From Solimonas sp. K1W22B-7 (GTDB lineage Bacteria; Pseudomonadota; Gammaproteobacteria; Nevskiales; Nevskiaceae): a stretch of 64,000 bases of DNA. Under the pieces are notes generated by a model. It was not told the DNA's origin, searched no databases, and saw nothing but the letters and a program-made list of their open reading frames with translations. The stretch covers positions 186,001 to 250,000 of the forward strand of contig NZ_CP031704.1 in NCBI RefSeq assembly GCF_003428335.1, written 5' to 3'. Both the position numbers and the translations under genes were made by a program. This document shows positions 1-64,000 of the stretch, in pieces (the stretch's first letter is position 1; each line of letters opens with the position of its first letter).

Positions 1-1
1 G

Positions 2-2094
2 AGCCTCGACCCGCATGACCTGCACAGCGCCGACTACCTCGGCCCGCTCGAGCGCTGGGTGGAGCGCGAGATCGGCGCGCCGCTGGTGTTCAGCCAGGGC
101 GACGTCGGCAGCGCCGAGAACAGCGGCAATCCCGAAGAGATGCTCGACGACCGCGCCCGGGTCTGCGGCCGCTGGAAGGGAGACGGCGAAGCGCCGGAGA
201 GCGATACCTGCCCGCCGGGCCAGGGCGTGATCCGCGACTGGCAGCACTCCGGCTACGTGCAGACCGAGCGCAACGCGCGCTTCCTGGCCGACGACATCGC
301 CAAGGCCTGGCAGCAGATCGGCACGGCGCAGGCGCGCGTGCCGCTGTCCGGCGATTTCGAGGTGGACCATCTCACCGCCTGGGTGCCGGGGCCGCTGTCG
401 CATCCTTACCCCAGCGTCTCCAACTGCCGCACGGAACCCACCGCAGGGGGGACATCGGTGTGCCGGTGGTGGGCCTGCCGGACTGCACGCGCATCCAGAT
501 TCCCGGTGCCGATCCTCTGACCGGCCGCACCGCGCAGCTCTACGCGCTGCTCAAGGCCGAGAACATCCCGATCCCGGACCACTACGACGCGCCGTCCCTC
601 GGCGTGGTCGAGGAGAACCTGCGCCTGAAGCTGCAGACCTTCCGCCTGGGCGACGTGCTGCTGGCCTCCTGCGCCTGCGAGGCGCAGTCCGACCTGATCC
701 TCAACCTCGAGTCGCGCCTCAACCGCACGCGCGGCGACATCTACGACGGCTTCGACTGGGCCTGCCTGATGCCGGAGTTCAAGGGCGATCCCGCGTATGC
801 GCAGGCCTGCGCGATCCAGAAGACCTACTTCGATCCGGCCGATCCGCTCAACGCGACGACGGTGCCCGGCGAGAACTTCGCGCCCGAGGCCATCGCCCGC
901 GTGCGCGCCCAGGTGCACAACGACGCGCGCGGCTGGGACCTGCCGGCGAACGCGCTCACTGCCGGCAGCGAGAACGCCGATATCACGAAACTCTGGGGCA
1001 ACTTCACCAGGGAAGAGATCCAGGACCTGAACGCGCCGGGCTACAGGCTGGCGGTCGGCGTCGGCCATGCCGGTGACTACAACGGCTACACCGTCAGCTA
1101 CCGCGAGTACCAGAGCCGCGACAGCTACCGCAAGGCGCTGACCTCCTACGGACCGCACACGGCCGACTACATGGCCACGCGCCTGGTGCGGATGGCGGCG
1201 AGCATGCAGGGTGGCGCGGCGCTGTCGGGCGAGTTGCTCGATCCGCTGGCGGCGATCGACGAAGTGCGGCAGCAGATCATGTCCACCACCGTCGGCGCGC
1301 TCAGCGGCGCGGCCTTCGACGCCTGGAATGCCGGCCTGCCCAACGACTCCGGCACGCCCGAGCCCCTGCAGCAGCCGGCGGCGATCACGCGCTTCAATGC
1401 CGCGCACTTCCAGTGGCGCGGCGGCTCCACCGCGGTGGACAACCCGCGCGTGCGTGTCGAGCGCGAGTCCGCGCCGGGCGTGTGGCTGCCGCATGCCGAC
1501 CAGAGCGGCGAAGTGCCGGTGCGCGTGGAGTTCCCCGACGGCCTGCCCGGCGTGCTGCGCACCTACACCGGCATGCAGGAATGGATCTGGAGTGCCAGCT
1601 ACGAGGCCTACACCGCCTTCCCGGCACGCATGGGCAGCACCGCGCCGGGCAGCTATCGCTTCTGCGTCGAAGGCGAGTCTCGCCAGGGTTTCGCCACCGT
1701 GCCCTATGCCTTCTGCTCGGAGCCTTTTGCGGTCTCGGTGTGGGACGGCATCGCCATCGCCACGCCGCAAGTCACCCTGGACGAAGTGCGCTTCGACGTC
1801 GCCGACATCGTCTACCCGCGCAGCTACGAGGGCAGCCCCTTCCCGTTCGTCTCCGACAACGGCGAGGCGCGCATCTGCGACCCGTGCAGCTTCAGGCCCT
1901 GGGCGCGGCGTGGACAGTTCCAGCGCGCGGAACTGCAGGTGACGCGTGCAAGCGGTACGACTGAAACCTTCGCGGCCTCCTGCGATGCGCAGGGCAAGGG
2001 TTGCAAGGTGGGAGTGAGCCTGGGCACCGGCGACAAGGCGCGCATCCGCGCCTACGACCAGGACGGCAACACCGGGACGCACATCGTGCGTTGA
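2..2094 (+). CDS. Neutral/alkaline ceramidase-like protein, 5'-partial and frameshifted
   Basis: The gene enters from the left edge in frame 2 and continues in frame 1 after a one-base shift in the G-run at 446-451. Read through the shift it gives about 697 residues without a stop. The segment just after the edge has a ceramidase-like S-A-D-Y-L-G-P region and a V-F-S-Q-G-D-V motif. Further on there is a Y-G-P-H-T motif (about 1150-1170) preceded by a G-D-Y-N-G-Y stretch, which resembles the conserved C-terminal part of the catalytic domain of neutral ceramidases (Ceramidase_alk family). These enzymes hydrolyse the amide bond of ceramide outside the cytoplasm. The last 200 residues look like an added beta-sandwich domain. 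The family assignment is from motif memory and is moderate. The signal peptide would lie outside the window. Confidence 0.6.
446..451 (+). other. Homopolymer frameshift in the ceramidase-like gene
   Basis: Six G in a row. Upstream the coding frame is 2, downstream it is 1. One additional G would join the frames and give a natural reading (A-G-G-D-I-G-V-P-V-V-G). It is either a real one-base deletion or a sequencing/assembly error in a homopolymer. Confidence 0.75.
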
Positions 2095-2164
2095 GGGGGC
2101 AGGCCTGCGGTGCGTCGGGGGGCGCATCGCAGGTTCTGTTTTAGACGGACAAGGATGCACCGGG

Positions 2165-4609
2165 GTGGGGATGGCGACGGTGACTTTTTCTCCCTGCGGT
2201 ACGAAAGGGATACCGGCTCGTGCAACGCCGGGGGGCGTTTTGCGGGACCGGTCTTTGTACAGGCGCGGCACTCGTGCGGCGACAGCAGGGCTGCTGGCCC
2301 TGCTGCTGGCCGCCTGCGGCACGCGCAGCGATGCGCCGCCCGGCGCTACGGAAGGAACCGCCAGCGGTGGCGGCGCCATGGTCGCCGATCCGCCCCCGCC
2401 GGCCAGCGGCGACCTGGCGGCCTACGTCGATCCCTTCATCGGCAGTTTCCCGCCCGGCTTCGTCAATCCCGGGCCCTTTGCGCCTTTCGGCATGGTGCAG
2501 CCGGGACCGGACACCGAGGGGCCGCTGAATTACGGTGGGTACTCGGTGCAGAACCTGCTGGTCACTGGCTTTTCGCAGATCCATATGTCCGCGGGTGCGC
2601 CCAAGGGCGGCCAGTTCCCGCTGCTGCCCTTCACCGGTGAGTTGACGCCGGGCGACCTGTCGCAACTCGGCTGGCCCAACCCGGTGCCGGCCTACGCTTC
2701 GCCGCTGAACCCGCTGGATCACCGCGCCGAGGTCGGCTACTACCGCGTCGGCCTGCTGCGCTACGGCGTCACCGCCGAGATCACCGCCAGCGAGCGCGTG
2801 GCGATGCATCGCTACCGCTATGGCCGCGGCGCGCCGCGGCTGCTGCTGGATGTCTCGCGCGATCTGGCCGGCTATCACCCGGCACGCGCGCAGCTGGAGC
2901 CGGATGGCCTGCTCAGCGGCAGCGTCGATTCCTCCGACGGCTACACCGTCTATTTCGCGCTGCGCCTCGATGCGCCATTCCGTGCCTCCACGCGCGGCGG
3001 CGAAGAGTTGCAGCCCGGCGTCGCGGTGGAGGGCGAGGACCTGGCGCTGCTGCTGGACTTCGACGATGCGCCATCGGTGGTGCAGGCAATGATCGCGGTG
3101 TCGTTCACCGATCTGGCCGGCGCGCGCCGCAACCTCGCCGAGCTGGAGGGTCGCGACTTCGACGCGCAGCGCGAGCGGCTGCGCACCCAATGGCAAGGCG
3201 AGCTGGCGCGGGTGGAAGTGGAGGGCGGCAGCAACGACCAGCGCAAGTCCTTCTACACCGCGCTGTACCGCATCCAGCAGTTCCCCAACCTGCACAGCGA
3301 CGTCGATGGCCGCTACCGGGGACCGGACAATGCCGTGCATGCCGGCGCGCGGCCGCACTACAGCCAGTACTCGCTGTGGGACAGCTATCGCGGCCAGAAC
3401 CAGATGCTGGCCGAGATCCAGCCGACGCGTTACCGCGACATGCTGCGTTCGCTGCTGGACTTCTCGAAGCAGGGCGGGCGGCTGCCGCGCTGGCAGCAGG
3501 GGCCGGTGGACGCCTCGCACATGTCCGGCGACCCGGTGATTCCCTTCATCGGCGAAGGCTGGTGCCGCGGCCTGGTGCCCGCCGCCGAACGCGCACCGCT
3601 GCTGGCGGCGATGCAGGCGCTGGAGCAGTCGCGGCGCGAGGCGCTGGCGACGGGCTACCTGCCGGTGGAGAAGCCGGCCAATCCCCTGGCGGTGCTCTCA
3701 GGCGGCCCGCGCGAGGCCGGCACCACGCTGGAGTACGGCATCGCCGATTTCGCGCTGGCGCTGATGACGGCCAGCAGCGGTGATGCCGCCGAGGCGCAGC
3801 GCCTGGCGCAGCAGTCGCTCAACTACCGCAACCTCATCGACGAGCAGAGCGGATTCATCCGCCCGCGCCACGAGGACGGCAGCTGGCTCACGCCTTTCCT
3901 GCCGGAGCTGGGTTACGGCTTCCAGGAGGGCACGTCCTGGCAGTACAGCTGGCTGGCGATGCACGACCTGCCGGGCCTGGTCGAGCGCATGGGCGGGCAG
4001 GCCGCGGTGCAGGCCAGGCTCGATACCTTCTTCCTGCTGCCGGCCAACCTCGCGCCGGGTCTGTGGCCGCTGCTGCAGAGCCAGATCACGCTGTTCGGCC
4101 TGGCCTACTACGGCAACCAGTATGCGCCGGGCAACGAGCACGACGTGCAGGCGCCCTATGTCTACAACTACGCCGGCGCGCCCTGGAAGACGCAGATCGT
4201 CGCGCGCTCCGCCGCCGCATTGTTCGCGCCGACGCCGCTGGGCCTGCCCGGCAACGACGATCTCGGCGCCATGTCCGGTTGGCTGGCCTGGACCCTGATC
4301 GGCCTCTACCCGATGAACCCCGGTGCGCCGCTGGCGGTGGTCGGCAGCCCGGCCTTCGAGAAGGTCACGCTGCACCGCCCCGGCGGCGACCTGGTGATCG
4401 AAGCACCGGGCGCGGGGCCGCTGCGGCCCTTCGTCAACGGCCTGTCGCTGGATGGCCAGGCGCTGGAGGGCAGCTGGCTGCTGCTGCCGCGCGGCGCGGC
4501 AACGGTGCGCATGGATACGGCGATGCTGCCGGATGCGGACTGGGCGTCGGAGTCGACGCCACCATCATTGAGCGACAGCGGATTGGAAGCTTTTGGGTGT
4601 GTGCCATGA
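2165..4609 (+). CDS. GH92-family alpha-mannosidase lipoprotein
   Basis: A putative exo-alpha-mannosidase (GH92; many members are calcium-dependent alpha-1,2-mannosidases) acting in the periplasm or at the outer membrane. The 814-residue product has the family opening V-D-P-F-I-G followed by P-F-G-M-V-Q-P-G-P-D-T, and near the C-terminus G-N-D-D-L-G-A-M-S-G-W (about residues 696-706), the family's G-N-E-D-x-G-x-M-S-x-W site that carries the catalytic-base aspartates, then G-L-Y-P-M-N-P. A lipobox L-L-A-A-C lies after a short hydrophobic stretch. The GTG at 2165 has AAGGA 9 bases upstream, but a TTG at 2255 would give a more usual 20-residue lipoprotein signal, so the start is unsure. Its end overlaps the next gene by ATGA. 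Confidence 0.88.
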   Translation: MGMATVTFSPCGTKGIPARATPGGVLRDRSLYRRGTRAATAGLLALLLAACGTRSDAPPGATEGTASGGGAMVADPPPPASGDLAAYVDPFIGSFPPGFVNPGPFAPFGMVQPGPDTEGPLNYGGYSVQNLLVTGFSQIHMSAGAPKGGQFPLLPFTGELTPGDLSQLGWPNPVPAYASPLNPLDHRAEVGYYRVGLLRYGVTAEITASERVAMHRYRYGRGAPRLLLDVSRDLAGYHPARAQLEPDGLLSGSVDSSDGYTVYFALRLDAPFRASTRGGEELQPGVAVEGEDLALLLDFDDAPSVVQAMIAVSFTDLAGARRNLAELEGRDFDAQRERLRTQWQGELARVEVEGGSNDQRKSFYTALYRIQQFPNLHSDVDGRYRGPDNAVHAGARPHYSQYSLWDSYRGQNQMLAEIQPTRYRDMLRSLLDFSKQGGRLPRWQQGPVDASHMSGDPVIPFIGEGWCRGLVPAAERAPLLAAMQALEQSRREALATGYLPVEKPANPLAVLSGGPREAGTTLEYGIADFALALMTASSGDAAEAQRLAQQSLNYRNLIDEQSGFIRPRHEDGSWLTPFLPELGYGFQEGTSWQYSWLAMHDLPGLVERMGGQAAVQARLDTFFLLPANLAPGLWPLLQSQITLFGLAYYGNQYAPGNEHDVQAPYVYNYAGAPWKTQIVARSAAALFAPTPLGLPGNDDLGAMSGWLAWTLIGLYPMNPGAPLAVVGSPAFEKVTLHRPGGDLVIEAPGAGPLRPFVNGLSLDGQALEGSWLLLPRGAATVRMDTAMLPDADWASESTPPSLSDSGLEAFGCVP

Positions 4610-6909
4610 ACAGAGCGAGCGAACCGGTTTCTGCCCGGCAGGTTTTGTCGTTGTTACTGCTGATGGCGCTCGCCGCCTGCGGCAGCAGCGCCCCCGTCAA
4701 CGCCCCCACGCCGCCGCGCGTGGTCGAAACGCCCGCCGGCGTCGAAGCCCGCATCGACGCCGAGCGCATCGTCCTCTCCAACGGCCTGGTCGAGCGCCGC
4801 TGGGCGCGCTCGCCCTGGCGCACCGAGAGCCTCAGCGACCTGCGCAGCGGCCGCCGCTGGACTGCCGACACCCCCGACATCGCGCTGGCCTTCGCCGGCG
4901 TGGACGTCGCCGATCGCTTCATCGTCAGCGGCGAGCCGCAGCTGGAGACGCTGGCTAACGGCGCGGTCCGCATCACCACCACGCTGATTCCCGCCGGCCT
5001 CAGTGCCTTGCCGCTGGGCCTGCGCCTGGTGCGCAGTGTCGAGATGTATCCCGGCATCGCCGGCATGCGCCAGGACACGCGCATCGAAAGCCCGGTGCCG
5101 CTGCTGCTGTCCGGCTACACGCTGGACCAGGCGCGGCCCACGGGAGAAGGCCTGAAAGCGCAGCTGCATTCCTTCCGCGCCGGTGCCGACTGGCGTGATC
5201 CGGAATGGCAGCGCCCGCCGCTGCTGATCGGCGATGCGCACGGCGGCAGCTGGCGCCAGACCACGACGGGCGACAATGTCTCCGGCACCGCGCAATGGCT
5301 GTCGGTGGCCGACGCCTCCGGTGCCAGCCTGTTCTACGTGCTGGAACGCAACGACCTGGCGTCCTCGGTGATGGGCTACCAGGGTGGGCGCGCCCGTGCC
5401 GGCGTGGACTTCGGGCGTGACGTGATCATCCTCGGTCCGCTCGAGGAATCCGCGCATATCGAGAACCCCGGCTCCGGGCCCGGGCGCCACCGCGTGCTGC
5501 TGCCGGGCACACCGATGCGCCTGGAGACGGTCTTCACCGGCCTGGGCCGCGATGCCGACGACGAGCCCTGGCAGCACTACAAGTACCTCGCCGGGCATCG
5601 CATGCCGCCCTACCGCCGCGAGATCAGCTTCAACTCCAACAACGTCGATTCCAACGCCATTTCCAGCGGCGCCAAGGACGACATGAACTTCGCCGCCTTC
5701 GAGCAGCAATTGGCGGTGGCCAAGCGGATCGGCATCGAGACCTTCATCTTCGACGACGGCTGGCAGGCGCGCTCCGGCGACTGGTGCCCGGACGCCGACG
5801 TGCCCGACGCGCGCTGCCACGATCCGCGCCGCGGCAGCGACGCGAAGTTCGACGCGCGCTTCCCCGACGCCGAATTCCGCGCCGTGCAGGAACAGCTGCG
5901 GCCGGCCGGCATGAACTTGGGCCTGTGGATGTCGCCGCTGCATTTCCATCCCAGCTCGCAGGCCTTCCGCGACAACCCGCAATGGCTGTGCCTGCCGATC
6001 AGCGCCGCGCTGCTGCTGGTCAACCAGGCGCAGCCGGACGACGGCTCCAACGAGGCCGGCATCGTGCAGTGGAACCCGGAGGCGCTGGGGCGCGACGGCA
6101 AGGCGATCGACCACATCGAGTCGCGCATCCGCGAGGCGGTCGAGACCTGGGGCGTGCGCTACTTCAAGTTCGACTTCACCGCCTGGTTCGACTGCGCCGG
6201 CCTCTACCCGGTGGACATGTACGCCTACCGCGAGTCCTTCATGGCGATGCTCGACCGCGTGATCGCCGACCATCCGGACGTGACGATCCAGATGGACGAG
6301 ACCAACGACTACCGCCTGTTCCCCTTCGAGGCGCTGGCGCGCGGCCCCACCTGGTACCAGAACGGCTCGCCGGAGCCCAAGGCCTCGCTGCATGCCAACT
6401 GGCTGCTGACGCCGTACCTGCCGCCCTACGCGCTGGGCCGCGCGGCGCTGCGTACGGGAGATCTCGACAAGTGGTCGGCCGACTACCAGATGGCGGTGGC
6501 GCTGCTGTCGCACATCAGCTTCTTCAACGACCTGACGGAAATCCCGGCGGCGGCGATCCCGCGCATCCGCGCCTGGATGGACTACTACAAGGCGCACCGC
6601 GAGGAGTTCGCCGGCTTCACCTACCCGCTGATCGAGGAAGACCCCTACGCCGGCGACGGCTGGGCCGCCTTCCAGCCCTGGAACCCGGAGACCGGGCGCG
6701 GGGCCCTGCTGGTGTACCGGCAGGATTCAGGGGATGCGAGCCGCGTGATCAGGCTGCGCAATGTGCCGGCGGGGAGGTATCGGCTGCTGGAGGCGCCGGG
6801 AGAAACGCAGCGCCAGGAAGTGGATGCGGCGCAGCTGCGGCAGGGGATCGAGATTGCGATACCCGCGCGGCAATCCGCGCGGGTATTCCGGATCGAGCGC
6901 CTGCCCTAG
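4606..6909 (+). CDS. GH36-type alpha-galactosidase-like lipoprotein
   Basis: A clan GH-D glycosidase, most likely an alpha-galactosidase, exported and lipid-anchored. It is 767 residues, starting in the ATGA overlap with the GH92 gene, so the two are translationally coupled. The N-terminus has a hydrophobic run ending in A-L-A-A-C (lipobox). A beta-sandwich N-terminal domain is followed by a TIM barrel with F-D-D-G-W (residues 382-386) and Y-F-K-F-D-F, in which D523 is the expected nucleophile. An M-D-E-T-N-D-Y-R motif (D564 or D568) may provide the acid/base. The substrate is not proven: other alpha-linked hexosides are possible. Its stop codon shares the tetramer CTAG with the stop of the opposite-strand gene. 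Confidence 0.82.
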   Translation: MNRASEPVSARQVLSLLLLMALAACGSSAPVNAPTPPRVVETPAGVEARIDAERIVLSNGLVERRWARSPWRTESLSDLRSGRRWTADTPDIALAFAGVDVADRFIVSGEPQLETLANGAVRITTTLIPAGLSALPLGLRLVRSVEMYPGIAGMRQDTRIESPVPLLLSGYTLDQARPTGEGLKAQLHSFRAGADWRDPEWQRPPLLIGDAHGGSWRQTTTGDNVSGTAQWLSVADASGASLFYVLERNDLASSVMGYQGGRARAGVDFGRDVIILGPLEESAHIENPGSGPGRHRVLLPGTPMRLETVFTGLGRDADDEPWQHYKYLAGHRMPPYRREISFNSNNVDSNAISSGAKDDMNFAAFEQQLAVAKRIGIETFIFDDGWQARSGDWCPDADVPDARCHDPRRGSDAKFDARFPDAEFRAVQEQLRPAGMNLGLWMSPLHFHPSSQAFRDNPQWLCLPISAALLLVNQAQPDDGSNEAGIVQWNPEALGRDGKAIDHIESRIREAVETWGVRYFKFDFTAWFDCAGLYPVDMYAYRESFMAMLDRVIADHPDVTIQMDETNDYRLFPFEALARGPTWYQNGSPEPKASLHANWLLTPYLPPYALGRAALRTGDLDKWSADYQMAVALLSHISFFNDLTEIPAAAIPRIRAWMDYYKAHREEFAGFTYPLIEEDPYAGDGWAAFQPWNPETGRGALLVYRQDSGDASRVIRLRNVPAGRYRLLEAPGETQRQEVDAAQLRQGIEIAIPARQSARVFRIERLP

Positions 6910-7136
6910 GCGCCTTGGCGGGCCCTGGCCAGCGCCGTGCGGCGGCGCGGGGCGGCACCCATCCTGGCGCTGACCTGCTCGATCACGAAGACCGCGGAGC
7001 CCAGCAACAGCCAGACCTGCCAGCCGCCCGGCTGCACGAACAGCAGGTCCATGGCCTGGCGGAACAGCAGCGGCACGGCGACCAGGGCGCTGAGCAGGCC
7101 CAGGACGATGGCGGCGGTGGTGATCTGGTTCTTCAT
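6906..7136 (-). CDS. Small two-helix membrane protein, unknown function
   Basis: A 76-residue product beginning M-K-N-Q-I-T-T-A. Two hydrophobic segments (about residues 6-27 and 35-55) are separated by a short loop, and the C-terminus is rich in Arg. The start at 7134-7136 is preceded by GGGGGAAACAGAC, a usable ribosome binding site; an upstream in-frame start at 7244 lacks one and adds an unlikely leader. The stop overlaps that of the opposite GH36-type gene tail to tail. I do not recognise the family. Confidence 0.6.
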   Translation of the reverse strand: MKNQITTAAIVLGLLSALVAVPLLFRQAMDLLFVQPGGWQVWLLLGSAVFVIEQVSARMGAAPRRRTALARARQGA

Positions 7137-7391
7137 GTCTGTTTCCCCCGTGGGCAGGCAGAGCTGCAAGCGCAAGCTCCTTGCCGCCACGAAACTGTCG
7201 CCATCCTGGAGGATTTTTCCTGAGAATTCAGTTCGCTGCGTCACATAAGGACGCAGTCATCCGACGGCCGGTCGTGCAGCCTGCAATGGGCGGCAAGGTT
7301 CGAGTGGGCGAAGTGCATGTGCCGCCTGCAAGCGGACGAGGCGGGAGGTCGGGTGGCCACGGAAAATGGCGGCCAGCACCACTTCCTCCTC

Positions 7392-7442
7392 CATCCGGAA
7401 TCCCCGGATGACCTGCCGGCGCCCCCACGCGCCGGCTTTTTT
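7392..7442 (+). terminator. Tandem hairpins with U-tract and no upstream gene (possible sRNA end)
   Basis: A hairpin CATCCGG/CCGGATG (7392-7410) is followed by GCCGGCGC/GCGCCGGC (7415-7436) and six T on the + strand. No convincing + strand gene precedes it, since both neighbours are on the minus strand. The 405 bases 7137-7541 otherwise hold only this and the repeat at 7458-7527. Confidence 0.55.
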
Positions 7443-7457
7443 ATGGGCGAATGCTTT

Positions 7458-7527
7458 CGTGGGAGCGGCTTTAGCCGCGATTTAGTCTGGCAATACCAGA
7501 AGATCGCGGCTAAAGCCGCTCCCGCGA
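7458..7527. repeat. REP-like inverted repeat (GGAGCGGCTTTAGCCGCGAT type)
   Basis: Two copies of a GTGGGAGCGGCTTTAGCCG-like unit face each other across about 24 bases. Each unit is itself a short hairpin, so the pair forms a REPIN-like structure. Related units occur at 50384-50449 and 50468-50525. Confidence 0.85.
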
Positions 7528-7541
7528 AGAATCGGGTGGGT

Positions 7542-7787
7542 TCAAACCGCGGCCTGCGCCGTGCCGTCGGCAAGGACCCGCTGGGCCCGTGGCGCTGGCG
7601 AGGCCGCCTGCTCCAGCAGCTGCAGGCCCCGCGCCGTGACCAGGTGGTGGCCGGTGCCGGCCCGGATCATCAGGCCGAGCTGTTCCAGCCGCGCCAGGGT
7701 GGCGAGGCCGCAATCGGAAACGCGCTGGCCGCGGGCGCAGCGCAGGAGGCATTGCCACTCGGGCAGGTTCAGGTCCGGGGTGTTCAT
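7542..7787 (-). CDS. Small hypothetical protein, possible winged helix
   Basis: An 81-residue product starting M-N-T-P-D-L-N-L-P-E-W, 30 bases downstream of the TetR-type gene and on the same strand, so the two are probably co-transcribed. Its pattern (C-A-R-G-Q-R-V-S, L-A-T-L-A-R-L-E-Q-L-G-L-M, then H-H-L-V-T-A-R-G) looks like the helix-helix-wing of a small winged-helix fold. No clear Shine-Dalgarno sequence is present. The function is unknown. Confidence 0.55.
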   Translation of the reverse strand: MNTPDLNLPEWQCLLRCARGQRVSDCGLATLARLEQLGLMIRAGTGHHLVTARGLQLLEQAASPAPRAQRVLADGTAQAAV

Positions 7788-7817
7788 GGTGTCATCAGTC
7801 CAGCAACGGCCATGCCA

Positions 7818-8465
7818 TCAGGTCCGCTGACGCAGGCCCTCGAACAGCACGTCCAGGTAGGTTTCCATATAGACCCGTGCGTCGATGGAAGGTTTCTCGA
7901 ACAGGCCCAGCGAGTGCTGCCAGATCGACAGGAAGGTCAGCGGGGCGGTGATCACCGCCAGGTAGGCCTCGGGGTCGATGGCGCGCAGTTCGCCGCGGGC
8001 AATCCCCCGCTGCAGCAGCTTCAGCCAGAAGCCGCGGCCGCGCTGCACCACCTCCTCCACGTAGAAGGTGCCCAGTTCGGGAAAGTTGCGGCATTCCGAA
8101 ACCAGCAGCTTGAGGATGCCCCGGCTGGGGCCCGGGGTGCGGGTGTAGTCCTCCAGCCAGTTGGCCACGATCATGCTGAGCATCTCGCGGGTGCTGCGGT
8201 CGGAGCGCTCCATCATCTGCTCGGCGAACTGCAGCTTGGGCTGCACCGCGAGGCGGATCGCCGCGCGCATCAGTTCTTCCTTGGAGCCGTAGTAGAGATA
8301 GATCGTGCCCTTGCTGACGCCGGCGCGCTGCGCCACGTCATCCAGGCGCGTGGAGCTGTAGCCGCGCTCGACGAACAGCTCCAGGGCGGCCTGGACCAGT
8401 TCGCCGGGGCGCGCCTCGCTGCGGCGGGCCCAGCGGGCGGGGCGTTTGTCGGTGGCGATAGTCAT
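7818..8465 (-). CDS. TetR/AcrR-family transcriptional regulator
   Basis: A 215-residue one-component regulator. The N-terminal DNA-binding domain is clear: R-L-D-D-V-A-Q-R-A-G-V-S-K-G-T-I-Y-L-Y-Y (about residues 40-60), the classic TetR helix-turn-helix, followed by S-K-E-E-L. The C-terminal ligand/dimer domain is helical and of the AcrR-like kind. It lies downstream of the DUF1302 gene, separated from it by a strong terminator, so it likely has its own promoter. Its target could be the DUF1302 gene or itself; the sequence does not decide this. Confidence 0.92.
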   Translation of the reverse strand: MTIATDKRPARWARRSEARPGELVQAALELFVERGYSSTRLDDVAQRAGVSKGTIYLYYGSKEELMRAAIRLAVQPKLQFAEQMMERSDRSTREMLSMIVANWLEDYTRTPGPSRGILKLLVSECRNFPELGTFYVEEVVQRGRGFWLKLLQRGIARGELRAIDPEAYLAVITAPLTFLSIWQHSLGLFEKPSIDARVYMETYLDVLFEGLRQRT

Positions 8466-8523
8466 CCGCCATTAATACTCCAAGCCCCGCCGGGGTTCGA
8501 GCCCCGAAACAGGGGACGCGCAC

Positions 8524-8561
8524 AAAAAAAGCGGCGTTCGCCACGAGGGCGAACGCCGCTT
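8524..8561 (-). terminator. Rho-independent terminator of the DUF1302 gene
   Basis: Perfect 14-bp stem AAGCGGCGTTCGCC / GGCGAACGCCGCTT with a 5-base loop. Read on the minus strand it is followed by a run of T. Confidence 0.93.
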
Positions 8562-8573
8562 CATTGCGCCTGC

Positions 8574-10502
8574 CTAGAACAGGTACTTCATCGTGAATGC
8601 CGCGAAGTCGCGGTCGGCGTAGGGCCGTTCGCTGAAGTCCGGGTCGCCGAGGTAGGCGTTGTAGCTGACGCCCACGGTGAACTGCTGCAGGCGGGTGAAG
8701 TTGGCGCCGACGCTGGCGCGGCGGTCGCCTTCGCCCATCAGCGAGCCCAGGCCCGACAGCAGCGAGGAGTGGCCGTCACCCACGCCCTGCCAGAACAGCG
8801 GGATCTGCAGGTCCCAGCCGTCGACGATGTTCTTGCGGTCGATCAGGAACAGGAAGGAATAGCCCCAGGCGTCGTTGGTGTAGGTCAGGTCGTGCGAGCA
8901 GCTGGTCGGGCCGCAGGCATCGTCCACGTCGAGCACGTGGATATAGCTGCCCTCGGCGACCACGGTCAGCGAGTCCCAGAACAGCGCCGGGCCGGTGGTG
9001 TACAGGCCCGACAGCAGGCCCTGCGCCACATCGCCGCGGCTGGGCGTGGGCACCGGGCCGAGCAGGCCGCCGTCCACGTCCACCAGCAGGTCGATGCCCT
9101 CGCGCAGGATCGCTTCGCCGCCGACGCTCACGCCGAACATCGTCGTCGAGAAGCTCATCGCGGTCATGTCGACGCCGTCGAAGTAGCGGATGTTGTAGGT
9201 GGTGGGCACCTTGAGTCCGAGCGCCGCGGTGGTCAGGGGCGGTGCGTTGCCGATGCCCGGCAGCAGCACGGCGTAGTCGTAGTTCTGCACCGGCGCCGGC
9301 GTGGTGTTGTGGTAACGCAGGCGGTAGAGGCCGACGTTGGTCTCGGAAGTCACCTGGTACTTCAGGCCCAGGCCCCACTGGCCGTGGTCGCTGGGGCGGA
9401 TGTCGGCCTTGCGCTCGACGTTGATGTAGCGCGGCGTGTTCGGCTGCGGGATCAGGCCCAGCGGCAGGTTGAGATCGGGCAGCAGCGGGTCGAGGCGGTC
9501 CAGCAGCCCGCCGAGGAGGCCGGTGACCCCGCCGATCGGCAGGTTCAGGTGCAGCAGGTTGTTGAGCAGGTCCACCGTCTGCGGCAGGTCGGAGGACAGC
9601 AGGTTCAGGTCCGAGAGGTTCGCCAGGTACAGCGGGTTCTCGATCCCGTAGATGAACTGCGCGCCCGGGCCCACCACGTCGCTGACCGAGAAGTATTCGC
9701 CCACCGGGTTCAGCTCGGTTTCCTTGTACTCCAGCTTGTACTGGCCCAGCAGGGTCCAGTCGCTGTTGAGCGCGAACTGCATCGAGATCTGGTTGACCGG
9801 CAGCAGGATGCTCTTCACGTCGGCGCCCGGAACCGCCGCCTTGGTCGCGTCGGCCGGCGACTGCGCCAGTGCGATGCCGGAGAAGAACAGGCTCTCGCCC
9901 CAGGCCGCGATATGGCGGCCGATGCGCAGGTTCAGCGCGCCGGATTCGCCGACGTACCAGGAGCCGTAGGCATAGGCGTCGAGCAGGCGCGCGCGGCGGC
10001 CGTCGTAGAACGCCGTCTCGTCCGAGAAAGCGGTGGCCTCACCCTCAAACGGAAAGTTGTGGCGCCCCTCGGTGCGGTTGAGCGTCTCGGGCGAATCGTT
10101 GTGGTTGTAGCCGCGATAGACGCGGTCGTAGAAGGCGTCGCCGCGTACCAGCATGCCGTAGTCGCCGCGGCTGAGCTGCAGTTCGCCGAGCAGCGACACG
10201 CGGTTGTTGACGATGTCGCCGCGCCGGAAGTTGCGGTCGCCGTCGTCGTAGTTGTTGGACTCCGGGAACTTCAGGAAATCCGGGATCGGGATTTCCTGGC
10301 TGGGCGCGGTGTTGATGATGCCGTCATGCGGCTTCTCGGTGCGCACCGCCAGGGCATAGGTGCCCTGCAGCTGGTAGCTGGCATCCAGTCCGAACAGGTC
10401 GAAGGAGCCGGCGGCGGCGGGAGCGGCCCAGCCAGCGGCCAGGAACAGGGTGGCAGGCACGGCCAGGCGCGGCGCGAGGGCGGGGGGACGGCTCGGCGAC
10501 AT
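8574..10502 (-). CDS. DUF1302-family outer-membrane protein
   Basis: A 642-residue exported protein of the DUF1302 family, which is often found in hydrocarbon- and steroid-degrading proteobacteria, usually beside a DUF1329 protein; none is present here. The start M-S-P-S-R-P-P (10500-10502) is chosen because GGAGGAAGTG precedes it and a signal peptide with an A-A-P-A-A-A-G end follows. The body is rich in aromatic, Gly and Asp/Asn residues with alternating polarity, and the protein ends in F (T-M-K-Y-L-F), typical of an outer-membrane beta barrel. It likely takes part in uptake or surface contact with hydrophobic compounds, but no member's transport function is proven from sequence. Confidence 0.85.
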   Translation of the reverse strand: MSPSRPPALAPRLAVPATLFLAAGWAAPAAAGSFDLFGLDASYQLQGTYALAVRTEKPHDGIINTAPSQEIPIPDFLKFPESNNYDDGDRNFRRGDIVNNRVSLLGELQLSRGDYGMLVRGDAFYDRVYRGYNHNDSPETLNRTEGRHNFPFEGEATAFSDETAFYDGRRARLLDAYAYGSWYVGESGALNLRIGRHIAAWGESLFFSGIALAQSPADATKAAVPGADVKSILLPVNQISMQFALNSDWTLLGQYKLEYKETELNPVGEYFSVSDVVGPGAQFIYGIENPLYLANLSDLNLLSSDLPQTVDLLNNLLHLNLPIGGVTGLLGGLLDRLDPLLPDLNLPLGLIPQPNTPRYINVERKADIRPSDHGQWGLGLKYQVTSETNVGLYRLRYHNTTPAPVQNYDYAVLLPGIGNAPPLTTAALGLKVPTTYNIRYFDGVDMTAMSFSTTMFGVSVGGEAILREGIDLLVDVDGGLLGPVPTPSRGDVAQGLLSGLYTTGPALFWDSLTVVAEGSYIHVLDVDDACGPTSCSHDLTYTNDAWGYSFLFLIDRKNIVDGWDLQIPLFWQGVGDGHSSLLSGLGSLMGEGDRRASVGANFTRLQQFTVGVSYNAYLGDPDFSERPYADRDFAAFTMKYLF

Positions 10503-10656
10503 CACTTCCTCCATGGAAATGCCGGTCCGCTGTAGCTTTTGGCGCGGCGGCCGGCGTTTAATTGACCAGGAGGATAGTTGCATCGCCCGTAGGATTTAAC
10601 CTACTTAAATTGCAGTAGTTTTTACTTGAACGGCGGTGATAGCCGGATGGGCGGTT

Positions 10657-10690
10657 GTTAGCTTTGACGGCTAACGATTGAGTTTAGCCG
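10657..10690. promoter_or_regulatory. Overlapping inverted repeats upstream of the DUF1302 gene
   Basis: GTTAGC-N7-GCTAAC (10657-10675) overlaps CGGCTAA-N9-TTAGCCG (10668-10690), about 155 bases upstream of the DUF1302 start. They could be an operator for the TetR-type regulator. There is no T-run, so they do not look like a terminator of the preceding gene. Confidence 0.45.
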
Positions 10691-10732
10691 TCCGAATGGC
10701 CGGAAACTGCGGAGAGGCAACACGGCTGGAAG

Positions 10733-11710
10733 TCACCTCAGCGCACCCTCTAGTCGAAGAAGCACGAACTGACTCAAGGTCATGCTGAGTTGTCGGAGCA
10801 GTCTCGCTTGGTCCTTCTCGGCCATATATGGGTGACTGCCTGTGTGACTAAGGAGCCCATATATCTTATCGAGCGATTCGCGCTCCTTTTTTTCGATCAG
10901 GCCCTCGCGCTCAAGGAACTGACGCACTTCCACTGGTCTTTCCACTGACTCAGGCGGAAAGTTCTTTTGCTTTGCAAGGGAGAGCGCAAGGGCTCCCTCT
11001 TGCAGGGTTAACTCGAGAAACTTGCGGCAATTGGCGATGCAGTCCGACCACCGGCTCTCAATATAGTGTCGCTCGGATAGCGCAAGGAACTCAAAAGCAT
11101 CCTGCTTCTTCCCTAGCGCCAGAGCCTCGTACAGTCTTGCGAGGAGGCCCTTCTCTTGATCCACGTCGAGCACATCCATTTCGACCTGGACTAGATCGCC
11201 GTCACGAAAAACAAAGCCATCAATCTCGATGCTACGTAGAAGAGATCCGGAAACTTTCTCCTCCTTTTCGCGTGTCCAGCTGTTTGATTTTTCACTCTCG
11301 TACGAGCGCAGGAAATCTCGCGCGAGGCTACGCAAATACTGTTGACCCAACTTTTGGCGCTTATCCCAAGGCCAGTTCGGGGTGGCGTTTGCTAGGGTTT
11401 CCCCTGTGTGAAGCTGCAGAAACCAGTCCTTGAGATTTCTTATATAGATTGGCCTTCTCGCAGCATTACAGAACCACGCTTCGTAATCACGTACGTAAAG
11501 GAATTCATACAGTGTGTCACTGTAAACATGGTCCTTCGCTGTTTGATGGCCAGACCCGGAAGACCGATAAGTGAATTTTTGTATGTAGGCCGTCGCCACA
11601 GCGAGGGAGGTGTTTCTACTAATCACGAGATTGATCTCATAAACGGTTCTAACAACAATATAGGATGAACCGCTGGCGATTCGGGAGCGCGCGGCAGAAA
11701 ATCGGCACAC
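10733..11710 (-). CDS. Hypothetical protein of the accessory island, helical C-terminus
   Basis: A 325-codon frame from a GTG at 11710; the true start may lie further in, because the first 40 codons look unlike protein and no ribosome binding site stands out. The base composition is clearly more AT-rich than the flanks. From about residue 65 the product looks real: F-L-Y-V-R-D-Y-E-A-W-F, P-W-D-K-R-Q-K-L-G-Q, then a long alpha-helical C-terminal half (S-D-C-I-A-N-C-R-K-F-L-E, L-L-S-H-T-G-S-H-P). That half resembles HEPN-like or abortive-infection C-terminal regions; this is an impression, not a family hit. It faces away from the RloC-like gene across 220 bases. Confidence 0.6.
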   Translation of the reverse strand: MCRFSAARSRIASGSSYIVVRTVYEINLVISRNTSLAVATAYIQKFTYRSSGSGHQTAKDHVYSDTLYEFLYVRDYEAWFCNAARRPIYIRNLKDWFLQLHTGETLANATPNWPWDKRQKLGQQYLRSLARDFLRSYESEKSNSWTREKEEKVSGSLLRSIEIDGFVFRDGDLVQVEMDVLDVDQEKGLLARLYEALALGKKQDAFEFLALSERHYIESRWSDCIANCRKFLELTLQEGALALSLAKQKNFPPESVERPVEVRQFLEREGLIEKKERESLDKIYGLLSHTGSHPYMAEKDQARLLRQLSMTLSQFVLLRLEGALR

Positions 11711-11930
11711 CGCACATGGATGCTTTTGGAAAACCTGACATGTGAATCAGGAGTAACTTGAGCCGTAGGCGATCCTTGTCTTCCTACTACGCGCGAATCT
11801 TATCGCCCATAGTTGATGAGGTCTATCGGGAGGTTGTTTCAGGAGATGGGCTTCGACTGTCGTATCGAGGCAGCCGGTCACATGGATTAGCACAGAACCT
11901 TCAACAGGCGGATTAGTTCTCGGGGTAAAG

Positions 11931-14567
11931 ATGGCAAGCACTTCGTTCAACATATTTGACGAGTTGTCTTCTTGGCAGAAGGATTTGCCGGTCTGGCAGC
12001 AATGTCTATTGGCGAAGCTTGTTGCCACAAATGAACTTTCGAAGAACGATTTTGATCAAGTTTACAGAGAGCTCTTGATTGATTTTGGTTTGGTTTCGCA
12101 TGGTGGCGTTCGTAACGATTACGCACTAGTAGTGCCCCAGTTCAATAACACTCCCCTCGAAGAACGCGCTCACCTAGTCTTGATGCATGAGGTTTCGGGC
12201 GTCAATGCCCTGAAAGCAGGCCAGGCATTGACCTTTGGCCCGATGCTCACGGTTGTCTATGGTCCCAACGGCTCCGGTAAGTCGGGGTATGCCCGCGTTC
12301 TTAAAGCAGCATGCTTTACCAGATCGCGTGATACCGAAATATTGGGAGACGTCCGAATCAATCTTGTGGCGCAGCCCGAGCCAACTGCGAAGTTCAAGTT
12401 CGCTGATGGCACTGACGCCACATATATGCATAAACAGCCGTGCCCGAAGTTGCGCGACAACTTTGCTGTCTTTGACTCCACTTGCATAAGAGTGCATTTG
12501 GATGAGCGAAAGTCATTTCAGGTTATGCCTTACCTATTTGACGTATTCCCGCGTATGGTGGATGTCTTCAGCAAGCTTCAGGCGCAACTGAAGATCGACA
12601 TTGGCGCCAGGCTGCCAGTGGCAGACCGGTTCGCGATTGCTGGAAGTGAATCCACTGTGGGACAAGCCTTGAGGACGTTGAGTGCCAAAACTGACACTAC
12701 AGAACTCGATAAATTGGCCGTATTTGGAAATGCTGAGCTAGATCGCCTGGAACTGGTGTCAAAAAAGATACAGGAACTTCGCAGTGGAGATTCGAAGCAG
12801 ATCGTTCAACAGAATCGTCAGAAGATCGCCGATCTAGATGCGTTACGAGCGACGTTGATTGCACTATCCAATGCTATCGATTCAGATCTTGTGTCGAAGA
12901 TTGGGCAAGAGATACAGAAAGTACAGCACCTCAAGGAAAAGTCTGCGGCGCTCTCGGCTGCCCAGCTTGGAAATGAGCCGGTCCAACCAGTCGGGACTCA
13001 GTTCTGGCGTGAGCTTATCGCTGCCGCAGTTTCTTATAACAATGAAGCCTTTCCTGGCGATTCCTTCCCGCCGGCGTTGGAAATTATCCCGCGTTGCGTG
13101 CTGTGCCAACAAGAGCTGCAAAATGACGCATTCGATCGCTTGTCCCGGTTCTATCAGGTGGCGACAAGTGATGTGGAGAACCAGCTGAAGGGGGGTGAAC
13201 TAGAGCTCGATGTGCTGAGCGGAAGACTGCGGAAGACGAATACAGGGATTTTCAGTCCAGACAGCGCGGCGCGACGCGTGCTCAAGGATCTTGATGTCGC
13301 CTTAGAAGCAGACGTGGCCGCGCATGTTGCGCAGATCGAAGCCCTAAAAGGTGCCCTTGACGATTCCATAGCCAGCCTTTCACTTTCTTCGGCTACGCCC
13401 TCGATTGATTCTGTCTCGCAGCGGATTAAGGAGCTGAGTCAGCGCATCGGAATTGAAACTCTTAGTCTGATCCAAAAGGATCCGGAAACGCTCCTTGCGC
13501 CTCTGCTAGAGGAAAAGATTTTGCTGGAAGATCGAAGGATTCTTTCCGGTACGTACACGGATGTTGTAAATGCTGTAACGAGCTTCAAATGGGTGGACAT
13601 TGGAAGGGAACGGCTACGGACATTTGCGAGCATTCAACGGGAAGTCACGACAAAACAGACGGATCTTGCTAAGAGGCTCGTTGCACAAGGATTCGTCGAC
13701 AAATTTACGGAGAACTGCGAACTGCTTGAACTTCATCTGCCGGTAAAGTTTCGCTTCGCGGGAGATGCAGGCAAGACAGATCGTCAAATCGAAATAGTCA
13801 GCGCAAGTCGCGGCGATTTCGAGCCCTCAGACGTTTTGAGTGAGGGGGAGCAGACCGCTGCGGCATTGGCTGACTTCCTGACCGAAGTCGAGATCAATGG
13901 TAGCTGCTCGGGGGTTATCTTCGACGATCCGGTGACGTCAATGGATCACCTTCGAAAGGAGTCCATAGCCAAGCGCCTGGTTGGCGAGGCTTCCGCCCGC
14001 CAAGTCATCGTATTTACCCATGACATTCTATTCACAAGCTACCTGGCCGCAGCGGCTGCAGCCAAGGGAGTCAAGTTCACGGGGCACACCGTATGTAAGG
14101 GGGAAGAAGATGGTTCCGGATGTGTTGACGTTTTAGCATTCCCTCATGAGGAGTATGAGGGGGCGGCCTTCAACAGGGCGAAGATTCACCTGAATGAGGC
14201 TAATCTGCTCTCAGGGCATCCACAACGAGGTCATTTGGAGAAGGCGTGTGGCAATCTCCGCACGGCCTATGAAGATTTTATCCAGAAGAAGCTCTTTGGC
14301 AACGTCGTCCGACGCTGGCGGGAGAACATCACCTTTACCCTGAATCAGGTGTACTTCGATGAGGCGATCGCACTAAGGGTGCATGAGAAGATGGCGGTGC
14401 TGTCCCGCTTCATCGATGCACACTCACATAGTCTGGAGTATCAGCAGCTTCCGCTTTCAGCTGCTTTCGTAAGCGCCGAGATTGCGGAGTTCGAAAAAAT
14501 AAGGGGTGACTACACTAAGGCGAGAAAAATCTGGGAAAGCGCGAAGCCTAAAGGAGAATTTAACTAG
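11931..14567 (+). CDS. RloC/PrrC-like AAA_13 ATPase, candidate anticodon nuclease
   Basis: An 878-residue ABC/SMC-type ATPase. Walker A G-P-N-G-S-G-K-S (111-118), ABC signature L-S-E-G-E-Q (from 636), Walker B with F-D-D-P-V-T-S-M-D-H (about 664), and H-loop F-T-H-D (H697) are all present. The large insert between Walker A and the signature has coiled-coil character and one C-V-L-C (C389, C392), as in the Rad50-like zinc hook of RloC. After the ATPase comes a helical C-terminal domain with R794-x3-E798 and H831, matching in order and spacing the Arg-Glu-His triad that I recall for the anticodon nuclease PrrC; R826-x4-H831 also fits a HEPN RNase motif. RloC and PrrC cut tRNA anticodons upon phage infection. 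No type I restriction genes are adjacent. The gene is AT-rich compared with its neighbours. Confidence 0.78.
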   Translation: MASTSFNIFDELSSWQKDLPVWQQCLLAKLVATNELSKNDFDQVYRELLIDFGLVSHGGVRNDYALVVPQFNNTPLEERAHLVLMHEVSGVNALKAGQALTFGPMLTVVYGPNGSGKSGYARVLKAACFTRSRDTEILGDVRINLVAQPEPTAKFKFADGTDATYMHKQPCPKLRDNFAVFDSTCIRVHLDERKSFQVMPYLFDVFPRMVDVFSKLQAQLKIDIGARLPVADRFAIAGSESTVGQALRTLSAKTDTTELDKLAVFGNAELDRLELVSKKIQELRSGDSKQIVQQNRQKIADLDALRATLIALSNAIDSDLVSKIGQEIQKVQHLKEKSAALSAAQLGNEPVQPVGTQFWRELIAAAVSYNNEAFPGDSFPPALEIIPRCVLCQQELQNDAFDRLSRFYQVATSDVENQLKGGELELDVLSGRLRKTNTGIFSPDSAARRVLKDLDVALEADVAAHVAQIEALKGALDDSIASLSLSSATPSIDSVSQRIKELSQRIGIETLSLIQKDPETLLAPLLEEKILLEDRRILSGTYTDVVNAVTSFKWVDIGRERLRTFASIQREVTTKQTDLAKRLVAQGFVDKFTENCELLELHLPVKFRFAGDAGKTDRQIEIVSASRGDFEPSDVLSEGEQTAAALADFLTEVEINGSCSGVIFDDPVTSMDHLRKESIAKRLVGEASARQVIVFTHDILFTSYLAAAAAAKGVKFTGHTVCKGEEDGSGCVDVLAFPHEEYEGAAFNRAKIHLNEANLLSGHPQRGHLEKACGNLRTAYEDFIQKKLFGNVVRRWRENITFTLNQVYFDEAIALRVHEKMAVLSRFIDAHSHSLEYQQLPLSAAFVSAEIAEFEKIRGDYTKARKIWESAKPKGEFN

Positions 14568-14665
14568 GCTCGGTTCATAGCTACGAAGCTGAGGTGACTC
14601 GCCAAAGCGGAAGTGATGGCGCCGAAGCGCGCAGTGCCTAGCGAATCTCGTTGCTTGATGCCAGG

Positions 14666-15799
14666 TCAAGATACGAGTTCGTAGCTTGTGCTGCGTCCGC
14701 CCGCTCCTGACTTCTTTAAAACGCCCAACTCCACCAGACTCGAGATATCGCGCAACGCCGTATCCGTCGAGCACTTCGCGATCTTTGCCCACTTGCCGCT
14801 GGTGAGCTTGCCCTCGAATCCATCCAGCAGCTGATTCAGCAGCGTGATCTGTCGCTCGTTCATCGATATCGCGGCCCATCTCTGCCAGAACGTAGCCTTG
14901 GCCAAAACATCGGATAGCCCCGCCTCCGCGTGCTGGATCGCACGCAATAGGCAGGCAAGAAACCACTGCAGCCACTCGGTGATGTCGAGCGTGCCCTTCT
15001 GGGTGCGCTCCAGCAGTTCGTAGTAGGTCTTGCGTTCGCCCTGGATTTGGGCGGAGAGGCTGTAGAAGCGCTGCGAGGAGTTTTCCGCCCGCGCCAGGGC
15101 CAAGTCTCCCACCGCCCGCGCGACACGACCGTTGCCGTCTTCGAACGGATGGACCGTGACGAACCACAGATGCGCGATACCTGCACGAAGCAGGCGATCC
15201 TCCTGGGGGGTGTCGTCGAACCAGCGCAGGAAGGCGTTCATTTCCGCTGGCAGCCGGTCCGCCGGCGGCGCTTCGAAATGGACCTTCTCGCGGCCGACTC
15301 CGCCCGAAACGACTTGCATGGGGCCGTCATGATCATCCCGCCAAGCGCCGACCCGGATGGCCCGCATGCCGCTGTAGCCGGTCGGGAAGAGCGCCGCATG
15401 CCAGCCGCAGATGCGCTCCTGGGTCAGGGCGGCGCCGAAGTTTTGCGTCGCATCCAGCACCATGTCGACGACTCCATCGATGTGGCGATCGGCAGGCGCC
15501 AGGGCGCCGATATCGACACCCAGCCGCCGCGCCACCGAGGAGCGCACGGCATCGGGGCTCAGCCGGTCGCCTTCGATCTCGCTGGTCTTCAACACGTCCT
15601 CAGTGAAGGTGCGCAGCGTCGCCTCGTCGCGCTGTGCCATCCCCAGGTCGGTCATGCGGCCGGCGAGGTGTCCCTGGGCGTGATGAACCAGGGACAAAGG
15701 CTCCGCCAGGGCGGCGGCGTCGTAACGCCAGCGCGGCCATTCGCGGGATTGCCAGATATACCTATATTCACCGCCATTCATGCGGTGAATATAGGTCAT
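14666..15799 (-). CDS. Fic-family AMP-transferase with DUF4172 and winged helix
   Basis: A 377-residue class II Fic protein that transfers AMP (or another nucleotide) to a target protein. An N-terminal DUF4172-type region (Y-I-W-Q-S-R-E-W-P) carries the inhibitory helix motif T-S-E-I-E-G (72-77), matching [S/T]xxxE[G/N]. The active site H-P-F-E-D-G-N-G-R has H217. The C-terminus (K-W-A-K-I-A-K-C-S-T-D-T-A-L-R-D-I) is a winged-helix domain that could bind DNA. The start at 15799 has CAGGGA close upstream; a start at 15781 is possible. Either start falls in the 15761-15795 palindrome, which suggests autoregulation. It borders the AT-rich defence-like island and follows glmS on the same strand. 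Confidence 0.93.
   Translation of the reverse strand: MTYIHRMNGGEYRYIWQSREWPRWRYDAAALAEPLSLVHHAQGHLAGRMTDLGMAQRDEATLRTFTEDVLKTSEIEGDRLSPDAVRSSVARRLGVDIGALAPADRHIDGVVDMVLDATQNFGAALTQERICGWHAALFPTGYSGMRAIRVGAWRDDHDGPMQVVSGGVGREKVHFEAPPADRLPAEMNAFLRWFDDTPQEDRLLRAGIAHLWFVTVHPFEDGNGRVARAVGDLALARAENSSQRFYSLSAQIQGERKTYYELLERTQKGTLDITEWLQWFLACLLRAIQHAEAGLSDVLAKATFWQRWAAISMNERQITLLNQLLDGFEGKLTSGKWAKIAKCSTDTALRDISSLVELGVLKKSGAGGRSTSYELVS
15761..15795. promoter_or_regulatory. Palindrome over the fic start codon
   Basis: Perfect 14-bp arms CCTATATTCACCGC / GCGGTGAATATAGG with a 7-base loop. The palindrome covers codons 2-13 of the fic reading frame. It can act as a DNA operator or as an mRNA hairpin that hides the start. 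Confidence 0.8.
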
Positions 15800-15834
15800 A
15801 TTCCCTGAACGGGCAATTATTCGCCGTATAATGT

Positions 15835-15861
15835 GCGGTGAATGTAAGGCATATTCACCGC
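15835..15861. promoter_or_regulatory. Second copy of the fic palindrome
   Basis: GCGGTGAAT-N9-ATTCACCGC shares its core with the palindrome at 15761-15795. It lies just upstream of fic and 8 bases beyond the glmS stop. Two copies of one motif flank the likely fic promoter (TATAAT-like bases at 15824-15829 on the + strand, TTATAC on the minus strand). Confidence 0.75.
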
Positions 15862-15869
15862 ATCGGGCT

Positions 15870-17702
15870 TCACTCCACCGTCACCGACTTCGCCAGATTA
15901 CGCGGCCGGTCCACGTCCGTGCCGCGCACCAGCGCCACGTGGTAGGCCAGCAGCTGCAGCGCCACGGTGTAGCTCATCGGGGCCAGCAGTTCGTTCACCT
16001 CGGGCATGCAGATCACCTGCATGCCGGGGCCGTCTTCCATCGCGCAGGCGCGGTCGGCGAAGGCGTAGATGCGGCCGCCGCGGGCGGCCACCTCCTGCAG
16101 GTTGGACTCCAGCTTGTCGAGGCAGCCGCTGGCCGGCGCCAGCGCGATCACCGGCATGTGCTCGTCCACCAGGGCCAGCGGGCCGTGCTTGAGCTCGCCG
16201 GCGGCGTAGGCTTCGGCGTGGATATAGGAAATCTCCTTGAGCTTGAGCGCGCCTTCCTGGGCGATGGGATACATCGGCCCGCGGCCGATGAATAGCGCGT
16301 GGTTGTGGCGCGCGATCTGGCGCGCCAGCTTTTCGATCTGCGGCTCCAGGCGCAGCACCGCCTCCACCGCCACCGGTGCCTGCGCCAGATGCCGCAGGAT
16401 CGGCGCCTCGGCACTGGCGATGGGCCCGTTGCGGCGCGACAGCAGGGCGGTCAGCAGTAGCAATGCGGACAGCTGCGTGGTGAAGGCCTTGGTCGAGGCC
16501 ACGCCCAGCTCTGGCCCGGCACGGGTCAGCAGGCTGAGGCCGGCCTCGCGCACCAGTGAGCTCTCGGCGACGTTGCAGATCGCCAGCGTCGACAGGTAGC
16601 CGGACTCCTTGGCGTAGCGCAGCGCCGCCAGTGTGTCGGCAGTCTCGCCGGACTGCGACAGGCCCACGAACAGGCAGTTGCGCGGCACCGCCGGCAGGCG
16701 GTAGCGGAACTCGCTGGCCAGCTCGACGCTGCAGGGCAGGCCGGTCATGGCTTCCAGCCAGTAGCGCGCCACCAGGCCCGCATGATGGCTGGTGCCGCAG
16801 GCCACCAGGTGCACGGCGCGGATGCGTTCCACCAGGCCGCGCGCGCGAAAGCCCAGGCTGTCCTCCAGCACCGACTCGCCGGCGCTGCGGCCCTGCAGGC
16901 TGTCGGCCAGGGCGCGCGGCTGCTCGTGGATTTCCTTGTGCATGTAGTGGCGATAGGCGCCCTTGTCGACGTCCTCGCTGGACAAGGCCAGCTGCCGCTG
17001 CGGCCGCTCGACCGTCTCGCCATCGATGTCGCGGATGCGGATCTCGCCGCGACTCAGTTCGGCGATGTCGCCTTCCTCCAGGAATACGAAGCGGGCGGTC
17101 ACCGGCAGCAGGGCGGTCACGTCGGAGGCGACGTAGTGGCCGTCGTCGCCCACGCCGATCACCAGCGGGCTGCCGCGGCGCGTCACCACCAAGGTCTCAG
17201 GTTCCGACACCGCGACCACGGCGACGGCGTAGGCACCCCTGAGTTCGGCGGATGCGGCGCGCAAGGCGGCCGCCAGCGAGCGGCCGCCGCACATGTGACG
17301 ATGCAGCAAATGGGCGATGACCTCGGTGTCGGTGTCCGACAGGAACTCGTAGCCCGCCGCCTGCAGCTCGCGCCTGAGTTCGCGGAAGTTCTCGATGATG
17401 CCGTTGTGCACCACCGCGACCTCGCCGCGCGAGACATGCGGATGCGCGTTGCGCTCCGCCGGCTCGCCATGCGTGGCCCAGCGCGTATGGCCGATGCCCA
17501 GTCCGCCGTCGAAGCTGACGCCGCGCAGGCTGCGCGCCAGGTCGGCGACGCGGCCGACGCAGCGCTGCACCGAAACGCTGTCGCCGCCATCCAGCAGGGC
17601 GACGCCGGCGGAGTCATAGCCGCGGTATTCCAGGCGCTGTAGGGCATCCATCAATACCGGTACGACGTTGCGGTCCGCGACCGCGCCAACGAGTCCGCAC
17701 AT
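15870..17702 (-). CDS. glmS: Glutamine--fructose-6-phosphate aminotransferase
   Basis: A cytoplasmic enzyme making glucosamine-6-phosphate from fructose-6-phosphate and glutamine, the first step towards UDP-GlcNAc. At 610 residues it has normal length. The product begins M-C-G-L-V-G-A-V, so Cys2 is the nucleophile of the glutaminase domain (about 1-240), followed by two SIS domains (G-T-S-H-H-A-G-L, S-Q-S-G-E-T-A-D-T) and the usual C-terminus ending A-K-S-V-T-V-E. AGGAG precedes the start. It begins only 9 bases after the epimerase stop, so it is the last gene of the polysaccharide operon, where it would supply amino-sugar precursor. A second glmS elsewhere in the genome cannot be excluded. 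Confidence 0.97.
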   Translation of the reverse strand: MCGLVGAVADRNVVPVLMDALQRLEYRGYDSAGVALLDGGDSVSVQRCVGRVADLARSLRGVSFDGGLGIGHTRWATHGEPAERNAHPHVSRGEVAVVHNGIIENFRELRRELQAAGYEFLSDTDTEVIAHLLHRHMCGGRSLAAALRAASAELRGAYAVAVVAVSEPETLVVTRRGSPLVIGVGDDGHYVASDVTALLPVTARFVFLEEGDIAELSRGEIRIRDIDGETVERPQRQLALSSEDVDKGAYRHYMHKEIHEQPRALADSLQGRSAGESVLEDSLGFRARGLVERIRAVHLVACGTSHHAGLVARYWLEAMTGLPCSVELASEFRYRLPAVPRNCLFVGLSQSGETADTLAALRYAKESGYLSTLAICNVAESSLVREAGLSLLTRAGPELGVASTKAFTTQLSALLLLTALLSRRNGPIASAEAPILRHLAQAPVAVEAVLRLEPQIEKLARQIARHNHALFIGRGPMYPIAQEGALKLKEISYIHAEAYAAGELKHGPLALVDEHMPVIALAPASGCLDKLESNLQEVAARGGRIYAFADRACAMEDGPGMQVICMPEVNELLAPMSYTVALQLLAYHVALVRGTDVDRPRNLAKSVTVE

Positions 17703-17711
17703 GGTGATCTC

Positions 17712-18736
<1,025 letters not shown>

Positions 18737-18740
<4 letters not shown>

Positions 18741-19927
18741 AAAGCCTCCTTGCTCTTCACCGACTGCTGCTGCGGCGAGGACTCCGTGGTGAAGCGCTCG
18801 CGCAGCGCACCGAAAGCGCTGTCCAGGCGCGCCACGATCTGCTTGGGCAGCCGGGCGCCCTCCCAGTCGTTCTCGAAGCGCACACGGATCGGCAGGCCGT
18901 TGCTGATGCGGCCGTGCATGACCTCGCCATCGACGAAGCGCATGCGCACCAGCACGCCGACGGGGTTGCCGCCGAAAGGCTGGCTGTAGCCGGCAGGCAT
19001 CTCGCGCGCCACCTCCGGGACCGAGGCGACTTCGGCCTCGCGGCGGCTGCCGTCGGGAAACACCACCGTGCCGCGCTGGCCGGAGCGTGCGACCTCGGCG
19101 TACTTCGGCGGCACATAGGTGTCGATGTGCAGCTCGCCGCCGACCGGTGCCAGCATCGCCACCTTGCCGCCCAGCGCCAGCTGGTCGCCACTGACCACGG
19201 CCAGGTCGACGATGCGGCCGTCGCGCGGGGCACGCACCAGCTGGCCCTCCAGCTGTTCCTCCAGCTTGGCCTGCTCGGCGCGCAGCGACAGCACGCGGGT
19301 CCGCAGCTCGGTGTTGGGCACGCTCGGCGGCACGTGGTTCTGCACCGCCATGGTCTGGTACAGCTCGGAGATGCGCGACGAGGCCTGCTGTTCCTCGCGG
19401 CGCGCTGCGGAAAGCTCGGCCTCGGTGGCGGCGCCCTCGTCCACCAGCTGTTGCAGGGAATTCATGCGCTGGCTCTGGTAGCTCTTCTGCTCGCGCGCGA
19501 TCTCGATCTGGTCCTGCAGGTTCACGGTCGGCCCGCGCTCGGCGCTGATGCTGCTGGGAATGCCCTGCAGGGCCTTCAGCTCGGCACGGATCTGGCTGGC
19601 ACGCACCTCCAGTTCGGGGTTGTTGAGCCGCACCAACGGATCGCCCTCGGCGACCTCCTCGTAGGGTTTCACGTAGACCTCCTCGACGTAGCCCTGGCCC
19701 AGGGTGCGCACGGTGATCTGCTCCTGGGCGATCACGCCCGGGGCTTCCACTGCCACCGAGGCCCACAGGAACTTGCCGACGAAGTACAGCAGCGGGCTGC
19801 TGACCACCAGCAGGATCAGGTACCAGCGCCAGCGCGCGAGCTGCCGCTTGCCCGGTGCGTACGGCACCTGGATGCCGCGATCGCGGCTGGGGTCGCTCTG
19901 CTCCGGTTTAACGAATCTCACTTTCAT
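18737..19927 (-). CDS. HlyD-family membrane-fusion protein
   Basis: A 396-residue periplasmic adaptor: one N-terminal membrane helix (about 35-55), two lipoyl half-motifs (V-R-T-L-G-Q-G-Y-V near 80, and L-V-R-A-P-R-D-G-R-I-V near 230) around a coiled-coil hairpin (about 110-220), then a beta-barrel domain. Such adaptors link inner-membrane machines to TolC-type outer-membrane channels, and the upstream gene encodes exactly such a channel. No ABC transporter is present in the operon; the partner is the GT2 synthase. It overlaps the TolC-like gene by 20 bases and the epimerase by 4. Confidence 0.85.
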
Positions 19928-22340
19928 AACCCATCCTCATCAGGTCCGCCCATGCCTGCACGACGATGCCGTCGGCGTTGGCCTGCGCCTGCAGCAACTG
20001 CTGCAGGCGGCTCATCGACTTCTCGAAATCGGCGCGCGTGCGCTTCGCATGGCTTTCGGCCGCGTCCAGCTGCGGCTCCACGCTTTGCGCCACGCGGAAG
20101 CGCAGCTGCGGCGAGCCCGCCAGGATCGGCGTGGCGACGCTGGCGACGTTCTCCGGCTTCGAGTTGAAGATCATCAGCGTCACGTCCTTGACGCCGCCCT
20201 CGGCCAGGCGCTCGCCGAGCTTCCAGCCGCTGTAGGGCTCGTCGCGGAAGTAGCGCGGGTGAACGCTGATCGCGGTCGGCCAGGGTGAGGCCTTGGCCGC
20301 CGCCTGCATGCTCTTCACCCAGTTGTCGAACTGTTCGCGGCCGAGTGGCTGCCTGTAGACCTGGTCCGGCTCGATATCCAGGTGCAGACCGTCGAAGGGA
20401 AAGTCCCAGAGTCCCGAGATCAGTTCCACCAACTGCTCGCGGCCCTTGGGCTCGATCCAGCCCGCATCGCCCAGCAGCAGCTCCACCTTCACGCCGCGCT
20501 TGCGCGCGTTCTGCAGGAAGCCGCTCAGCGGCGCCGGACGGGCGCGGAACTCCCGGATCTGCGCCGCGTCCAGCGACACCAGCAGGCGGTCGATCGACAG
20601 GCGCTGCAGCAGCTTCCAGAAGCGGTCGCGGTTCTGCTGCTTGCCGATCAGGTCCTGGCTGTTCCAGACGTAGACCGCCATGTCGTCGCGACCGCGTGCG
20701 CTGCCGGCTTTCGGTGGCGGCGCCGGGGTAGCTGCGGCGGACGACCCGGCGGTGTTGTAGGCCACCGGCATCGCCGCCGCTGTGGGAATGGCCGCGCCGC
20801 CTTCCATCGTGCTGGCCATCTGGAAGCGTGCCGCGGGCCTGGGCTGCACTGGCTTGAGCCAGCGCGAGGCCTCGATGTTGGAGTCGGCCGTAGCGGAAGG
20901 CGGCAGGTCGGCGCGCAGTGGTACCGGTGTCGGCGCGGGAGCGGGCGCTGCGCTCCCGAGCTTGTCCGCAGCGGCCGGGCGCGGCGCCGGGCCGCTGCCG
21001 GCGAGCTGCCGCGTCACCAGTACGATCGGCTCGGCCAGGCGCTCACCGATGCCGGAGTCCGGCAGCAGCGCACGGCGCGGCGGTGCGGCGTCCTCGGCCA
21101 CCGCCAGGGCAAAAGCGCGAGCCTCGACGTTGGCGATCCAGCCGCGCGTGCGCGTATCGATCTCGGCCAGCGCCGCGGCGTAGTAGGACTGCAGCTTGCC
21201 TGCCAGGGTCTCGATGCCGTCCTCGGCGAACACGCCGCTGCGGCGCAGGCGCTCGCGCAGGGCCTCGTGCGCGCCGCGCGAGCGCTGCGCGGCAGCGGCG
21301 GTCTCTTCCCGCTGCTGCGCCAGCTTGTCGCGGGCGCCGCCGATGTCGGCCAGCAGTTCCTCCTGGCGCTGGCGGTAGCGCAGCTGCAGCGTCTCCAGCT
21401 CGGCGTTCAGGCGGTTGCGCTCGGCGCGGCGGGCGCTGCCCACGGCCAGCGGCGCGCTGAGGTTGACGCCGACGAAGGCATTGCCGCCGGTCTCGGAGTT
21501 GGTGGTGTCATGCACGGTATTGGCATTGACGTTGAAGGCGCCATCGAGCCCGTACCAGCGGCTGTCCTTCTGCTGGCGCTGCAGCGTCTCGCGCTGCGCC
21601 TGCAGCGATACCAGGTCCGGGTGGCGCTGCAGCGCGTCGCCGGCCGGCATGGTTACGTCCTCCGGCAGTTCGGTGGCGCGGGCCTGCAGTTCGCCGAGCT
21701 TGCGCCCGGTAAGCCGCTCCAGGCGGGCGCGGGCGGCGTTGCGCGTCGCCACCAGCTGGGCACGGTCGCTGCGCGCGCGGGCAAAGCCGGCGCCGCTGTC
21801 GATCATCTGCGAGCCCAGCATCATCCGCTTGTCCTGGCGCTGCTGCAGGCGCGGCAGCAACTGCGCTTCGCTCTCCAGGTAGGCGTCGACCAGCTTGAGG
21901 CTCTCCTGCGCTCCCCAGTAGCGTGCGTACTGCGCTTCCAGTTCGAGCTGCGCCAGGCGCCGTGCGGCTTCCAGGCGCACTTTCTTTTCCTGGGTCTTGC
22001 CGCTGGACAGGCCGATGGCGCGGGCCTGCTTCTCGGCCGAGCCGAACAGCGGGTAGCTCAGGCCGAGCTGCGCCTGTGCTGCCTGGTAGGAGATCGAGCG
22101 GCCTTCATCGACCACGTCCTGGATGTGGCCGTAGCCGGCGGCACCGGTGACGCGCCAGCCCTTCTCGGCACGGTCGCGGTCCAACTCGCTGCCGGCGGCC
22201 TTGAGTTCCGACTCCGCCTGCAGCACGCCGGCGGCATGGCCGGTGTCGCCCAGCAGGTTCTCGAGCAGCAGTTCCTCGGCCAGCGCCGGCCCCGCCGCCA
22301 GCACTCCGAGCAAGCTGAGGGTTTGCAGCAGGCGTTTCAT
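19908..22340 (-). CDS. TolC-like outer-membrane factor fused to a GH18-like domain
   Basis: An 810-residue fusion. After a signal peptide (M-K-R-L-L-Q-T-L... A-L-A-E-E), residues 25-460 are a long alpha-helical region with the heptad pattern of TolC-type export channels, though the second TolC repeat is poorly marked. A Pro/Ala-rich linker follows (about 470-550). Residues 554-805 begin A-V-Y-V-W-N-S-Q-D-L and contain D-F-P-F-D-G-L-H-L-D-I-E (D650 to E657), the D-G-x-x-x-D-x-E pattern of GH18 glycosidase barrels. An export channel carrying its own polysaccharide-active domain is unusual. The start has GGAGG 6 bases upstream and overlaps the GT2 stop by ATGA. Whether the barrel is catalytic is unknown. 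Confidence 0.8.
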   Translation of the reverse strand: MKRLLQTLSLLGVLAAGPALAEELLLENLLGDTGHAAGVLQAESELKAAGSELDRDRAEKGWRVTGAAGYGHIQDVVDEGRSISYQAAQAQLGLSYPLFGSAEKQARAIGLSSGKTQEKKVRLEAARRLAQLELEAQYARYWGAQESLKLVDAYLESEAQLLPRLQQRQDKRMMLGSQMIDSGAGFARARSDRAQLVATRNAARARLERLTGRKLGELQARATELPEDVTMPAGDALQRHPDLVSLQAQRETLQRQQKDSRWYGLDGAFNVNANTVHDTTNSETGGNAFVGVNLSAPLAVGSARRAERNRLNAELETLQLRYRQRQEELLADIGGARDKLAQQREETAAAAQRSRGAHEALRERLRRSGVFAEDGIETLAGKLQSYYAAALAEIDTRTRGWIANVEARAFALAVAEDAAPPRRALLPDSGIGERLAEPIVLVTRQLAGSGPAPRPAAADKLGSAAPAPAPTPVPLRADLPPSATADSNIEASRWLKPVQPRPAARFQMASTMEGGAAIPTAAAMPVAYNTAGSSAAATPAPPPKAGSARGRDDMAVYVWNSQDLIGKQQNRDRFWKLLQRLSIDRLLVSLDAAQIREFRARPAPLSGFLQNARKRGVKVELLLGDAGWIEPKGREQLVELISGLWDFPFDGLHLDIEPDQVYRQPLGREQFDNWVKSMQAAAKASPWPTAISVHPRYFRDEPYSGWKLGERLAEGGVKDVTLMIFNSKPENVASVATPILAGSPQLRFRVAQSVEPQLDAAESHAKRTRADFEKSMSRLQQLLQAQANADGIVVQAWADLMRMGYESEIR

Positions 22341-23671
22341 CGCGGGCCTCCTTGTCGGATGACCCACCACGGACCCATGGGCGAGTCCTGGTGAGCGCGG
22401 TTGAACCATTCGTGGAATGTGGCGATCACGCTCCAGACGCGGGCCGACACCATGAACAGCGGCATCAGCGGCAGCACCCAGAAGTAGCGCGCATCCTGCG
22501 CGGGGCGTTCCGACAGCAGCGCCAGGAACAGCAGGAACTGCAGCACGGTGATCGTCAGGTAGAAGACATAGATCAGCAGCATCGTGCCGATGAAGAACGG
22601 TGCCGGCTGGAACAGCAGCATCCAGGCGAGGAAGCCCACCTGCAGGATCGGCAGGAAGATCTGGAACAGCAGTCCGTACCAGGTGCTGCCGATGAAGTTG
22701 CGCCAGCCGATCATCGGCGAGAAGGCCTGCCAGTGCTTGCGGAAATAGATGTAGGACAGGTCGCCGTCCCAGCGCAGGCGCTGCTTGTAGAAGGCGGCGA
22801 AGGTGTCGGGCACCTCGGTATGCGCAACCGCGCCGGGCGCGAACACCAGCTTCAGTTCCGGGTGGCGCTTGAGGTACTGCTTGACGCGCAGCGTCAGGTC
22901 CAGGTCCTCGCCGGTGCCGGTGTTCCAGCCGCCGACGTGATCCAGGATCGACTTGCGGTAGATCATGAAGGCGCCGGGCAGGTTGTTGATCAGGTTCCAC
23001 TCGGCCAGGCCGACCTTGCCCAGGTAGATCGCCAGCATGTATTCCACGGCCTGGAAGCGCGTGATCATCGACTTCTGGCCGTTGCGTGCGCGCAGCGGGC
23101 CGGTGGCGGCGACCACATGGGGATCGGCAAAGGGCTTGATCGCCTGCGCCACCATTTCGTTGTCGAAGGAGGTGTCGGCGTCCAGCGCCATCACGATCTC
23201 GCCGGTGGCATAGAGCAGGCCGGTGTTGGTGGCCGAGACTCGGCCGCCGCGCTGCGGCTTGGGGATGAAGCGCACCGAGCGGTTGGCGCCACCGCCGAAC
23301 TGCGGCATCAGTTCCTTGATCGCGTCATAGGTCGCACGGTTGGCCACGGCACCGTCGAGCACGAGCAGCAGTTCGATGTGCCCGGGATAGATCTGCTCCA
23401 GCAGCGAGCGGATCGAATACTGCACGTCGCGACCCTCGGCGTAGGCGTTGCAGATGCAGGTGACGCGCGGGTAGTAGGGAATCTCCGCCGGCGGATGCGT
23501 GTGGCGGCGCCACAGGTAGTGCATGACGCCCAGCCAGGTCAGCAGATACAGCGGCATTTCCAGCAGCAGCGCGAAGGGTGCGAACTTCAGCACCAGTGCC
23601 TCGGCGCTGCCGCTGACCATCGCCAGGAAGACGGCGAAGCCGGACACCAGGTTGACGAAGATGCTGTCCAT
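22337..23671 (-). CDS. Membrane GT2 polysaccharide synthase
   Basis: A 444-residue processive family-2 glycosyltransferase of the cellulose/hyaluronan/PgaC type at the inner membrane. Two N-terminal helices are followed by the cytosolic GT-A domain with L-D-G-A near 105, D-A-D (164-166), G-E-D-L-D (254-258) and Q-R-L-R-W (297-301), which are the D, DxD, (T/G)ED and Q(R/Q)xRW motifs of processive synthases. Four or so C-terminal helices would form the translocation pore. No PilZ domain is present, unlike BcsA. It is the probable core of the operon, making a beta-linked polymer that leaves through the HlyD/TolC-like pair. Confidence 0.93.
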   Translation of the reverse strand: MDSIFVNLVSGFAVFLAMVSGSAEALVLKFAPFALLLEMPLYLLTWLGVMHYLWRRHTHPPAEIPYYPRVTCICNAYAEGRDVQYSIRSLLEQIYPGHIELLLVLDGAVANRATYDAIKELMPQFGGGANRSVRFIPKPQRGGRVSATNTGLLYATGEIVMALDADTSFDNEMVAQAIKPFADPHVVAATGPLRARNGQKSMITRFQAVEYMLAIYLGKVGLAEWNLINNLPGAFMIYRKSILDHVGGWNTGTGEDLDLTLRVKQYLKRHPELKLVFAPGAVAHTEVPDTFAAFYKQRLRWDGDLSYIYFRKHWQAFSPMIGWRNFIGSTWYGLLFQIFLPILQVGFLAWMLLFQPAPFFIGTMLLIYVFYLTITVLQFLLFLALLSERPAQDARYFWVLPLMPLFMVSARVWSVIATFHEWFNRAHQDSPMGPWWVIRQGGPR

Positions 23672-23672
23672 G

Positions 23673-25178
23673 TCAGGCCGCCCGCGCCCTGGCTGGCCGC
23701 TGCCATTGCTGCTCCAGCGCTTCCAGCAGCGATGCCGCGTTCGTCCCGTCGGCGGTGGTCGCCATCACCTTCGCAAGCTGCCAGGACGGGCCGATGCCCT
23801 CCGGCTGCACGGCGCGCTGCTGCAACTGGCCGACCGCTTCATGCAGCTGTGCGAGGCGGTCGCGGTCGGCGCCGGGCAGCAGCAGGCACAGGGTCTCGGC
23901 GTCCAGGCGTGTCGCGAGGTCCGACTCGATCAGCAGTTCGCGCAGGCGTTCGGCGAAAGCATCCACCAGCTGCGATGCGCGTCCGGCGCCCAACTGCTCC
24001 GCCAGCGTGACGGCATTGCCCAGGCGCAGGCCCAGCAGGGCCAGGCGCGTGCCGCCCTGGCTGCGACCGATCTTCAGCAGCCAGTCCAGGCTGTGGCTGA
24101 AGTGCTCGCGGCTGGCGTAGTGCTGGGCGTCGAACAGCGCGGGCGACTGCGCCGGGTTGCGGCCCTGGGCCACCAGGCAGCCGCGGCTGCTCAGGCGCCA
24201 GGACCAGAGCTTGTGCAGGCGCAATGCGGTGGGGGCCATCGAGTGGTCGCAGACCGCGCAGCGCGCCACGACTTCGCCCTCGACGAAGACGTGCTCGCAG
24301 CTGCGGCAGGAGGTCGTCTCCAGAGGGCGGTCGTAGTCGCTGCCGATGTGCCGCAGATGCGTGCCGCACTTGGGGCAGCAGCGGCCGCCGCCGCGGGTGA
24401 AGCGGTCCTCCGGGGCGATCAGGCCGCAGGTGAAGCAATGCAGGGCGGCGTGCTGGTCGATGTCGATCGAGCGGCAGCTGGGGCAGACGTCGATGAAGCT
24501 CAGGTGCGCGCTGCCGCAGAAATCGCATTCGCGCTGGCGCGCCCGCAGTTCCCCGCGGGTCAGCAGGCCATCGCGCTCCAGCTGCTGCAGCCAGCCCTGC
24601 GGATCGGTATCGCCGCGCTCCAGTACGTCGAGCAGGGGGTAGTGATGCAGCCGCGGATGACGCCAGTCGGCGCGCGGCTCCAGCGTCGCGCCCGGGCGCA
24701 GCCACAGGTATTCCAGCAGCAGGGCCGCCGGGCTGCGGTCGTCGTCCTTGTCGCGCATCGCCTGCGCGCGGGCGACGCTGGCGTCGATGCGCTCCAGCAA
24801 TTCCGGGACGGTGGCCGGCAGCGGGCCGTCGCCGACCGGCGCATCGGCCTCCCCGACCGAGCCTTCGACGAAGGCCAGGCGCGCGGCATGATCGGGGTCG
24901 CGGCGGATCTGGCGCAGCCACTCGCCGGTGGCGGCGGGATCGGTGCTGCGCACGATGAAAGCGGCGGGCTTCAGGCCCGATTCGCGGAAGCCGCGATAGT
25001 CGCTGAAGCAGTGCGCGACCCGCCCGGCCAGCAGCAACCGCCCGCTGTCCGGCGTGCGCGGGGCGAAGATCACGATGTCGTTGCTGGTCACGGGCAGCCT
25101 CTCCTGTTCCATGGACCCGGTCACGGGACCGGTGCCGATCGCCCATCCTTGGGCTGAGGTATCAGGGGCAACGGTCAT
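23673..25178 (-). CDS. Zinc-ribbon protein with degenerate GGDEF domain
   Basis: About 501 residues; the first gene of the polysaccharide operon. The N-terminal third looks like a receiver-related or small alpha/beta domain (N-D-I-V-I-F-A-P-R-T). Then come six Cys pairs: C-D-F-C, C-P-S-C, C-F-T-C, C-P-K-C, C-R-S-C and C-A-V-C, enough for three zinc ribbons; the layout recalls the TackOD1 output domain. The C-terminal 150 residues follow the fold of a GGDEF domain, but the signature is replaced by R-L-D-A-E-T-L, so cyclic-di-GMP synthesis is not expected. The start is uncertain (25178 or 25112), with no strong ribosome binding site at either. It ends one base before the GT2 start. It probably senses or regulates the synthase. 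Confidence 0.72.
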   Translation of the reverse strand: MTVAPDTSAQGWAIGTGPVTGSMEQERLPVTSNDIVIFAPRTPDSGRLLLAGRVAHCFSDYRGFRESGLKPAAFIVRSTDPAATGEWLRQIRRDPDHAARLAFVEGSVGEADAPVGDGPLPATVPELLERIDASVARAQAMRDKDDDRSPAALLLEYLWLRPGATLEPRADWRHPRLHHYPLLDVLERGDTDPQGWLQQLERDGLLTRGELRARQRECDFCGSAHLSFIDVCPSCRSIDIDQHAALHCFTCGLIAPEDRFTRGGGRCCPKCGTHLRHIGSDYDRPLETTSCRSCEHVFVEGEVVARCAVCDHSMAPTALRLHKLWSWRLSSRGCLVAQGRNPAQSPALFDAQHYASREHFSHSLDWLLKIGRSQGGTRLALLGLRLGNAVTLAEQLGAGRASQLVDAFAERLRELLIESDLATRLDAETLCLLLPGADRDRLAQLHEAVGQLQQRAVQPEGIGPSWQLAKVMATTADGTNAASLLEALEQQWQRPARARAA

Positions 25179-25498
25179 GCCAGCCATGCGCCACGGCTTG
25201 GCAAACAAGGACTTGCAAGGGTCGAGCGCCCGGCCGTGCGGAAGAGCGGCCACCGCGGCAGGGGGAAAGCGTCGCCGAACTCCGACAGGCTTCGCCGTGC
25301 CCACGGCACAACTGCCGCTGCGTGCGGGGTTTCAGGGGAATTCCCGCGCGTCTGCGAACGGCGACGCATGGATGAACGGCGAATGAACGGCGGGCCGGCA
25401 TGCCAGGGAACTGTTGCCCGGCGGCGCCAGTCACAGGTCCGCGGCGCAAGGATGCGCCGCGAGCGACACCTGCTTTCCAAGGACCGGATTCCACGCCG

Positions 25499-26941
25499 AT
25501 GCGCCCGCCGCTGCCCCGAACCATGACCGTGCTGGTGACGACCGGCTGTGTGCTCGTGTCGCTGCCGCTGCTGCTGGCCCTGGTGCTGGCGGACCTGGCG
25601 CTGCAGCGGCACGCGCGCCAGGCCGATCGCCTGATGCAGGAGAGCATGGCGCTGGCGCTGCTGGGCAGCGACCTGCGCGACAATCTCAGCCAGCTGGAGC
25701 GCAACGCGCGGCAGTACGTTGCGCTCGGCGAACCGGCATTGCTGGATCTGTTCGCCAGCCGCCTGAAGGACATCGATACCACCCTGGACCGGCTCGAGCG
25801 GCAGCAACTGCGGCGCGACGGCGGCGAACGCCTCGGCGTGTCGCTGGCCAGGTTGCGCCAGGGCCTGGCCGAGGTGTCGCAGGCCTGGTCGCGCAGCCTC
25901 AGCGCCGACGCGCCGCTGGCCGAGGTCGTCACGCGGCTGCACTCGTTGTCCTTCGACATCGATCCGGTCGTGGCCGAGGCCAGGTACCTGGCCGACCAGC
26001 GCATCGGGCAACTGCGCCACGATGCGGTGAGTGCGCGGCGCACGATGCTGTTGCTGGCGCTGGCCCTGGTACCGCTGACGGCGCTGCTGGCGGTGTGCTT
26101 CTCGATCGCCGTTTCCCGTCCGCTCAAGCGCATGGCCCAGGGCGTCGCGGAACTCGGCCACTCGCGCTACCAGCAGCCGATCGCGGTGGGTTTTCCGCAG
26201 GAACTGCAGGAACTGGCCGAGCGCCTCGACTGGCTGCGCCTGCGCCTGGCGCAGCTGGCGGCCGACAAGGATCGTTTCCTGCGGCATGTGTCGCATGAAC
26301 TCAAGACCCCGCTGGCCAGCCTCGGCGAAGGCGCGGCGCTGCTGCGCGAAGGCTCGCTGGGCGAACTCAGCCAGAGCCAGACCGAGGTGGCGCAGATCCT
26401 CATCGAGTCTTCCGCCGATCTCGAAGTGCTGATCGACAACCTGCTGGCCTACTCCGCCTGGCGCAACGACCGGGTCGATGCCTCGATGGAATGGTTCGAT
26501 ACCGCGCCGCTGCTGGCCGAGGTGCTGGCGGCGCACCGCCTGCCGCTGGCGCGGCGCGCGCTCGACGCAGCCGTCGAAGTGTCGTCACCAAGACTCTACG
26601 GACAGCGCGCGCAGCTGCGCACGGCACTGGACAACCTCATGACCAATGCGATCAAGCATGCCCCGGAGGGCAGCACGATCGATATCGCGGCCGGCATGAA
26701 TGCCGGCCGCTGCGAACTACAGGTGCGCGATCGCGGCCGGGGTGTGCTCGATGAAGAAAAGCAAAAGATCTTTGAACCGTTCGTACGCGGCGGCGAGTCG
26801 GAGGAATCCGGCATTCGCGGTACCGGTGTGGGGCTGTCGATCGTGCGCGAGACCGCGCAGGCGCACAGCGGCAGCGTGGAGGTGGCGGATGCCGGGCCTG
26901 GCGCGCGCTTCAGCATGGTCTGGCCTGCTCCTGCTGCTTAG
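25499..26941 (+). CDS. glrK: Sensor histidine kinase GlrK/QseE-like
   Basis: A 480-residue inner-membrane kinase. A first helix (about 9-30), a periplasmic helical sensor domain, a second helix (about 180-205) and a HAMP segment lead to the H-box H-V-S-H-E-L-K-T-P-L, then the N-box N-L-M-T-N-A-I-K-H and G-x-G boxes D-R-G-R-G and G-T-G-V-G-L-S. The gene order kinase, small lipoprotein, sigma-54 response regulator is that of glrK-qseG-glrR (qseEGF), which in enterobacteria responds to envelope signals. The ATG at 25499 is used; M-T-V-L at 25523 is an alternative. Its 3' end overlaps the lipoprotein gene by 53 bases. The 320 bases upstream of it (25179-25498) hold the divergent promoters but nothing I can pick out. 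Confidence 0.92.
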   Translation: MRPPLPRTMTVLVTTGCVLVSLPLLLALVLADLALQRHARQADRLMQESMALALLGSDLRDNLSQLERNARQYVALGEPALLDLFASRLKDIDTTLDRLERQQLRRDGGERLGVSLARLRQGLAEVSQAWSRSLSADAPLAEVVTRLHSLSFDIDPVVAEARYLADQRIGQLRHDAVSARRTMLLLALALVPLTALLAVCFSIAVSRPLKRMAQGVAELGHSRYQQPIAVGFPQELQELAERLDWLRLRLAQLAADKDRFLRHVSHELKTPLASLGEGAALLREGSLGELSQSQTEVAQILIESSADLEVLIDNLLAYSAWRNDRVDASMEWFDTAPLLAEVLAAHRLPLARRALDAAVEVSSPRLYGQRAQLRTALDNLMTNAIKHAPEGSTIDIAAGMNAGRCELQVRDRGRGVLDEEKQKIFEPFVRGGESEESGIRGTGVGLSIVRETAQAHSGSVEVADAGPGARFSMVWPAPAA

Positions 26942-27343
26942 CCTGGCCGGCTGCGCCAGCGTGGAGCCGATGTCCTGGCGCCTGCCGATCGGCGGGCCCG
27001 GCCCCGAGCCGGTGGAATTCCTGGCGCAGGCCCTGGCCGCGAGCCCGCCGCAGCGCGAGGCCATGTGGCAGGACCTGCGCAGCGACGATCCCGGCACCGA
27101 GCAGAAGCTGCGTGTCGCGCTGATGCAGAGCGTGCCGGATCACTCCGGCTACAACCGCGGCTCGGCGCAGAGGCGCCTGCGCAAGCTGCTGTCGCAGTCG
27201 CTGACCGGCGGCCAGCGCGCCGCCGCCAGCGTGCGCCTGCACGAACTGGACAGTGCCACCCAGTGCCAGGTCGAGGTGCAGGACCTGCGCCAGCGCATGG
27301 CCGCGGTGGTCGATATCGAGCGCCGTCTCGGGAAGGGGCGCTG

Positions 27344-27344
<1 letters not shown>
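26889..27344 (+). CDS. qseG: QseG-like outer-membrane lipoprotein
   Basis: A 151-residue lipoprotein: M-P-G-L-A-R-A-S-A-W-S-G then a hydrophobic run ending L-S-L-A-G-C (lipobox). The mature part is helical and charged. GGAGG at 26878-26882 selects this start, which lies inside the 3' end of the kinase gene. Its stop overlaps the next start (TGATG). QseG in enterobacteria binds and modulates the QseE/GlrK kinase from the periplasm, and position and size fit that job here; sequence similarity is not obvious by eye. Confidence 0.75.
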
Positions 27345-28705
<1,361 letters not shown>

Positions 28706-28717
<12 letters not shown>

Positions 28718-28780
28718 ACGCGAATGGACGCAAATGGCCAAGCCTTATGTATTCGCGTTGATTTGCGTTCATTCGCGGAC
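28706..28780. repeat. Dispersed inverted repeat (GTCCGCGAATGAACGC type), copy 1
   Basis: Arms of about 30 bp with a few mismatches, starting GTCCGCGAATGAACGCGAAT and ending in ATTCGCGGAC. A second copy lies at 62745-62819. Both abut the 3' end of a gene. This copy encodes the last codons and the stop of glrR. Confidence 0.85.
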
Positions 28781-28808
28781 TGATGTCTTGTCCCAATGAC
28801 CTGAATCG

Positions 28809-30173
28809 CTACGGCATGTTGTACTGCTTCCTCTTGCGATACAGCGTCGAGCTGTCGATGCCCAGCGTGCGCGCCGCCGCCTCCATGGTCGGCGAGATCG
28901 CCAGCAGCGCCTGGATATGTGCCTGCTCCAGCTCCTGCAGGCTCACCGGGTCGCCGGCGCGCAGGCCGCCGCTGACGCCGCGGCCGGAACTGGCAAAGGG
29001 CAGGTGCTCCGGGCCCACGGCGTCGCCGGGACACAGGATCACCGCGCGTTCGACCACGTTGCGCAATTCGCGCAGGTTGCCGGGCCAGTCGTAGGCCGTC
29101 AGCAGCGCCGTTGCCGCCTCGCCGAAACGCCGCGCCGGCCGGTCGTACTGGTGTACGAACTTCTCCAGCAGGTGCGTGGCCAGGCGAGCGACGTCCTCGC
29201 GGCGCTCGCGCAGCGAGGGCATGGTCAGCGTCACCACGTTGAGGCGGTAGTAGAGGTCCTCGCGGAACCTGCCCTCGCTGACCATCGCACGCAGGTCATG
29301 GTTGGTGGCAGCGATGACGCGCACGTCGGCCTTGCGCGTATGCGGGTCGCCGACGCGTTCGTATTCACGGTCCTGGATGAAGCGCAGCAGGCGCGGCTGC
29401 ATCGCCGCCGGCATGTCGCCGATCTCGTCGAGGAACAGCGTACCGCCGTCCGCCACCTGCACGCGGCCCTGGCGGTTGTCGGTGGCGCCGGTGAAGGCGC
29501 CGCGCACATGGCCGAACAGTTCGCTGGCCAGCAGCTCCGCCGACAGCGACGGGCAACTCACCGTCGCGAAGTTGCCCTTGCTGCGCACGCTCCAGTCATG
29601 GATCGCGCGCGCCAGCACGTTCTTGCCGACGCCGCTCTCGCCCAGGATCAGCACTGTGGCGTCGGTGGCCGCCACCTGCCGCGCCACCTCGTAGGTCGCC
29701 AGCAGCTGCGGGTTGCGCGTGTCCAGGTCGATCTCGGAGCGGCCGTCGTCGTCGCTCTTCTCCAATGCCTCGATGCGCCGCTCCATGCGGCGTGCGTCGG
29801 CCTGCTGCGCCACCGCATGCACCAGTTCGTCGGGCGAGCAGGGCTTGACCAGATAGTCGCTGGCGCCGGTGCGCAGGGCGTTGACCGCCAGCGTCGCGTC
29901 GTTGAGCGCGGTGGCCATCACGATGCGCATCCAGGGCGCCGCCTCGCGCAGGCGCGGCAGCAGGTCCATGCCGGAATCCTCGCCGAGGTTCACGTCCAGC
30001 AGGCAGACATCGAATACCGCACGGGCCAGCGCCGATTCCGCCTCGGCCGCCGACTGCGCGGTCTCGATGCGGTAGCCATGCTCGTCCAGCGCGCGGCGGA
30101 AATTGCGCAGCATGGCCGGATCGTCGTCCACCACCAGCACGCCGCTGCGCTGCAGTTCCAGGCGTTCGCTCAT
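28809..30173 (-). CDS. Orphan AlgB-like sigma-54 response regulator
   Basis: A 454-residue NtrC-type activator. It has the receiver (V-L-V-V-D-D-D, C-L-L-D-V-N-L-G), AAA+ domain (G-E-S-G-V-G-K-N, G-A-F-T-G-A, G-G-T-L-F-L-D-E) and a C-terminal Fis-type helix-turn-helix ending T-L-G-I-D-S-S-T-L-Y-R-K-R-K-Q, very like AlgB of Pseudomonas. Walker A has K-N instead of K-E, which should not matter. The ATG at 30171-30173 is chosen over an upstream TTG. No kinase gene is adjacent. It is divergent from a DUF1328 gene with a sigma-54 promoter, so it probably controls that stress cluster. Confidence 0.9.
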   Translation of the reverse strand: MSERLELQRSGVLVVDDDPAMLRNFRRALDEHGYRIETAQSAAEAESALARAVFDVCLLDVNLGEDSGMDLLPRLREAAPWMRIVMATALNDATLAVNALRTGASDYLVKPCSPDELVHAVAQQADARRMERRIEALEKSDDDGRSEIDLDTRNPQLLATYEVARQVAATDATVLILGESGVGKNVLARAIHDWSVRSKGNFATVSCPSLSAELLASELFGHVRGAFTGATDNRQGRVQVADGGTLFLDEIGDMPAAMQPRLLRFIQDREYERVGDPHTRKADVRVIAATNHDLRAMVSEGRFREDLYYRLNVVTLTMPSLRERREDVARLATHLLEKFVHQYDRPARRFGEAATALLTAYDWPGNLRELRNVVERAVILCPGDAVGPEHLPFASSGRGVSGGLRAGDPVSLQELEQAHIQALLAISPTMEAAARTLGIDSSTLYRKRKQYNMP

Positions 30174-30214
30174 CACGGCCGTTCTCCATTGCAAATTGCA
30201 TTATGACCCGTCCG

Positions 30215-30246
30215 GGCGCCCTGCAGGGCGCCGGCCATAGGCCGGC
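30215..30246. promoter_or_regulatory. Two adjacent palindromes between the AlgB-like and DUF1328 genes
   Basis: GGCGCCCTG/CAGGGCGCC (30215-30232, perfect) and GCCGGCC-ATA-GGCCGGC (30230-30246). They sit 40-70 bases upstream of the sigma-54 promoter at 30287, a plausible enhancer-binding site for the divergent AlgB-like activator. Confidence 0.5.
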
Positions 30247-30286
30247 TGGGAATGTCCAACTCATTGATTTTTAAAAACATGACGGC

Positions 30287-30302
30287 TGGCACGCGACTTG
30301 GA
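30287..30302 (+). promoter_or_regulatory. Sigma-54 promoter of the DUF1328 gene
   Basis: TGGCACGCGACTTGGA against the consensus TGGCACG-N4-TTGCA: only the C of the -12 GC differs (GG). It lies 46 bases before the start codon of the DUF1328 gene. Confidence 0.78.
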
Positions 30303-30347
30303 CAGAGAGTCCTGTCGTACCCACCCGATCTGTGGAGGAGACCATCC

Positions 30348-30515
30348 ATGCTTTATTACTCCATCGTTTTTCTGGTTATCGCACTGATTGCCGCAGCGCT
30401 CGGCTTCGGCGGCATCGCCGGTACGGCAACCGGCATCGCCAAGCTGCTGTTCCTGGTATTCCTGGTGCTGTTCGTGGTGTCGCTGGTCCTGGGGCGCCGT
30501 CCGCCGGTCAGCTGA
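30348..30515 (+). CDS. DUF1328 (YtjA) small membrane protein
   Basis: A 55-residue protein with two membrane helices (about 3-22 and 30-48) separated by a Gly-rich turn ([12 protein letters not shown]), the DUF1328 signature. GGAGGAG lies 7 bases upstream of the ATG. Its members are stress-induced, and their function is unknown. It is controlled here by a sigma-54 promoter and followed by a strong terminator. Confidence 0.93.
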
Positions 30516-30531
30516 GGCCCGGCAGCAGCAC

Positions 30532-30567
30532 AAAAACCCCGCACGCCGAAAGGCCTGCGGGGTTTTT
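30532..30567. terminator. Bidirectional terminator between DUF1328 and csbD genes
   Basis: AAAAACCCCGCA / TGCGGGGTTTTT stem with A-run and T-run on both sides, between two convergent genes. Confidence 0.93.
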
Positions 30568-30578
30568 CATTCATTTGC

Positions 30579-30785
30579 TCAGTGCTTGCGGAGGCGCTGC
30601 TCAAAGTCGCGTACCTCGGCTTCGGCCTTGTCCCTGGCCAGGCCATAGCGCTCCTGGATCTTGCCTTCCAGCACGTCGCGCTTGCCCTCGATCAGCGTCA
30701 GGTCGTCGTCGGTGAGCCTGGCCCACTTCTGCTTGACCTCGCCCTTCAGCTGCTTCCACTGGCTCTTGATGATGTCCTGGTTCAT
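30579..30785 (-). CDS. CsbD-family stress protein
   Basis: A 68-residue, highly charged helical protein (W-K-Q-L-K-G-E-V-K-Q-K-W, L-T-D-D-D-L, I-E-G-K-R-D-V-L-E-G-K-I-Q-E-R-Y-G) typical of CsbD-like general-stress proteins, whose molecular role is unknown. AAGGAG precedes the start at 30783-30785. Its upstream region is cut off 53 bases away by the MITE-like element at 30839, which may have changed its promoter. Confidence 0.93.
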   Translation of the reverse strand: MNQDIIKSQWKQLKGEVKQKWARLTDDDLTLIEGKRDVLEGKIQERYGLARDKAEAEVRDFEQRLRKH

Positions 30786-30838
30786 GTGGCACTCCTTCCT
30801 TGAAGTTGGATAAAAGTACAAACCGGCGGCTCTTCCTA

Positions 30839-31102
30839 GGGCCTGTTAACACTACGGCAGTCGCTGCGACGGAGACCGTTTTGGCGCAGGGCTATGTCCC
30901 GGCACGCGCGGTGTACTCGAAGTACATAAGCGGGGCGGGACGACGCCCTGCGCCAAAACGGTCCCGCCCGAAGGGTGCCCCCGTCTTTGCGGCCATGCTG
31001 TGTTGCTCGTCGGTTATTTGGAACCACCAAACTCCCTCCTCGCGTCGTGCCTGGCCGCAAATACGGGGGCATCGCAGCGACTGCCGTAGTGTTAACAGGC
31101 CC
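30839..31102. mobile_element. MITE-like element, 264 bp, TA target duplication
   Basis: Terminal inverted repeats of about 31 bp (GGGCCTGTTAACACTACGGC... and its reverse complement) are flanked by TA on both sides (30837-30838 and 31103-31104), as for IS630/Tc1-type elements. Inside are two more hairpin systems (GGCGCAGGGC/GCCCTGCGCC, and GGCC-rich arms around 30985 and 31055). No transposase reading frame is present. The right end supplies the G of the TAG stop codon of the next gene. Confidence 0.83.
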
Positions 31103-31539
31103 TAAGCCGCCATGCGCTGCTTCAGCGCACGCATCTCGTCATGGCAATCGCGCACGCGGGGCAGATACATCTCGAGCTGGCGCAGCACCGACGGATCGTC
31201 GGCCTCGCGGATGGCGCGGCGCAGGTGCTCCAGCAGCCGGTCCTCCGCGTCCTCCAGCTGTGCCACGTAGGCACGGGTTTCGTCGCGCGCCAGCGTGGCG
31301 CGGACCTGGGCGTAGACCTTGCGCAGGGCGCCGCTCAGCGTGCCGCCCGGGGGTACAACCTCGCCGCTGGCGGCGATGCTGGCGGACAGCCCGTTGATCA
31401 GCTCGCGCTTGGCCGCGGCCATGCGCGAGAACAGGCTGCGCAGCTGGCTGTCCTGGACCTGCTCGAAGGCCTGCTCGTAGAACTCCGCGCCATCGCGGGC
31501 GACCTGCACGAGTTCCTTCAGCTGGTTCACATTGTTCAT
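31102..31539 (-). CDS. PA2169-family four-helix-bundle protein (DUF2383)
   Basis: A 145-residue helical protein (M-N-N-V-N-Q-L-K-E-L, D-G-A-E-F-Y-E-Q-A, L-R-S-L-F-S-R-M-A-A-A-K) of the ferritin-like PA2169 family associated with stress. AAAGGAG precedes the start. It lies 44 bases after the BON gene on the same strand, probably in one sigma-54 transcript. Its stop is TAG, formed by the TA target site plus the first base of the MITE-like element, so the original C-terminus may have been slightly different. Confidence 0.88.
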   Translation of the reverse strand: MNNVNQLKELVQVARDGAEFYEQAFEQVQDSQLRSLFSRMAAAKRELINGLSASIAASGEVVPPGGTLSGALRKVYAQVRATLARDETRAYVAQLEDAEDRLLEHLRRAIREADDPSVLRQLEMYLPRVRDCHDEMRALKQRMAA

Positions 31540-31583
31540 ATCGGCACTCCTTTGCTCATGGTGGGCGGGGTCACACCCGGCGC

Positions 31584-32390
31584 TCATCCGGCGCTCAGGC
31601 CGCTGGCGTCCACTGCACGGACACCCGCAGTACCCCTCGCGATCTGGACGGCGGCTGCACGCTCCGCCGGCGTATCGACACGGCCGCTGAGGCGGACCGC
31701 GCCGCGGCTGGTGGCAACGGCGATCGCGTAGCCGTCCACCTCGCGGGAAAGCAGCAGCGAGGACTTGAGCCTCGCCGTAATCCAGGCATCGACCAGCGAA
31801 GCGCGCGGCGCATCCACGGTCGGCACCGTGCCCGGCGGCGGACGCAGGGCGATGCGGTCCTCCACCTTGATCACCCCCGGCGTCGCCGCCGCGATGTCGA
31901 CCATGCGTGCACGGCCCTGCGCGCTGTCGGCGACGCCGCGCAGGCGCGCCTTGCCATCGACCGTATCGACGTTGACATCCAGCGCATCGCCGAAGTTCTC
32001 GCGCAGCAGCTGCAGCTTGATGCGCGCGGTCAGTACCGCGTCGCGCAGGCGCTGGCGCCAGCCGCTGGCCGGCGGCGGTTCCGGCGGTAGCCGCATGGCG
32101 CTGGCATGGCCGGCATCGATCTCGATGCGGTTGTCCACCGTCGCGGCGCCGCTGCTGTGCAGCGCCACCTCTTCCGCCAGGCGCTTTTCGTCGGCGCTGC
32201 GCACCACGCCGGTGAGCGTGAGGCGCTCGCCCTCGACGCTGACCGACAGCCCCAGCGGGCGCAGTGCGTCGGTGGTGGCATAGGCGGCATAGACCTGGGT
32301 TTCGCGGCCGATGTCTTCCAGGTTTCTTGCTTGGGCCGCTGCGGGTAGCAGCAGGGCACATAACAGCAGACAGGGCCTCGGGGCTCGCAT
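31584..32390 (-). CDS. Exported multi-BON-domain protein
   Basis: A 268-residue periplasmic protein with signal peptide (M-R-A-P-R-P-C-L-L-L-C ... A-A-A-Q-A) and three BON repeats marked by L-T-L-T-G-V-V, A-R-L-R-G-V-A and V-R-L-S-G-R-V followed by the V-x-x-V-D or I-K-V-E-D pattern. BON domains bind phospholipid, and OsmY-like proteins protect the envelope under osmotic stress. GAGGAG precedes the start; upstream in-frame starts are rejected because the sigma-54 promoter at 32420 lies within them. Confidence 0.92.
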   Translation of the reverse strand: MRAPRPCLLLCALLLPAAAQARNLEDIGRETQVYAAYATTDALRPLGLSVSVEGERLTLTGVVRSADEKRLAEEVALHSSGAATVDNRIEIDAGHASAMRLPPEPPPASGWRQRLRDAVLTARIKLQLLRENFGDALDVNVDTVDGKARLRGVADSAQGRARMVDIAAATPGVIKVEDRIALRPPPGTVPTVDAPRASLVDAWITARLKSSLLLSREVDGYAIAVATSRGAVRLSGRVDTPAERAAAVQIARGTAGVRAVDASGLSAG

Positions 32391-32419
32391 GTCGATCTCC
32401 TCTGGCTTTCCCCCGATGG

Positions 32420-32435
32420 CGCAAGGCCCGTACCA
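32420..32435 (-). promoter_or_regulatory. Sigma-54 promoter of the BON/PA2169 operon
   Basis: On the minus strand TGGTACGGGCCTTGCG, matching TGGCACG-N4-TTGCA except at two positions, with exact GG-N10-GC spacing. The predicted transcript starts about 20 bases before the BON start codon. Confidence 0.75.
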
Positions 32436-32657
32436 GCAGCAGATCTCAATGGGTTCAGAGGCTTGCGCGATGCGGATCGTCCGGTCCCCGGGCAAACTGC
32501 CGGGCATCGCGCCGCGCCCCGTGCAAATCGCAATGTGCATGGCCGGATTGCAATTGTCCCGGACAAAATCCGGAAGGCATGCAATCTGCAATGCATTTTG
32601 CGGGATTCTGTCGAACCGAATTCATTGAATTCAATGGCTTGAGCATTTCAAAAGCCC

Positions 32658-32673
32658 TGGCATGAAGCCTGCG
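32658..32673 (+). promoter_or_regulatory. Sigma-54 promoter candidate for the lipoprotein gene
   Basis: TGGCATGAAGCCTGCG has GG-N10-GC spacing and a good -24 element; the -12 element is weaker (CTGCG). It lies 75 bases upstream of the lipoprotein start. Confidence 0.6.
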
Positions 32674-32748
32674 CCAAGAGAGCAGACCGGCGACAAGGAG
32701 TCGCTGGCGACATGGAGTCGCCCCGGTCCACGAATTCAGGAGTCCACG

Positions 32749-33219
32749 ATGAGACAAGGATGTTCACCTCAAGCCTGGCTGATCCCGCTGGCACTGGCCG
32801 GCCTGGTCAGCGTCGCCGGCTGCAAGCCGCGCGAACAGGCCAACGCCGGCGAGATCGCCGAAGCGCAGGCCGAGGGGCAGCAGAATGTCGCCCAGGCCAG
32901 TGCCGAAGCGCAGCAGGATATCGCTGCGGCAAAGCAGGCGGAGACGCAGGCCACGATCGAGGCCTCCGCCAATCCCGACCCGGCCGATGCCGCGCAGCAG
33001 AACATGGAAGCGCGCGCGGAAACCGTGAAGCAGGAGGCAGAAGGCAAGTACAAGGTGGAGTCGGCGGAACTCGAAGCCGCTTTCAATACCGAGAAGCAGC
33101 GCTGCAACGCACTGGCCAGTGCCGAGCGCAGTGCCTGCATCGACAAGGCCAAGGCTGAATACGACCGCAAGGTGAGTGAGGCGAAAGCCCGGCGGGACAG
33201 TACACCGGGCGCCGGCTGA
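32749..33219 (+). CDS. Ala/Glu/Gln-rich lipoprotein
   Basis: A 156-residue lipoprotein: signal peptide ending S-V-A-G-C-K (lipobox), then a long alpha-helical, Ala-, Gln- and Glu-rich mature part with coiled-coil character, two Cys near the C-terminus (Q-R-C-N-A, R-S-A-C-I-D) that could form a disulphide, and a positively charged tail. AGGAG at 32738-32742 selects this start. It is probably an envelope-stress structural lipoprotein. I do not recognise a named family. Confidence 0.85.
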   Translation: MRQGCSPQAWLIPLALAGLVSVAGCKPREQANAGEIAEAQAEGQQNVAQASAEAQQDIAAAKQAETQATIEASANPDPADAAQQNMEARAETVKQEAEGKYKVESAELEAAFNTEKQRCNALASAERSACIDKAKAEYDRKVSEAKARRDSTPGAG

Positions 33220-33352
33220 GCCGCGCGCCCAGGATGCTCGCCTGCTGAGACAACGAATACGAGGATCACCAGAACCCCCGGGAGAAGGACCTCCCGCAAA
33301 GCCGGAGAAGGATCTCCCAAAGAGCGCCGCCCCCACGAGCGCTCCTCTCTCG

Positions 33353-33390
33353 CCGGTGCGGCCCCCCAGCCGCACCGGTTTTTTCTTTTC
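33353..33390 (+). terminator. Terminator after the lipoprotein gene
   Basis: CCGGTGCGG / CCGCACCGG stem with 8-base loop followed by TTTTTTCTTTT. The rest of 33220-33428 holds two GGAGAAGGA(C/T)CTCCC-like repeats and the ribosome binding site of the next gene. Confidence 0.92.
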
Positions 33391-33428
33391 TGAAGCACCG
33401 GCGTCAGCGCCGGCAGGAGGCTCGAGCC

Positions 33429-33644
33429 ATGGCAACCCAGGAGCGCACGCGCAAGACCGCTGATGGTGTCGTCAGCGGTGAAGTGAAGGAGCCCCGCCGT
33501 GTTCCCGCGGTGGCCAGGCCAAAGGCAATGAAGCATCCCAAGGGCAGGAAGCTGGCCCCCAGCCGCATGCCGCGCCGCGAGGAAGCGACCGACCGGTCGA
33601 TCGGCAAGGGCGAGGAAGAGGTGCGCCTGCGCAGCAGGAGCTGA
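33429..33644 (+). CDS. Small basic hypothetical protein
   Basis: A 71-residue, Arg/Lys-rich, probably disordered product (M-A-T-Q-E-R-T-R-K-T-A-D-G ... H-P-K-G-R-K-L-A-P). AGGAGG lies 7 bases before the ATG. The coding pattern differs from its surroundings but the start signals are good. It may be a small nucleic-acid-binding or stress protein; no family is recognised. Confidence 0.6.
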   Translation: MATQERTRKTADGVVSGEVKEPRRVPAVARPKAMKHPKGRKLAPSRMPRREEATDRSIGKGEEEVRLRSRS

Positions 33645-33692
33645 CGGCGGGAATGCGTGAGGCGGGAAGCGGGAGGGAAAAGGCAGGGGCTC

Positions 33693-35138
33693 TCAGGCGG
33701 CCTGGGCCGTCGGAGGCCCCGCCTCGGCGCGCTGCAGGCTGCAGCGCTGCAGTTCCTCCAGGAACGATTCGCGCCAGGCATCGGCATCGTCGCGCAGCAG
33801 GCCGCGCATCAGCTCGGCGTGGCGCTGGCGGCGTTCCTCCAGCGGCATGTAGCGCGCGGTCTGCAGTGCATCGGCCACCGCGGTGTTGTCGTAGGGGTTC
33901 ACGATCAGCGCCGCCTGCATCTGCTGCGCCGAGCCGGCGAAGCGCGACAGCACCAGTACGCCAGGGTCGGCTGGATTCTGCGCGGCGACGTACTCCTTTG
34001 CGACCAGGTTCATGCCGTCGCGCAGCGGCGTCACCAGGCCGATCTGGCTGGCGCGGTAGATGCCGGCCAGCTGGCGGCGTCCCAGCGGGCGATTGATGTA
34101 GCGGATCGGCTCCCAGTCGAGCTGGGCGTAGCGGCCGTTGATGTTGCCGGCGATCTGCTCCAGCTCGCGGCGGATCGCCATGTACTCCGGCACCTCGCCG
34201 CGACTGGTGGGTGCGATCTGCAGCAACTCCACCTGGCCATGCGTATCCGGGTAGCGGTCCAGCAGGCATTCCATCGAGCGGAAGCGCTCGGGAATGCCCT
34301 TGGTGTAGTCGAGGCGGTCGACGCCCACGATCACCGTGCGGTCCTTGCGGTTCTCGCGCACGCGCTGGAACTCCAGGCGCGCTGCCGGCGATTCCGCCAC
34401 CTTTGCGAACTCGCGCGCGTCGATGCCGATCGGGAAGGCGCGCGCGGTCAGCGTGCGGCCGAAGGCGGTGATGCTGTTGCCGCGCAACTGGCCTCCGAAC
34501 TCGCGGCAGACGCAGTCGCGGAAGCGCTGCACGTCGGCCTCGGTCTGGAAGCCCAGCAGGTCGTAGGAGAACAGGCTGCGCATCAGCTCGCGGTGGTGCG
34601 GCAGCGCGGTCAGCATCTCCGGCACCGGGAAGGGAATGTGCAGGAAGAAGCCGATCGGCTGGCTGGCACGCTGTTCGCGCAGCGCCTCGGCGAAGGGCAG
34701 CAGGTGATAGTCGTGCACCCAGACCTGGTCGCCCTCCTGCAGCATCGGGTGGAGCGCATAAGCCAGGCGCCGGTTGACGCGCTGGTAACCCTCGTAGTGA
34801 CGCGGATCGAAGGTCGTCAGGTCCAGCCGCAGGTGAAACAGCGGCCACAGGCATCGGTTGGCGAAGCCGTTGTAATAGTCCTCATGCTCGCTGGAGCTCA
34901 GGTCCACCGTTACCAGGCGGATTTCGCCGGCCACGGTTTCGGTGGCGCGTCCGTCCGGACGCTCGGCGATCTGTCCGCTCCAGCCGAACCACAGGCCGCC
35001 ACGCTCACGCAGTGCGTCGAGCAGCGCGACGGCCAGACCGCCGCCGCGGGCGGCGCCGCGCGGATGCACCACGCGATTGGACACCGCCACCAGACGCGGC
35101 CGCGGGCGCGTCGTCGAGCGTGGCAGCGCCGGGCTCAT
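33693..35138 (-). CDS. otsA: Trehalose-6-phosphate synthase
   Basis: A 481-residue GT20 enzyme making trehalose-6-phosphate from UDP-glucose and glucose-6-phosphate in the cytoplasm. It has S-N-R-V near residue 20, W-V-H-D-Y-H-L-L, F-L-H-I-P-F-P, G-V-D-R-L-D-Y-T-K-G-I and T-P-L-R-D-G-M-N-L-V-A-K-E-Y, all family hallmarks. Its start overlaps the otsB stop by ATGA. The pair gives osmoprotection and fits the stress theme of the region. Confidence 0.97.
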   Translation of the reverse strand: MSPALPRSTTRPRPRLVAVSNRVVHPRGAARGGGLAVALLDALRERGGLWFGWSGQIAERPDGRATETVAGEIRLVTVDLSSSEHEDYYNGFANRCLWPLFHLRLDLTTFDPRHYEGYQRVNRRLAYALHPMLQEGDQVWVHDYHLLPFAEALREQRASQPIGFFLHIPFPVPEMLTALPHHRELMRSLFSYDLLGFQTEADVQRFRDCVCREFGGQLRGNSITAFGRTLTARAFPIGIDAREFAKVAESPAARLEFQRVRENRKDRTVIVGVDRLDYTKGIPERFRSMECLLDRYPDTHGQVELLQIAPTSRGEVPEYMAIRRELEQIAGNINGRYAQLDWEPIRYINRPLGRRQLAGIYRASQIGLVTPLRDGMNLVAKEYVAAQNPADPGVLVLSRFAGSAQQMQAALIVNPYDNTAVADALQTARYMPLEERRQRHAELMRGLLRDDADAWRESFLEELQRCSLQRAEAGPPTAQAA

Positions 35139-36001
35139 GCGAAATCCCGCAAGCCGGCTCCGGCGGCAAGCCAGCCGTGAACCTCCGGGACACTGCCGAG
35201 CCGGTAGTGCGCGACACTGGGGCCCGCGCCGACCTTGATGCCGTAGCCGCCCATGGCCTGGGCCACCAGGATGCCGTTCTCGTCGGTGAGATCATCGCCG
35301 ACGAACACCGGCCTGCGTCCGGCGAAGGGCGGCAGGGTCATCAGGGCCTGCACCGCCTGGCCCTTGTTGACCTCCGGCGGCAGCACCTCGATCACCATCT
35401 TGCCCTGCGTGGCGGACAGGCCCATCGCGGATGCCAGTGCGGCCGCCACGGCCTCGCATTCGGCGGCGCGCTCCGGCGCGAGGCGGAAATGCACGGCGAC
35501 CGCCATGCCCTTGTCCTCGATGACAATGCGCGGATCGTCGGAAAAATAGCGGCGCAGCGCCTCGGGCAGGTCGCCCGAACCGGCGGTGGCCGTGGTCTCG
35601 ATGCTGCCGCGCAGGTCGCGCCGCAGTTCGGCACCATGCAGGCCGGCGCCGGCCAGGCGCAGCGGGTACAGCAGGCGGTCCAGCGTCTGGATCTGGCGCC
35701 CGCTGACGATCGCCAGGGCGCCGCCGAGACGGCGGTGCAGAGCGGTCAGCAGGACGGGCAGATAAGGCGCCACCTTCACCGCTTCCGGCCGCGACGCCAG
35801 TTCCAGCAGGCTGCCGTCGAGATCGTGGAACAGTGCGATGTCTTCGCCCAGCGCTGGCGGCAGCGACACATCCGGGCGAGCCATGGCGCTCATCACGGGC
35901 ATGAACCCGCTGGGCCGGGCGGCACGTCCCTGTGCCTGGCCCCGGCCCCCTGCGCCACCGGCATCCTGCCGGCGCATCCGCTCGCTGGTGAAGAAATCCA
36001 T
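35135..36001 (-). CDS. otsB: Trehalose-6-phosphate phosphatase
   Basis: A HAD-type phosphatase that removes phosphate from trehalose-6-phosphate. It has H-D-L-D-G-S-L (here the first motif reads F-H-D-L-D-G), S-G-R, E-D-K-G, K-G-Q-A-V and G-D-D-L-T-D-E. The start at 36001 has AAAAGG upstream and gives 288 residues with a low-complexity N-terminus; 35902, 35893 and 35884 are alternatives that would give the usual 250 residues. It is the first gene of an otsBA operon, preceded by the 104-bp palindrome at 36019. Confidence 0.93.
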   Translation of the reverse strand: MDFFTSERMRRQDAGGAGGRGQAQGRAARPSGFMPVMSAMARPDVSLPPALGEDIALFHDLDGSLLELASRPEAVKVAPYLPVLLTALHRRLGGALAIVSGRQIQTLDRLLYPLRLAGAGLHGAELRRDLRGSIETTATAGSGDLPEALRRYFSDDPRIVIEDKGMAVAVHFRLAPERAAECEAVAAALASAMGLSATQGKMVIEVLPPEVNKGQAVQALMTLPPFAGRRPVFVGDDLTDENGILVAQAMGGYGIKVGAGPSVAHYRLGSVPEVHGWLAAGAGLRDFA

Positions 36002-36018
36002 TGCTCGCCTTTTGTGTA

Positions 36019-36122
36019 CCCGGGCCGCGGTGGTGATGTCCCTGAGCGGTCCCGCAATCCCTCGCGGAAACCGCACCGTCCCTGGCGCCACGCGCTCAAG
36101 GACATCACCACCGCGGCCCGGG
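36019..36122. repeat. Long imperfect palindrome, 30-bp arms
   Basis: CCCGGGCCGCGGTGGTGATG... (36019-36048) is repeated inverted at 36093-36122 with one mismatch in 30; the spacer is 44 bases. It lies between entericidin and otsB on their common strand. A very strong RNA hairpin or a small non-autonomous element; no second copy was seen in the window. Confidence 0.85.
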
Positions 36123-36135
36123 CCGTTTTTCGTCC

Positions 36136-36288
36136 TTACTTCTGGTCGCCCGGCTTCACCGCGTCCTGCACCTTCTCGCCGCCGCGCTCGATGTCCTTGC
36201 CAGCGCCCTCGACCGTATTGCAGGCCGCCAGAAGTCCGCTGCTGCCGAGCAGCAGGGCAATCACCGCGTGTCGCATCCATTGCGTCAT
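36136..36288 (-). CDS. Entericidin A/B-family lipoprotein
   Basis: A 50-residue lipoprotein: M-T-Q-W-M-R-H-A-V-I-A-L-L-L-G, lipobox L-A-A-C-N-T, then the family motif V-E-G-A-G-K-D-I-E-R-G-G-E-K-V-Q-D-A. GGAG precedes the ATG at 36288. Entericidins are small stress-induced outer-membrane lipoproteins, some acting as a toxin/antidote pair. It is too short to appear in a 60-residue ORF list, but motifs and start signals make it certain. Confidence 0.92.
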   Translation of the reverse strand: MTQWMRHAVIALLLGSSGLLAACNTVEGAGKDIERGGEKVQDAVKPGDQK

Positions 36289-36503
36289 GTCACTCTCCAT
36301 GTGGGGTCCGGAACCTGCGCGGCAATGTGGTTACACTGCGGCGACGGCACCAGGGACCCACGTTCCATGCCACCGGCGTGAGTCAAGTAACTTGTTGATT
36401 TCACAAGGCGCATCGGCGGACATCCACGCTGCGTCACATGCACATCGCAAGCCCGCAGGCGAGGCTTGCTTGCAAATCGCACAGACGGGCTGACCTGAAC
36501 GGC

Positions 36504-38654
36504 ATGGATGCGTACAGCACACAGGCAACGCAAGCCCCGGTCCGGCAGCGCATGCTGCTGGTCTGGTTCGGTCTCGGCTTCCTGTGGCTGCTGGTGCTGG
36601 CACTGGTGATCAGCGGCACGCGCCTGGCGTACTACTCCAAGACCCGCTTCAGCGAAAAGCTCGAGCGCGTACAGCGCCTGCAGGAAGCGTTCAAGGAAAC
36701 CTCGGTGCTGATGGGCCTGGTGGTGGAGCTGGAGGGCGGGCAGCGCGACTGGCTGCTGCGGGCAGACCCCAGGGCCCTGCGGCGCTACCGTGAAGCCGGA
36801 GCGCAGCTGCCGCACCAGCTGGCGCGGCTCAACGGCATGTTGCGCGACCGCAACGAATTCCGCTCCGAGATGCTGCGCCTGACCCGGACGGCGCTGGCCG
36901 AACAGCAGGCGCTCTCCGGCCTGCAGGGCCTGGCCGACCGCCAGGGCAGCGACGAGGCCCTGCTGCAGGCGCGCAGCCTCGACGAAGCGCCGGCGATGGA
37001 CGCCACCCGCACTTCGCTGGTGAACCTGCAGATGCACCTGGTGGAGTCGGCGACACGCGAGCAGAACGTGCTCAACGACGTCATCACCCGCCGCAACATG
37101 GCGATCTACCTCACCATCGCGCTGGGCACGATCGGTGCACTCGGTGCGCTGTTCCTGCTGCGCCGCTACTACGTCACGCTGCACGAGGAAAAGCTGCTGC
37201 GCGCGCGCATGCTCGAGTCGCAGACCGAGAGCCGCCGCAAGAGCAACTTCCTGGCCACCATGAGCCACGAGATCCGCACGCCGATGAACGCCATTCTCGG
37301 CTTCAGCCAGCTGCTGCTGGACCGCACCGGCGATTCGGTGAGCCGCCGTTACGTCGAAGCCATCACCGTCAGCGGCCGTTCGCTGCTGGCGCTGATCGAC
37401 GACATCCTCGACCTGTCCAAGGTCGAGGCGGGCAAGGTCGAGATCCGCGCCCTGCCCACCAGCCTGCGCGAGGTCGCCGACGGCGTGGTTGCGGTGTTCT
37501 CGCAGCAGGCCTCGGACAAGCGCCTGCAGCTCAGTGCCGCCGTCGACCCGTCCGTGCCGGACTCGGTACTGCTGGACGTGGCGCGCCTGCGGCAGATGCT
37601 GTTCAACCTGGTCGGCAACGCCGTGAAATACACCGACCGCGGCAGCGTGGCCCTGCGCATCTCCGCGCGTGCCAACCCCGACGACTCCCAGCTGCTGTCC
37701 TGCGTGTTCGAGGTACGGGACACCGGCGTCGGCATCGCCCAGGCCGAGCTGCAGCGCATCTTCGAGCCGTTCGTGCAGGCCGAGGCCGGCCGCGCGCCGC
37801 GCGCCGGCAGCGGCCTGGGCCTGGCGATCACGCGCCAGCTGGCGCAGCGCATGGGCGGCAGCCTGGAAGTCGAAAGCGCGCCGGGGCAGGGCTCCATCTT
37901 CCGTATCCTGCTGCCGCGCGTCGCCGCTGTCAGCACTCCGCCGCCGGAGCAGGCCGCGATCAGCGTCGAGCACGAGGAGGCGCTACGCATCCTGGTGGTG
38001 GACGACGTCGAGCTGAACCGCGAGCTGCTCAGGGCCATGTTCAAGGACACGCCGCATGACCTGCTGCTGGCTTCCGACGGACTGTCGGCACTGCAGATCG
38101 TGCGCGAGCAGCAGCCGCAGGTACTGCTGCTGGACCTGCTGATGCCGGGCGTGGACGGCTTCGAGACCCTGCGGCGCCTGCGCGCCGTACCCTCGCTGGC
38201 GCCGCCGCGCGTGATCGCGGTGACCGCCACCAGCCTGCGCGGCGAACAGGCCGAGCTGCGCAAGCAGTTCGACGGCTACGTCGCCAAGCCCTTCACGCGG
38301 GACGGCCTGTTCGCGGAGATCCGGCGGGTCATGGCCAAGGCAGCGGAGCCGAATGCGTCGTCCGCCGCCGGCCCCGCCCTGCCGCTGCCCGAGACCGTGC
38401 GTCATCGCCTCGAGCGTCTGCTGGTGCGCGACTGGCCGGCGGTCTGTGCCGCGCCGGCGATGCGCGACGTCAAGAATTTTGCGCAGGCGCTGGATGAACT
38501 GGCGCTGGCAGCGGGCCATGAGACGCTGCGCGTCTACGCGCGCGAGCTCAACGATGCCGCATTTGCCTTCGACGCCTTGCGCGTCGAGGCATTGCTGGAG
38601 GAATTCCCGCAGCGCGGTGGGGCACTGCTGGCGAGGGGGAAGGAACAGACATGA
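36504..38654 (+). CDS. Hybrid sensor kinase with CHASE3 and receiver
   Basis: A 716-residue inner-membrane hybrid kinase: membrane helix (about 17-38), periplasmic CHASE3-type helical sensor (about 40-200), second helix (about 205-225), kinase core with H-box M-S-H-E-I-R-T-P (H255), N-box N-L-V-G-N-A-V-K-Y, D-T-G-V-G-I and G-S-G-L-G-L-A, then a receiver (V-V-D-D-V near 496, acceptor D544 in L-D-L-L-M-P-G) and a helical C-terminus of about 110 residues that may be an Hpt-like end but lacks a clear Hpt His. The ATG at 36504 gives a natural N-terminus; 36438 would add 22 residues. It overlaps the next gene by ATGA. Confidence 0.93.
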   Translation: MDAYSTQATQAPVRQRMLLVWFGLGFLWLLVLALVISGTRLAYYSKTRFSEKLERVQRLQEAFKETSVLMGLVVELEGGQRDWLLRADPRALRRYREAGAQLPHQLARLNGMLRDRNEFRSEMLRLTRTALAEQQALSGLQGLADRQGSDEALLQARSLDEAPAMDATRTSLVNLQMHLVESATREQNVLNDVITRRNMAIYLTIALGTIGALGALFLLRRYYVTLHEEKLLRARMLESQTESRRKSNFLATMSHEIRTPMNAILGFSQLLLDRTGDSVSRRYVEAITVSGRSLLALIDDILDLSKVEAGKVEIRALPTSLREVADGVVAVFSQQASDKRLQLSAAVDPSVPDSVLLDVARLRQMLFNLVGNAVKYTDRGSVALRISARANPDDSQLLSCVFEVRDTGVGIAQAELQRIFEPFVQAEAGRAPRAGSGLGLAITRQLAQRMGGSLEVESAPGQGSIFRILLPRVAAVSTPPPEQAAISVEHEEALRILVVDDVELNRELLRAMFKDTPHDLLLASDGLSALQIVREQQPQVLLLDLLMPGVDGFETLRRLRAVPSLAPPRVIAVTATSLRGEQAELRKQFDGYVAKPFTRDGLFAEIRRVMAKAAEPNASSAAGPALPLPETVRHRLERLLVRDWPAVCAAPAMRDVKNFAQALDELALAAGHETLRVYARELNDAAFAFDALRVEALLEEFPQRGGALLARGKEQT

Positions 38655-39763
38655 ACGACTTTGCGGACAGGGGACGTCCGGCGCCGCTGGTCATGGTGGT
38701 GGACGACAACCCGGCCAACGTGCAGCTGCTGGGGCAGCTCCTCGATGGCGCGGGCTACAACGTCGTGCCCGCCACCAGCGGCACGCAGGCACTGGAGCGT
38801 GCCGCCTCGCGCCAGCCCGACCTGGTACTGCTGGACATGGTGATGCCGGGCATGGACGGCTACGAGGTGCTGCGCCGCCTGCAGCAGTTGCCGGGCCTGG
38901 CCGACCTGCCGGTGATCTTCGTCACCGCCTCCGACAGCCTGGAGGACCTGGCGCGCGGCTTCGACCTGGGCGCGGTGGACTACGTCACCAAGCCCTTCGT
39001 CGCCAAGGAGCTGCTGGCGCGCGTGCGCACACACGTGGAACTGAAGCGCTCCCGCGATCACCTGCAGATGGTGCTGCGCGAGCGCGACGAGATCGTCAAC
39101 ATCGTCGCGCACGATCTCAAGAATCCATTGACCTGCATCCGCTTCGCCAACCAGCTGCTGATGCGCAACAAGGACGAGTCGCGCCGCCTCGAGCTGATGC
39201 AGGAGATCGAAGACTGCAGCGAGGAGGCCCTGGAGTTCGTGCAGCGCTTCCTGACGCAGCGCGCCGAGGGCGAGGCATTGCGCCAGCTGCACAGCGAGCC
39301 GGTGGACCTGCGCGAGCTGGCGGCGCAGGCACTGCGCCTGCAGCAGGCGGCCGCCGAGGTGCGCGGCCTGCGCCTGCGCCTGGAAGCCGCGGAACCGGAG
39401 GTCACTGCCCTGGGCGACCGCATGGCCGCGCGCAATGTGCTGCAGAACCTGCTCTCCAACGCCATCCGCCATTCGCCGGAAGGCGAGGAGGTCCTGGTGT
39501 CGCTGGAACTGACGCGCGTCGGCGGTGCCCGCTGCCTGGTGCTGGACCGCGGCCCCGGCATTTCCGAGGCCGACCAGAAGAAACTGTTCCAGCGCTTCGC
39601 GCGCATCGTCACCGCCAAGGCCACGCCGGAATATTCCACCGGCCTGGGCCTGGCCATCGCCAAGCACGACATCACGCGCATGGGCGGGCATCTCTGGTAC
39701 GAATCGCGGCCGGGCGGCGGCAGTGTGTTCGGCTTCGAGTTGCCGCAGCAGCGGGTTGCTTAA
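38651..39763 (+). CDS. Receiver-histidine kinase fusion
   Basis: A 370-residue soluble protein with an N-terminal receiver (V-V-D-D-N, acceptor D62 in L-L-D-M-V-M-P-G, K in V-T-K-P-F) followed by a kinase module with H154 in V-A-H-D-L-K-N-P-L, N-box N-L-L-S-N-A-I-R-H, D-R-G-P-G-I and G-L-G-L-A-I. It has no membrane helix and no DNA-binding output. Coupled to the CHASE3 hybrid kinase by a 4-base overlap, it likely forms a phosphorelay with it. The output partner is not in the window. Confidence 0.93.
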   Translation: MNDFADRGRPAPLVMVVDDNPANVQLLGQLLDGAGYNVVPATSGTQALERAASRQPDLVLLDMVMPGMDGYEVLRRLQQLPGLADLPVIFVTASDSLEDLARGFDLGAVDYVTKPFVAKELLARVRTHVELKRSRDHLQMVLRERDEIVNIVAHDLKNPLTCIRFANQLLMRNKDESRRLELMQEIEDCSEEALEFVQRFLTQRAEGEALRQLHSEPVDLRELAAQALRLQQAAAEVRGLRLRLEAAEPEVTALGDRMAARNVLQNLLSNAIRHSPEGEEVLVSLELTRVGGARCLVLDRGPGISEADQKKLFQRFARIVTAKATPEYSTGLGLAIAKHDITRMGGHLWYESRPGGGSVFGFELPQQRVA

Positions 39764-39789
39764 CTGGCTGACGACGTCGGCGCTTGATT

Positions 39790-40054
39790 GTAGGAGCGAG
39801 CTTGCTCGCGACTTCGTTCGATCCTCACCGAACCGTTCATCCCGAGTGCCGCGAAGCGGCGTATCGATGGACGCACCTCTTGGTTCCCTCTCCCCGTTTA
39901 CGGGGAGAGGGCTAGGGTGAGGGGCGCGAGCTTTCGAGTGGAAGCCCAAGCGGGAATGCCGGCGACTACGCCGGTCAGGAGCCGCGGATCTCTGGAGGTT
40001 TATTTCGCCCAAGGGCGAGTTACTTCTCTTTGATATACGTCAAAGAGAAGTAAC
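39790..40054. repeat. Cluster of intergenic inverted repeats
   Basis: The 789 bases between 39763 and 40553 hold no convincing gene. They contain GTAGGAGCGAGCTTGCTCGC (39790-39809, REP-like half), CCCTCTCCCCG-TTTA-CGGGGAGAGGG followed by CTAGGGTGAGGGG (39886-39924), and a perfect 15-bp hairpin GTTACTTCTCTTTGA / TCAAAGAGAAGTAAC (40019-40054). A GTGCGCACCGCGCACC unit lies near 40296-40311. All are of types seen widely between genes of Xanthomonas- and Pseudomonas-like bacteria. Confidence 0.8.
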
Positions 40055-40500
40055 CAAAAGAAAACGTACCCTTGTATCGGCGCCCCGCTCACGCGGGGTG
40101 CCCCGCCCAGTGGTCGGTCGCTGAGGGGTCGGACACACAGGCCGTCCATGGCCTGCGTGTCCTCGGCCGGACATCCTGTCCGGCTCGACCCCTGCGCCCG
40201 ACCCCTGTGCGGGCGCCGCTACGAGGGAACCCGGAACATCAAAAGCATTCGCTGCGCTCACCAAGCCATTGGAAGACAACTGTCGCCTGTAGGGTGCGCA
40301 CCGCGCACCATTGAGCGTGGCCAAGACCGCTCGGCGTGCACAATGCGCACCCGGGGCTGTACTTTGAGACCTCAGCCTTCCAGGCGTACGATCCCCGCGC
40401 CCGGCGTCGGAATGCTTCCGAGCCCTTTCCCTGGGAACCAGGCGATTGATGAGGTCTAGCGGAGCGGCATGCTCCGCGTCGGGTCATCAGGCACCCAAAG

Positions 40501-40530
40501 AAAAACGCCCCGCAATGCGGGGCGTTTTTT
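40501..40530. terminator. glnA terminator
   Basis: AAAAACGCCCCGCA / TGCGGGGCGTTTTTT, 20 bases beyond the glnA stop; it can work in both directions. Confidence 0.95.
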
Positions 40531-40552
40531 GTACAACCGACAACCCGCTCGC

Positions 40553-41962
40553 TTACAGCGAGTAGTACATGTCGAACTCGATCGGGTGCGTCGTCATGCG
40601 GAAGCGGGTGACTTCCTGCATCTTCAGCTCGATGTAGGCATCGATCACGTCGTCGGTGAACACGCCGCCCTTCTTGAGGAACTCGCGGTCGTTGTCCAGG
40701 GCGTCGAGCGCCATGTCCAGGCTGTGGCAGACGCGCGGGATCAGCTTGTCCTCTTCCGGCGGCAGGTGGTACAGATCCTTGTCCTGGGCTTCGCCCGGGT
40801 GGATCTTGTTCTGGATGCCGTCCAGGCCGGCCATCATCATGGCGGCGAAGGCGAAGTACGGGTTGGCGCTGCTGTCCGGGAAGCGCACTTCGATGCGGCG
40901 GCCCTTCGGGTTCGCCACGTACGGAATGCGGATCGAGGCCGAGCGGTTGCGGGCCGAGTAGGCCAGCATGACCGGCGCTTCGAAGCCCGGCACCAGGCGC
41001 TTGTAGCTGTTGGTGCCCGGGTTGGTGAAGGCGTTCAGGGCCTTGGCGTGCTTCAGGATGCCGCCGATGTAGTACAGCGCGGTCTCGGAGAGGCCGCCGT
41101 ACTTGTCACCGGAGAACAGGTTCTTGCCGCCCAGGGCCAGCGACTGGTGGACGTGCATGCCCGAGCCGTTGTCACCGACGATCGGCTTCGGCATGAAGGT
41201 GGCGGTCTTGCCGTAGCTGTGCGCCACGTTCTGCACCACGTACTTCAGCTTCAGGACTTCGTCAGCCTTCTGGGTCAGCGTGCCGAACTTCACGCCGATT
41301 TCGCACTGGCCGGCAGTGGCGACTTCGTGGTGGTGCACTTCAACGCCCATGCCGACGGCTTCCAGCGTCTCGCACATGGCGGAGCGGATGTCCTGCAGGC
41401 TGTCGACCGGCGGAACCGGGAAGTAGCCGCCCTTGATGCCCGGACGGTGACCCATGTTGCCGCCTTCGTAGGCCTTGCCCGAGTTCCAGGCGGCGTTTTC
41501 GGCGTCGATCTCGACGAAGCAGCCCTTCATGCCGGAGTCATAACGGATGCTGTCGAAAATGAAGAACTCATTCTCGGGGCCGAAGAAGGCCTGGTCGGCG
41601 ATGCCGGTGGACTTCACGTAGGCTTCGGCGCGCTTGGCCAGCGAGCGCGGGTCGCGCGAGTAGCCTTCGCGGGTGGACGGCTCGAGCACGTCGCAGGTCA
41701 GGACCAGCGTGGTGTCTTCGAAGAACGGATCGATGAAGGCGGTGCTGGCGTCCGGCAGCAGGATCATGTCGGACTCGTTGATGCCCTTCCAGCCCGCGAT
41801 CGACGAACCGTCGAACATCTTGCCGTCGACGAACAGGTCGTCATCAACGGTGCTGGCGGGAACGGTCACGTGCTGTTCCTTGCCGCGCGTGTCGCAGAAG
41901 CGGAAGTCGACGAACTTCACGCTCTTTTCCTGGATAAGCTTCAAAACTTCTTTACCCGACAT
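40553..41962 (-). CDS. glnA: Glutamine synthetase, type I
   Basis: A 469-residue dodecameric enzyme that makes glutamine from glutamate, ammonia and ATP. It has [29 protein letters not shown] and the adenylylation site D-L-Y-H-L-P-P-E with Tyr398, so the enzyme is of the regulated beta type. A sigma-54 promoter lies at 42033-42048, about 60-70 bases before the start, as expected for NtrC control. The AGGAGT before the start is a good ribosome binding site. No ntrBC is next to it in the window. Confidence 0.98.
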
Positions 41963-42032
41963 GGGTTACTCCTGTCACGGTGTGGTGAGAATGGTGTTTG
42001 GGCTGGGCTGCCCCCAGCGTGCGCCAAAAAGA

Positions 42033-42048
42033 TGCACGAAGCATGCCA
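42033..42048 (-). promoter_or_regulatory. Sigma-54 promoter of glnA
   Basis: On the minus strand TGGCATGCTTCGTGCA: exact GG-N10-GC spacing and a near-consensus -24 element. It is enclosed in a GCCAAAA / TTTTGGC inverted repeat (42022-42054). The remaining 41963-42282 spacer contains an AT-rich stretch (42145-42190) upstream of glyQ and the palindrome CATAAGCTTATG. Confidence 0.72.
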
Positions 42049-42282
42049 TTTTGGCGTCTGACGGGGAACGGCGGGCGGCAGCATGGTAGCGGAAAACCGC
42101 AGGAACGGCGCGCCCTGCATAAGCTTATGAGGGCCCGCGAGGCACTGTTTTATTTATTAAAAATTTCTCGCAAAATTTAATATTTAATCTCACGGCCATT
42201 GCGATCAACGTGTTCCCGTAAACGCAACGGTATACTCCCGGCCCTTCGCGCGCGGGCGTGAACGAGCACAGGGTTTTTTCGC

Positions 42283-43176
42283 ATGACTTTCCAGGACCTC
42301 ATCCTCAAGCTCCAGCAGTTCTGGGCCGGCCACGGCTGCGTGATCGTGCAGCCCATGGACATGGAGATGGGTGCCGGCACCTTCCACTGGGCCACCTTCC
42401 TGCGCGCCCTGGGCCCCGAGACCTGGAACACCGCCTACGTGCAGCCCAGCCGCCGCCCCACGGACGGCCGCTATGGCGAAAACCCCAACCGCCTGCAGCA
42501 CTACTACCAGTTCCAGGTGCTGATGAAGCCCTCGCCGGCCAACATCCAGGAGCTGTACCTGGACTCGCTGCGCATGCTCGGCTTCGACCCGCTGACCCAC
42601 GACATCCGCTTCGTCGAGGACAACTGGGAATCGCCGACGCTGGGCGCCTGGGGCCTGGGCTGGGAGGTCTGGCTCAACGGCATGGAAGTCACCCAGTTCA
42701 CCTACTTCCAGCAGGTCGGCGGCATCGAGTGCCGGCCGGTGGCGGGCGAGATCACCTACGGCCTCGAGCGCCTGGCGATGTACATCCAGAAGAAGGAAAG
42801 CGTCTACGACCTGGTCTGGAGCGACACCGGCGGCCGCGTGGTGACCTATGGCGACGTCTACCACCAGAACGAGGTCGAGCAGTCCACTTACAACTTCGAG
42901 CACGCCGACACCGCCACGCTGTTCGAGCGCTTCAGCAAGGCCGAGGCCGAATGCCAGCGCCTGCTGGCGCTGGACCCGCCGCTGCCGTTGCCGGCCCATG
43001 AGCGGACCGTGCAGGCCAGCCATGCCTTCAACCTGCTCGACGCCCGCGGCGCGATCAGCGTCACCGAGCGCCAGGCCTACATCCTGCGTGTGCGCACCCT
43101 GGCCCGTGCCTGTGCCGAGGCCTATTACAACTCGCGCGCCCGCATCGTCGGCTTCCCCCCGCTGAAAGCGGCCTGA
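42283..43176 (+). CDS. glyQ: Glycyl-tRNA synthetase alpha subunit
   Basis: The 297-residue catalytic subunit of the bacterial alpha2beta2 Gly[49 protein letters not shown]. Its partner glyS, normally directly downstream, lies 5.1 kb away at 48300. A terminator follows the gene, so the subunits are transcribed separately. A TATACT at 42231 may be its -10 box. Confidence 0.98.
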
Positions 43177-43192
43177 AGTCCTGCGTTCCGAA

Positions 43193-43217
43193 AAGCCGCC
43201 ACAGGGCGGCTTTTTTG
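43193..43217 (+). terminator. glyQ terminator
   Basis: AAGCCGCC-ACAG-GGCGGCTT followed by TTTT. Confidence 0.93.
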
Positions 43218-43316
43218 TTGGCGCCGCGTGACGCAGTTTGCGCCCCGGCCTGCGCGCGCAGGCCTATGATGCGATAGCGGGGCCGGGAACTCCGCATCCG
43301 ACCACCAGGGGGAAAC

Positions 43317-44390
43317 ATGCGCACGATCTTCGCCGCACCGCGGGCACTCACTCATTCGCTGCGCGCGGCCCTGCTGCTCACCGCCATCGGCCTGGCGGCC
43401 TGCACCGACATCGACGATGGCGGGCCACTGGCCAACGGCAGCGCCGGCCGCCCCGCGATCATCGGCAACGCCGCCGCCGGCCTGGTCAACGGCCCTGCGG
43501 CCGTCGCGCGTTTCGACAATCCCGCCACCGCCGAGGTCGGGCCCGACGGCACGGTCTACGTTGCCGACTTCAACAACAATGCCGTGCGCGCCATCGCGCC
43601 CGACGGCACCGTGCGCACGCTGGTGGCACAGGCCGGCTTCGTGCGGCCCTTCGGCATGACGTTCTCGCCCGACGGCAGCCTCTACGTGCAGACCGACGGC
43701 AACGACCTGGGCCAGCGCGACGGCACCACCGGCACGGTCTGGCGGGTGAATCCCGCCACCGGGGCGGCGACAGTCGTCGCGCGCAACCTCGGCCGCCCGC
43801 GCGGGCTGCTGGCCCTGAGCGGCAACCGCATCGTGCTCAGCGACGTCGCCCATCACGTCATCGCCTTGCTCAACACCACCAGCGGTGCGGTGACGCCGCT
43901 GGCCGGCAGCGCCGACATGCCGGGCTTTGCCGACGCCACCGGCGCCGACGCGCGCTTCAGCCGACCCTATGGCGTGGCGCTGGCCGCCGACGGTTCTCTT
44001 CTGGTCGCCGACCAGGACAATCACCGCATCCGCCGCGTCACCCTGGCCGGCGTCGTCACCACCTTCGCCGGCACCGGCACCGCGGGCAGCGCCAACGGTC
44101 CCGTCGCCACCGCCACCTTCAACGGGCCGCAGGACGTGGCGGTGGACGGCTCCACGGTCTACGTCGCCGACACGCTCAACTACCGGGTGCGCCGCATCGC
44201 CGGCGGCAACGTCACGACGATCGCCGGCAGCGGCGTGCGCGGCTTCGCGCCGGGCGAGGGGCTCACCGCGCAGTTCGCCGGTCTGGAGGGCTTCGATCTG
44301 ACCGACGACGGCAACACGCTGTGGATTGCCGACGGCAGTGGCGGCATGGACGACGGCTTCAACCGCGTGCGCCGCGTGCGGGTGCGCTGA
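43317..44390 (+). CDS. NHL-repeat beta-propeller lipoprotein
   Basis: A 357-residue lipoprotein (lipobox I-G-L-A-A-C after a hydrophobic run) made of NHL-type blades: repeated V-Y-V-A-D-(F/T)-x-N, H-R-I-R-R-V, T-F-A-G-T-G-T-A-G, G-V-A-L-A-A-D-G-S-L-L-V-A-D. About six blades fit. Such proteins are usually binding scaffolds or lyases of the periplasm or surface. The role is unknown. It is one of four genes lying between glyQ and glyS. Confidence 0.9.
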   Translation: MRTIFAAPRALTHSLRAALLLTAIGLAACTDIDDGGPLANGSAGRPAIIGNAAAGLVNGPAAVARFDNPATAEVGPDGTVYVADFNNNAVRAIAPDGTVRTLVAQAGFVRPFGMTFSPDGSLYVQTDGNDLGQRDGTTGTVWRVNPATGAATVVARNLGRPRGLLALSGNRIVLSDVAHHVIALLNTTSGAVTPLAGSADMPGFADATGADARFSRPYGVALAADGSLLVADQDNHRIRRVTLAGVVTTFAGTGTAGSANGPVATATFNGPQDVAVDGSTVYVADTLNYRVRRIAGGNVTTIAGSGVRGFAPGEGLTAQFAGLEGFDLTDDGNTLWIADGSGGMDDGFNRVRRVRVR

Positions 44391-44406
44391 GCCTGGGGCA
44401 AAAGAA

Positions 44407-44436
44407 AAGGCCGCCGGTGATCGGCGGCCTTCTTCA
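44407..44436. terminator. Terminator between the NHL gene and lpxO
   Basis: AAGGCCGCC / GGCGGCCTT stem between two convergent genes, with A-rich and T-rich flanks. Confidence 0.88.
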
Positions 44437-44459
44437 TTGCGGCAAGCCCGCAGCCGGCC

Positions 44460-45368
44460 TTACAGCGCCCAGGCCACCAGCAAGCCGACCAGGCCGAGAT
44501 GCAGCGTCCACTTGCCGAGCTTGTAGCTGCGCGGATTCTTCTTCTTCAGTGCCTTCATCGTCGCCTTGTAGCTGACGACGGCCCCGCTCAGCCGGTTGCC
44601 GACGCCCGAGATGTTGCTGTCGAGGTTGTCGATATAGAACAGGCCGTTGAAGAAGCGCGCGAAGCGGTAGTAGAACCACTGCAGCGGCGCCAGCTTCATC
44701 GGCCGGTCGATGTCGGTCATCAGGATCAGGCGGGGGATCTCGGTGTCGTTATAGGCCGAGTGGATGTAGGTTTCGTCGAACAGCACGCTGTCGCCATCGC
44801 GCCAGACATAGTGTTCGCCATTGACCATCAGGCCGCATTTTTCAGAGTTCGGCGTCGACAGCCCCAGCGAATAGCGCAGGCTGAACGCGAAGGGGTCATG
44901 GTGCTGTGTCAGCTTCTTGCCCGGCATCAGCACGGCGAACAGCGCCAGGTTCATGCCCGGCACCTGGTCGATCAGCGCGCGCGTCCTGGGCGCCAGCGCC
45001 TTTGCCGAGGGAATGTCCAGGTCGTAGATCTTCAGGTAGAAGCTCTTCCAGCGGTTGTCGCGGTAGAAGCTGCTGCCCGGCAGGTCATTCTTGATCGCGA
45101 TGTGGCCCTGGCCGTAAAGCGCCAGCGCTTCGTCGCGGATGATTTCCCAGTTGTCCTGCAGCAGCTTGAGCTGCGGGAAGGTCTCGACCGGCGGCAGGCG
45201 CGACTTCGTCGAGACGCGCGAGAGCAGATACGCCGGGATGTTGAGCGGCACCGTGAAGGTGGAGAAATCGGTCAGCTGGCGCGCAAAGGGCAGGTGCACC
45301 CGGTTTCGCATCCGGACGAACACCAGCGAGCCGACATAAGTCAGGAATATCACGATCAACACAGTCAC
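44460..45368 (-). CDS. lpxO: Lipid A 2-hydroxylase LpxO (aspartyl/asparaginyl beta-hydroxylase fold)
   Basis: A 302-residue Fe(II)/2-oxoglutarate dioxygenase, the usual LpxO length, which hydroxylates the secondary acyl chain of lipid A at the inner membrane. It has an N-terminal membrane helix (2-18), F-A-R-Q-L-T-D, L-Q-D-N-W-E-I-I-R, the metal site Q-H-H-D-P-F with H156/H157 and D158, S-L-R-Y-S-L-G-L, F-D-E-T-Y-I-H (H203) and R213 for 2-oxoglutarate, and a second hydrophobic stretch at the C-terminus. The similarity to Salmonella-type LpxO runs over the full length. Confidence 0.88.
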   Translation of the reverse strand: MTVLIVIFLTYVGSLVFVRMRNRVHLPFARQLTDFSTFTVPLNIPAYLLSRVSTKSRLPPVETFPQLKLLQDNWEIIRDEALALYGQGHIAIKNDLPGSSFYRDNRWKSFYLKIYDLDIPSAKALAPRTRALIDQVPGMNLALFAVLMPGKKLTQHHDPFAFSLRYSLGLSTPNSEKCGLMVNGEHYVWRDGDSVLFDETYIHSAYNDTEIPRLILMTDIDRPMKLAPLQWFYYRFARFFNGLFYIDNLDSNISGVGNRLSGAVVSYKATMKALKKKNPRSYKLGKWTLHLGLVGLLVAWAL

Positions 45369-45478
45369 AAAGCTTCTCCCATGCGCCGAATATGATAGTC
45401 CATGGCTGGGAGTACAGCCCAGGCACCCAAAAGGGCGCCGGATCGCTCCGGCGCCCTGGTCCGCCGCCTCGCGGGGCC

Positions 45479-45907
45479 CTACACCACCACTACCTTCAAG
45501 CCCACCTCGATATTCCCGCGCGTTGCCTTGGAATACGGGCAGAACTGGTGGGCAGCCGCGATCAGCTTGTCCGCGTCCGCCTGCTCCAGGCCGCCGACCC
45601 AGGCGGTGATGTCGGCCTTCAGGCCAAAGCCGGTCTCGTCCGGCCCGATGCCCACCGCCACCTCGATCTCCACCGACTTGGGCTTGAGGCCCAGCTTGTT
45701 GGCCAGGAAATCCACCGCGCCACCGAAGCAGGCGGCGTAGCCGGCGGCGAACAGGTCTTCCGGCGTGGTGGTGCCCGGCTTGCCGGGCCCCCCCATCGCC
45801 TTGGGCACGGAGAGGTCGGCCTTGACCACGCCGTCGCGGGATTCGGTATGGCCGTTGCGGCCGCCGGAGGACACCGCGTGGGCGGTGTAGAGCACATTGA
45901 CTGCCAT
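45479..45907 (-). CDS. ohr: Organic hydroperoxide resistance protein (Ohr/OsmC family)
   Basis: A 142-residue thiol peroxidase reducing fatty-acid and other organic hydroperoxides. It has the two redox cysteines C60 (A-G-Y-A-A-C-F) and C123 ([12 protein letters not shown]), and the typical A-R-G-N-like loop. It starts 38 bases after the katG stop on the same strand, so it is likely co-transcribed as a peroxide-defence pair. No OhrR or OxyR gene is nearby. Confidence 0.95.
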
Positions 45908-45945
45908 GTTTGTCTCCTTCTCGTTGTTCCGATTGTCAGGGCTGC

Positions 45946-48279
<2,334 letters not shown>

Positions 48280-48299
48280 TCAAAAAGCCTTACAAACCC

Positions 48300-50366
48300 A
48301 TGGCGCGCGACCTGCTGCTCGAACTCGGCACCGAAGACCTCCCGGCCCGTTACGTCGTCCCGCTGGCCGAGGCCCTGCGTGGCGGTATCGCCGGCGGGCT
48401 CGAGAAGCGCGGCATCGCCCCGGGCGATGTGCAGCTCTTCGCCACCCCGCGCCGCATCGCCGTACTGCTGTCCGGCGTTGCCGACACCCAGCCCGACCAG
48501 GCCATCGAGCGCCTCGGCCCGGCCCTGGCCGCCGCCCTCAAGGATGGCCAGCCTACTCCCGCCGCCCTGGGTTTTGCCAAGTCCTGCGGCGTCGAGTTCT
48601 CCGCCCTGGGCCAGAAGGACGGCAAACTGCACTTCGCCAGGACCGCGCCGGGCCGTGCCACCGCCGAACTGCTGCCGGAAATCTTCGAGGAAACGCTCAA
48701 GCAGATGGACGAGCTGGTGCCCAAGCGCATGCGCTGGGGCTCCGGCGAGGAAACTTTCGTCCGCCCGGTGCAGTGGATCGTCTGCCTGTTCGGCAATGAC
48801 GTGGTGCCGCTGCAGCGCTTCGGCCTCAAGTCCGGCCGCAGCAGCTACGGTCATCGCTTCCATGCGCCGGCGCCGATCGAGCTGCAGGCACCCGCCGGCT
48901 ACCGCGCCGCGCTGCGCGCCGCCAGCGTCTGGGCCGACGTGGCCGAGCGCAAGGCGGAGATCCGCAAGCAGATCGAGTCCGAGGCCGCGAAACTTGGCGG
49001 CCACGCCCGCATCACCGAGGACCTGCTCGATGAAGTGACTGCCCTGGTCGAGCGCCCGGTCGCCATCACCGGCCACTTCGAGGAACGCTTCCTGGAGCTG
49101 CCGCCGGAAGTGATCGTGGCGACGGTGGAAACCAACCAGCGCTACTTCACAGTGTTCAGCGACGCCGCGCAGACGCAACTGACCAATGCCTTCATCACCA
49201 TTTCCAACATCGAGTCGCGTGATGTCGCCCAGGTCATCGCCGGCAACGAGCGCGTGGTCCGCCCGCGCCTGACCGATGCGCTGTTCTTCTGGCAGCAGGA
49301 TCTGAAGCAGCCACTGTCCGCCTACGGCGAGAAGCTGGCCGCGGTCACCTTCCAGAAGGACCTGGGCAGCACCGCCGACAAGGTCAAGCGCGTGCGCGCG
49401 CTGGCGGGCGGTCTCGCCGTCGAGCTGAAGGCCGATGTCGCCGCCGTCGAGCGCGCCGCCGAGCTGTGCAAGGCCGACCTCGTCACCAAGATGGTCTACG
49501 AGTTCCCGGAACTGCAGGGCCTGATGGGCGGCTACTACGCCGCCAAGGCCGGCGAGGGCGCTGCCGTGGCCAGCGCCATCCGCGAGCACTACCTGCCGGC
49601 GCAGCAGGGCACCCGGATTCCGTCGACCCGCGAGGGCCAGATCCTGGCGCTGGCCGACAAGCTGGACACGCTGGCGGGCATCTTCGCCATCGGCCAGAAG
49701 CCCACTGCCAGCAAGGATCCCTATGGCCTGCGCCGCGCTGCGCTGTCGGCCCTGCGCATCTGCATCGAGGGCGGCTTGCCGCTGGACCTGCGCGCCGTGC
49801 TGAAGAGCGCGCTGGACACGCAGCCCGCCGGCAAGCGCGACGCCGCGCTGCTGGAGGAACTGGTCGAGTTCGTCATGGAGCGCCTGCGCGCCTGGCTGGT
49901 CGGCCAGGAGATCGGCGGCCGCGCGATCACGGTGGAGATGTTCGAGTCGGTGCGCGCCATGGGCATCACCCAGCCGCTGGATTTCCAGCGCCGCGTGCAG
50001 GCCGTGCAGGCCTTCGTCGCCCAGCCCGCCGCGCCCAACCTCGCCGCCGCCAACAAGCGCGTGCGCAACATCCTCAAGCAGGCGGGTAGCGTCGGCGGCA
50101 CGGTCGATGCCGCGAAGTTCCAGCACGATGCCGAGCGCGCCCTGCATGCCAAGCTGGGCGAAGTCGAGACACTGAATGCCAGCACCGCCGACTACACCGC
50201 GCAACTGGTCAACCTGGCCGCCCTGCGCGAGCCGGTGGATGCCTTCTTCGACGGCGTGATGGTCAATGCCGACGACGTCGGCGTGCGCGCCAACCGCCTT
50301 GCGCTGCTGGCGCAGCTGGACCGGGCTTGCCGGTCGGTGGCGGATCTGTCGCAGCTGCCGGGCTGA
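48300..50366 (+). CDS. glyS: Glycyl-tRNA synthetase beta subunit
   Basis: A 688-residue partner of GlyQ, of normal length: M-A-R-D-L-L-L-E-L-G-T-E-D-L-P, F-L-E-L-P-P-E-V-I, M-V-Y-E-F-P-E-L-Q-G, D-P-Y-G-L-R-R-A and the C-terminal anticodon-binding region. The start at 48300 is set by family alignment; the Shine-Dalgarno sequence is weak. The gene is cut off from glyQ by katG, ohr, lpxO and an NHL gene. gmhB follows, as in many gammaproteobacteria. Confidence 0.98.
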   Translation: MARDLLLELGTEDLPARYVVPLAEALRGGIAGGLEKRGIAPGDVQLFATPRRIAVLLSGVADTQPDQAIERLGPALAAALKDGQPTPAALGFAKSCGVEFSALGQKDGKLHFARTAPGRATAELLPEIFEETLKQMDELVPKRMRWGSGEETFVRPVQWIVCLFGNDVVPLQRFGLKSGRSSYGHRFHAPAPIELQAPAGYRAALRAASVWADVAERKAEIRKQIESEAAKLGGHARITEDLLDEVTALVERPVAITGHFEERFLELPPEVIVATVETNQRYFTVFSDAAQTQLTNAFITISNIESRDVAQVIAGNERVVRPRLTDALFFWQQDLKQPLSAYGEKLAAVTFQKDLGSTADKVKRVRALAGGLAVELKADVAAVERAAELCKADLVTKMVYEFPELQGLMGGYYAAKAGEGAAVASAIREHYLPAQQGTRIPSTREGQILALADKLDTLAGIFAIGQKPTASKDPYGLRRAALSALRICIEGGLPLDLRAVLKSALDTQPAGKRDAALLEELVEFVMERLRAWLVGQEIGGRAITVEMFESVRAMGITQPLDFQRRVQAVQAFVAQPAAPNLAAANKRVRNILKQAGSVGGTVDAAKFQHDAERALHAKLGEVETLNASTADYTAQLVNLAALREPVDAFFDGVMVNADDVGVRANRLALLAQLDRACRSVADLSQLPG

Positions 50367-50383
50367 CGAACCTGCTCTTCTTT

Positions 50384-50449
50384 CGTGGGAGCGGCCTTGG
50401 CCGCGATCTTTTGATGTTGCGAAAGATCGCGGCCAAGGCCGCTCCCACG
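50384..50449. repeat. REP-like inverted repeat (GGAGCGGCCTTGGCCGCGAT type)
   Basis: CGTGGGAGCGGCCTTGGCCG and its inverse copy, separated by about 20 bases, downstream of glyS. Confidence 0.88.
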
Positions 50450-50467
50450 TGAGTCTCCTCGCTGTAT

Positions 50468-50525
50468 CGTAGGAGCGGCTGTTAGCCGCGATAACCCTTG
50501 ATCGCGGCTAACAGCCGCTCCTACG
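50468..50525. repeat. REP-like inverted repeat (GGAGCGGCTGTTAGCCGCGAT type)
   Basis: CGTAGGAGCGGCTGTTAGCC and its inverse copy with a short loop, 18 bases before gmhB. It is next to the previous repeat but has a different central sequence. Confidence 0.88.
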
Positions 50526-50542
50526 AAAGACCAGGCGCCGCC

Positions 50543-51100
50543 ATGAAGCTCGTAATCCTCGACCGCGACGGCGTCATCAACGAAGAACTCAGCGACCCCA
50601 TGCGTTCGGTCGCCGAGTTCCATCCCATCCCCGGCAGCCTCGAGGCCATCGCGCGCCTCTGCCAGGCGGGCTTTCGCGTGTTCCTGGCCAGCAACCAGCC
50701 CGGCCTCGGCCGCGGCGAGGTGGACTACGAGAACTTCGCCGCGCAGAACGGCCACCTGCAGAAATTCCTCGCCGAAATGGGCGGGCGCATCGACGGTACT
50801 TTCTTCGCCCCCGACCACCCGGACCGCGCCGGCCCCATGCGCAAGCCGGCCCCCGGCATGCTGCTGGACCTGGCCAAGCGCCTGGGTGTCAGCCTGGAAC
50901 TCGTGCCGGCAGTGGGAGACTCGATCCACGACATCGAAGCCGCCCAGGCCGCCGGTGCGCGCCCTGTTTTGGTGCGCACCGGCAATGGCGTTCGCACCGA
51001 AAAAGAGCACGCACTAAAAGGGGTCGCGATCTACGATGACCTCGCGGCCTTCGCTTCGGCGCTCATCGCTGCCCAGCAGGCTCTCCCAGCTGTTAACTAG
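50543..51100 (+). CDS. gmhB: GmhB-like HAD phosphatase lacking the zinc loop
   Basis: A 185-residue D,D-heptose 1,7-bisphosphate phosphatase-like protein, part of LPS heptose synthesis. It has the HAD motifs D-R-D-G-V-I-N (7-13), S-N-Q-P-G-L-G-R-G, R-K-P-A-P-G-M and V-G-D-S-I-H-D-I-E-A. The zinc loop that normally reads C-P-H-x-P-x-x-x-C-x-C-R-K-P is here A-P-D-H-P-D-R-A-G-P-M-R-K-P (89-102), so all Cys ligands are missing. The downstream position after glyS is the usual place for gmhB. The activity is likely but the specificity is less certain. Confidence 0.85.
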   Translation: MKLVILDRDGVINEELSDPMRSVAEFHPIPGSLEAIARLCQAGFRVFLASNQPGLGRGEVDYENFAAQNGHLQKFLAEMGGRIDGTFFAPDHPDRAGPMRKPAPGMLLDLAKRLGVSLELVPAVGDSIHDIEAAQAAGARPVLVRTGNGVRTEKEHALKGVAIYDDLAAFASALIAAQQALPAVN

Positions 51101-51145
51101 CCCCGTGTCGCCATCCATGGCGGGACCTTGGCTACCTGATTGACC

Positions 51146-51270
51146 CCCGGCCCATGTTTGGCTTACTTCGGCATGACATCGAGTCATGCCTCAGCGAGGC
51201 CAAACATTCCATGGCCGGGCGTTCGGCGGGGTGAATGTCCACTGGACATTCACCTGTTTCCGCCGAACCC
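51146..51270. repeat. Two nested palindromes between gmhB and folB
   Basis: First, CCCGGCC...ATGTTTGGC...GGCATGAC-N5-GTCATGCC...GCCAAACAT...GGCCGGG (51146-51219). Second, GTTCGGCGG...GGTGAATGTCC-ACT-GGACATTCACC...CCGCCGAAC (51221-51268), whose right arm encodes the last codons of folB. There is no T-run. They could form a cruciform or act as a convergent transcription barrier. Confidence 0.8.
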
Positions 51271-51636
51271 GCAAGCCGCGTAATCCTCCCGCCGCCGATC
51301 GATCTCCACGCCCATCGCCTTCACGCCCGACAGCGCCCCCGGCTTGTTGATGGCCAGGCGCAGGCTGAGGATCGGGAACTGCTGGAACAGCTGCCGCGAC
51401 AGCCGCTCGGCCAGGGTCTCCAGCAGGCCGACGTGGGTCTTGCCGACGAACTCCACCACCATGGCCGTGACCGCGGCGTAGTCGATGGTGTCGCGCACGC
51501 GGTCGCTGGACGCGGCCTCGCGGATGTCGGTACCCATCTCCAGGTCCAGGATCAGCGGACGCGGCGTGCGCTGCTCCCAGGCGTGGATACCGATCAGGGT
51601 TTCGACTTCGAGGCCGCGCAGGAAGATCTTGTCCAT
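51250..51636 (-). CDS. folB: Dihydroneopterin aldolase
   Basis: A 128-residue enzyme of folate synthesis converting dihydroneopterin to hydroxymethyl-dihydropterin. It has M-D-K-I-F-L-R-G-L-E-V-E-T-L-I-G-I-H-A-W-E, D-T-I-D-Y-A-A-V, L-L-E-T-L-A-E-R-L and I-N-K-P-G-A-L. It starts 5 bases after the tsaD stop, so it is in one operon. Its C-terminal codons lie within the palindrome at 51221-51268, which may have extended the protein. Confidence 0.95.
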   Translation of the reverse strand: MDKIFLRGLEVETLIGIHAWEQRTPRPLILDLEMGTDIREAASSDRVRDTIDYAAVTAMVVEFVGKTHVGLLETLAERLSRQLFQQFPILSLRLAINKPGALSGVKAMGVEIDRRREDYAACGFGGNR

Positions 51637-51641
51637 AGGTC

Positions 51642-52667
51642 TCAGGCGATAACAGGAGTGGGAGGCAGCAGCTCGCTGATCGCCCAGCGCGGCGTGGTGA
51701 ACAGCTTGCCGGTCGGTGCGCGGCCCTCGCTGCGGCGGGCCCAGCCGGCGTAGGCGATCATCGCGGCGTTGTCGGTGCAGAACTCGTGGCGCGGGAAATA
51801 CAGGCGCAGGCCCTGGCGCTGCGCCAGCTCGCCGAGCTTCTCGCGCAGGCGCCGGTTGGCGCCGACACCGCCGGCCACCACCAGCTGCTCCAGCCCGGTC
51901 TGCTCCAGGGCGCGCATGCATTTGATCGCCAGGGTGTCGGTGACGGCTTCCTGGAAGGCCCAGGCCAGGTCGGCGCGGTCCTGGTCGTTCTGCGCGCGCG
52001 GCAGCGCCGTCAGCACCGCGGTCTTCAGGCCGCTGAAACTGAAATCCAGCCCCGGCCGGTCGGTCATCGGCCGCGGGAACTTCCAGGCGCCGGAGAGGCG
52101 CCCGCCCTCGGCCAGTTTCGCCAGGTAGGGGCCGCCGGGGTAGGGCAGGCCCAGCAGCTTGGCGGTCTTGTCGAAGGCCTCGCCCACGGCGTCGTCCAGG
52201 CTCTCGCCGAGGATTTCGTAGCGCCCCACGCCCCGCACCGAGACCAGCAGGGTGTGGCCGCCCGAGACCAGCAGGGCCAGGAAGGGGAACTCCGGGTGCG
52301 GGGTTTCCAGCATCGGCGCCAGCAGGTGCGCCTCCATGTGATGGACCGGGATCAGCGGCAGGCCATGGGCGGTGGCGATGCCGGCGGCCACCGAGGCCCC
52401 CACCATCAGCGCGCCGATCAGCCCGGGGCCTGCGGTGTAGGCCACCCCGTCGAGCTGCCCGGCCGTCAGCCCCGCCTGGGCCAAAACCTCGCGAATCAAG
52501 GGGTTGATGCGGCTGACATGGTCACGCGAGGCCAGTTCCGGCACCACGCCGCCATACTCGGCATGCAGGGCCACCTGGCTGTGCAGGGTGTGCGAAAGCA
52601 GGCCGCCGTTGGAGTAGATGGCGGCGGCGGTTTCGTCGCAGGAGGTCTCGATTCCGAGAATATTCAT
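51642..52667 (-). CDS. tsaD: tRNA N6-threonylcarbamoyladenosine synthase subunit TsaD
   Basis: A 341-residue protein that with TsaB and TsaE makes t6A37 in tRNAs reading ANN codons. It has [22 protein letters not shown], the metal site H-H-M-E-A-H (H110, H114), L-V-S-G-G-H-T, G-E-A-F-D-K and a C-terminal D-N-A-A-M-I-A. The start at 52667 agrees with the family; the upstream in-frame start is rejected. It is divergent from rpsU, a common gammaproteobacterial arrangement. Confidence 0.98.
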
Positions 52668-52688
52668 CCAGATATTGTAGCCTTCGCG

Positions 52689-52717
52689 TTGCACTTGCCG
52701 CCGCCTGCGCATAGAAT
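52689..52717 (+). promoter_or_regulatory. Sigma-70 promoter of rpsU
   Basis: TTGCAC, 17-base spacer, TAGAAT, ending 54 bases before the rpsU start. Confidence 0.75.
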
Positions 52718-52771
52718 CTGCGCCCCCTTACCCTTGGGGGCGGTGCCCCTTTTGTCCAAGCGAGTATTTGA

Positions 52772-52987
52772 ATGCCTTCTGTCCGCGTCCGTGATAACGA
52801 GCCGTTTGAAGTTGCCATCCGCCGCTTCAAGCGCACCTGCGAAAAGGCCGGCGTGCTGACCGACCTGCGCAAGCACGAGTTCTTCGAGAAGCCGAGCCAG
52901 GAGCGCAAGCGCAAGCGCGCTGCTGCCGTGAAGCGCCAGGCCAAGAAGGTCCAGCGCGAGTCCAACCGCCGTATCCGCCTGTTCTAA
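52772..52987 (+). CDS. rpsU: 30S ribosomal protein bS21
   Basis: A 71-residue, strongly basic ribosomal protein: [21 protein letters not shown], then [13 protein letters not shown]. It is the first gene of the macromolecular-synthesis cluster and is followed by an attenuator-like hairpin at 53014. Confidence 0.98.
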
Positions 52988-53013
52988 GGGCGGTTCGCGG
53001 TACCGGGTTCACC

Positions 53014-53041
53014 CAGGGCGCATGGCGCCCTGAGTTTTTTC
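53014..53041 (+). terminator. Terminator/attenuator between rpsU and yqeY
   Basis: CAGGGCGC-ATG-GCGCCCTG followed by GAGTTTTTT. Confidence 0.88.
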
Positions 53042-53066
53042 TCAGCAGTCCGAACGACCTCTTGCT

Positions 53067-53513
53067 ATGTCCGACCTGAAGACTCGCATCGGTGAAGACG
53101 TCAAGACAGCCATGCGTGCCGGTGACAAGGCGCGTCTCGGGCTGCTGCGCATGCTGACCTCCGAGCTCAAGCAGCGCGAGGTGGTGGAAAGCATCGAGCT
53201 GACCGACACCGTGGTGCTCACGGTGCTGGAGAAGATGCTCAAGCAGCGCCGGGATTCCGAGTCCCAGTTCCGTGCCGGCAACCGGCCGGACCTGGCGGAC
53301 AAGGAGGCCGAGGAAATCCGCCTGCTCACCGAGTACCTGCCGCAGCAGCTCACGGCGGAAGAACTCGAAGCCCTGCTGGCGCAGGCCATCGCCGAAACCG
53401 GCGCCCAGGGCGGCAAGGACATGGGCAAGGTGATCGGCTGGCTCAAGCCGAAGGTCCAGGGTCGTACCGACATGGGCAAGCTCTCGGGCCTGGTGAAGTC
53501 GAAACTCGGCTGA
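53067..53513 (+). CDS. yqeY: GatB/YqeY-domain protein
   Basis: A 148-residue protein homologous to the tail domain of the amidotransferase subunit GatB, which binds tRNA: M-S-D-L-K-T-R-I-G-E-D, L-G-L-L-R-M-L-T-S-E-L-K, Y-L-P-Q-Q-L-T-A-E-E-L, D-M-G-K-V-I-G. It sits between rpsU and dnaG, as in many proteobacteria. A strong terminator follows. Confidence 0.95.
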   Translation: MSDLKTRIGEDVKTAMRAGDKARLGLLRMLTSELKQREVVESIELTDTVVLTVLEKMLKQRRDSESQFRAGNRPDLADKEAEEIRLLTEYLPQQLTAEELEALLAQAIAETGAQGGKDMGKVIGWLKPKVQGRTDMGKLSGLVKSKLG

Positions 53514-53540
53514 TCCGGCACTCTGCACGGCAGTCGCTTG

Positions 53541-53584
53541 AAAAAGGCCGGCCGGCGCCCTGTGCGCCCGCCGGCCTTTTTTTG
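53541..53584 (+). terminator. Terminator after yqeY
   Basis: AAAAAGGCCGGC... / ...GCCGGCCTTTTTTT, a long stem followed by seven T, 38 bases before the dnaG start. Confidence 0.93.
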
Positions 53585-53622
53585 CCTGCAGTTCGCCAGG
53601 GCAGGTCCATTAGAATGCGCGG

Positions 53623-55386
53623 GTGAGTGGCCGCATCCCCGAAGCTTTCATCCATGACCTGCTGGCCCGCACCGATATCGTCGAGATCATCGGGGCGCGG
53701 CTGGATCTCAAGCGCGCCGGAAAGGAATACAAGGCGCGCTCGCCGTTCACCAACGAAAAATCGCCGTCCTTCTTCGTTTCGCCGCAGAAGCAGATGTTCT
53801 TCTGTTTCAGCTCCGGCAAGAACGGCACCGCGATCAGCTTCCTGATGGAGTACGACCGCCTCAGCTTCGTCGAGGCGGTGGAGGAGCTGGCGCAGCGCGC
53901 CGGCGTGGAAGTGCCGCGCGAAGGCGGGGGCCACGACCGCGTGGTGATGGACGGCCCGCTGGACGCGCTGGCGGCGGCGCAGCGCTTCTTCCGCGACCAG
54001 CTGCGCAGCGCCCAGGGCGCCATCGACTACCTCAAGAAGCGCGGCGTCAACGGCGAGATCGCCAAGACCTTCGGCATCGGCTTTGCGCCCGAGTCCTGGG
54101 ATGCGCTGACCAGCTTCCTGAAGGAGCCGAAGCATGCGCTCGAAGCGGGGCTGCTGATCCAGAGGGAAAGCGGCGGGGTCTACGACCGCTTCCGCAACCG
54201 CGTCATGTTCCCGATCCGCGACAGCCGCGGTCGCGTCATCGGCTTCGGCGGCCGCACCCTGGCCAACGACCCGGCCAAGTACCTCAACTCGCCCGAGACG
54301 CCGCTGTTCCACAAGGGCCGCAACCTCTACGGCCTCTACGAGGCGCGCCAGTCGGCCAAGTCCAACCTGCCCTACCTGCTGGTGGTGGAGGGCTACATGG
54401 ACGTGGTGATGCTGGCGCAGCACGGCATCCCCGAGGCCGTGGCCACGCTCGGCACCGCCACCACGCGCGAGCACCTGGGCCTGCTGTTCAAGGCCACCAG
54501 CAAGGTCGTGTTCTGCTTCGACGGCGACCGCGCCGGCCGCGCCGCCGCCTGGCGCGCGCTGGAGCAGGCCCTGCCGGAAATCGACGGCACCCGCGAGTGC
54601 GTCTTCATGTTCCTGCCCGATGGGCACGATCCGGACACCCTGGTGCAGCAGATCGGCGCCGAGGCGTTCCGTCGCCTGGTCGGCGAGGCCCAGACCCTGT
54701 CGCAATTCCTGTTCGGCGAACTGGCCCGGCAGGTCAGCCTGGCCAGCATGGACGGCCGCGCCAAGCTGGCCGCGCTGGCGCGCCCGCACCTGGAAAAGCT
54801 GCGCGACGGCCCGCTGCGCTCCCTGATGCTGGACGAACTGGCGCGGCTGACCCGGGTTGCGCGCGCCGACCTGGAGTCGATGCTGAAGCCGGTAGCCGCC
54901 CCCGACGAGGGCGCGCAGGACGGCGGCGAAGCCCTGTCGACGCGCCACCGGCCCTCCGGCGGCGCCAACCGCCCGGTGCGCCGCGCGATGCAGCTGCTGC
55001 TGGAGGACCCGCGCATGGCCGATCGCGTAAGTCACTTGGAATTGTTAGCCCAAGCAGACGTGCCGGGGATTGAAGTGCTTCTGGAAGCTATCGATTTCTT
55101 CCACGCACACCCCGAAGCTACTGCGGCCCACTTGCTTGAATTCTGGCGAGACACGCCCAAAGGACGGGGCGTGGAGCGCCTGCTGCAGCGCGGGGCGGAG
55201 GACCCCATAGGAGAGGGGACCTTAGAACGGGAGTTTCAAGACACGCTAACCATGATGGGGCAAAAGGTGTTTCGAGCCAGGATTCAGCATCTGCTGACGG
55301 AAGGTCGCCTGCGCCCTCTGACGGATGCAGAATCAAGAGAAATCAATGCCTTACAGAATAGAAGGGCGATTCCCTGGACTCGTTGA
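53623..55386 (+). CDS. dnaG: DNA primase with variant zinc-binding site
   Basis: A 587-residue primase that makes RNA primers for replication. The GTG start fits the family N-terminus (M-S-G-R-I-P-E-A-F-I-H-D-L-L-A). The N-terminal domain keeps the fold pattern but the usual C-P-F-H...C-x-x-C zinc ligands read S40, T43, C61, S64 (S-P-F-T-N-E-K, F-C-F-S-S-G-K), a variant I associate with Bacteroidetes primases. The Toprim core is normal (V-V-E-G-Y-M-D-V, F-D-G-D-R-A-G). From about codon 467 (55021) the codons change from strict GC-ending to many A/T-ending ones, over the C-terminal helicase-binding domain. Confidence 0.97.
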   Translation: MSGRIPEAFIHDLLARTDIVEIIGARLDLKRAGKEYKARSPFTNEKSPSFFVSPQKQMFFCFSSGKNGTAISFLMEYDRLSFVEAVEELAQRAGVEVPREGGGHDRVVMDGPLDALAAAQRFFRDQLRSAQGAIDYLKKRGVNGEIAKTFGIGFAPESWDALTSFLKEPKHALEAGLLIQRESGGVYDRFRNRVMFPIRDSRGRVIGFGGRTLANDPAKYLNSPETPLFHKGRNLYGLYEARQSAKSNLPYLLVVEGYMDVVMLAQHGIPEAVATLGTATTREHLGLLFKATSKVVFCFDGDRAGRAAAWRALEQALPEIDGTRECVFMFLPDGHDPDTLVQQIGAEAFRRLVGEAQTLSQFLFGELARQVSLASMDGRAKLAALARPHLEKLRDGPLRSLMLDELARLTRVARADLESMLKPVAAPDEGAQDGGEALSTRHRPSGGANRPVRRAMQLLLEDPRMADRVSHLELLAQADVPGIEVLLEAIDFFHAHPEATAAHLLEFWRDTPKGRGVERLLQRGAEDPIGEGTLEREFQDTLTMMGQKVFRARIQHLLTEGRLRPLTDAESREINALQNRRAIPWTR

Positions 55387-55389
55387 GAA

Positions 55390-55431
55390 GTTGGCGAAAA
55401 GTTCGCCGACTTGACAAAACTTTGTTAAAAT
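55390..55431 (+). promoter_or_regulatory. dnaG-rpoD spacer with hairpin and AT-rich box
   Basis: GTTGGCGAA-AAG-TTCGCCGAC forms a hairpin just after the dnaG stop. TTGACA (55411-55416) and TAAAAT (55426-55431) follow but with only 9 bases between, so they cannot be the two parts of one standard promoter. It may be an mRNA processing or promoter region of rpoD. Confidence 0.4.
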
Positions 55432-55488
55432 CAGCGGTTCCGCGCCTTGCGTCCGCAGTTCGGGCGTTCAATACCAGAGTGAATCCGC

Positions 55489-57387
<1,899 letters not shown>

Positions 57388-57405
57388 GTCCCTGTCGCGA
57401 TTCAC

Positions 57406-57429
57406 AAAAGGCCCCGCAAGGGGCCTTTT
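57406..57429 (+). terminator. rpoD terminator
   Basis: AAAAGGCCCC-GCAA-GGGGCCTTTT, 19 bases after the rpoD stop. Confidence 0.95.
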
Positions 57430-57455
57430 CGTTGGTGCGCCGAAAGGGGAGGGTT

Positions 57456-57483
57456 CGTCATACCGGCGAAAGCCGGTATCCAG
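57456..57483. repeat. Palindromic intergenic repeat, left part, split by the IS30 element
   Basis: GTCATACCGGCGAAAGCCGGTATCCAG, a hairpin unit very common between genes of proteobacteria. Its partner GCCGGCTTCCGCCGGTATGACG lies at 58551-58572, on the other side of the insertion sequence. Confidence 0.82.
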
Positions 57484-57524
57484 TCGTATGGTGGCTACTC
57501 CTGTCCGGGACTGGATGCCGTGAG

Positions 57525-58543
57525 TTCACAAACCAAATGCAACACCCTATTACGAGGGTGCTGCAATGGGACGCAAGAGCTTTGAGCAGTTTGGAATCGA
57601 GGAACGGTGTGAGATTTCCCGTCGGCGCCAAGCCGGGGAGTCGATCCGGCAAATTGCGGCAGCTCTGGATCGCGCGCCATCGAGCATTTCTCGGGAACTG
57701 AAGCGCAACACTGGCGCGACGGGCTACCAGAGCGTCTATGCCGGCGAGCAAGCTCGGGCGCGCCGCTGGCAAGGTAGCCGGCTTCTGCGTGATGCCGAGC
57801 TGCAAGCCAGGGTTCTGGAGGGATTGCGCCGAGGCTGGTCTCCCGAGCAGGTATCGCGGCGGCTGGCTCAGCAGGATCTGCAGATCAGCTACGAGAGCAT
57901 CTATCGCTTCATTGCCGCCCAGATCGCCCGGACCAACGACTTTTCCTGGCGTCTCTATCTGCCCCGTGCCAAGAGCAAGCGCGGCTTCCGTGGCCGCAAG
58001 GGCGGCAGCCCGGCAGAGCACATCCAGCAGCGGGTTTCGATCGAAAAGCGCCCCAAGGCTGCGGCTGACCGGCGCCAGGCGGGACACTGGGAAGCCGACC
58101 TGATGCTCTTTGCGCGCTATGGCCAAGCCATCCTGACCCTGCATGAGCGAACGTCCCGGCTGACCGCCATCGTCCGCCAGCCCAGCAAGGCCGCTGCGCC
58201 GGTGGCGCAAACCCTCCAGGCCTTGCTGGCCCCACTGCCCCCAGCCCTGCGCCGCAGCATCACCTTCGACAACGGCACCGAATTCGCCTTGCACTACACC
58301 CTGCATCAGCCCCTGGGCTTGCAGACCTATTTCTGCGATCCGCATTCCCCCTGGCAGAAGGGTGGCGTCGAGAATGCCAACGGGCGTTTGCGCCGCTGGC
58401 TACCCCGGGGAACCAACGTCGAAGACCTCTCACCAGACCAACTCTTGCAGATCGCTCAGATCTACAATCACACGCCACGCAAGTGCCTCGGCTTCAAAAC
58501 CCCTGCCGAGGTCTTCGCCAAAGTGTTGCATTTCAAATGTGAA
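57525..58543 (+). mobile_element. IS30-family insertion sequence
   Basis: Ends TTCACA-N4-AAATGCAACAC (57525) and its inverse GTGTTGCATTT-N4-TGTGAA (58543) enclose one transposase gene. The element is about 1.02 kb. It interrupts a CCGGCGAAAGCCGG-type palindromic repeat downstream of rpoD. The target duplication could not be settled by eye. Confidence 0.87.
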
Positions 58544-58570
58544 TCCACCTGCCGGCTTCCGCCGGTATGA
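57566..58570 (+). CDS. IS30-family transposase
   Basis: A 334-residue DDE transposase. The N-terminal helix-turn-helix (I-R-Q-I-A-A-A-L-D-R-A-P-S-S-I-S-R-E-L-K-R-N) is followed by the catalytic core with D178 (H-W-E-A-D-L), D235 (T-F-D-N-G-T-E-F) and E269 (G-G-V-E-N-A-N-G-R), the DD(33)E spacing of IS30. The reading frame is intact. Its last nine codons run through the right inverted repeat and into the host repeat, whose GGTATGA supplies the stop. Confidence 0.95.
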   Translation: MGRKSFEQFGIEERCEISRRRQAGESIRQIAAALDRAPSSISRELKRNTGATGYQSVYAGEQARARRWQGSRLLRDAELQARVLEGLRRGWSPEQVSRRLAQQDLQISYESIYRFIAAQIARTNDFSWRLYLPRAKSKRGFRGRKGGSPAEHIQQRVSIEKRPKAAADRRQAGHWEADLMLFARYGQAILTLHERTSRLTAIVRQPSKAAAPVAQTLQALLAPLPPALRRSITFDNGTEFALHYTLHQPLGLQTYFCDPHSPWQKGGVENANGRLRRWLPRGTNVEDLSPDQLLQIAQIYNHTPRKCLGFKTPAEVFAKVLHFKCESTCRLPPV

Positions 58571-58699
58571 CGGGTGGTGCGGAGTAGCGGCGTGCCCCGG
58601 CCGACCAAAGCGGACCTGACACGATGACGCCGGCGGGCGGGCGTGTTTAAATCCCGCCCAGGGATGTACCACCCATTGCTTTCCAATGCCGGGGATACC

Positions 58700-59431
58700 A
58701 TGCGGCCAGCCCAGCTACTCGCAGCCTCCGCGCTCGCTCTCAGCGCGAACGCCTACGCAGCCTCCTTCGATTCGCTCGACCTGTACTACACCAGCGCCGA
58801 CCTCGACGTGAAGGGCCGCGCCAGTTCGGACGCCGGCCCGGTCGACTACAACGCCGACCTGGACGGCCTCGACGGCTTCGGCGTGAAGTTCCGCGGCTCG
58901 GTGGCCGAGGACTTCTTCTTCGCCGGCGAATTCCAGCGTGCCGAGGCGGAGCAGCTGGGCTTGACCCTGACCGACCCGGACAGCGGCGCGAGCATTGACG
59001 GCGGCAGCAATGCCGACCTGTCCTACAAGGAATGGCGGCTGGGCATCGGCGTGCCGTTCTACCATGCCCGTTCCCTGACGCTCTACGGTGTGGTCGAGTA
59101 CGTCAACACCGAGCTGAAGACCGCGTTCGACACCACCGATCCCGACACCGGTGCCACCACCTCCAACCGGTCCGAGCAGAAGCAGGACGGCGGCGGTGCG
59201 CATGCCGGTGCGCTGTTCAATCCGACCAAGGCCTGGAGCCTCTACGGTCAGGTCGGCTACCTGCGGCTGGACGAGCTGGATGGCATCGAGTACCTGGCCG
59301 GCACGGCGCTGCAGGTGCACCGCTACGGCGGCCTGTTCGCCGAGTATCGCAACAGCGACCTGGAAGGGGACGGCGGCAGCAAGGTCGAGCTGACCCCCTG
59401 GCGCTTCGGCGTGTACCTGCTGGTGCAGTAG
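58700..59431 (+). CDS. Outer-membrane beta-barrel protein (paralogue A)
   Basis: A 243-residue exported protein: M-R-P-A-Q-L-L-A-A-S-A-L-A-L-S-A-N-A-Y-A-A signal peptide, then alternating strands (S-L-D-L-Y-Y-T-S-A-D-L, G-F-G-V-K-F-R-G-S) of a small barrel of about eight strands. It resembles the neighbouring convergent gene at 59491 in strand order and motifs (L-D-(L/V)-Y-Y, G-x-G-(V/I)). Its ligand is unknown. Confidence 0.8.
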   Translation: MRPAQLLAASALALSANAYAASFDSLDLYYTSADLDVKGRASSDAGPVDYNADLDGLDGFGVKFRGSVAEDFFFAGEFQRAEAEQLGLTLTDPDSGASIDGGSNADLSYKEWRLGIGVPFYHARSLTLYGVVEYVNTELKTAFDTTDPDTGATTSNRSEQKQDGGGAHAGALFNPTKAWSLYGQVGYLRLDELDGIEYLAGTALQVHRYGGLFAEYRNSDLEGDGGSKVELTPWRFGVYLLVQ

Positions 59432-59440
59432 GCGACCCGG

Positions 59441-59476
59441 CAATAAAAAACCCCGCCGAGGCGGGGTTTTTTATTG
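59441..59476. terminator. Bidirectional terminator between the two barrel genes
   Basis: Perfect palindrome CAATAAAAAACCCCGCC / GGCGGGGTTTTTTATTG. Confidence 0.96.
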
Positions 59477-59490
59477 CATCGCGGTGCCGC

Positions 59491-60108
59491 TCAGAACGTG
59501 AAGCGCACGCCCAGCTGCAGGTCGCTCAGTTCCACCTCGACGCTGTCGTCATCCTCGAGGTTGCTGACGCGGTAGTCCGCGATCAGGCCGAGGTTGTCGG
59601 TGAAGGAGAACGCAGCACCGATCGTGTACTCGAGACCGTCGCCGGCGTCGCCGATGTCGAGGTAGCCGATTTCGCCGAACAGGCGGATCGCCGGCGTCGG
59701 CTTGAAGGCCAGGCCGCCGTGGATGCCGAAGCCGGTTTCGTCGCTGGAGCTGCCCGAGCCGTCGTCGAGATCGACGTTGTCGATCTCGGCCTTGCCGTAG
59801 AACTCGACGTTGTCGGAGTTCGAGAAGATGTAGCCCAGGCCGGCGCGCAGGAACTGCACTTCAAAGCCGGCGTCGTACTCGTTCTTCTGGTACTCGCCGT
59901 AGACGAAGGCAGCGTCGGAGAACTTGGCGCCGCCACGGATGCCGAAGCCGTCACCGCTGTCGTCGCCCGAGCCGAGGCCGGGGACGGTGATTTCGAAATC
60001 GGAATCGTTGTAGTAGACATCGAGCCAGCCGTTGGACGCGGGGGCGGCCATGGTGGAGAAAGGAGCAGCAACCAGCAGCGCAGCGAGCAGCGTCTTCTTC
60101 ATGTGCAT
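59491..60108 (-). CDS. Outer-membrane beta-barrel protein (paralogue B)
   Basis: A 205-residue exported protein: signal peptide M-H-M-K-K-T-L-L-A-A-L-L-V-A-A-P ... M-A-A, then an acidic small barrel (W-L-D-V-Y-Y-N-D-S-D-F, G-F-G-I-R-G-G-A-K-F) ending G-V-R-F-T-F with a terminal Phe, the signal for BAM-mediated insertion. GGAG lies 6 bases before the ATG at 60108. It is related to the convergent protein at 58700, and the two may be an old inverted duplication. Confidence 0.83.
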   Translation of the reverse strand: MHMKKTLLAALLVAAPFSTMAAPASNGWLDVYYNDSDFEITVPGLGSGDDSGDGFGIRGGAKFSDAAFVYGEYQKNEYDAGFEVQFLRAGLGYIFSNSDNVEFYGKAEIDNVDLDDGSGSSSDETGFGIHGGLAFKPTPAIRLFGEIGYLDIGDAGDGLEYTIGAAFSFTDNLGLIADYRVSNLEDDDSVEVELSDLQLGVRFTF

Positions 60109-60217
60109 TCGGGACTCCGTGCTTTGTTTTGGGGTGTTGGAGAAACGACCTCTCCGGGGCCGATCTTAGCAAGCGCACCATTACAGTACGCAATCACCCA
60201 AACAGGCGACACCAACG

Positions 60218-60249
60218 AAAAACGCGCGGGAGAGCCCGCGCGTTTTTCA
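60218..60249 (-). terminator. Terminator of the cytochrome operon
   Basis: AAAAACGCGCGGG-AGAG-CCCGCGCGTTTTT, 22 bases beyond the stop of the second cytochrome gene. Confidence 0.92.
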
Positions 60250-60271
60250 TGCAGCCGCAACAAAAGCAGGC

Positions 60272-60610
60272 TTACTCGGCCTTGCCGTGCACGCTCGGCG
60301 TGTGCAGGTGGCTCTGCTGGGCGCCGAAGTGGCGCGACAGCAGGCGGATGTCGGCGTCGCTGAGCGCGGCGACCTGGCCCGCCATGACCGCGTTCTTGCG
60401 CTTGCCGGTCTTGTACTCCTTGAGCGAGTGCTCGAGGTAGTTGGCGTACTGGCCGGCAATCACCGGGTAGTCCGGGGTGATCGGCTTGGCGCCGTTCTCG
60501 CCGTGGCAGGCGGCGCAGGGAGCGGCCAGGGCGGCCAGGTCCTTCTGCTCTTCCTTGGCCTGGGCGGCGCCGGCCAGGGCCAGCAGGGAAACGATGAGGA
60601 TCCGCTTCAT
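60272..60610 (-). CDS. Monohaem c-type cytochrome
   Basis: A 112-residue periplasmic cytochrome with signal peptide (M-K-R-I-L-I-V-S-L-L-A-L-A-G-A-A-Q-A) and one C-A-A-C-H haem site. M-A-G-Q-V-A near the C-terminus provides the sixth ligand Met. It is of the c5/c553 class and carries electrons to an oxidase or peroxidase. It follows the next cytochrome gene by 8 bases. Confidence 0.93.
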   Translation of the reverse strand: MKRILIVSLLALAGAAQAKEEQKDLAALAAPCAACHGENGAKPITPDYPVIAGQYANYLEHSLKEYKTGKRKNAVMAGQVAALSDADIRLLSRHFGAQQSHLHTPSVHGKAE

Positions 60611-60618
60611 GGTCTACC

Positions 60619-60939
60619 TTACTTGTGGGTCGGAGCGTGGGCGAAGAACGCCGCGATGTCCGCGATGTCCTGGTCCGACAGGTTGGCGGCCTGTGCGCGC
60701 ATCGTCATATGCGCACGGTCGCCGTTCTTGTAGCCCTTGAGGGCGGCTTCCAGGTACTTGACGTTCTGGCCGCCCAGCCGCGGGACGCGGTAGGTCGGGT
60801 AGACGTTGTTGTAATTGGGGATACCGTGGCAACCCATGCAGGTGTTGGCCTTGATGCGGCCTGCTTCCACGTCGCCATCGGCGAACGCAGGCAGTGCCAT
60901 CGCGACGAGGGCCAACAGGCCCCAACGCGCTAACTTCAT
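60619..60939 (-). CDS. Monohaem c-type cytochrome
   Basis: A 106-residue periplasmic cytochrome with signal peptide (M-K-L-A-R-W-G-L-L-A-L-V-A-M-A ... A-F-A) and haem site C-M-G-C-H; the axial Met is probably in H-M-T-M-R-A. GGGAG precedes the start at 60939. Together with the next gene it looks like a split two-haem c4-type cytochrome: both halves have L-G-G-Q/I-A-G-Q and Y-K-(N/T)-G motifs. It is first in a two-gene operon. Confidence 0.93.
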   Translation of the reverse strand: MKLARWGLLALVAMALPAFADGDVEAGRIKANTCMGCHGIPNYNNVYPTYRVPRLGGQNVKYLEAALKGYKNGDRAHMTMRAQAANLSDQDIADIAAFFAHAPTHK

Positions 60940-61211
60940 GAGAGAACTCCCGGAATGAATCTGGCGGACAGCTAGATGCAATATGTTCGGGCATTGAGCG
61001 TTTTGGGTCAATGCGAAGCTGCAGTCTGGCCTGCCCGCTCGCCTCGTGCACCGGCCCTCCGTATAGTGGCGCCAGCGCTCCGGCAGCCCTGGGCGCTGTA
61101 ATAAAACATAAGCTTCAACGTGCTTATTTATATAAATTCACACAATGGTGCTGCCGTCCCGATGATCCTGCCTCCCCGCGCCCCGCGCCGCCTGCCGGCA
61201 CTGCCGCTGCC

Positions 61212-62735
61212 ATGAGCATCGGCCGTGGCAACAAGCTTCTGGACGACCGCGGCTTCGAGATCGCGGCCGTGGATCTGGGCTCCAACAGCTTCCACATGAT
61301 GGTGGCGCGGTCCAATGGCAGCGACATCCAGGTGGTCGACCGCCTGCGCGAGCCGGTGCGCCTGGCGTCCGGCCTGGACGCCGACAAGCGCATGCGCCCC
61401 GACGTGGCCCTGCGCGCACTGGAATGCCTGCAGCGCTTCGGCCAGCGCCTGAGCGGCATCCCCGCCGAGCGGGTGCGCGCGGTGGGCACCAACACCATGC
61501 GGCGCATGCGCCGCGGCACCGACTTCCACGCCGCGGCCGAGGTCGCCCTGGGCCATGGCATCGAAATCATTGCCGGCCTGGAAGAGGCGCGCCTGGTCTA
61601 TGGCGGCGTCACCCACGGCATGGGCCGCGGCGCGCCGCGGCGCCTGGTGGTCGACATCGGCGGCGGCAGCACCGAGCTGATCATCGGCCGCCAGACCGCG
61701 CCCAGGCTGATGGAGTCGGTGTCCCTGGGCTGCGTGGTGCATACGCAGCGCTTCTTCGACGACGGCGAAATCAGCCGTGCGCGCTTCCGCAAGGCGCGCC
61801 TGGCCGCCCGCATCGAGCTGGAATTCCTCGAGCGCCAGTACCGCGAGGCCGGCTGGGACCTGGCGATCGGCTCTTCCGGCACCGTGCGCGGCATCTGGCG
61901 CGTGATGCGCGAGCAGGGCTGGTGCGAGAACGAGATGACGGCGGCCGGCCTGGAGAAGGTCATCGACCTGGTCATCGAGCGCGGGCATGTCGAGCGCCTG
62001 GATTTCCCGGCGCTGCGCGAAGACCGCCGGCCGGTGTTCCCGGGCGGCCTGGCCGTGCTGGCCGGCGTGTTCGACTCTCTGGGCGTCGAGCGCATGGAGA
62101 CCTCGGAGCGCGCCTTGCGCGAGGGCCTGATCTACGACCTGCTCGGGCGCCTGTCCGACCACGACGTGCGCGACGAATCGGTGATGGCCCTGGCCAAGCG
62201 CTACGACTGCGACCAGGAGCATGCCGCGGGCGTGGAGCGCACCGCGCTGAGGGTCCTGGAACAGGTCGCCAGGCCCTGGGGCCTGGACCCGAAGTTCTCC
62301 GCCATGCTGGTGGGGTGGGCCGCGCGCCTGCACGAAATCGGCCTGGCAATCTCGCATGCCTCGTACCACAAGCATGGCGAATACATCCTGCGGAACTGCG
62401 ACCTGCAGGGCTTCTCCCAGACCGACCAGAAACTGCTGGCCGCCCTGGTGCGCCTGCACCGCGGCAAGTTCGCGCTGACCGCGCTGGACGATCTGCCGAC
62501 GACCTGGGCGGAGCCGGTGCGCAAGCTGGCGGTGGTGCTGCGCCTGGCCTACATCCTGCACCGCTCCCGCGGCCCCAAGCTCAAGCCACCGATCCGCGTG
62601 ACCGCGCAACGCCGCGCGGTGGACCTGGCCTTCACCCAGAAGCGCTGGCTGGAGAAGCATCCGCTGACCAAGGCGGAGCTGGAGCAGGAGATCGAGACGC
62701 TGGCGACGCTGCAGATCAGGTTGCGGCTGCAGTAA
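61212..62735 (+). CDS. ppx: Exopolyphosphatase (Ppx/GppA family)
   Basis: A 507-residue enzyme that removes terminal phosphate from polyphosphate (or pppGpp). It has A-V-D-L-G-S-N-S-F-H, the phosphate loop I-G-S-S-G-T-V-R-G, D-I-G-G-G-S-T-E-L, and a C-terminal HD-type domain (A-R-L-H-E-I-G). It faces ppk1 tail to tail. Upstream (60940-61211) is an AT-rich stretch with the inverted repeat ATAAGC/GCTTAT (61108-61127). Confidence 0.95.
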   Translation: MSIGRGNKLLDDRGFEIAAVDLGSNSFHMMVARSNGSDIQVVDRLREPVRLASGLDADKRMRPDVALRALECLQRFGQRLSGIPAERVRAVGTNTMRRMRRGTDFHAAAEVALGHGIEIIAGLEEARLVYGGVTHGMGRGAPRRLVVDIGGGSTELIIGRQTAPRLMESVSLGCVVHTQRFFDDGEISRARFRKARLAARIELEFLERQYREAGWDLAIGSSGTVRGIWRVMREQGWCENEMTAAGLEKVIDLVIERGHVERLDFPALREDRRPVFPGGLAVLAGVFDSLGVERMETSERALREGLIYDLLGRLSDHDVRDESVMALAKRYDCDQEHAAGVERTALRVLEQVARPWGLDPKFSAMLVGWAARLHEIGLAISHASYHKHGEYILRNCDLQGFSQTDQKLLAALVRLHRGKFALTALDDLPTTWAEPVRKLAVVLRLAYILHRSRGPKLKPPIRVTAQRRAVDLAFTQKRWLEKHPLTKAELEQEIETLATLQIRLRLQ

Positions 62736-62744
62736 GAAGCAGCG

Positions 62745-62819
62745 GTCCGCGAATGAACGCAAATAAACGCGAATACACCGAATCCCGCTATTTGCGTTGA
62801 TTCGCGTTCATTTGCGGAC
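62745..62819. repeat. Dispersed inverted repeat (GTCCGCGAATGAACGC type), copy 2
   Basis: GTCCGCGAATGAACGCAAAT... and its inverse ending GCGTTCATTTGCGGAC, 10 bases after ppx. It is the same family as 28706-28780. Confidence 0.85.
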
Positions 62820-62863
62820 TGCTCGGCTGTGAGAAGCGCATCGCGTGCCCCGGGCATCCTGGC

Positions 62864-62927
62864 TATGTAGGATCGAGCTTGCTCGCGACCTGCTGCGACA
62901 GGTCGGCAGCAAGCTGCCTCCTACATG
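62864..62927. repeat. REP-like repeat (GTAGGATCGAGCTTGCTCGCGAC type)
   Basis: ATGTAGGATCGAGCTTGCTC and a diverged inverse copy ending CCTCCTACAT, between ppx and ppk1. It is related to the half unit at 39790. Confidence 0.78.
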
Positions 62928-62946
62928 GCGTGCTCCGGGACTCGAA

Positions 62947-64000
62947 CTACGGCGTTTCCTCAAGGATCTTCAGCTGGATCGCCTTGCCCTCGATCTTCTC
63001 CGGCCGCACGTAGTTGCCGTCCGGCTGCAGGATCCAGGACTGCGCGGTGTCGGCGAGGTAGCCGCTGAGTTCTTCCAGGATGCGCGCGCGGATCTTCTTG
63101 TCTTCCACCGGGAAGGCCACTTCCACGCGGCGGAACAGGTTGCGTTCCATCCAGTCGGCGCTGGACAGCCAGACCTCGGCGGCGCCGTCGTTGAGGAAGC
63201 TGAACACGCGGTGGTGTTCCAGGAAGCGGCCGACGATCGAGCGTACCGTGATGTTGTCCGACAGGCCCTTCACGCCGGGCCGCAGCGAGCACATGCCGCG
63301 CACGATGCAGTCGATCTGCACGCCGGCCTGCGAGGCGCGGTACAGGGCCTGGATGATCTCCGGTTCCACCAGCGAGTTCATCTTGAGGATGACGCGCGCC
63401 GGCTTGCCCTTCCCGGCATTGTCGATCTCGCGCTCGATGCGGGTGTGGAAACCCTTGGCCATCGTGAACGGCGACTGCAGCAGCTTGTGCAGCTTGGTCA
63501 CCTTGCCCAGGCTGGTCAGCTGCAGGAACACGGCGTGCACGTCCTGGCAGATCTGCTTGTCGGCGGTGAACAGGCCGTAGTCGGTGTACATGCGCGCGGT
63601 ACGCGGATGGTAGTTGCCGGTGCCCAGGTGCGCGTAGTGCTTGAGGCCCGCCTCTTCGCGGCGCACGATCAGGCACATCTTGGCGTGCGTCTTGTAGCCC
63701 ACCACGCCGTAGACCACGTGGGCGCCGACGTCCTGCAGCTGCTCGGCGAGGTCGATGTTGGCCTCCTCGTCGAAGCGCGCGCGCAGTTCCACCACGGCGG
63801 TCACTTCCTTGCCGTTGCGGGCGGCCTCGATCAGGGCCTCCACGATCGCCGACTTGGGGCCGGTGCGGTACAGGGTCTGCTTGATCGCCAGCACATTGGG
63901 GTCGCGCGCCGCCTGGCGCAGGAACTCCACCACCGGCGTGAAGGACTCGTAGGGGTGATGCAGCAGCTGGTCCTTGGAGCGGATCGCGGCGAACAGGTCG
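62947..64000 (-). CDS. ppk1: Polyphosphate kinase 1, C-terminal part
   Basis: Partial: the gene runs past the right edge, leaving about 351 codons of the C-terminal catalytic half. PPK1 makes polyphosphate from ATP reversibly. It has K-Q-T-L-Y-R-T, the autophosphorylated-His region [16 protein letters not shown], and the second PLD-like half with [15 protein letters not shown]. The upstream codons at 63934-64000 continue the same frame ([13 protein letters not shown]). With the adjacent ppx it forms the polyphosphate cycle. Confidence 0.97.

Follow-up and report, generated by a model that had tools for sequence, protein, structure and literature searches.

A Solimonas operon joining a GT2 synthase, an HlyD-type adaptor and a TolC–glycosidase fusion suggests synthase-dependent exopolysaccharide export

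We analyzed a 64,000-nt window of Solimonas sp. K1W22B-7 (GCF_003428335.1; NZ_CP031704.1, positions 186,001–250,000 of the forward strand). Six minus-strand genes, encoding a regulator, a GT2 synthase, a TolC–glycosidase fusion, an HlyD-type adaptor, an epimerase, and GlmS, were confirmed at approximately the coordinates given by the initial annotation (Table 1). That annotation also described the genes as touching or nearly so, which the coordinates and start codons bear out: 1 nt separates the regulator and GT2 genes, the GT2 and fusion genes share an ATGA, the fusion and HlyD genes overlap by 20 nt, a second shared ATGA joins the HlyD and epimerase genes, and 9 nt precede glmS. The block is more than a chance arrangement, being found again in other genomes.

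Table 1. Features of the operon and its divergent neighbors (window positions).
Feature	Position	Strand	Basis or remarks
Regulator, 472 aa	23673..25091	-	Pfam TackOD1 and GGDEF; N-terminal region without recognized fold
GT2 polysaccharide synthase, 444 aa	22337..23671	-	Pfam GT2 families; motifs; hydropathy
TolC–glycosidase fusion, 810 aa	19908..22340	-	Pfam OEP; ATG start; TolC part ~20721–22340
C-terminal glycosidase-like domain of the fusion	19911..20720	-	Residue conservation; PDB profile matches
HlyD-type periplasmic adaptor	18737..19927	-	Pfam HlyD_3, 30.6 bits; hairpin tip; hydropathy
UDP-sugar C4-epimerase, PelX-like	17712..18740	-	Best PDB matches 6wjb, 6wj9
GlmS, second full genome copy	15870..17702	-	TIGR01135, 809.5 bits
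Sigma-54-like promoter element TGGCATGACCGTTGC	25168..25182	-	~80 nt before regulator GTG start
Divergent sensor histidine kinase	25400..26941	+	HAMP, HisKA, HATPase_c
Small ORF, lipoprotein-like leader	26700..27344	+	Between kinase and response regulator; start uncertain
Sigma-54-activating response regulator, GlrR-like	27341..28717	+	Pfam and NCBIfam

The GT2 protein carries the DxD, xED, and QxxRW motifs and five hydrophobic segments, and a search for a PilZ domain gave no Pfam match at E 0.001. Its best NCBIfam match was PgaC (112 bits, far under the cut-off of 422.3), followed by the XrtG-associated GT2 and NodC. The usual partners of such synthases had been called missing. Their absence extends to the whole genome for PgaC (none above cut-off) and for BcsB (0 matches, in a search that gave matches in both control genomes, E. 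coli and B. subtilis), and it holds among the operon's own six genes for PgaA, PgaB, Pel, Alg, and Wza/Wzx/Wzy. No ABC, RND, or MFS pump is encoded by these six genes either, and the family assignments bear out the described combination of a GT2, an HlyD adaptor, and a TolC-type channel with no ABC transporter in the operon.

The translated N-terminus of the fusion is signal-peptide-like, and its TolC domain is real (Pfam OEP, 63.6 bits). The C-terminal domain matched no Pfam family at cut-off, GH18 included. A 17-sequence profile matched the structure of a hydrolase from Cellulomonas fimi (8e-12) and gave a weak match to a fungal chitinase (0.0036), while a 15-sequence profile retained the C. 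fimi structure alone (1e-5). The earlier GH18 label is therefore reduced to a distant resemblance; the motif LHLDIE also follows the pattern HxDxE where GH18 has DxxDxDxE. Trp19, Trp88, Asp115, Glu117, and Met183 are invariant in the 17 glycosidase-like sequences, and His113 is kept in at least 90%. The HlyD adaptor has one N-terminal transmembrane segment and the hairpin tip GAAT, and no solved relative was found for it at 0.01.

The regulator had been described as zinc-ribbon/GGDEF-like, and Pfam confirms both domains. The zinc ribbon is TackOD1 (205.4 bits, cut-off 32); in an alignment of 27 regulators, nine of its cysteines are invariant and a tenth is nearly so. The GGDEF domain is a weak match (31.7 bits, cut-off 23.8) that lacks the GGDEF motif. 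In place of the proposed ATG at 25178, a GTG at 25091 is most likely the start; its ribosome-binding site and the start itself are conserved in Solimonas fluminis. Across the family, the GG[DE]EF motif occurs in 0/37 regulators and the RxxD c-di-GMP site in 30/37 (L014, L039, and L044, which have split frames, are left out of the RxxD count). The GGDEF-like region cannot serve as an ordinary diguanylate cyclase. In the window and S. fluminis regulators, RxxD is absent at the I-site position, the Arg being missing from both.

Upstream of the regulator, the sigma-54-like element has one mismatch to the sigma-54 consensus in the window and none in the S. fluminis copy; across the window, the −24/−12 pattern is no more frequent than chance predicts (74 occurrences, 88 expected). 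As a family trait the element was rejected, as none was found upstream of loci outside Solimonas; p values of 0.0 at loci lacking a candidate are artifacts. The divergent histidine kinase occupies the same position in S. fluminis (81% identical) and is a possible transcriptional controller. The small lipoprotein-like ORF and the response regulator are 75% and 89% identical in that species, and the latter scores 565 bits against GlrR, under the cut-off of 763. Control by GlrR through TGTC-N10-GACA sites was rejected: 23 matches were found against 17.95 expected, and S. fluminis does not keep the site that precedes the operon.

The wider family was followed through loci chosen for TackOD1 alone. 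In 30/31 of these, the regulator has GT2 and HlyD genes beside it, a count that includes L044, which has broken frames, and leaves out G173 and G194, which have TackOD1 above cut-off and are fragmentary or carry a stop. The distances of regulator, GT2, and HlyD correlate (r 0.868, 0.891, and 0.890; 37 rows; 0/2000 permutations as high), partly reflecting shared ancestry. Regulator, GT2, and HlyD are the conserved, constant core of a module; TolC, glycosidase, epimerase, and GlmS are optional additions, and the window's operon is one lineage's version. Plasmids were treated outside the 31 loci: 17 records had a regulator match, and 9 were examined, picked mostly by GT2 score. A mobilizable plasmid of Aeromonas caviae, 29 kb long, carries a complete four-gene set, so the module moves. 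Two other family anchors were rejected: GT2 alone matched 434 plasmid records, mostly of other GT2 types, and a genome-contig scan with TolC–glycosidase alone found S. fluminis only.

The distribution of GlmS links the module to sugar supply. The genome's other GlmS copy adjoins glmU and atpD. In 41 genomes examined, a second full GlmS was present in 3/3 with the module and 0/38 without it (chance, 1 in 10660), and GlmS at the module locus is limited to the window, S. fluminis, and G012; in G012 the second copy goes with a distantly branching module. The closest solved relative of the epimerase, 6wjb (267.7 bits), is PelX, a UDP-GlcNAc to UDP-GalNAc C4-epimerase, and PelX-type activity is predicted from overall similarity. 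At one locus (L008), TviB, above its NCBIfam cut-off, and a TviC-like gene both follow the module. As the second GlmS tracks the module, the epimerase is PelX-like, and TviB/TviC-type genes occur at L008, amino-sugar supply by the operon is a well-supported prediction, in keeping with the amino-sugar product first suggested for this locus. At L009, a true GalE takes the place of the PelX-like epimerase, so lineages may differ in the sugar they use.

The same data bear on whether the operon is a PNAG- or chitin-like or other glucan exporter, in which the GT2 would polymerize GlcNAc or glucose and the epimerase would act in the making of other surface glycans. The rank of PgaC among the GT2 matches fits such an exporter, as do the many loci, a majority, whose module lacks epimerase or GlmS, and a PilZ-GT2/HlyD pair adjoining the module at L061 hints at kinship with glucan synthases. 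We nevertheless consider it unlikely, as the PgaC cut-off is missed widely, the genome lacks BcsB, the epimerase is PelX-like and its gene overlaps hlyD, and a TviC-type epimerase appears again at L008.

HlyD and TolC families usually partner ABC, RND, or MFS pumps. In none of 39 loci does the module itself contain an ABC ATPase; ABC-ATPase-like ORFs occur in 3/39 stretches, all outside it, with ABC genes near modules at both L059 and L061. The nearest, an exporter-type gene at L059, is 2.5 kb off on the opposite strand. This runs against the refuting condition set in the initial annotation, an ABC transporter that regularly belongs to the system. That HlyD and TolC–glycosidase form a conventional efflux or type I secretion pair, served by an inner-membrane pump from another locus, while the GT2 does no more than glycosylate an envelope component, would suit the usual partnership and the L059 gene, but it is improbable given that GT2 and HlyD stay together at TackOD1 loci even without TolC, that their distances correlate, and that the few ABC-like ORFs fall outside the module.

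The outer-membrane step is less uniform across the family. The TolC–glycosidase fusion occurs in 8 loci, the window included, the glycosidase-like domain in 18, and a TolC profile match in 7/39 fetched loci. The adaptor tip GA[AVI][ST] was found in 7/7 rows with an operon TolC versus 2/33 other rows (counted without the L003 adaptor, owing to ORF choice), a soft test, as some tips without GAAT still end in Ser or Thr and the tip also tracks clades. Most relatives have neither TolC in the module nor a GAAT tip, and the TolC route is therefore directly supported for a minority. In clade B, with the order GH protein–HlyD–regulator–GT2, the N-terminal region was not recognized as a TolC (no Pfam match in 4 tested; hhalign probability 3%). 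The scarcity of outer-membrane partners and this unrecognized region would fit a module that makes a periplasmic or envelope-bound glycan that is not exported, a reading to which we give little credence because the host usually supplies TolC in adaptor systems and the window's operon itself encodes a TolC with a signal peptide.

A literature search for this layout or for TackOD1, judged by titles and abstract openings and with subscription papers mostly outside its scope, returned nothing that describes such an arrangement. The claim that the layout lacks precedent nonetheless fails, as two systems precede it. In the tripartite XcsA/XcsB/TolC cellulose secretion proposed for the cyanobacterium Thermosynechococcus (Maeda et al. 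2018, via the review PMC12430437, whose available text calls the model unvalidated), a GT2 synthase, an HlyD-like adaptor, a TolC-like channel, and an associated glycoside hydrolase likewise occur with no ABC transporter. As described there, XcsAB–TolC differs in its PilZ-bearing synthase, cellulose product, and scattered genes, whereas the Solimonas set is a single operon with a TolC–hydrolase fusion, no PilZ, a TackOD1 regulator, and amino-sugar genes; the candidate counterpart of the XcsAB–TolC endoglucanase is here the glycosidase-like domain. The rhizobial mixed-linkage β-glucan system BgsBA (PMC9495663) shares a GT2 (BgsA) adjoining an HlyD-like gene (BgsB) in one operon. In the available text of that paper, BgsBA shows c-di-GMP control, with c-di-GMP binding the synthase's own C-terminus, and neither TolC nor TackOD1 nor any amino-sugar gene is mentioned for it; here, such control is a candidate only, in RxxD-bearing relatives.

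Other secretion systems overlap in part. PelF is the GT4 synthase of Pel, and the window operon, despite its PelX-like epimerase, has no synthase of that family. Vi capsule is exported by an ABC transporter, and its TviB/TviC-type genes, found at L008, are not in the window. Unlike type I secretion or tripartite efflux, the operon has no pump gene. PelD (Pel) and BcsE (cellulose) are c-di-GMP receptors of polysaccharide synthases, with a degenerate GGDEF that keeps the RxxD/I-site (PMC8461298). The present regulators resemble them in their degenerate GGDEF and differ in its junction with a TackOD1 zinc ribbon and, for the two Solimonas copies, in lacking RxxD.

We favor, with moderate confidence, a tripartite synthase-dependent exopolysaccharide system with a GalNAc route, an HlyD–TolC conduit, and a regulatory switch. 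GlmS would raise glucosamine-6-phosphate and hence UDP-GlcNAc, which the PelX-like epimerase would convert to UDP-GalNAc. The inner-membrane GT2 would polymerize the amino sugar and thread the chain outward, with the HlyD adaptor joining the GT2 to the TolC domain as one conduit through the periplasm and across the outer membrane. Chains may be trimmed or cleared by the glycosidase-like domain, which would sit on the periplasmic C-terminus of TolC, and the regulator may switch the synthase from the cytoplasm. Most relatives have a regulator that is a candidate c-di-GMP receptor of PelD/BcsE-like build (dead GGDEF, RxxD); in Solimonas, where RxxD is lost, control has probably shifted to sigma-54 transcription. 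The operon is probably a new variant of synthase-dependent secretion, with a GalNAc-type polymer.

More tentatively, and at somewhat less than even chances, the module may define a distinct class, widespread in Pseudomonadota, in which the synthase replaces the pump of an HlyD–TolC conduit, a TackOD1/dead-GGDEF c-di-GMP receptor switches the synthase, and the channel can carry a hydrolase. Nevskiaceae would then make a galactosamine-type polymer with their own GlmS and, having lost the c-di-GMP site, rely on sigma-54 for control. RefSeq-style "diguanylate cyclase" labels for these regulators are probably wrong. The role of TackOD1 was called obscure in 2018; if the reading is true, the domain gains a candidate function, its first in bacteria, and the operon would offer a testable, one-operon case of a sugar synthase feeding directly into an HlyD–TolC conduit.

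The source genome of the window comprises 5.37 Mb on one contig, of which the window covers positions 186001-250000, and its operon recurs with the same gene set and gene order in Solimonas fluminis, the closest named relative (91% identity for the GT2, 85% for HlyD and 87% for GlmS).

Genes of the operon and other features of the window
Feature	Position	Strand	Remarks
Operon, six genes end to end	25091 to 15870	-	
Regulator	first gene of operon	-	TackOD1/GGDEF
GT2 synthase	operon	-	DxD, xED, QxxRW motifs
TolC protein with C-terminal glycosidase-like domain	operon	-	
HlyD adaptor	operon	-	single N-terminal transmembrane segment (hydropathy)
UDP-sugar epimerase	operon	-	
GlmS	operon, last gene	-	
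Fic protein with DUF4172	14666-15799	-	directly downstream of glmS; PADLOC SoFic, 135 bits
AAA_13-type ATPase	11931-14567	+	near the Fic protein; PADLOC candidate defence family PDC-S06, 399 bits
GH92 family protein beside melibiase-like protein	2165-6909	+	
Trehalose-6-phosphate synthase and phosphatase genes	33693-36280	-	few-base overlap

The regulator–GT2–HlyD block is a conserved module. TackOD1 scores above its cut-off in three genomes out of 41 near relatives, 17 out of 370 in the class, and 16 out of 397 in the phylum; the sets overlap and together contain 32 TackOD1-bearing genomes. Of the 31 loci fetched by TackOD1 besides the window, 30 have GT2 and HlyD genes next to the regulator; the sole exception (L047, 9414-10763, minus strand) is a solitary TackOD1-GGDEF gene without GT2 or HlyD, the second TackOD1 gene of a genome whose full module is L043. 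Nine plasmid records were opened in addition, and the complete regulator–GT2–TolC/glycosidase (GH)–HlyD set is carried by 29 kb mobilizable Aeromonas caviae plasmids (all four genes at 4563-10385 of L016). Each of the 39 fetched loci has its module genes on a single strand, in one of three orders: regulator–GT2–TolC/GH–HlyD, GH protein–HlyD–regulator–GT2, or regulator–GT2–HlyD. Pairwise distances of the three constant proteins correlate at r 0.87-0.89, exceeding all 2000 permutations, with common ancestry adding to r. The GT2 tree splits into two deep branches; the TolC, GH-only, and neither labels cluster on the tree, yet each requires more than one change.

No ABC-ATPase-like ORF lies inside the module in any of the 39 fetched loci. 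Such ORFs occur in three of the 39 stretches (L010, L059, and L061), the closest being an exporter-type gene in L059, on the other strand and 2.5 kb from the module. Neighbor clustering returned no further recurrent partner beyond generic regulators, the ABC proteins of these stretches, and one three-locus cluster. Directly upstream of the L061 module, on the same strand, lies another GT2–HlyD pair (10955-14367, minus strand) whose GT2 carries a PilZ domain. The two pairs stand in tandem, and the PilZ-bearing one resembles the XcsAB/BgsBA kind. The GT2–HlyD idea itself is not new, as it was proposed for XcsAB-TolC (PMC12430437), and a GT2 with an HlyD-like partner was described for BgsBA (PMC9495663). 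What sets this operon apart from those systems is the union of a TolC-hydrolase fusion, a TackOD1 regulator, and amino-sugar genes, of which no description was found in the literature searched for the layout and TackOD1.

TolC profile matches are confined to the window and seven fetched loci, while the glycosidase-like domain is found in the window and 17; in the GH protein–HlyD–regulator–GT2 clade, the region preceding this domain is not recognizably TolC. One fusion (L035, 10932-13442, plus strand) carries an additional N-terminal AMIN domain. The domain conserves two tryptophans, H-x-D-x-E, and one methionine, residues consistent with a catalytic acid. The C-termini of TolC proteins face the periplasm; the glycosidase-like domain should therefore be periplasmic, a predicted location like that of hydrolases in other synthase-dependent systems. 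At the tip of the adaptor, GA[AVI][ST] is present in 7/7 rows with an operon TolC versus 2/33 others, one of the two being an annotated efflux-pump adaptor with its own outer-membrane subunit (L012). Looser versions occur in other rows, making this evidence supporting rather than decisive.

None of 37 regulators retains a GG[DE]EF motif. RxxD occupies the I-site position in 30 of the 37, a column possibly non-homologous in four of the lineages without a recognized GGDEF domain, and is missing from the window, S. fluminis, and five more regulators. Regulators with a dead GGDEF domain and RxxD have precedents in PelD and BcsE, where dead GGDEF domains with an I-site govern a synthase (PMC8461298). 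A -24/-12 element precedes the operon in both Solimonas genomes, perfect in S. fluminis and set in otherwise poorly conserved DNA. Divergent neighbors in both encode a kinase, a small lipoprotein-like ORF, and a sigma-54 response regulator; our guess is that the kinase/response regulator pair drives the operon.

A housekeeping glmS lies elsewhere in the genome, beside glmU and atpD, and the operon glmS is therefore an extra copy. Among 41 genomes of the order, five of which (fragmentary or incomplete there) lack any over-cut-off GlmS, only the three TackOD1-bearing ones (G000, G001, and G012) have a second GlmS above the cut-off. G000 and G001 belong to one genus; the G012 module sits on the other deep GT2 branch, indicating at least two independent pairings of module and second GlmS. 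Behind the G012 module stand TviB, at 676.7 bits against a cut-off of 592, and a TviC-like gene reaching 496 of 760 bits; together they would yield UDP-GalNAcA. Both genes (L008, 3786-6239, minus strand) directly follow regulator–GT2–HlyD, with an extra GlmS nearby; this locus may be a pump-free GalNAcA polymer system. The best PDB matches of the operon epimerase are 6wjb (PelX, a UDP-GlcNAc C4-epimerase) and 6wj9, and the epimerase of a Rhodobacteraceae plasmid locus is a plain GalE. Our preferred reading is a galacto-configured polymer, built of amino sugar in Nevskiaceae.
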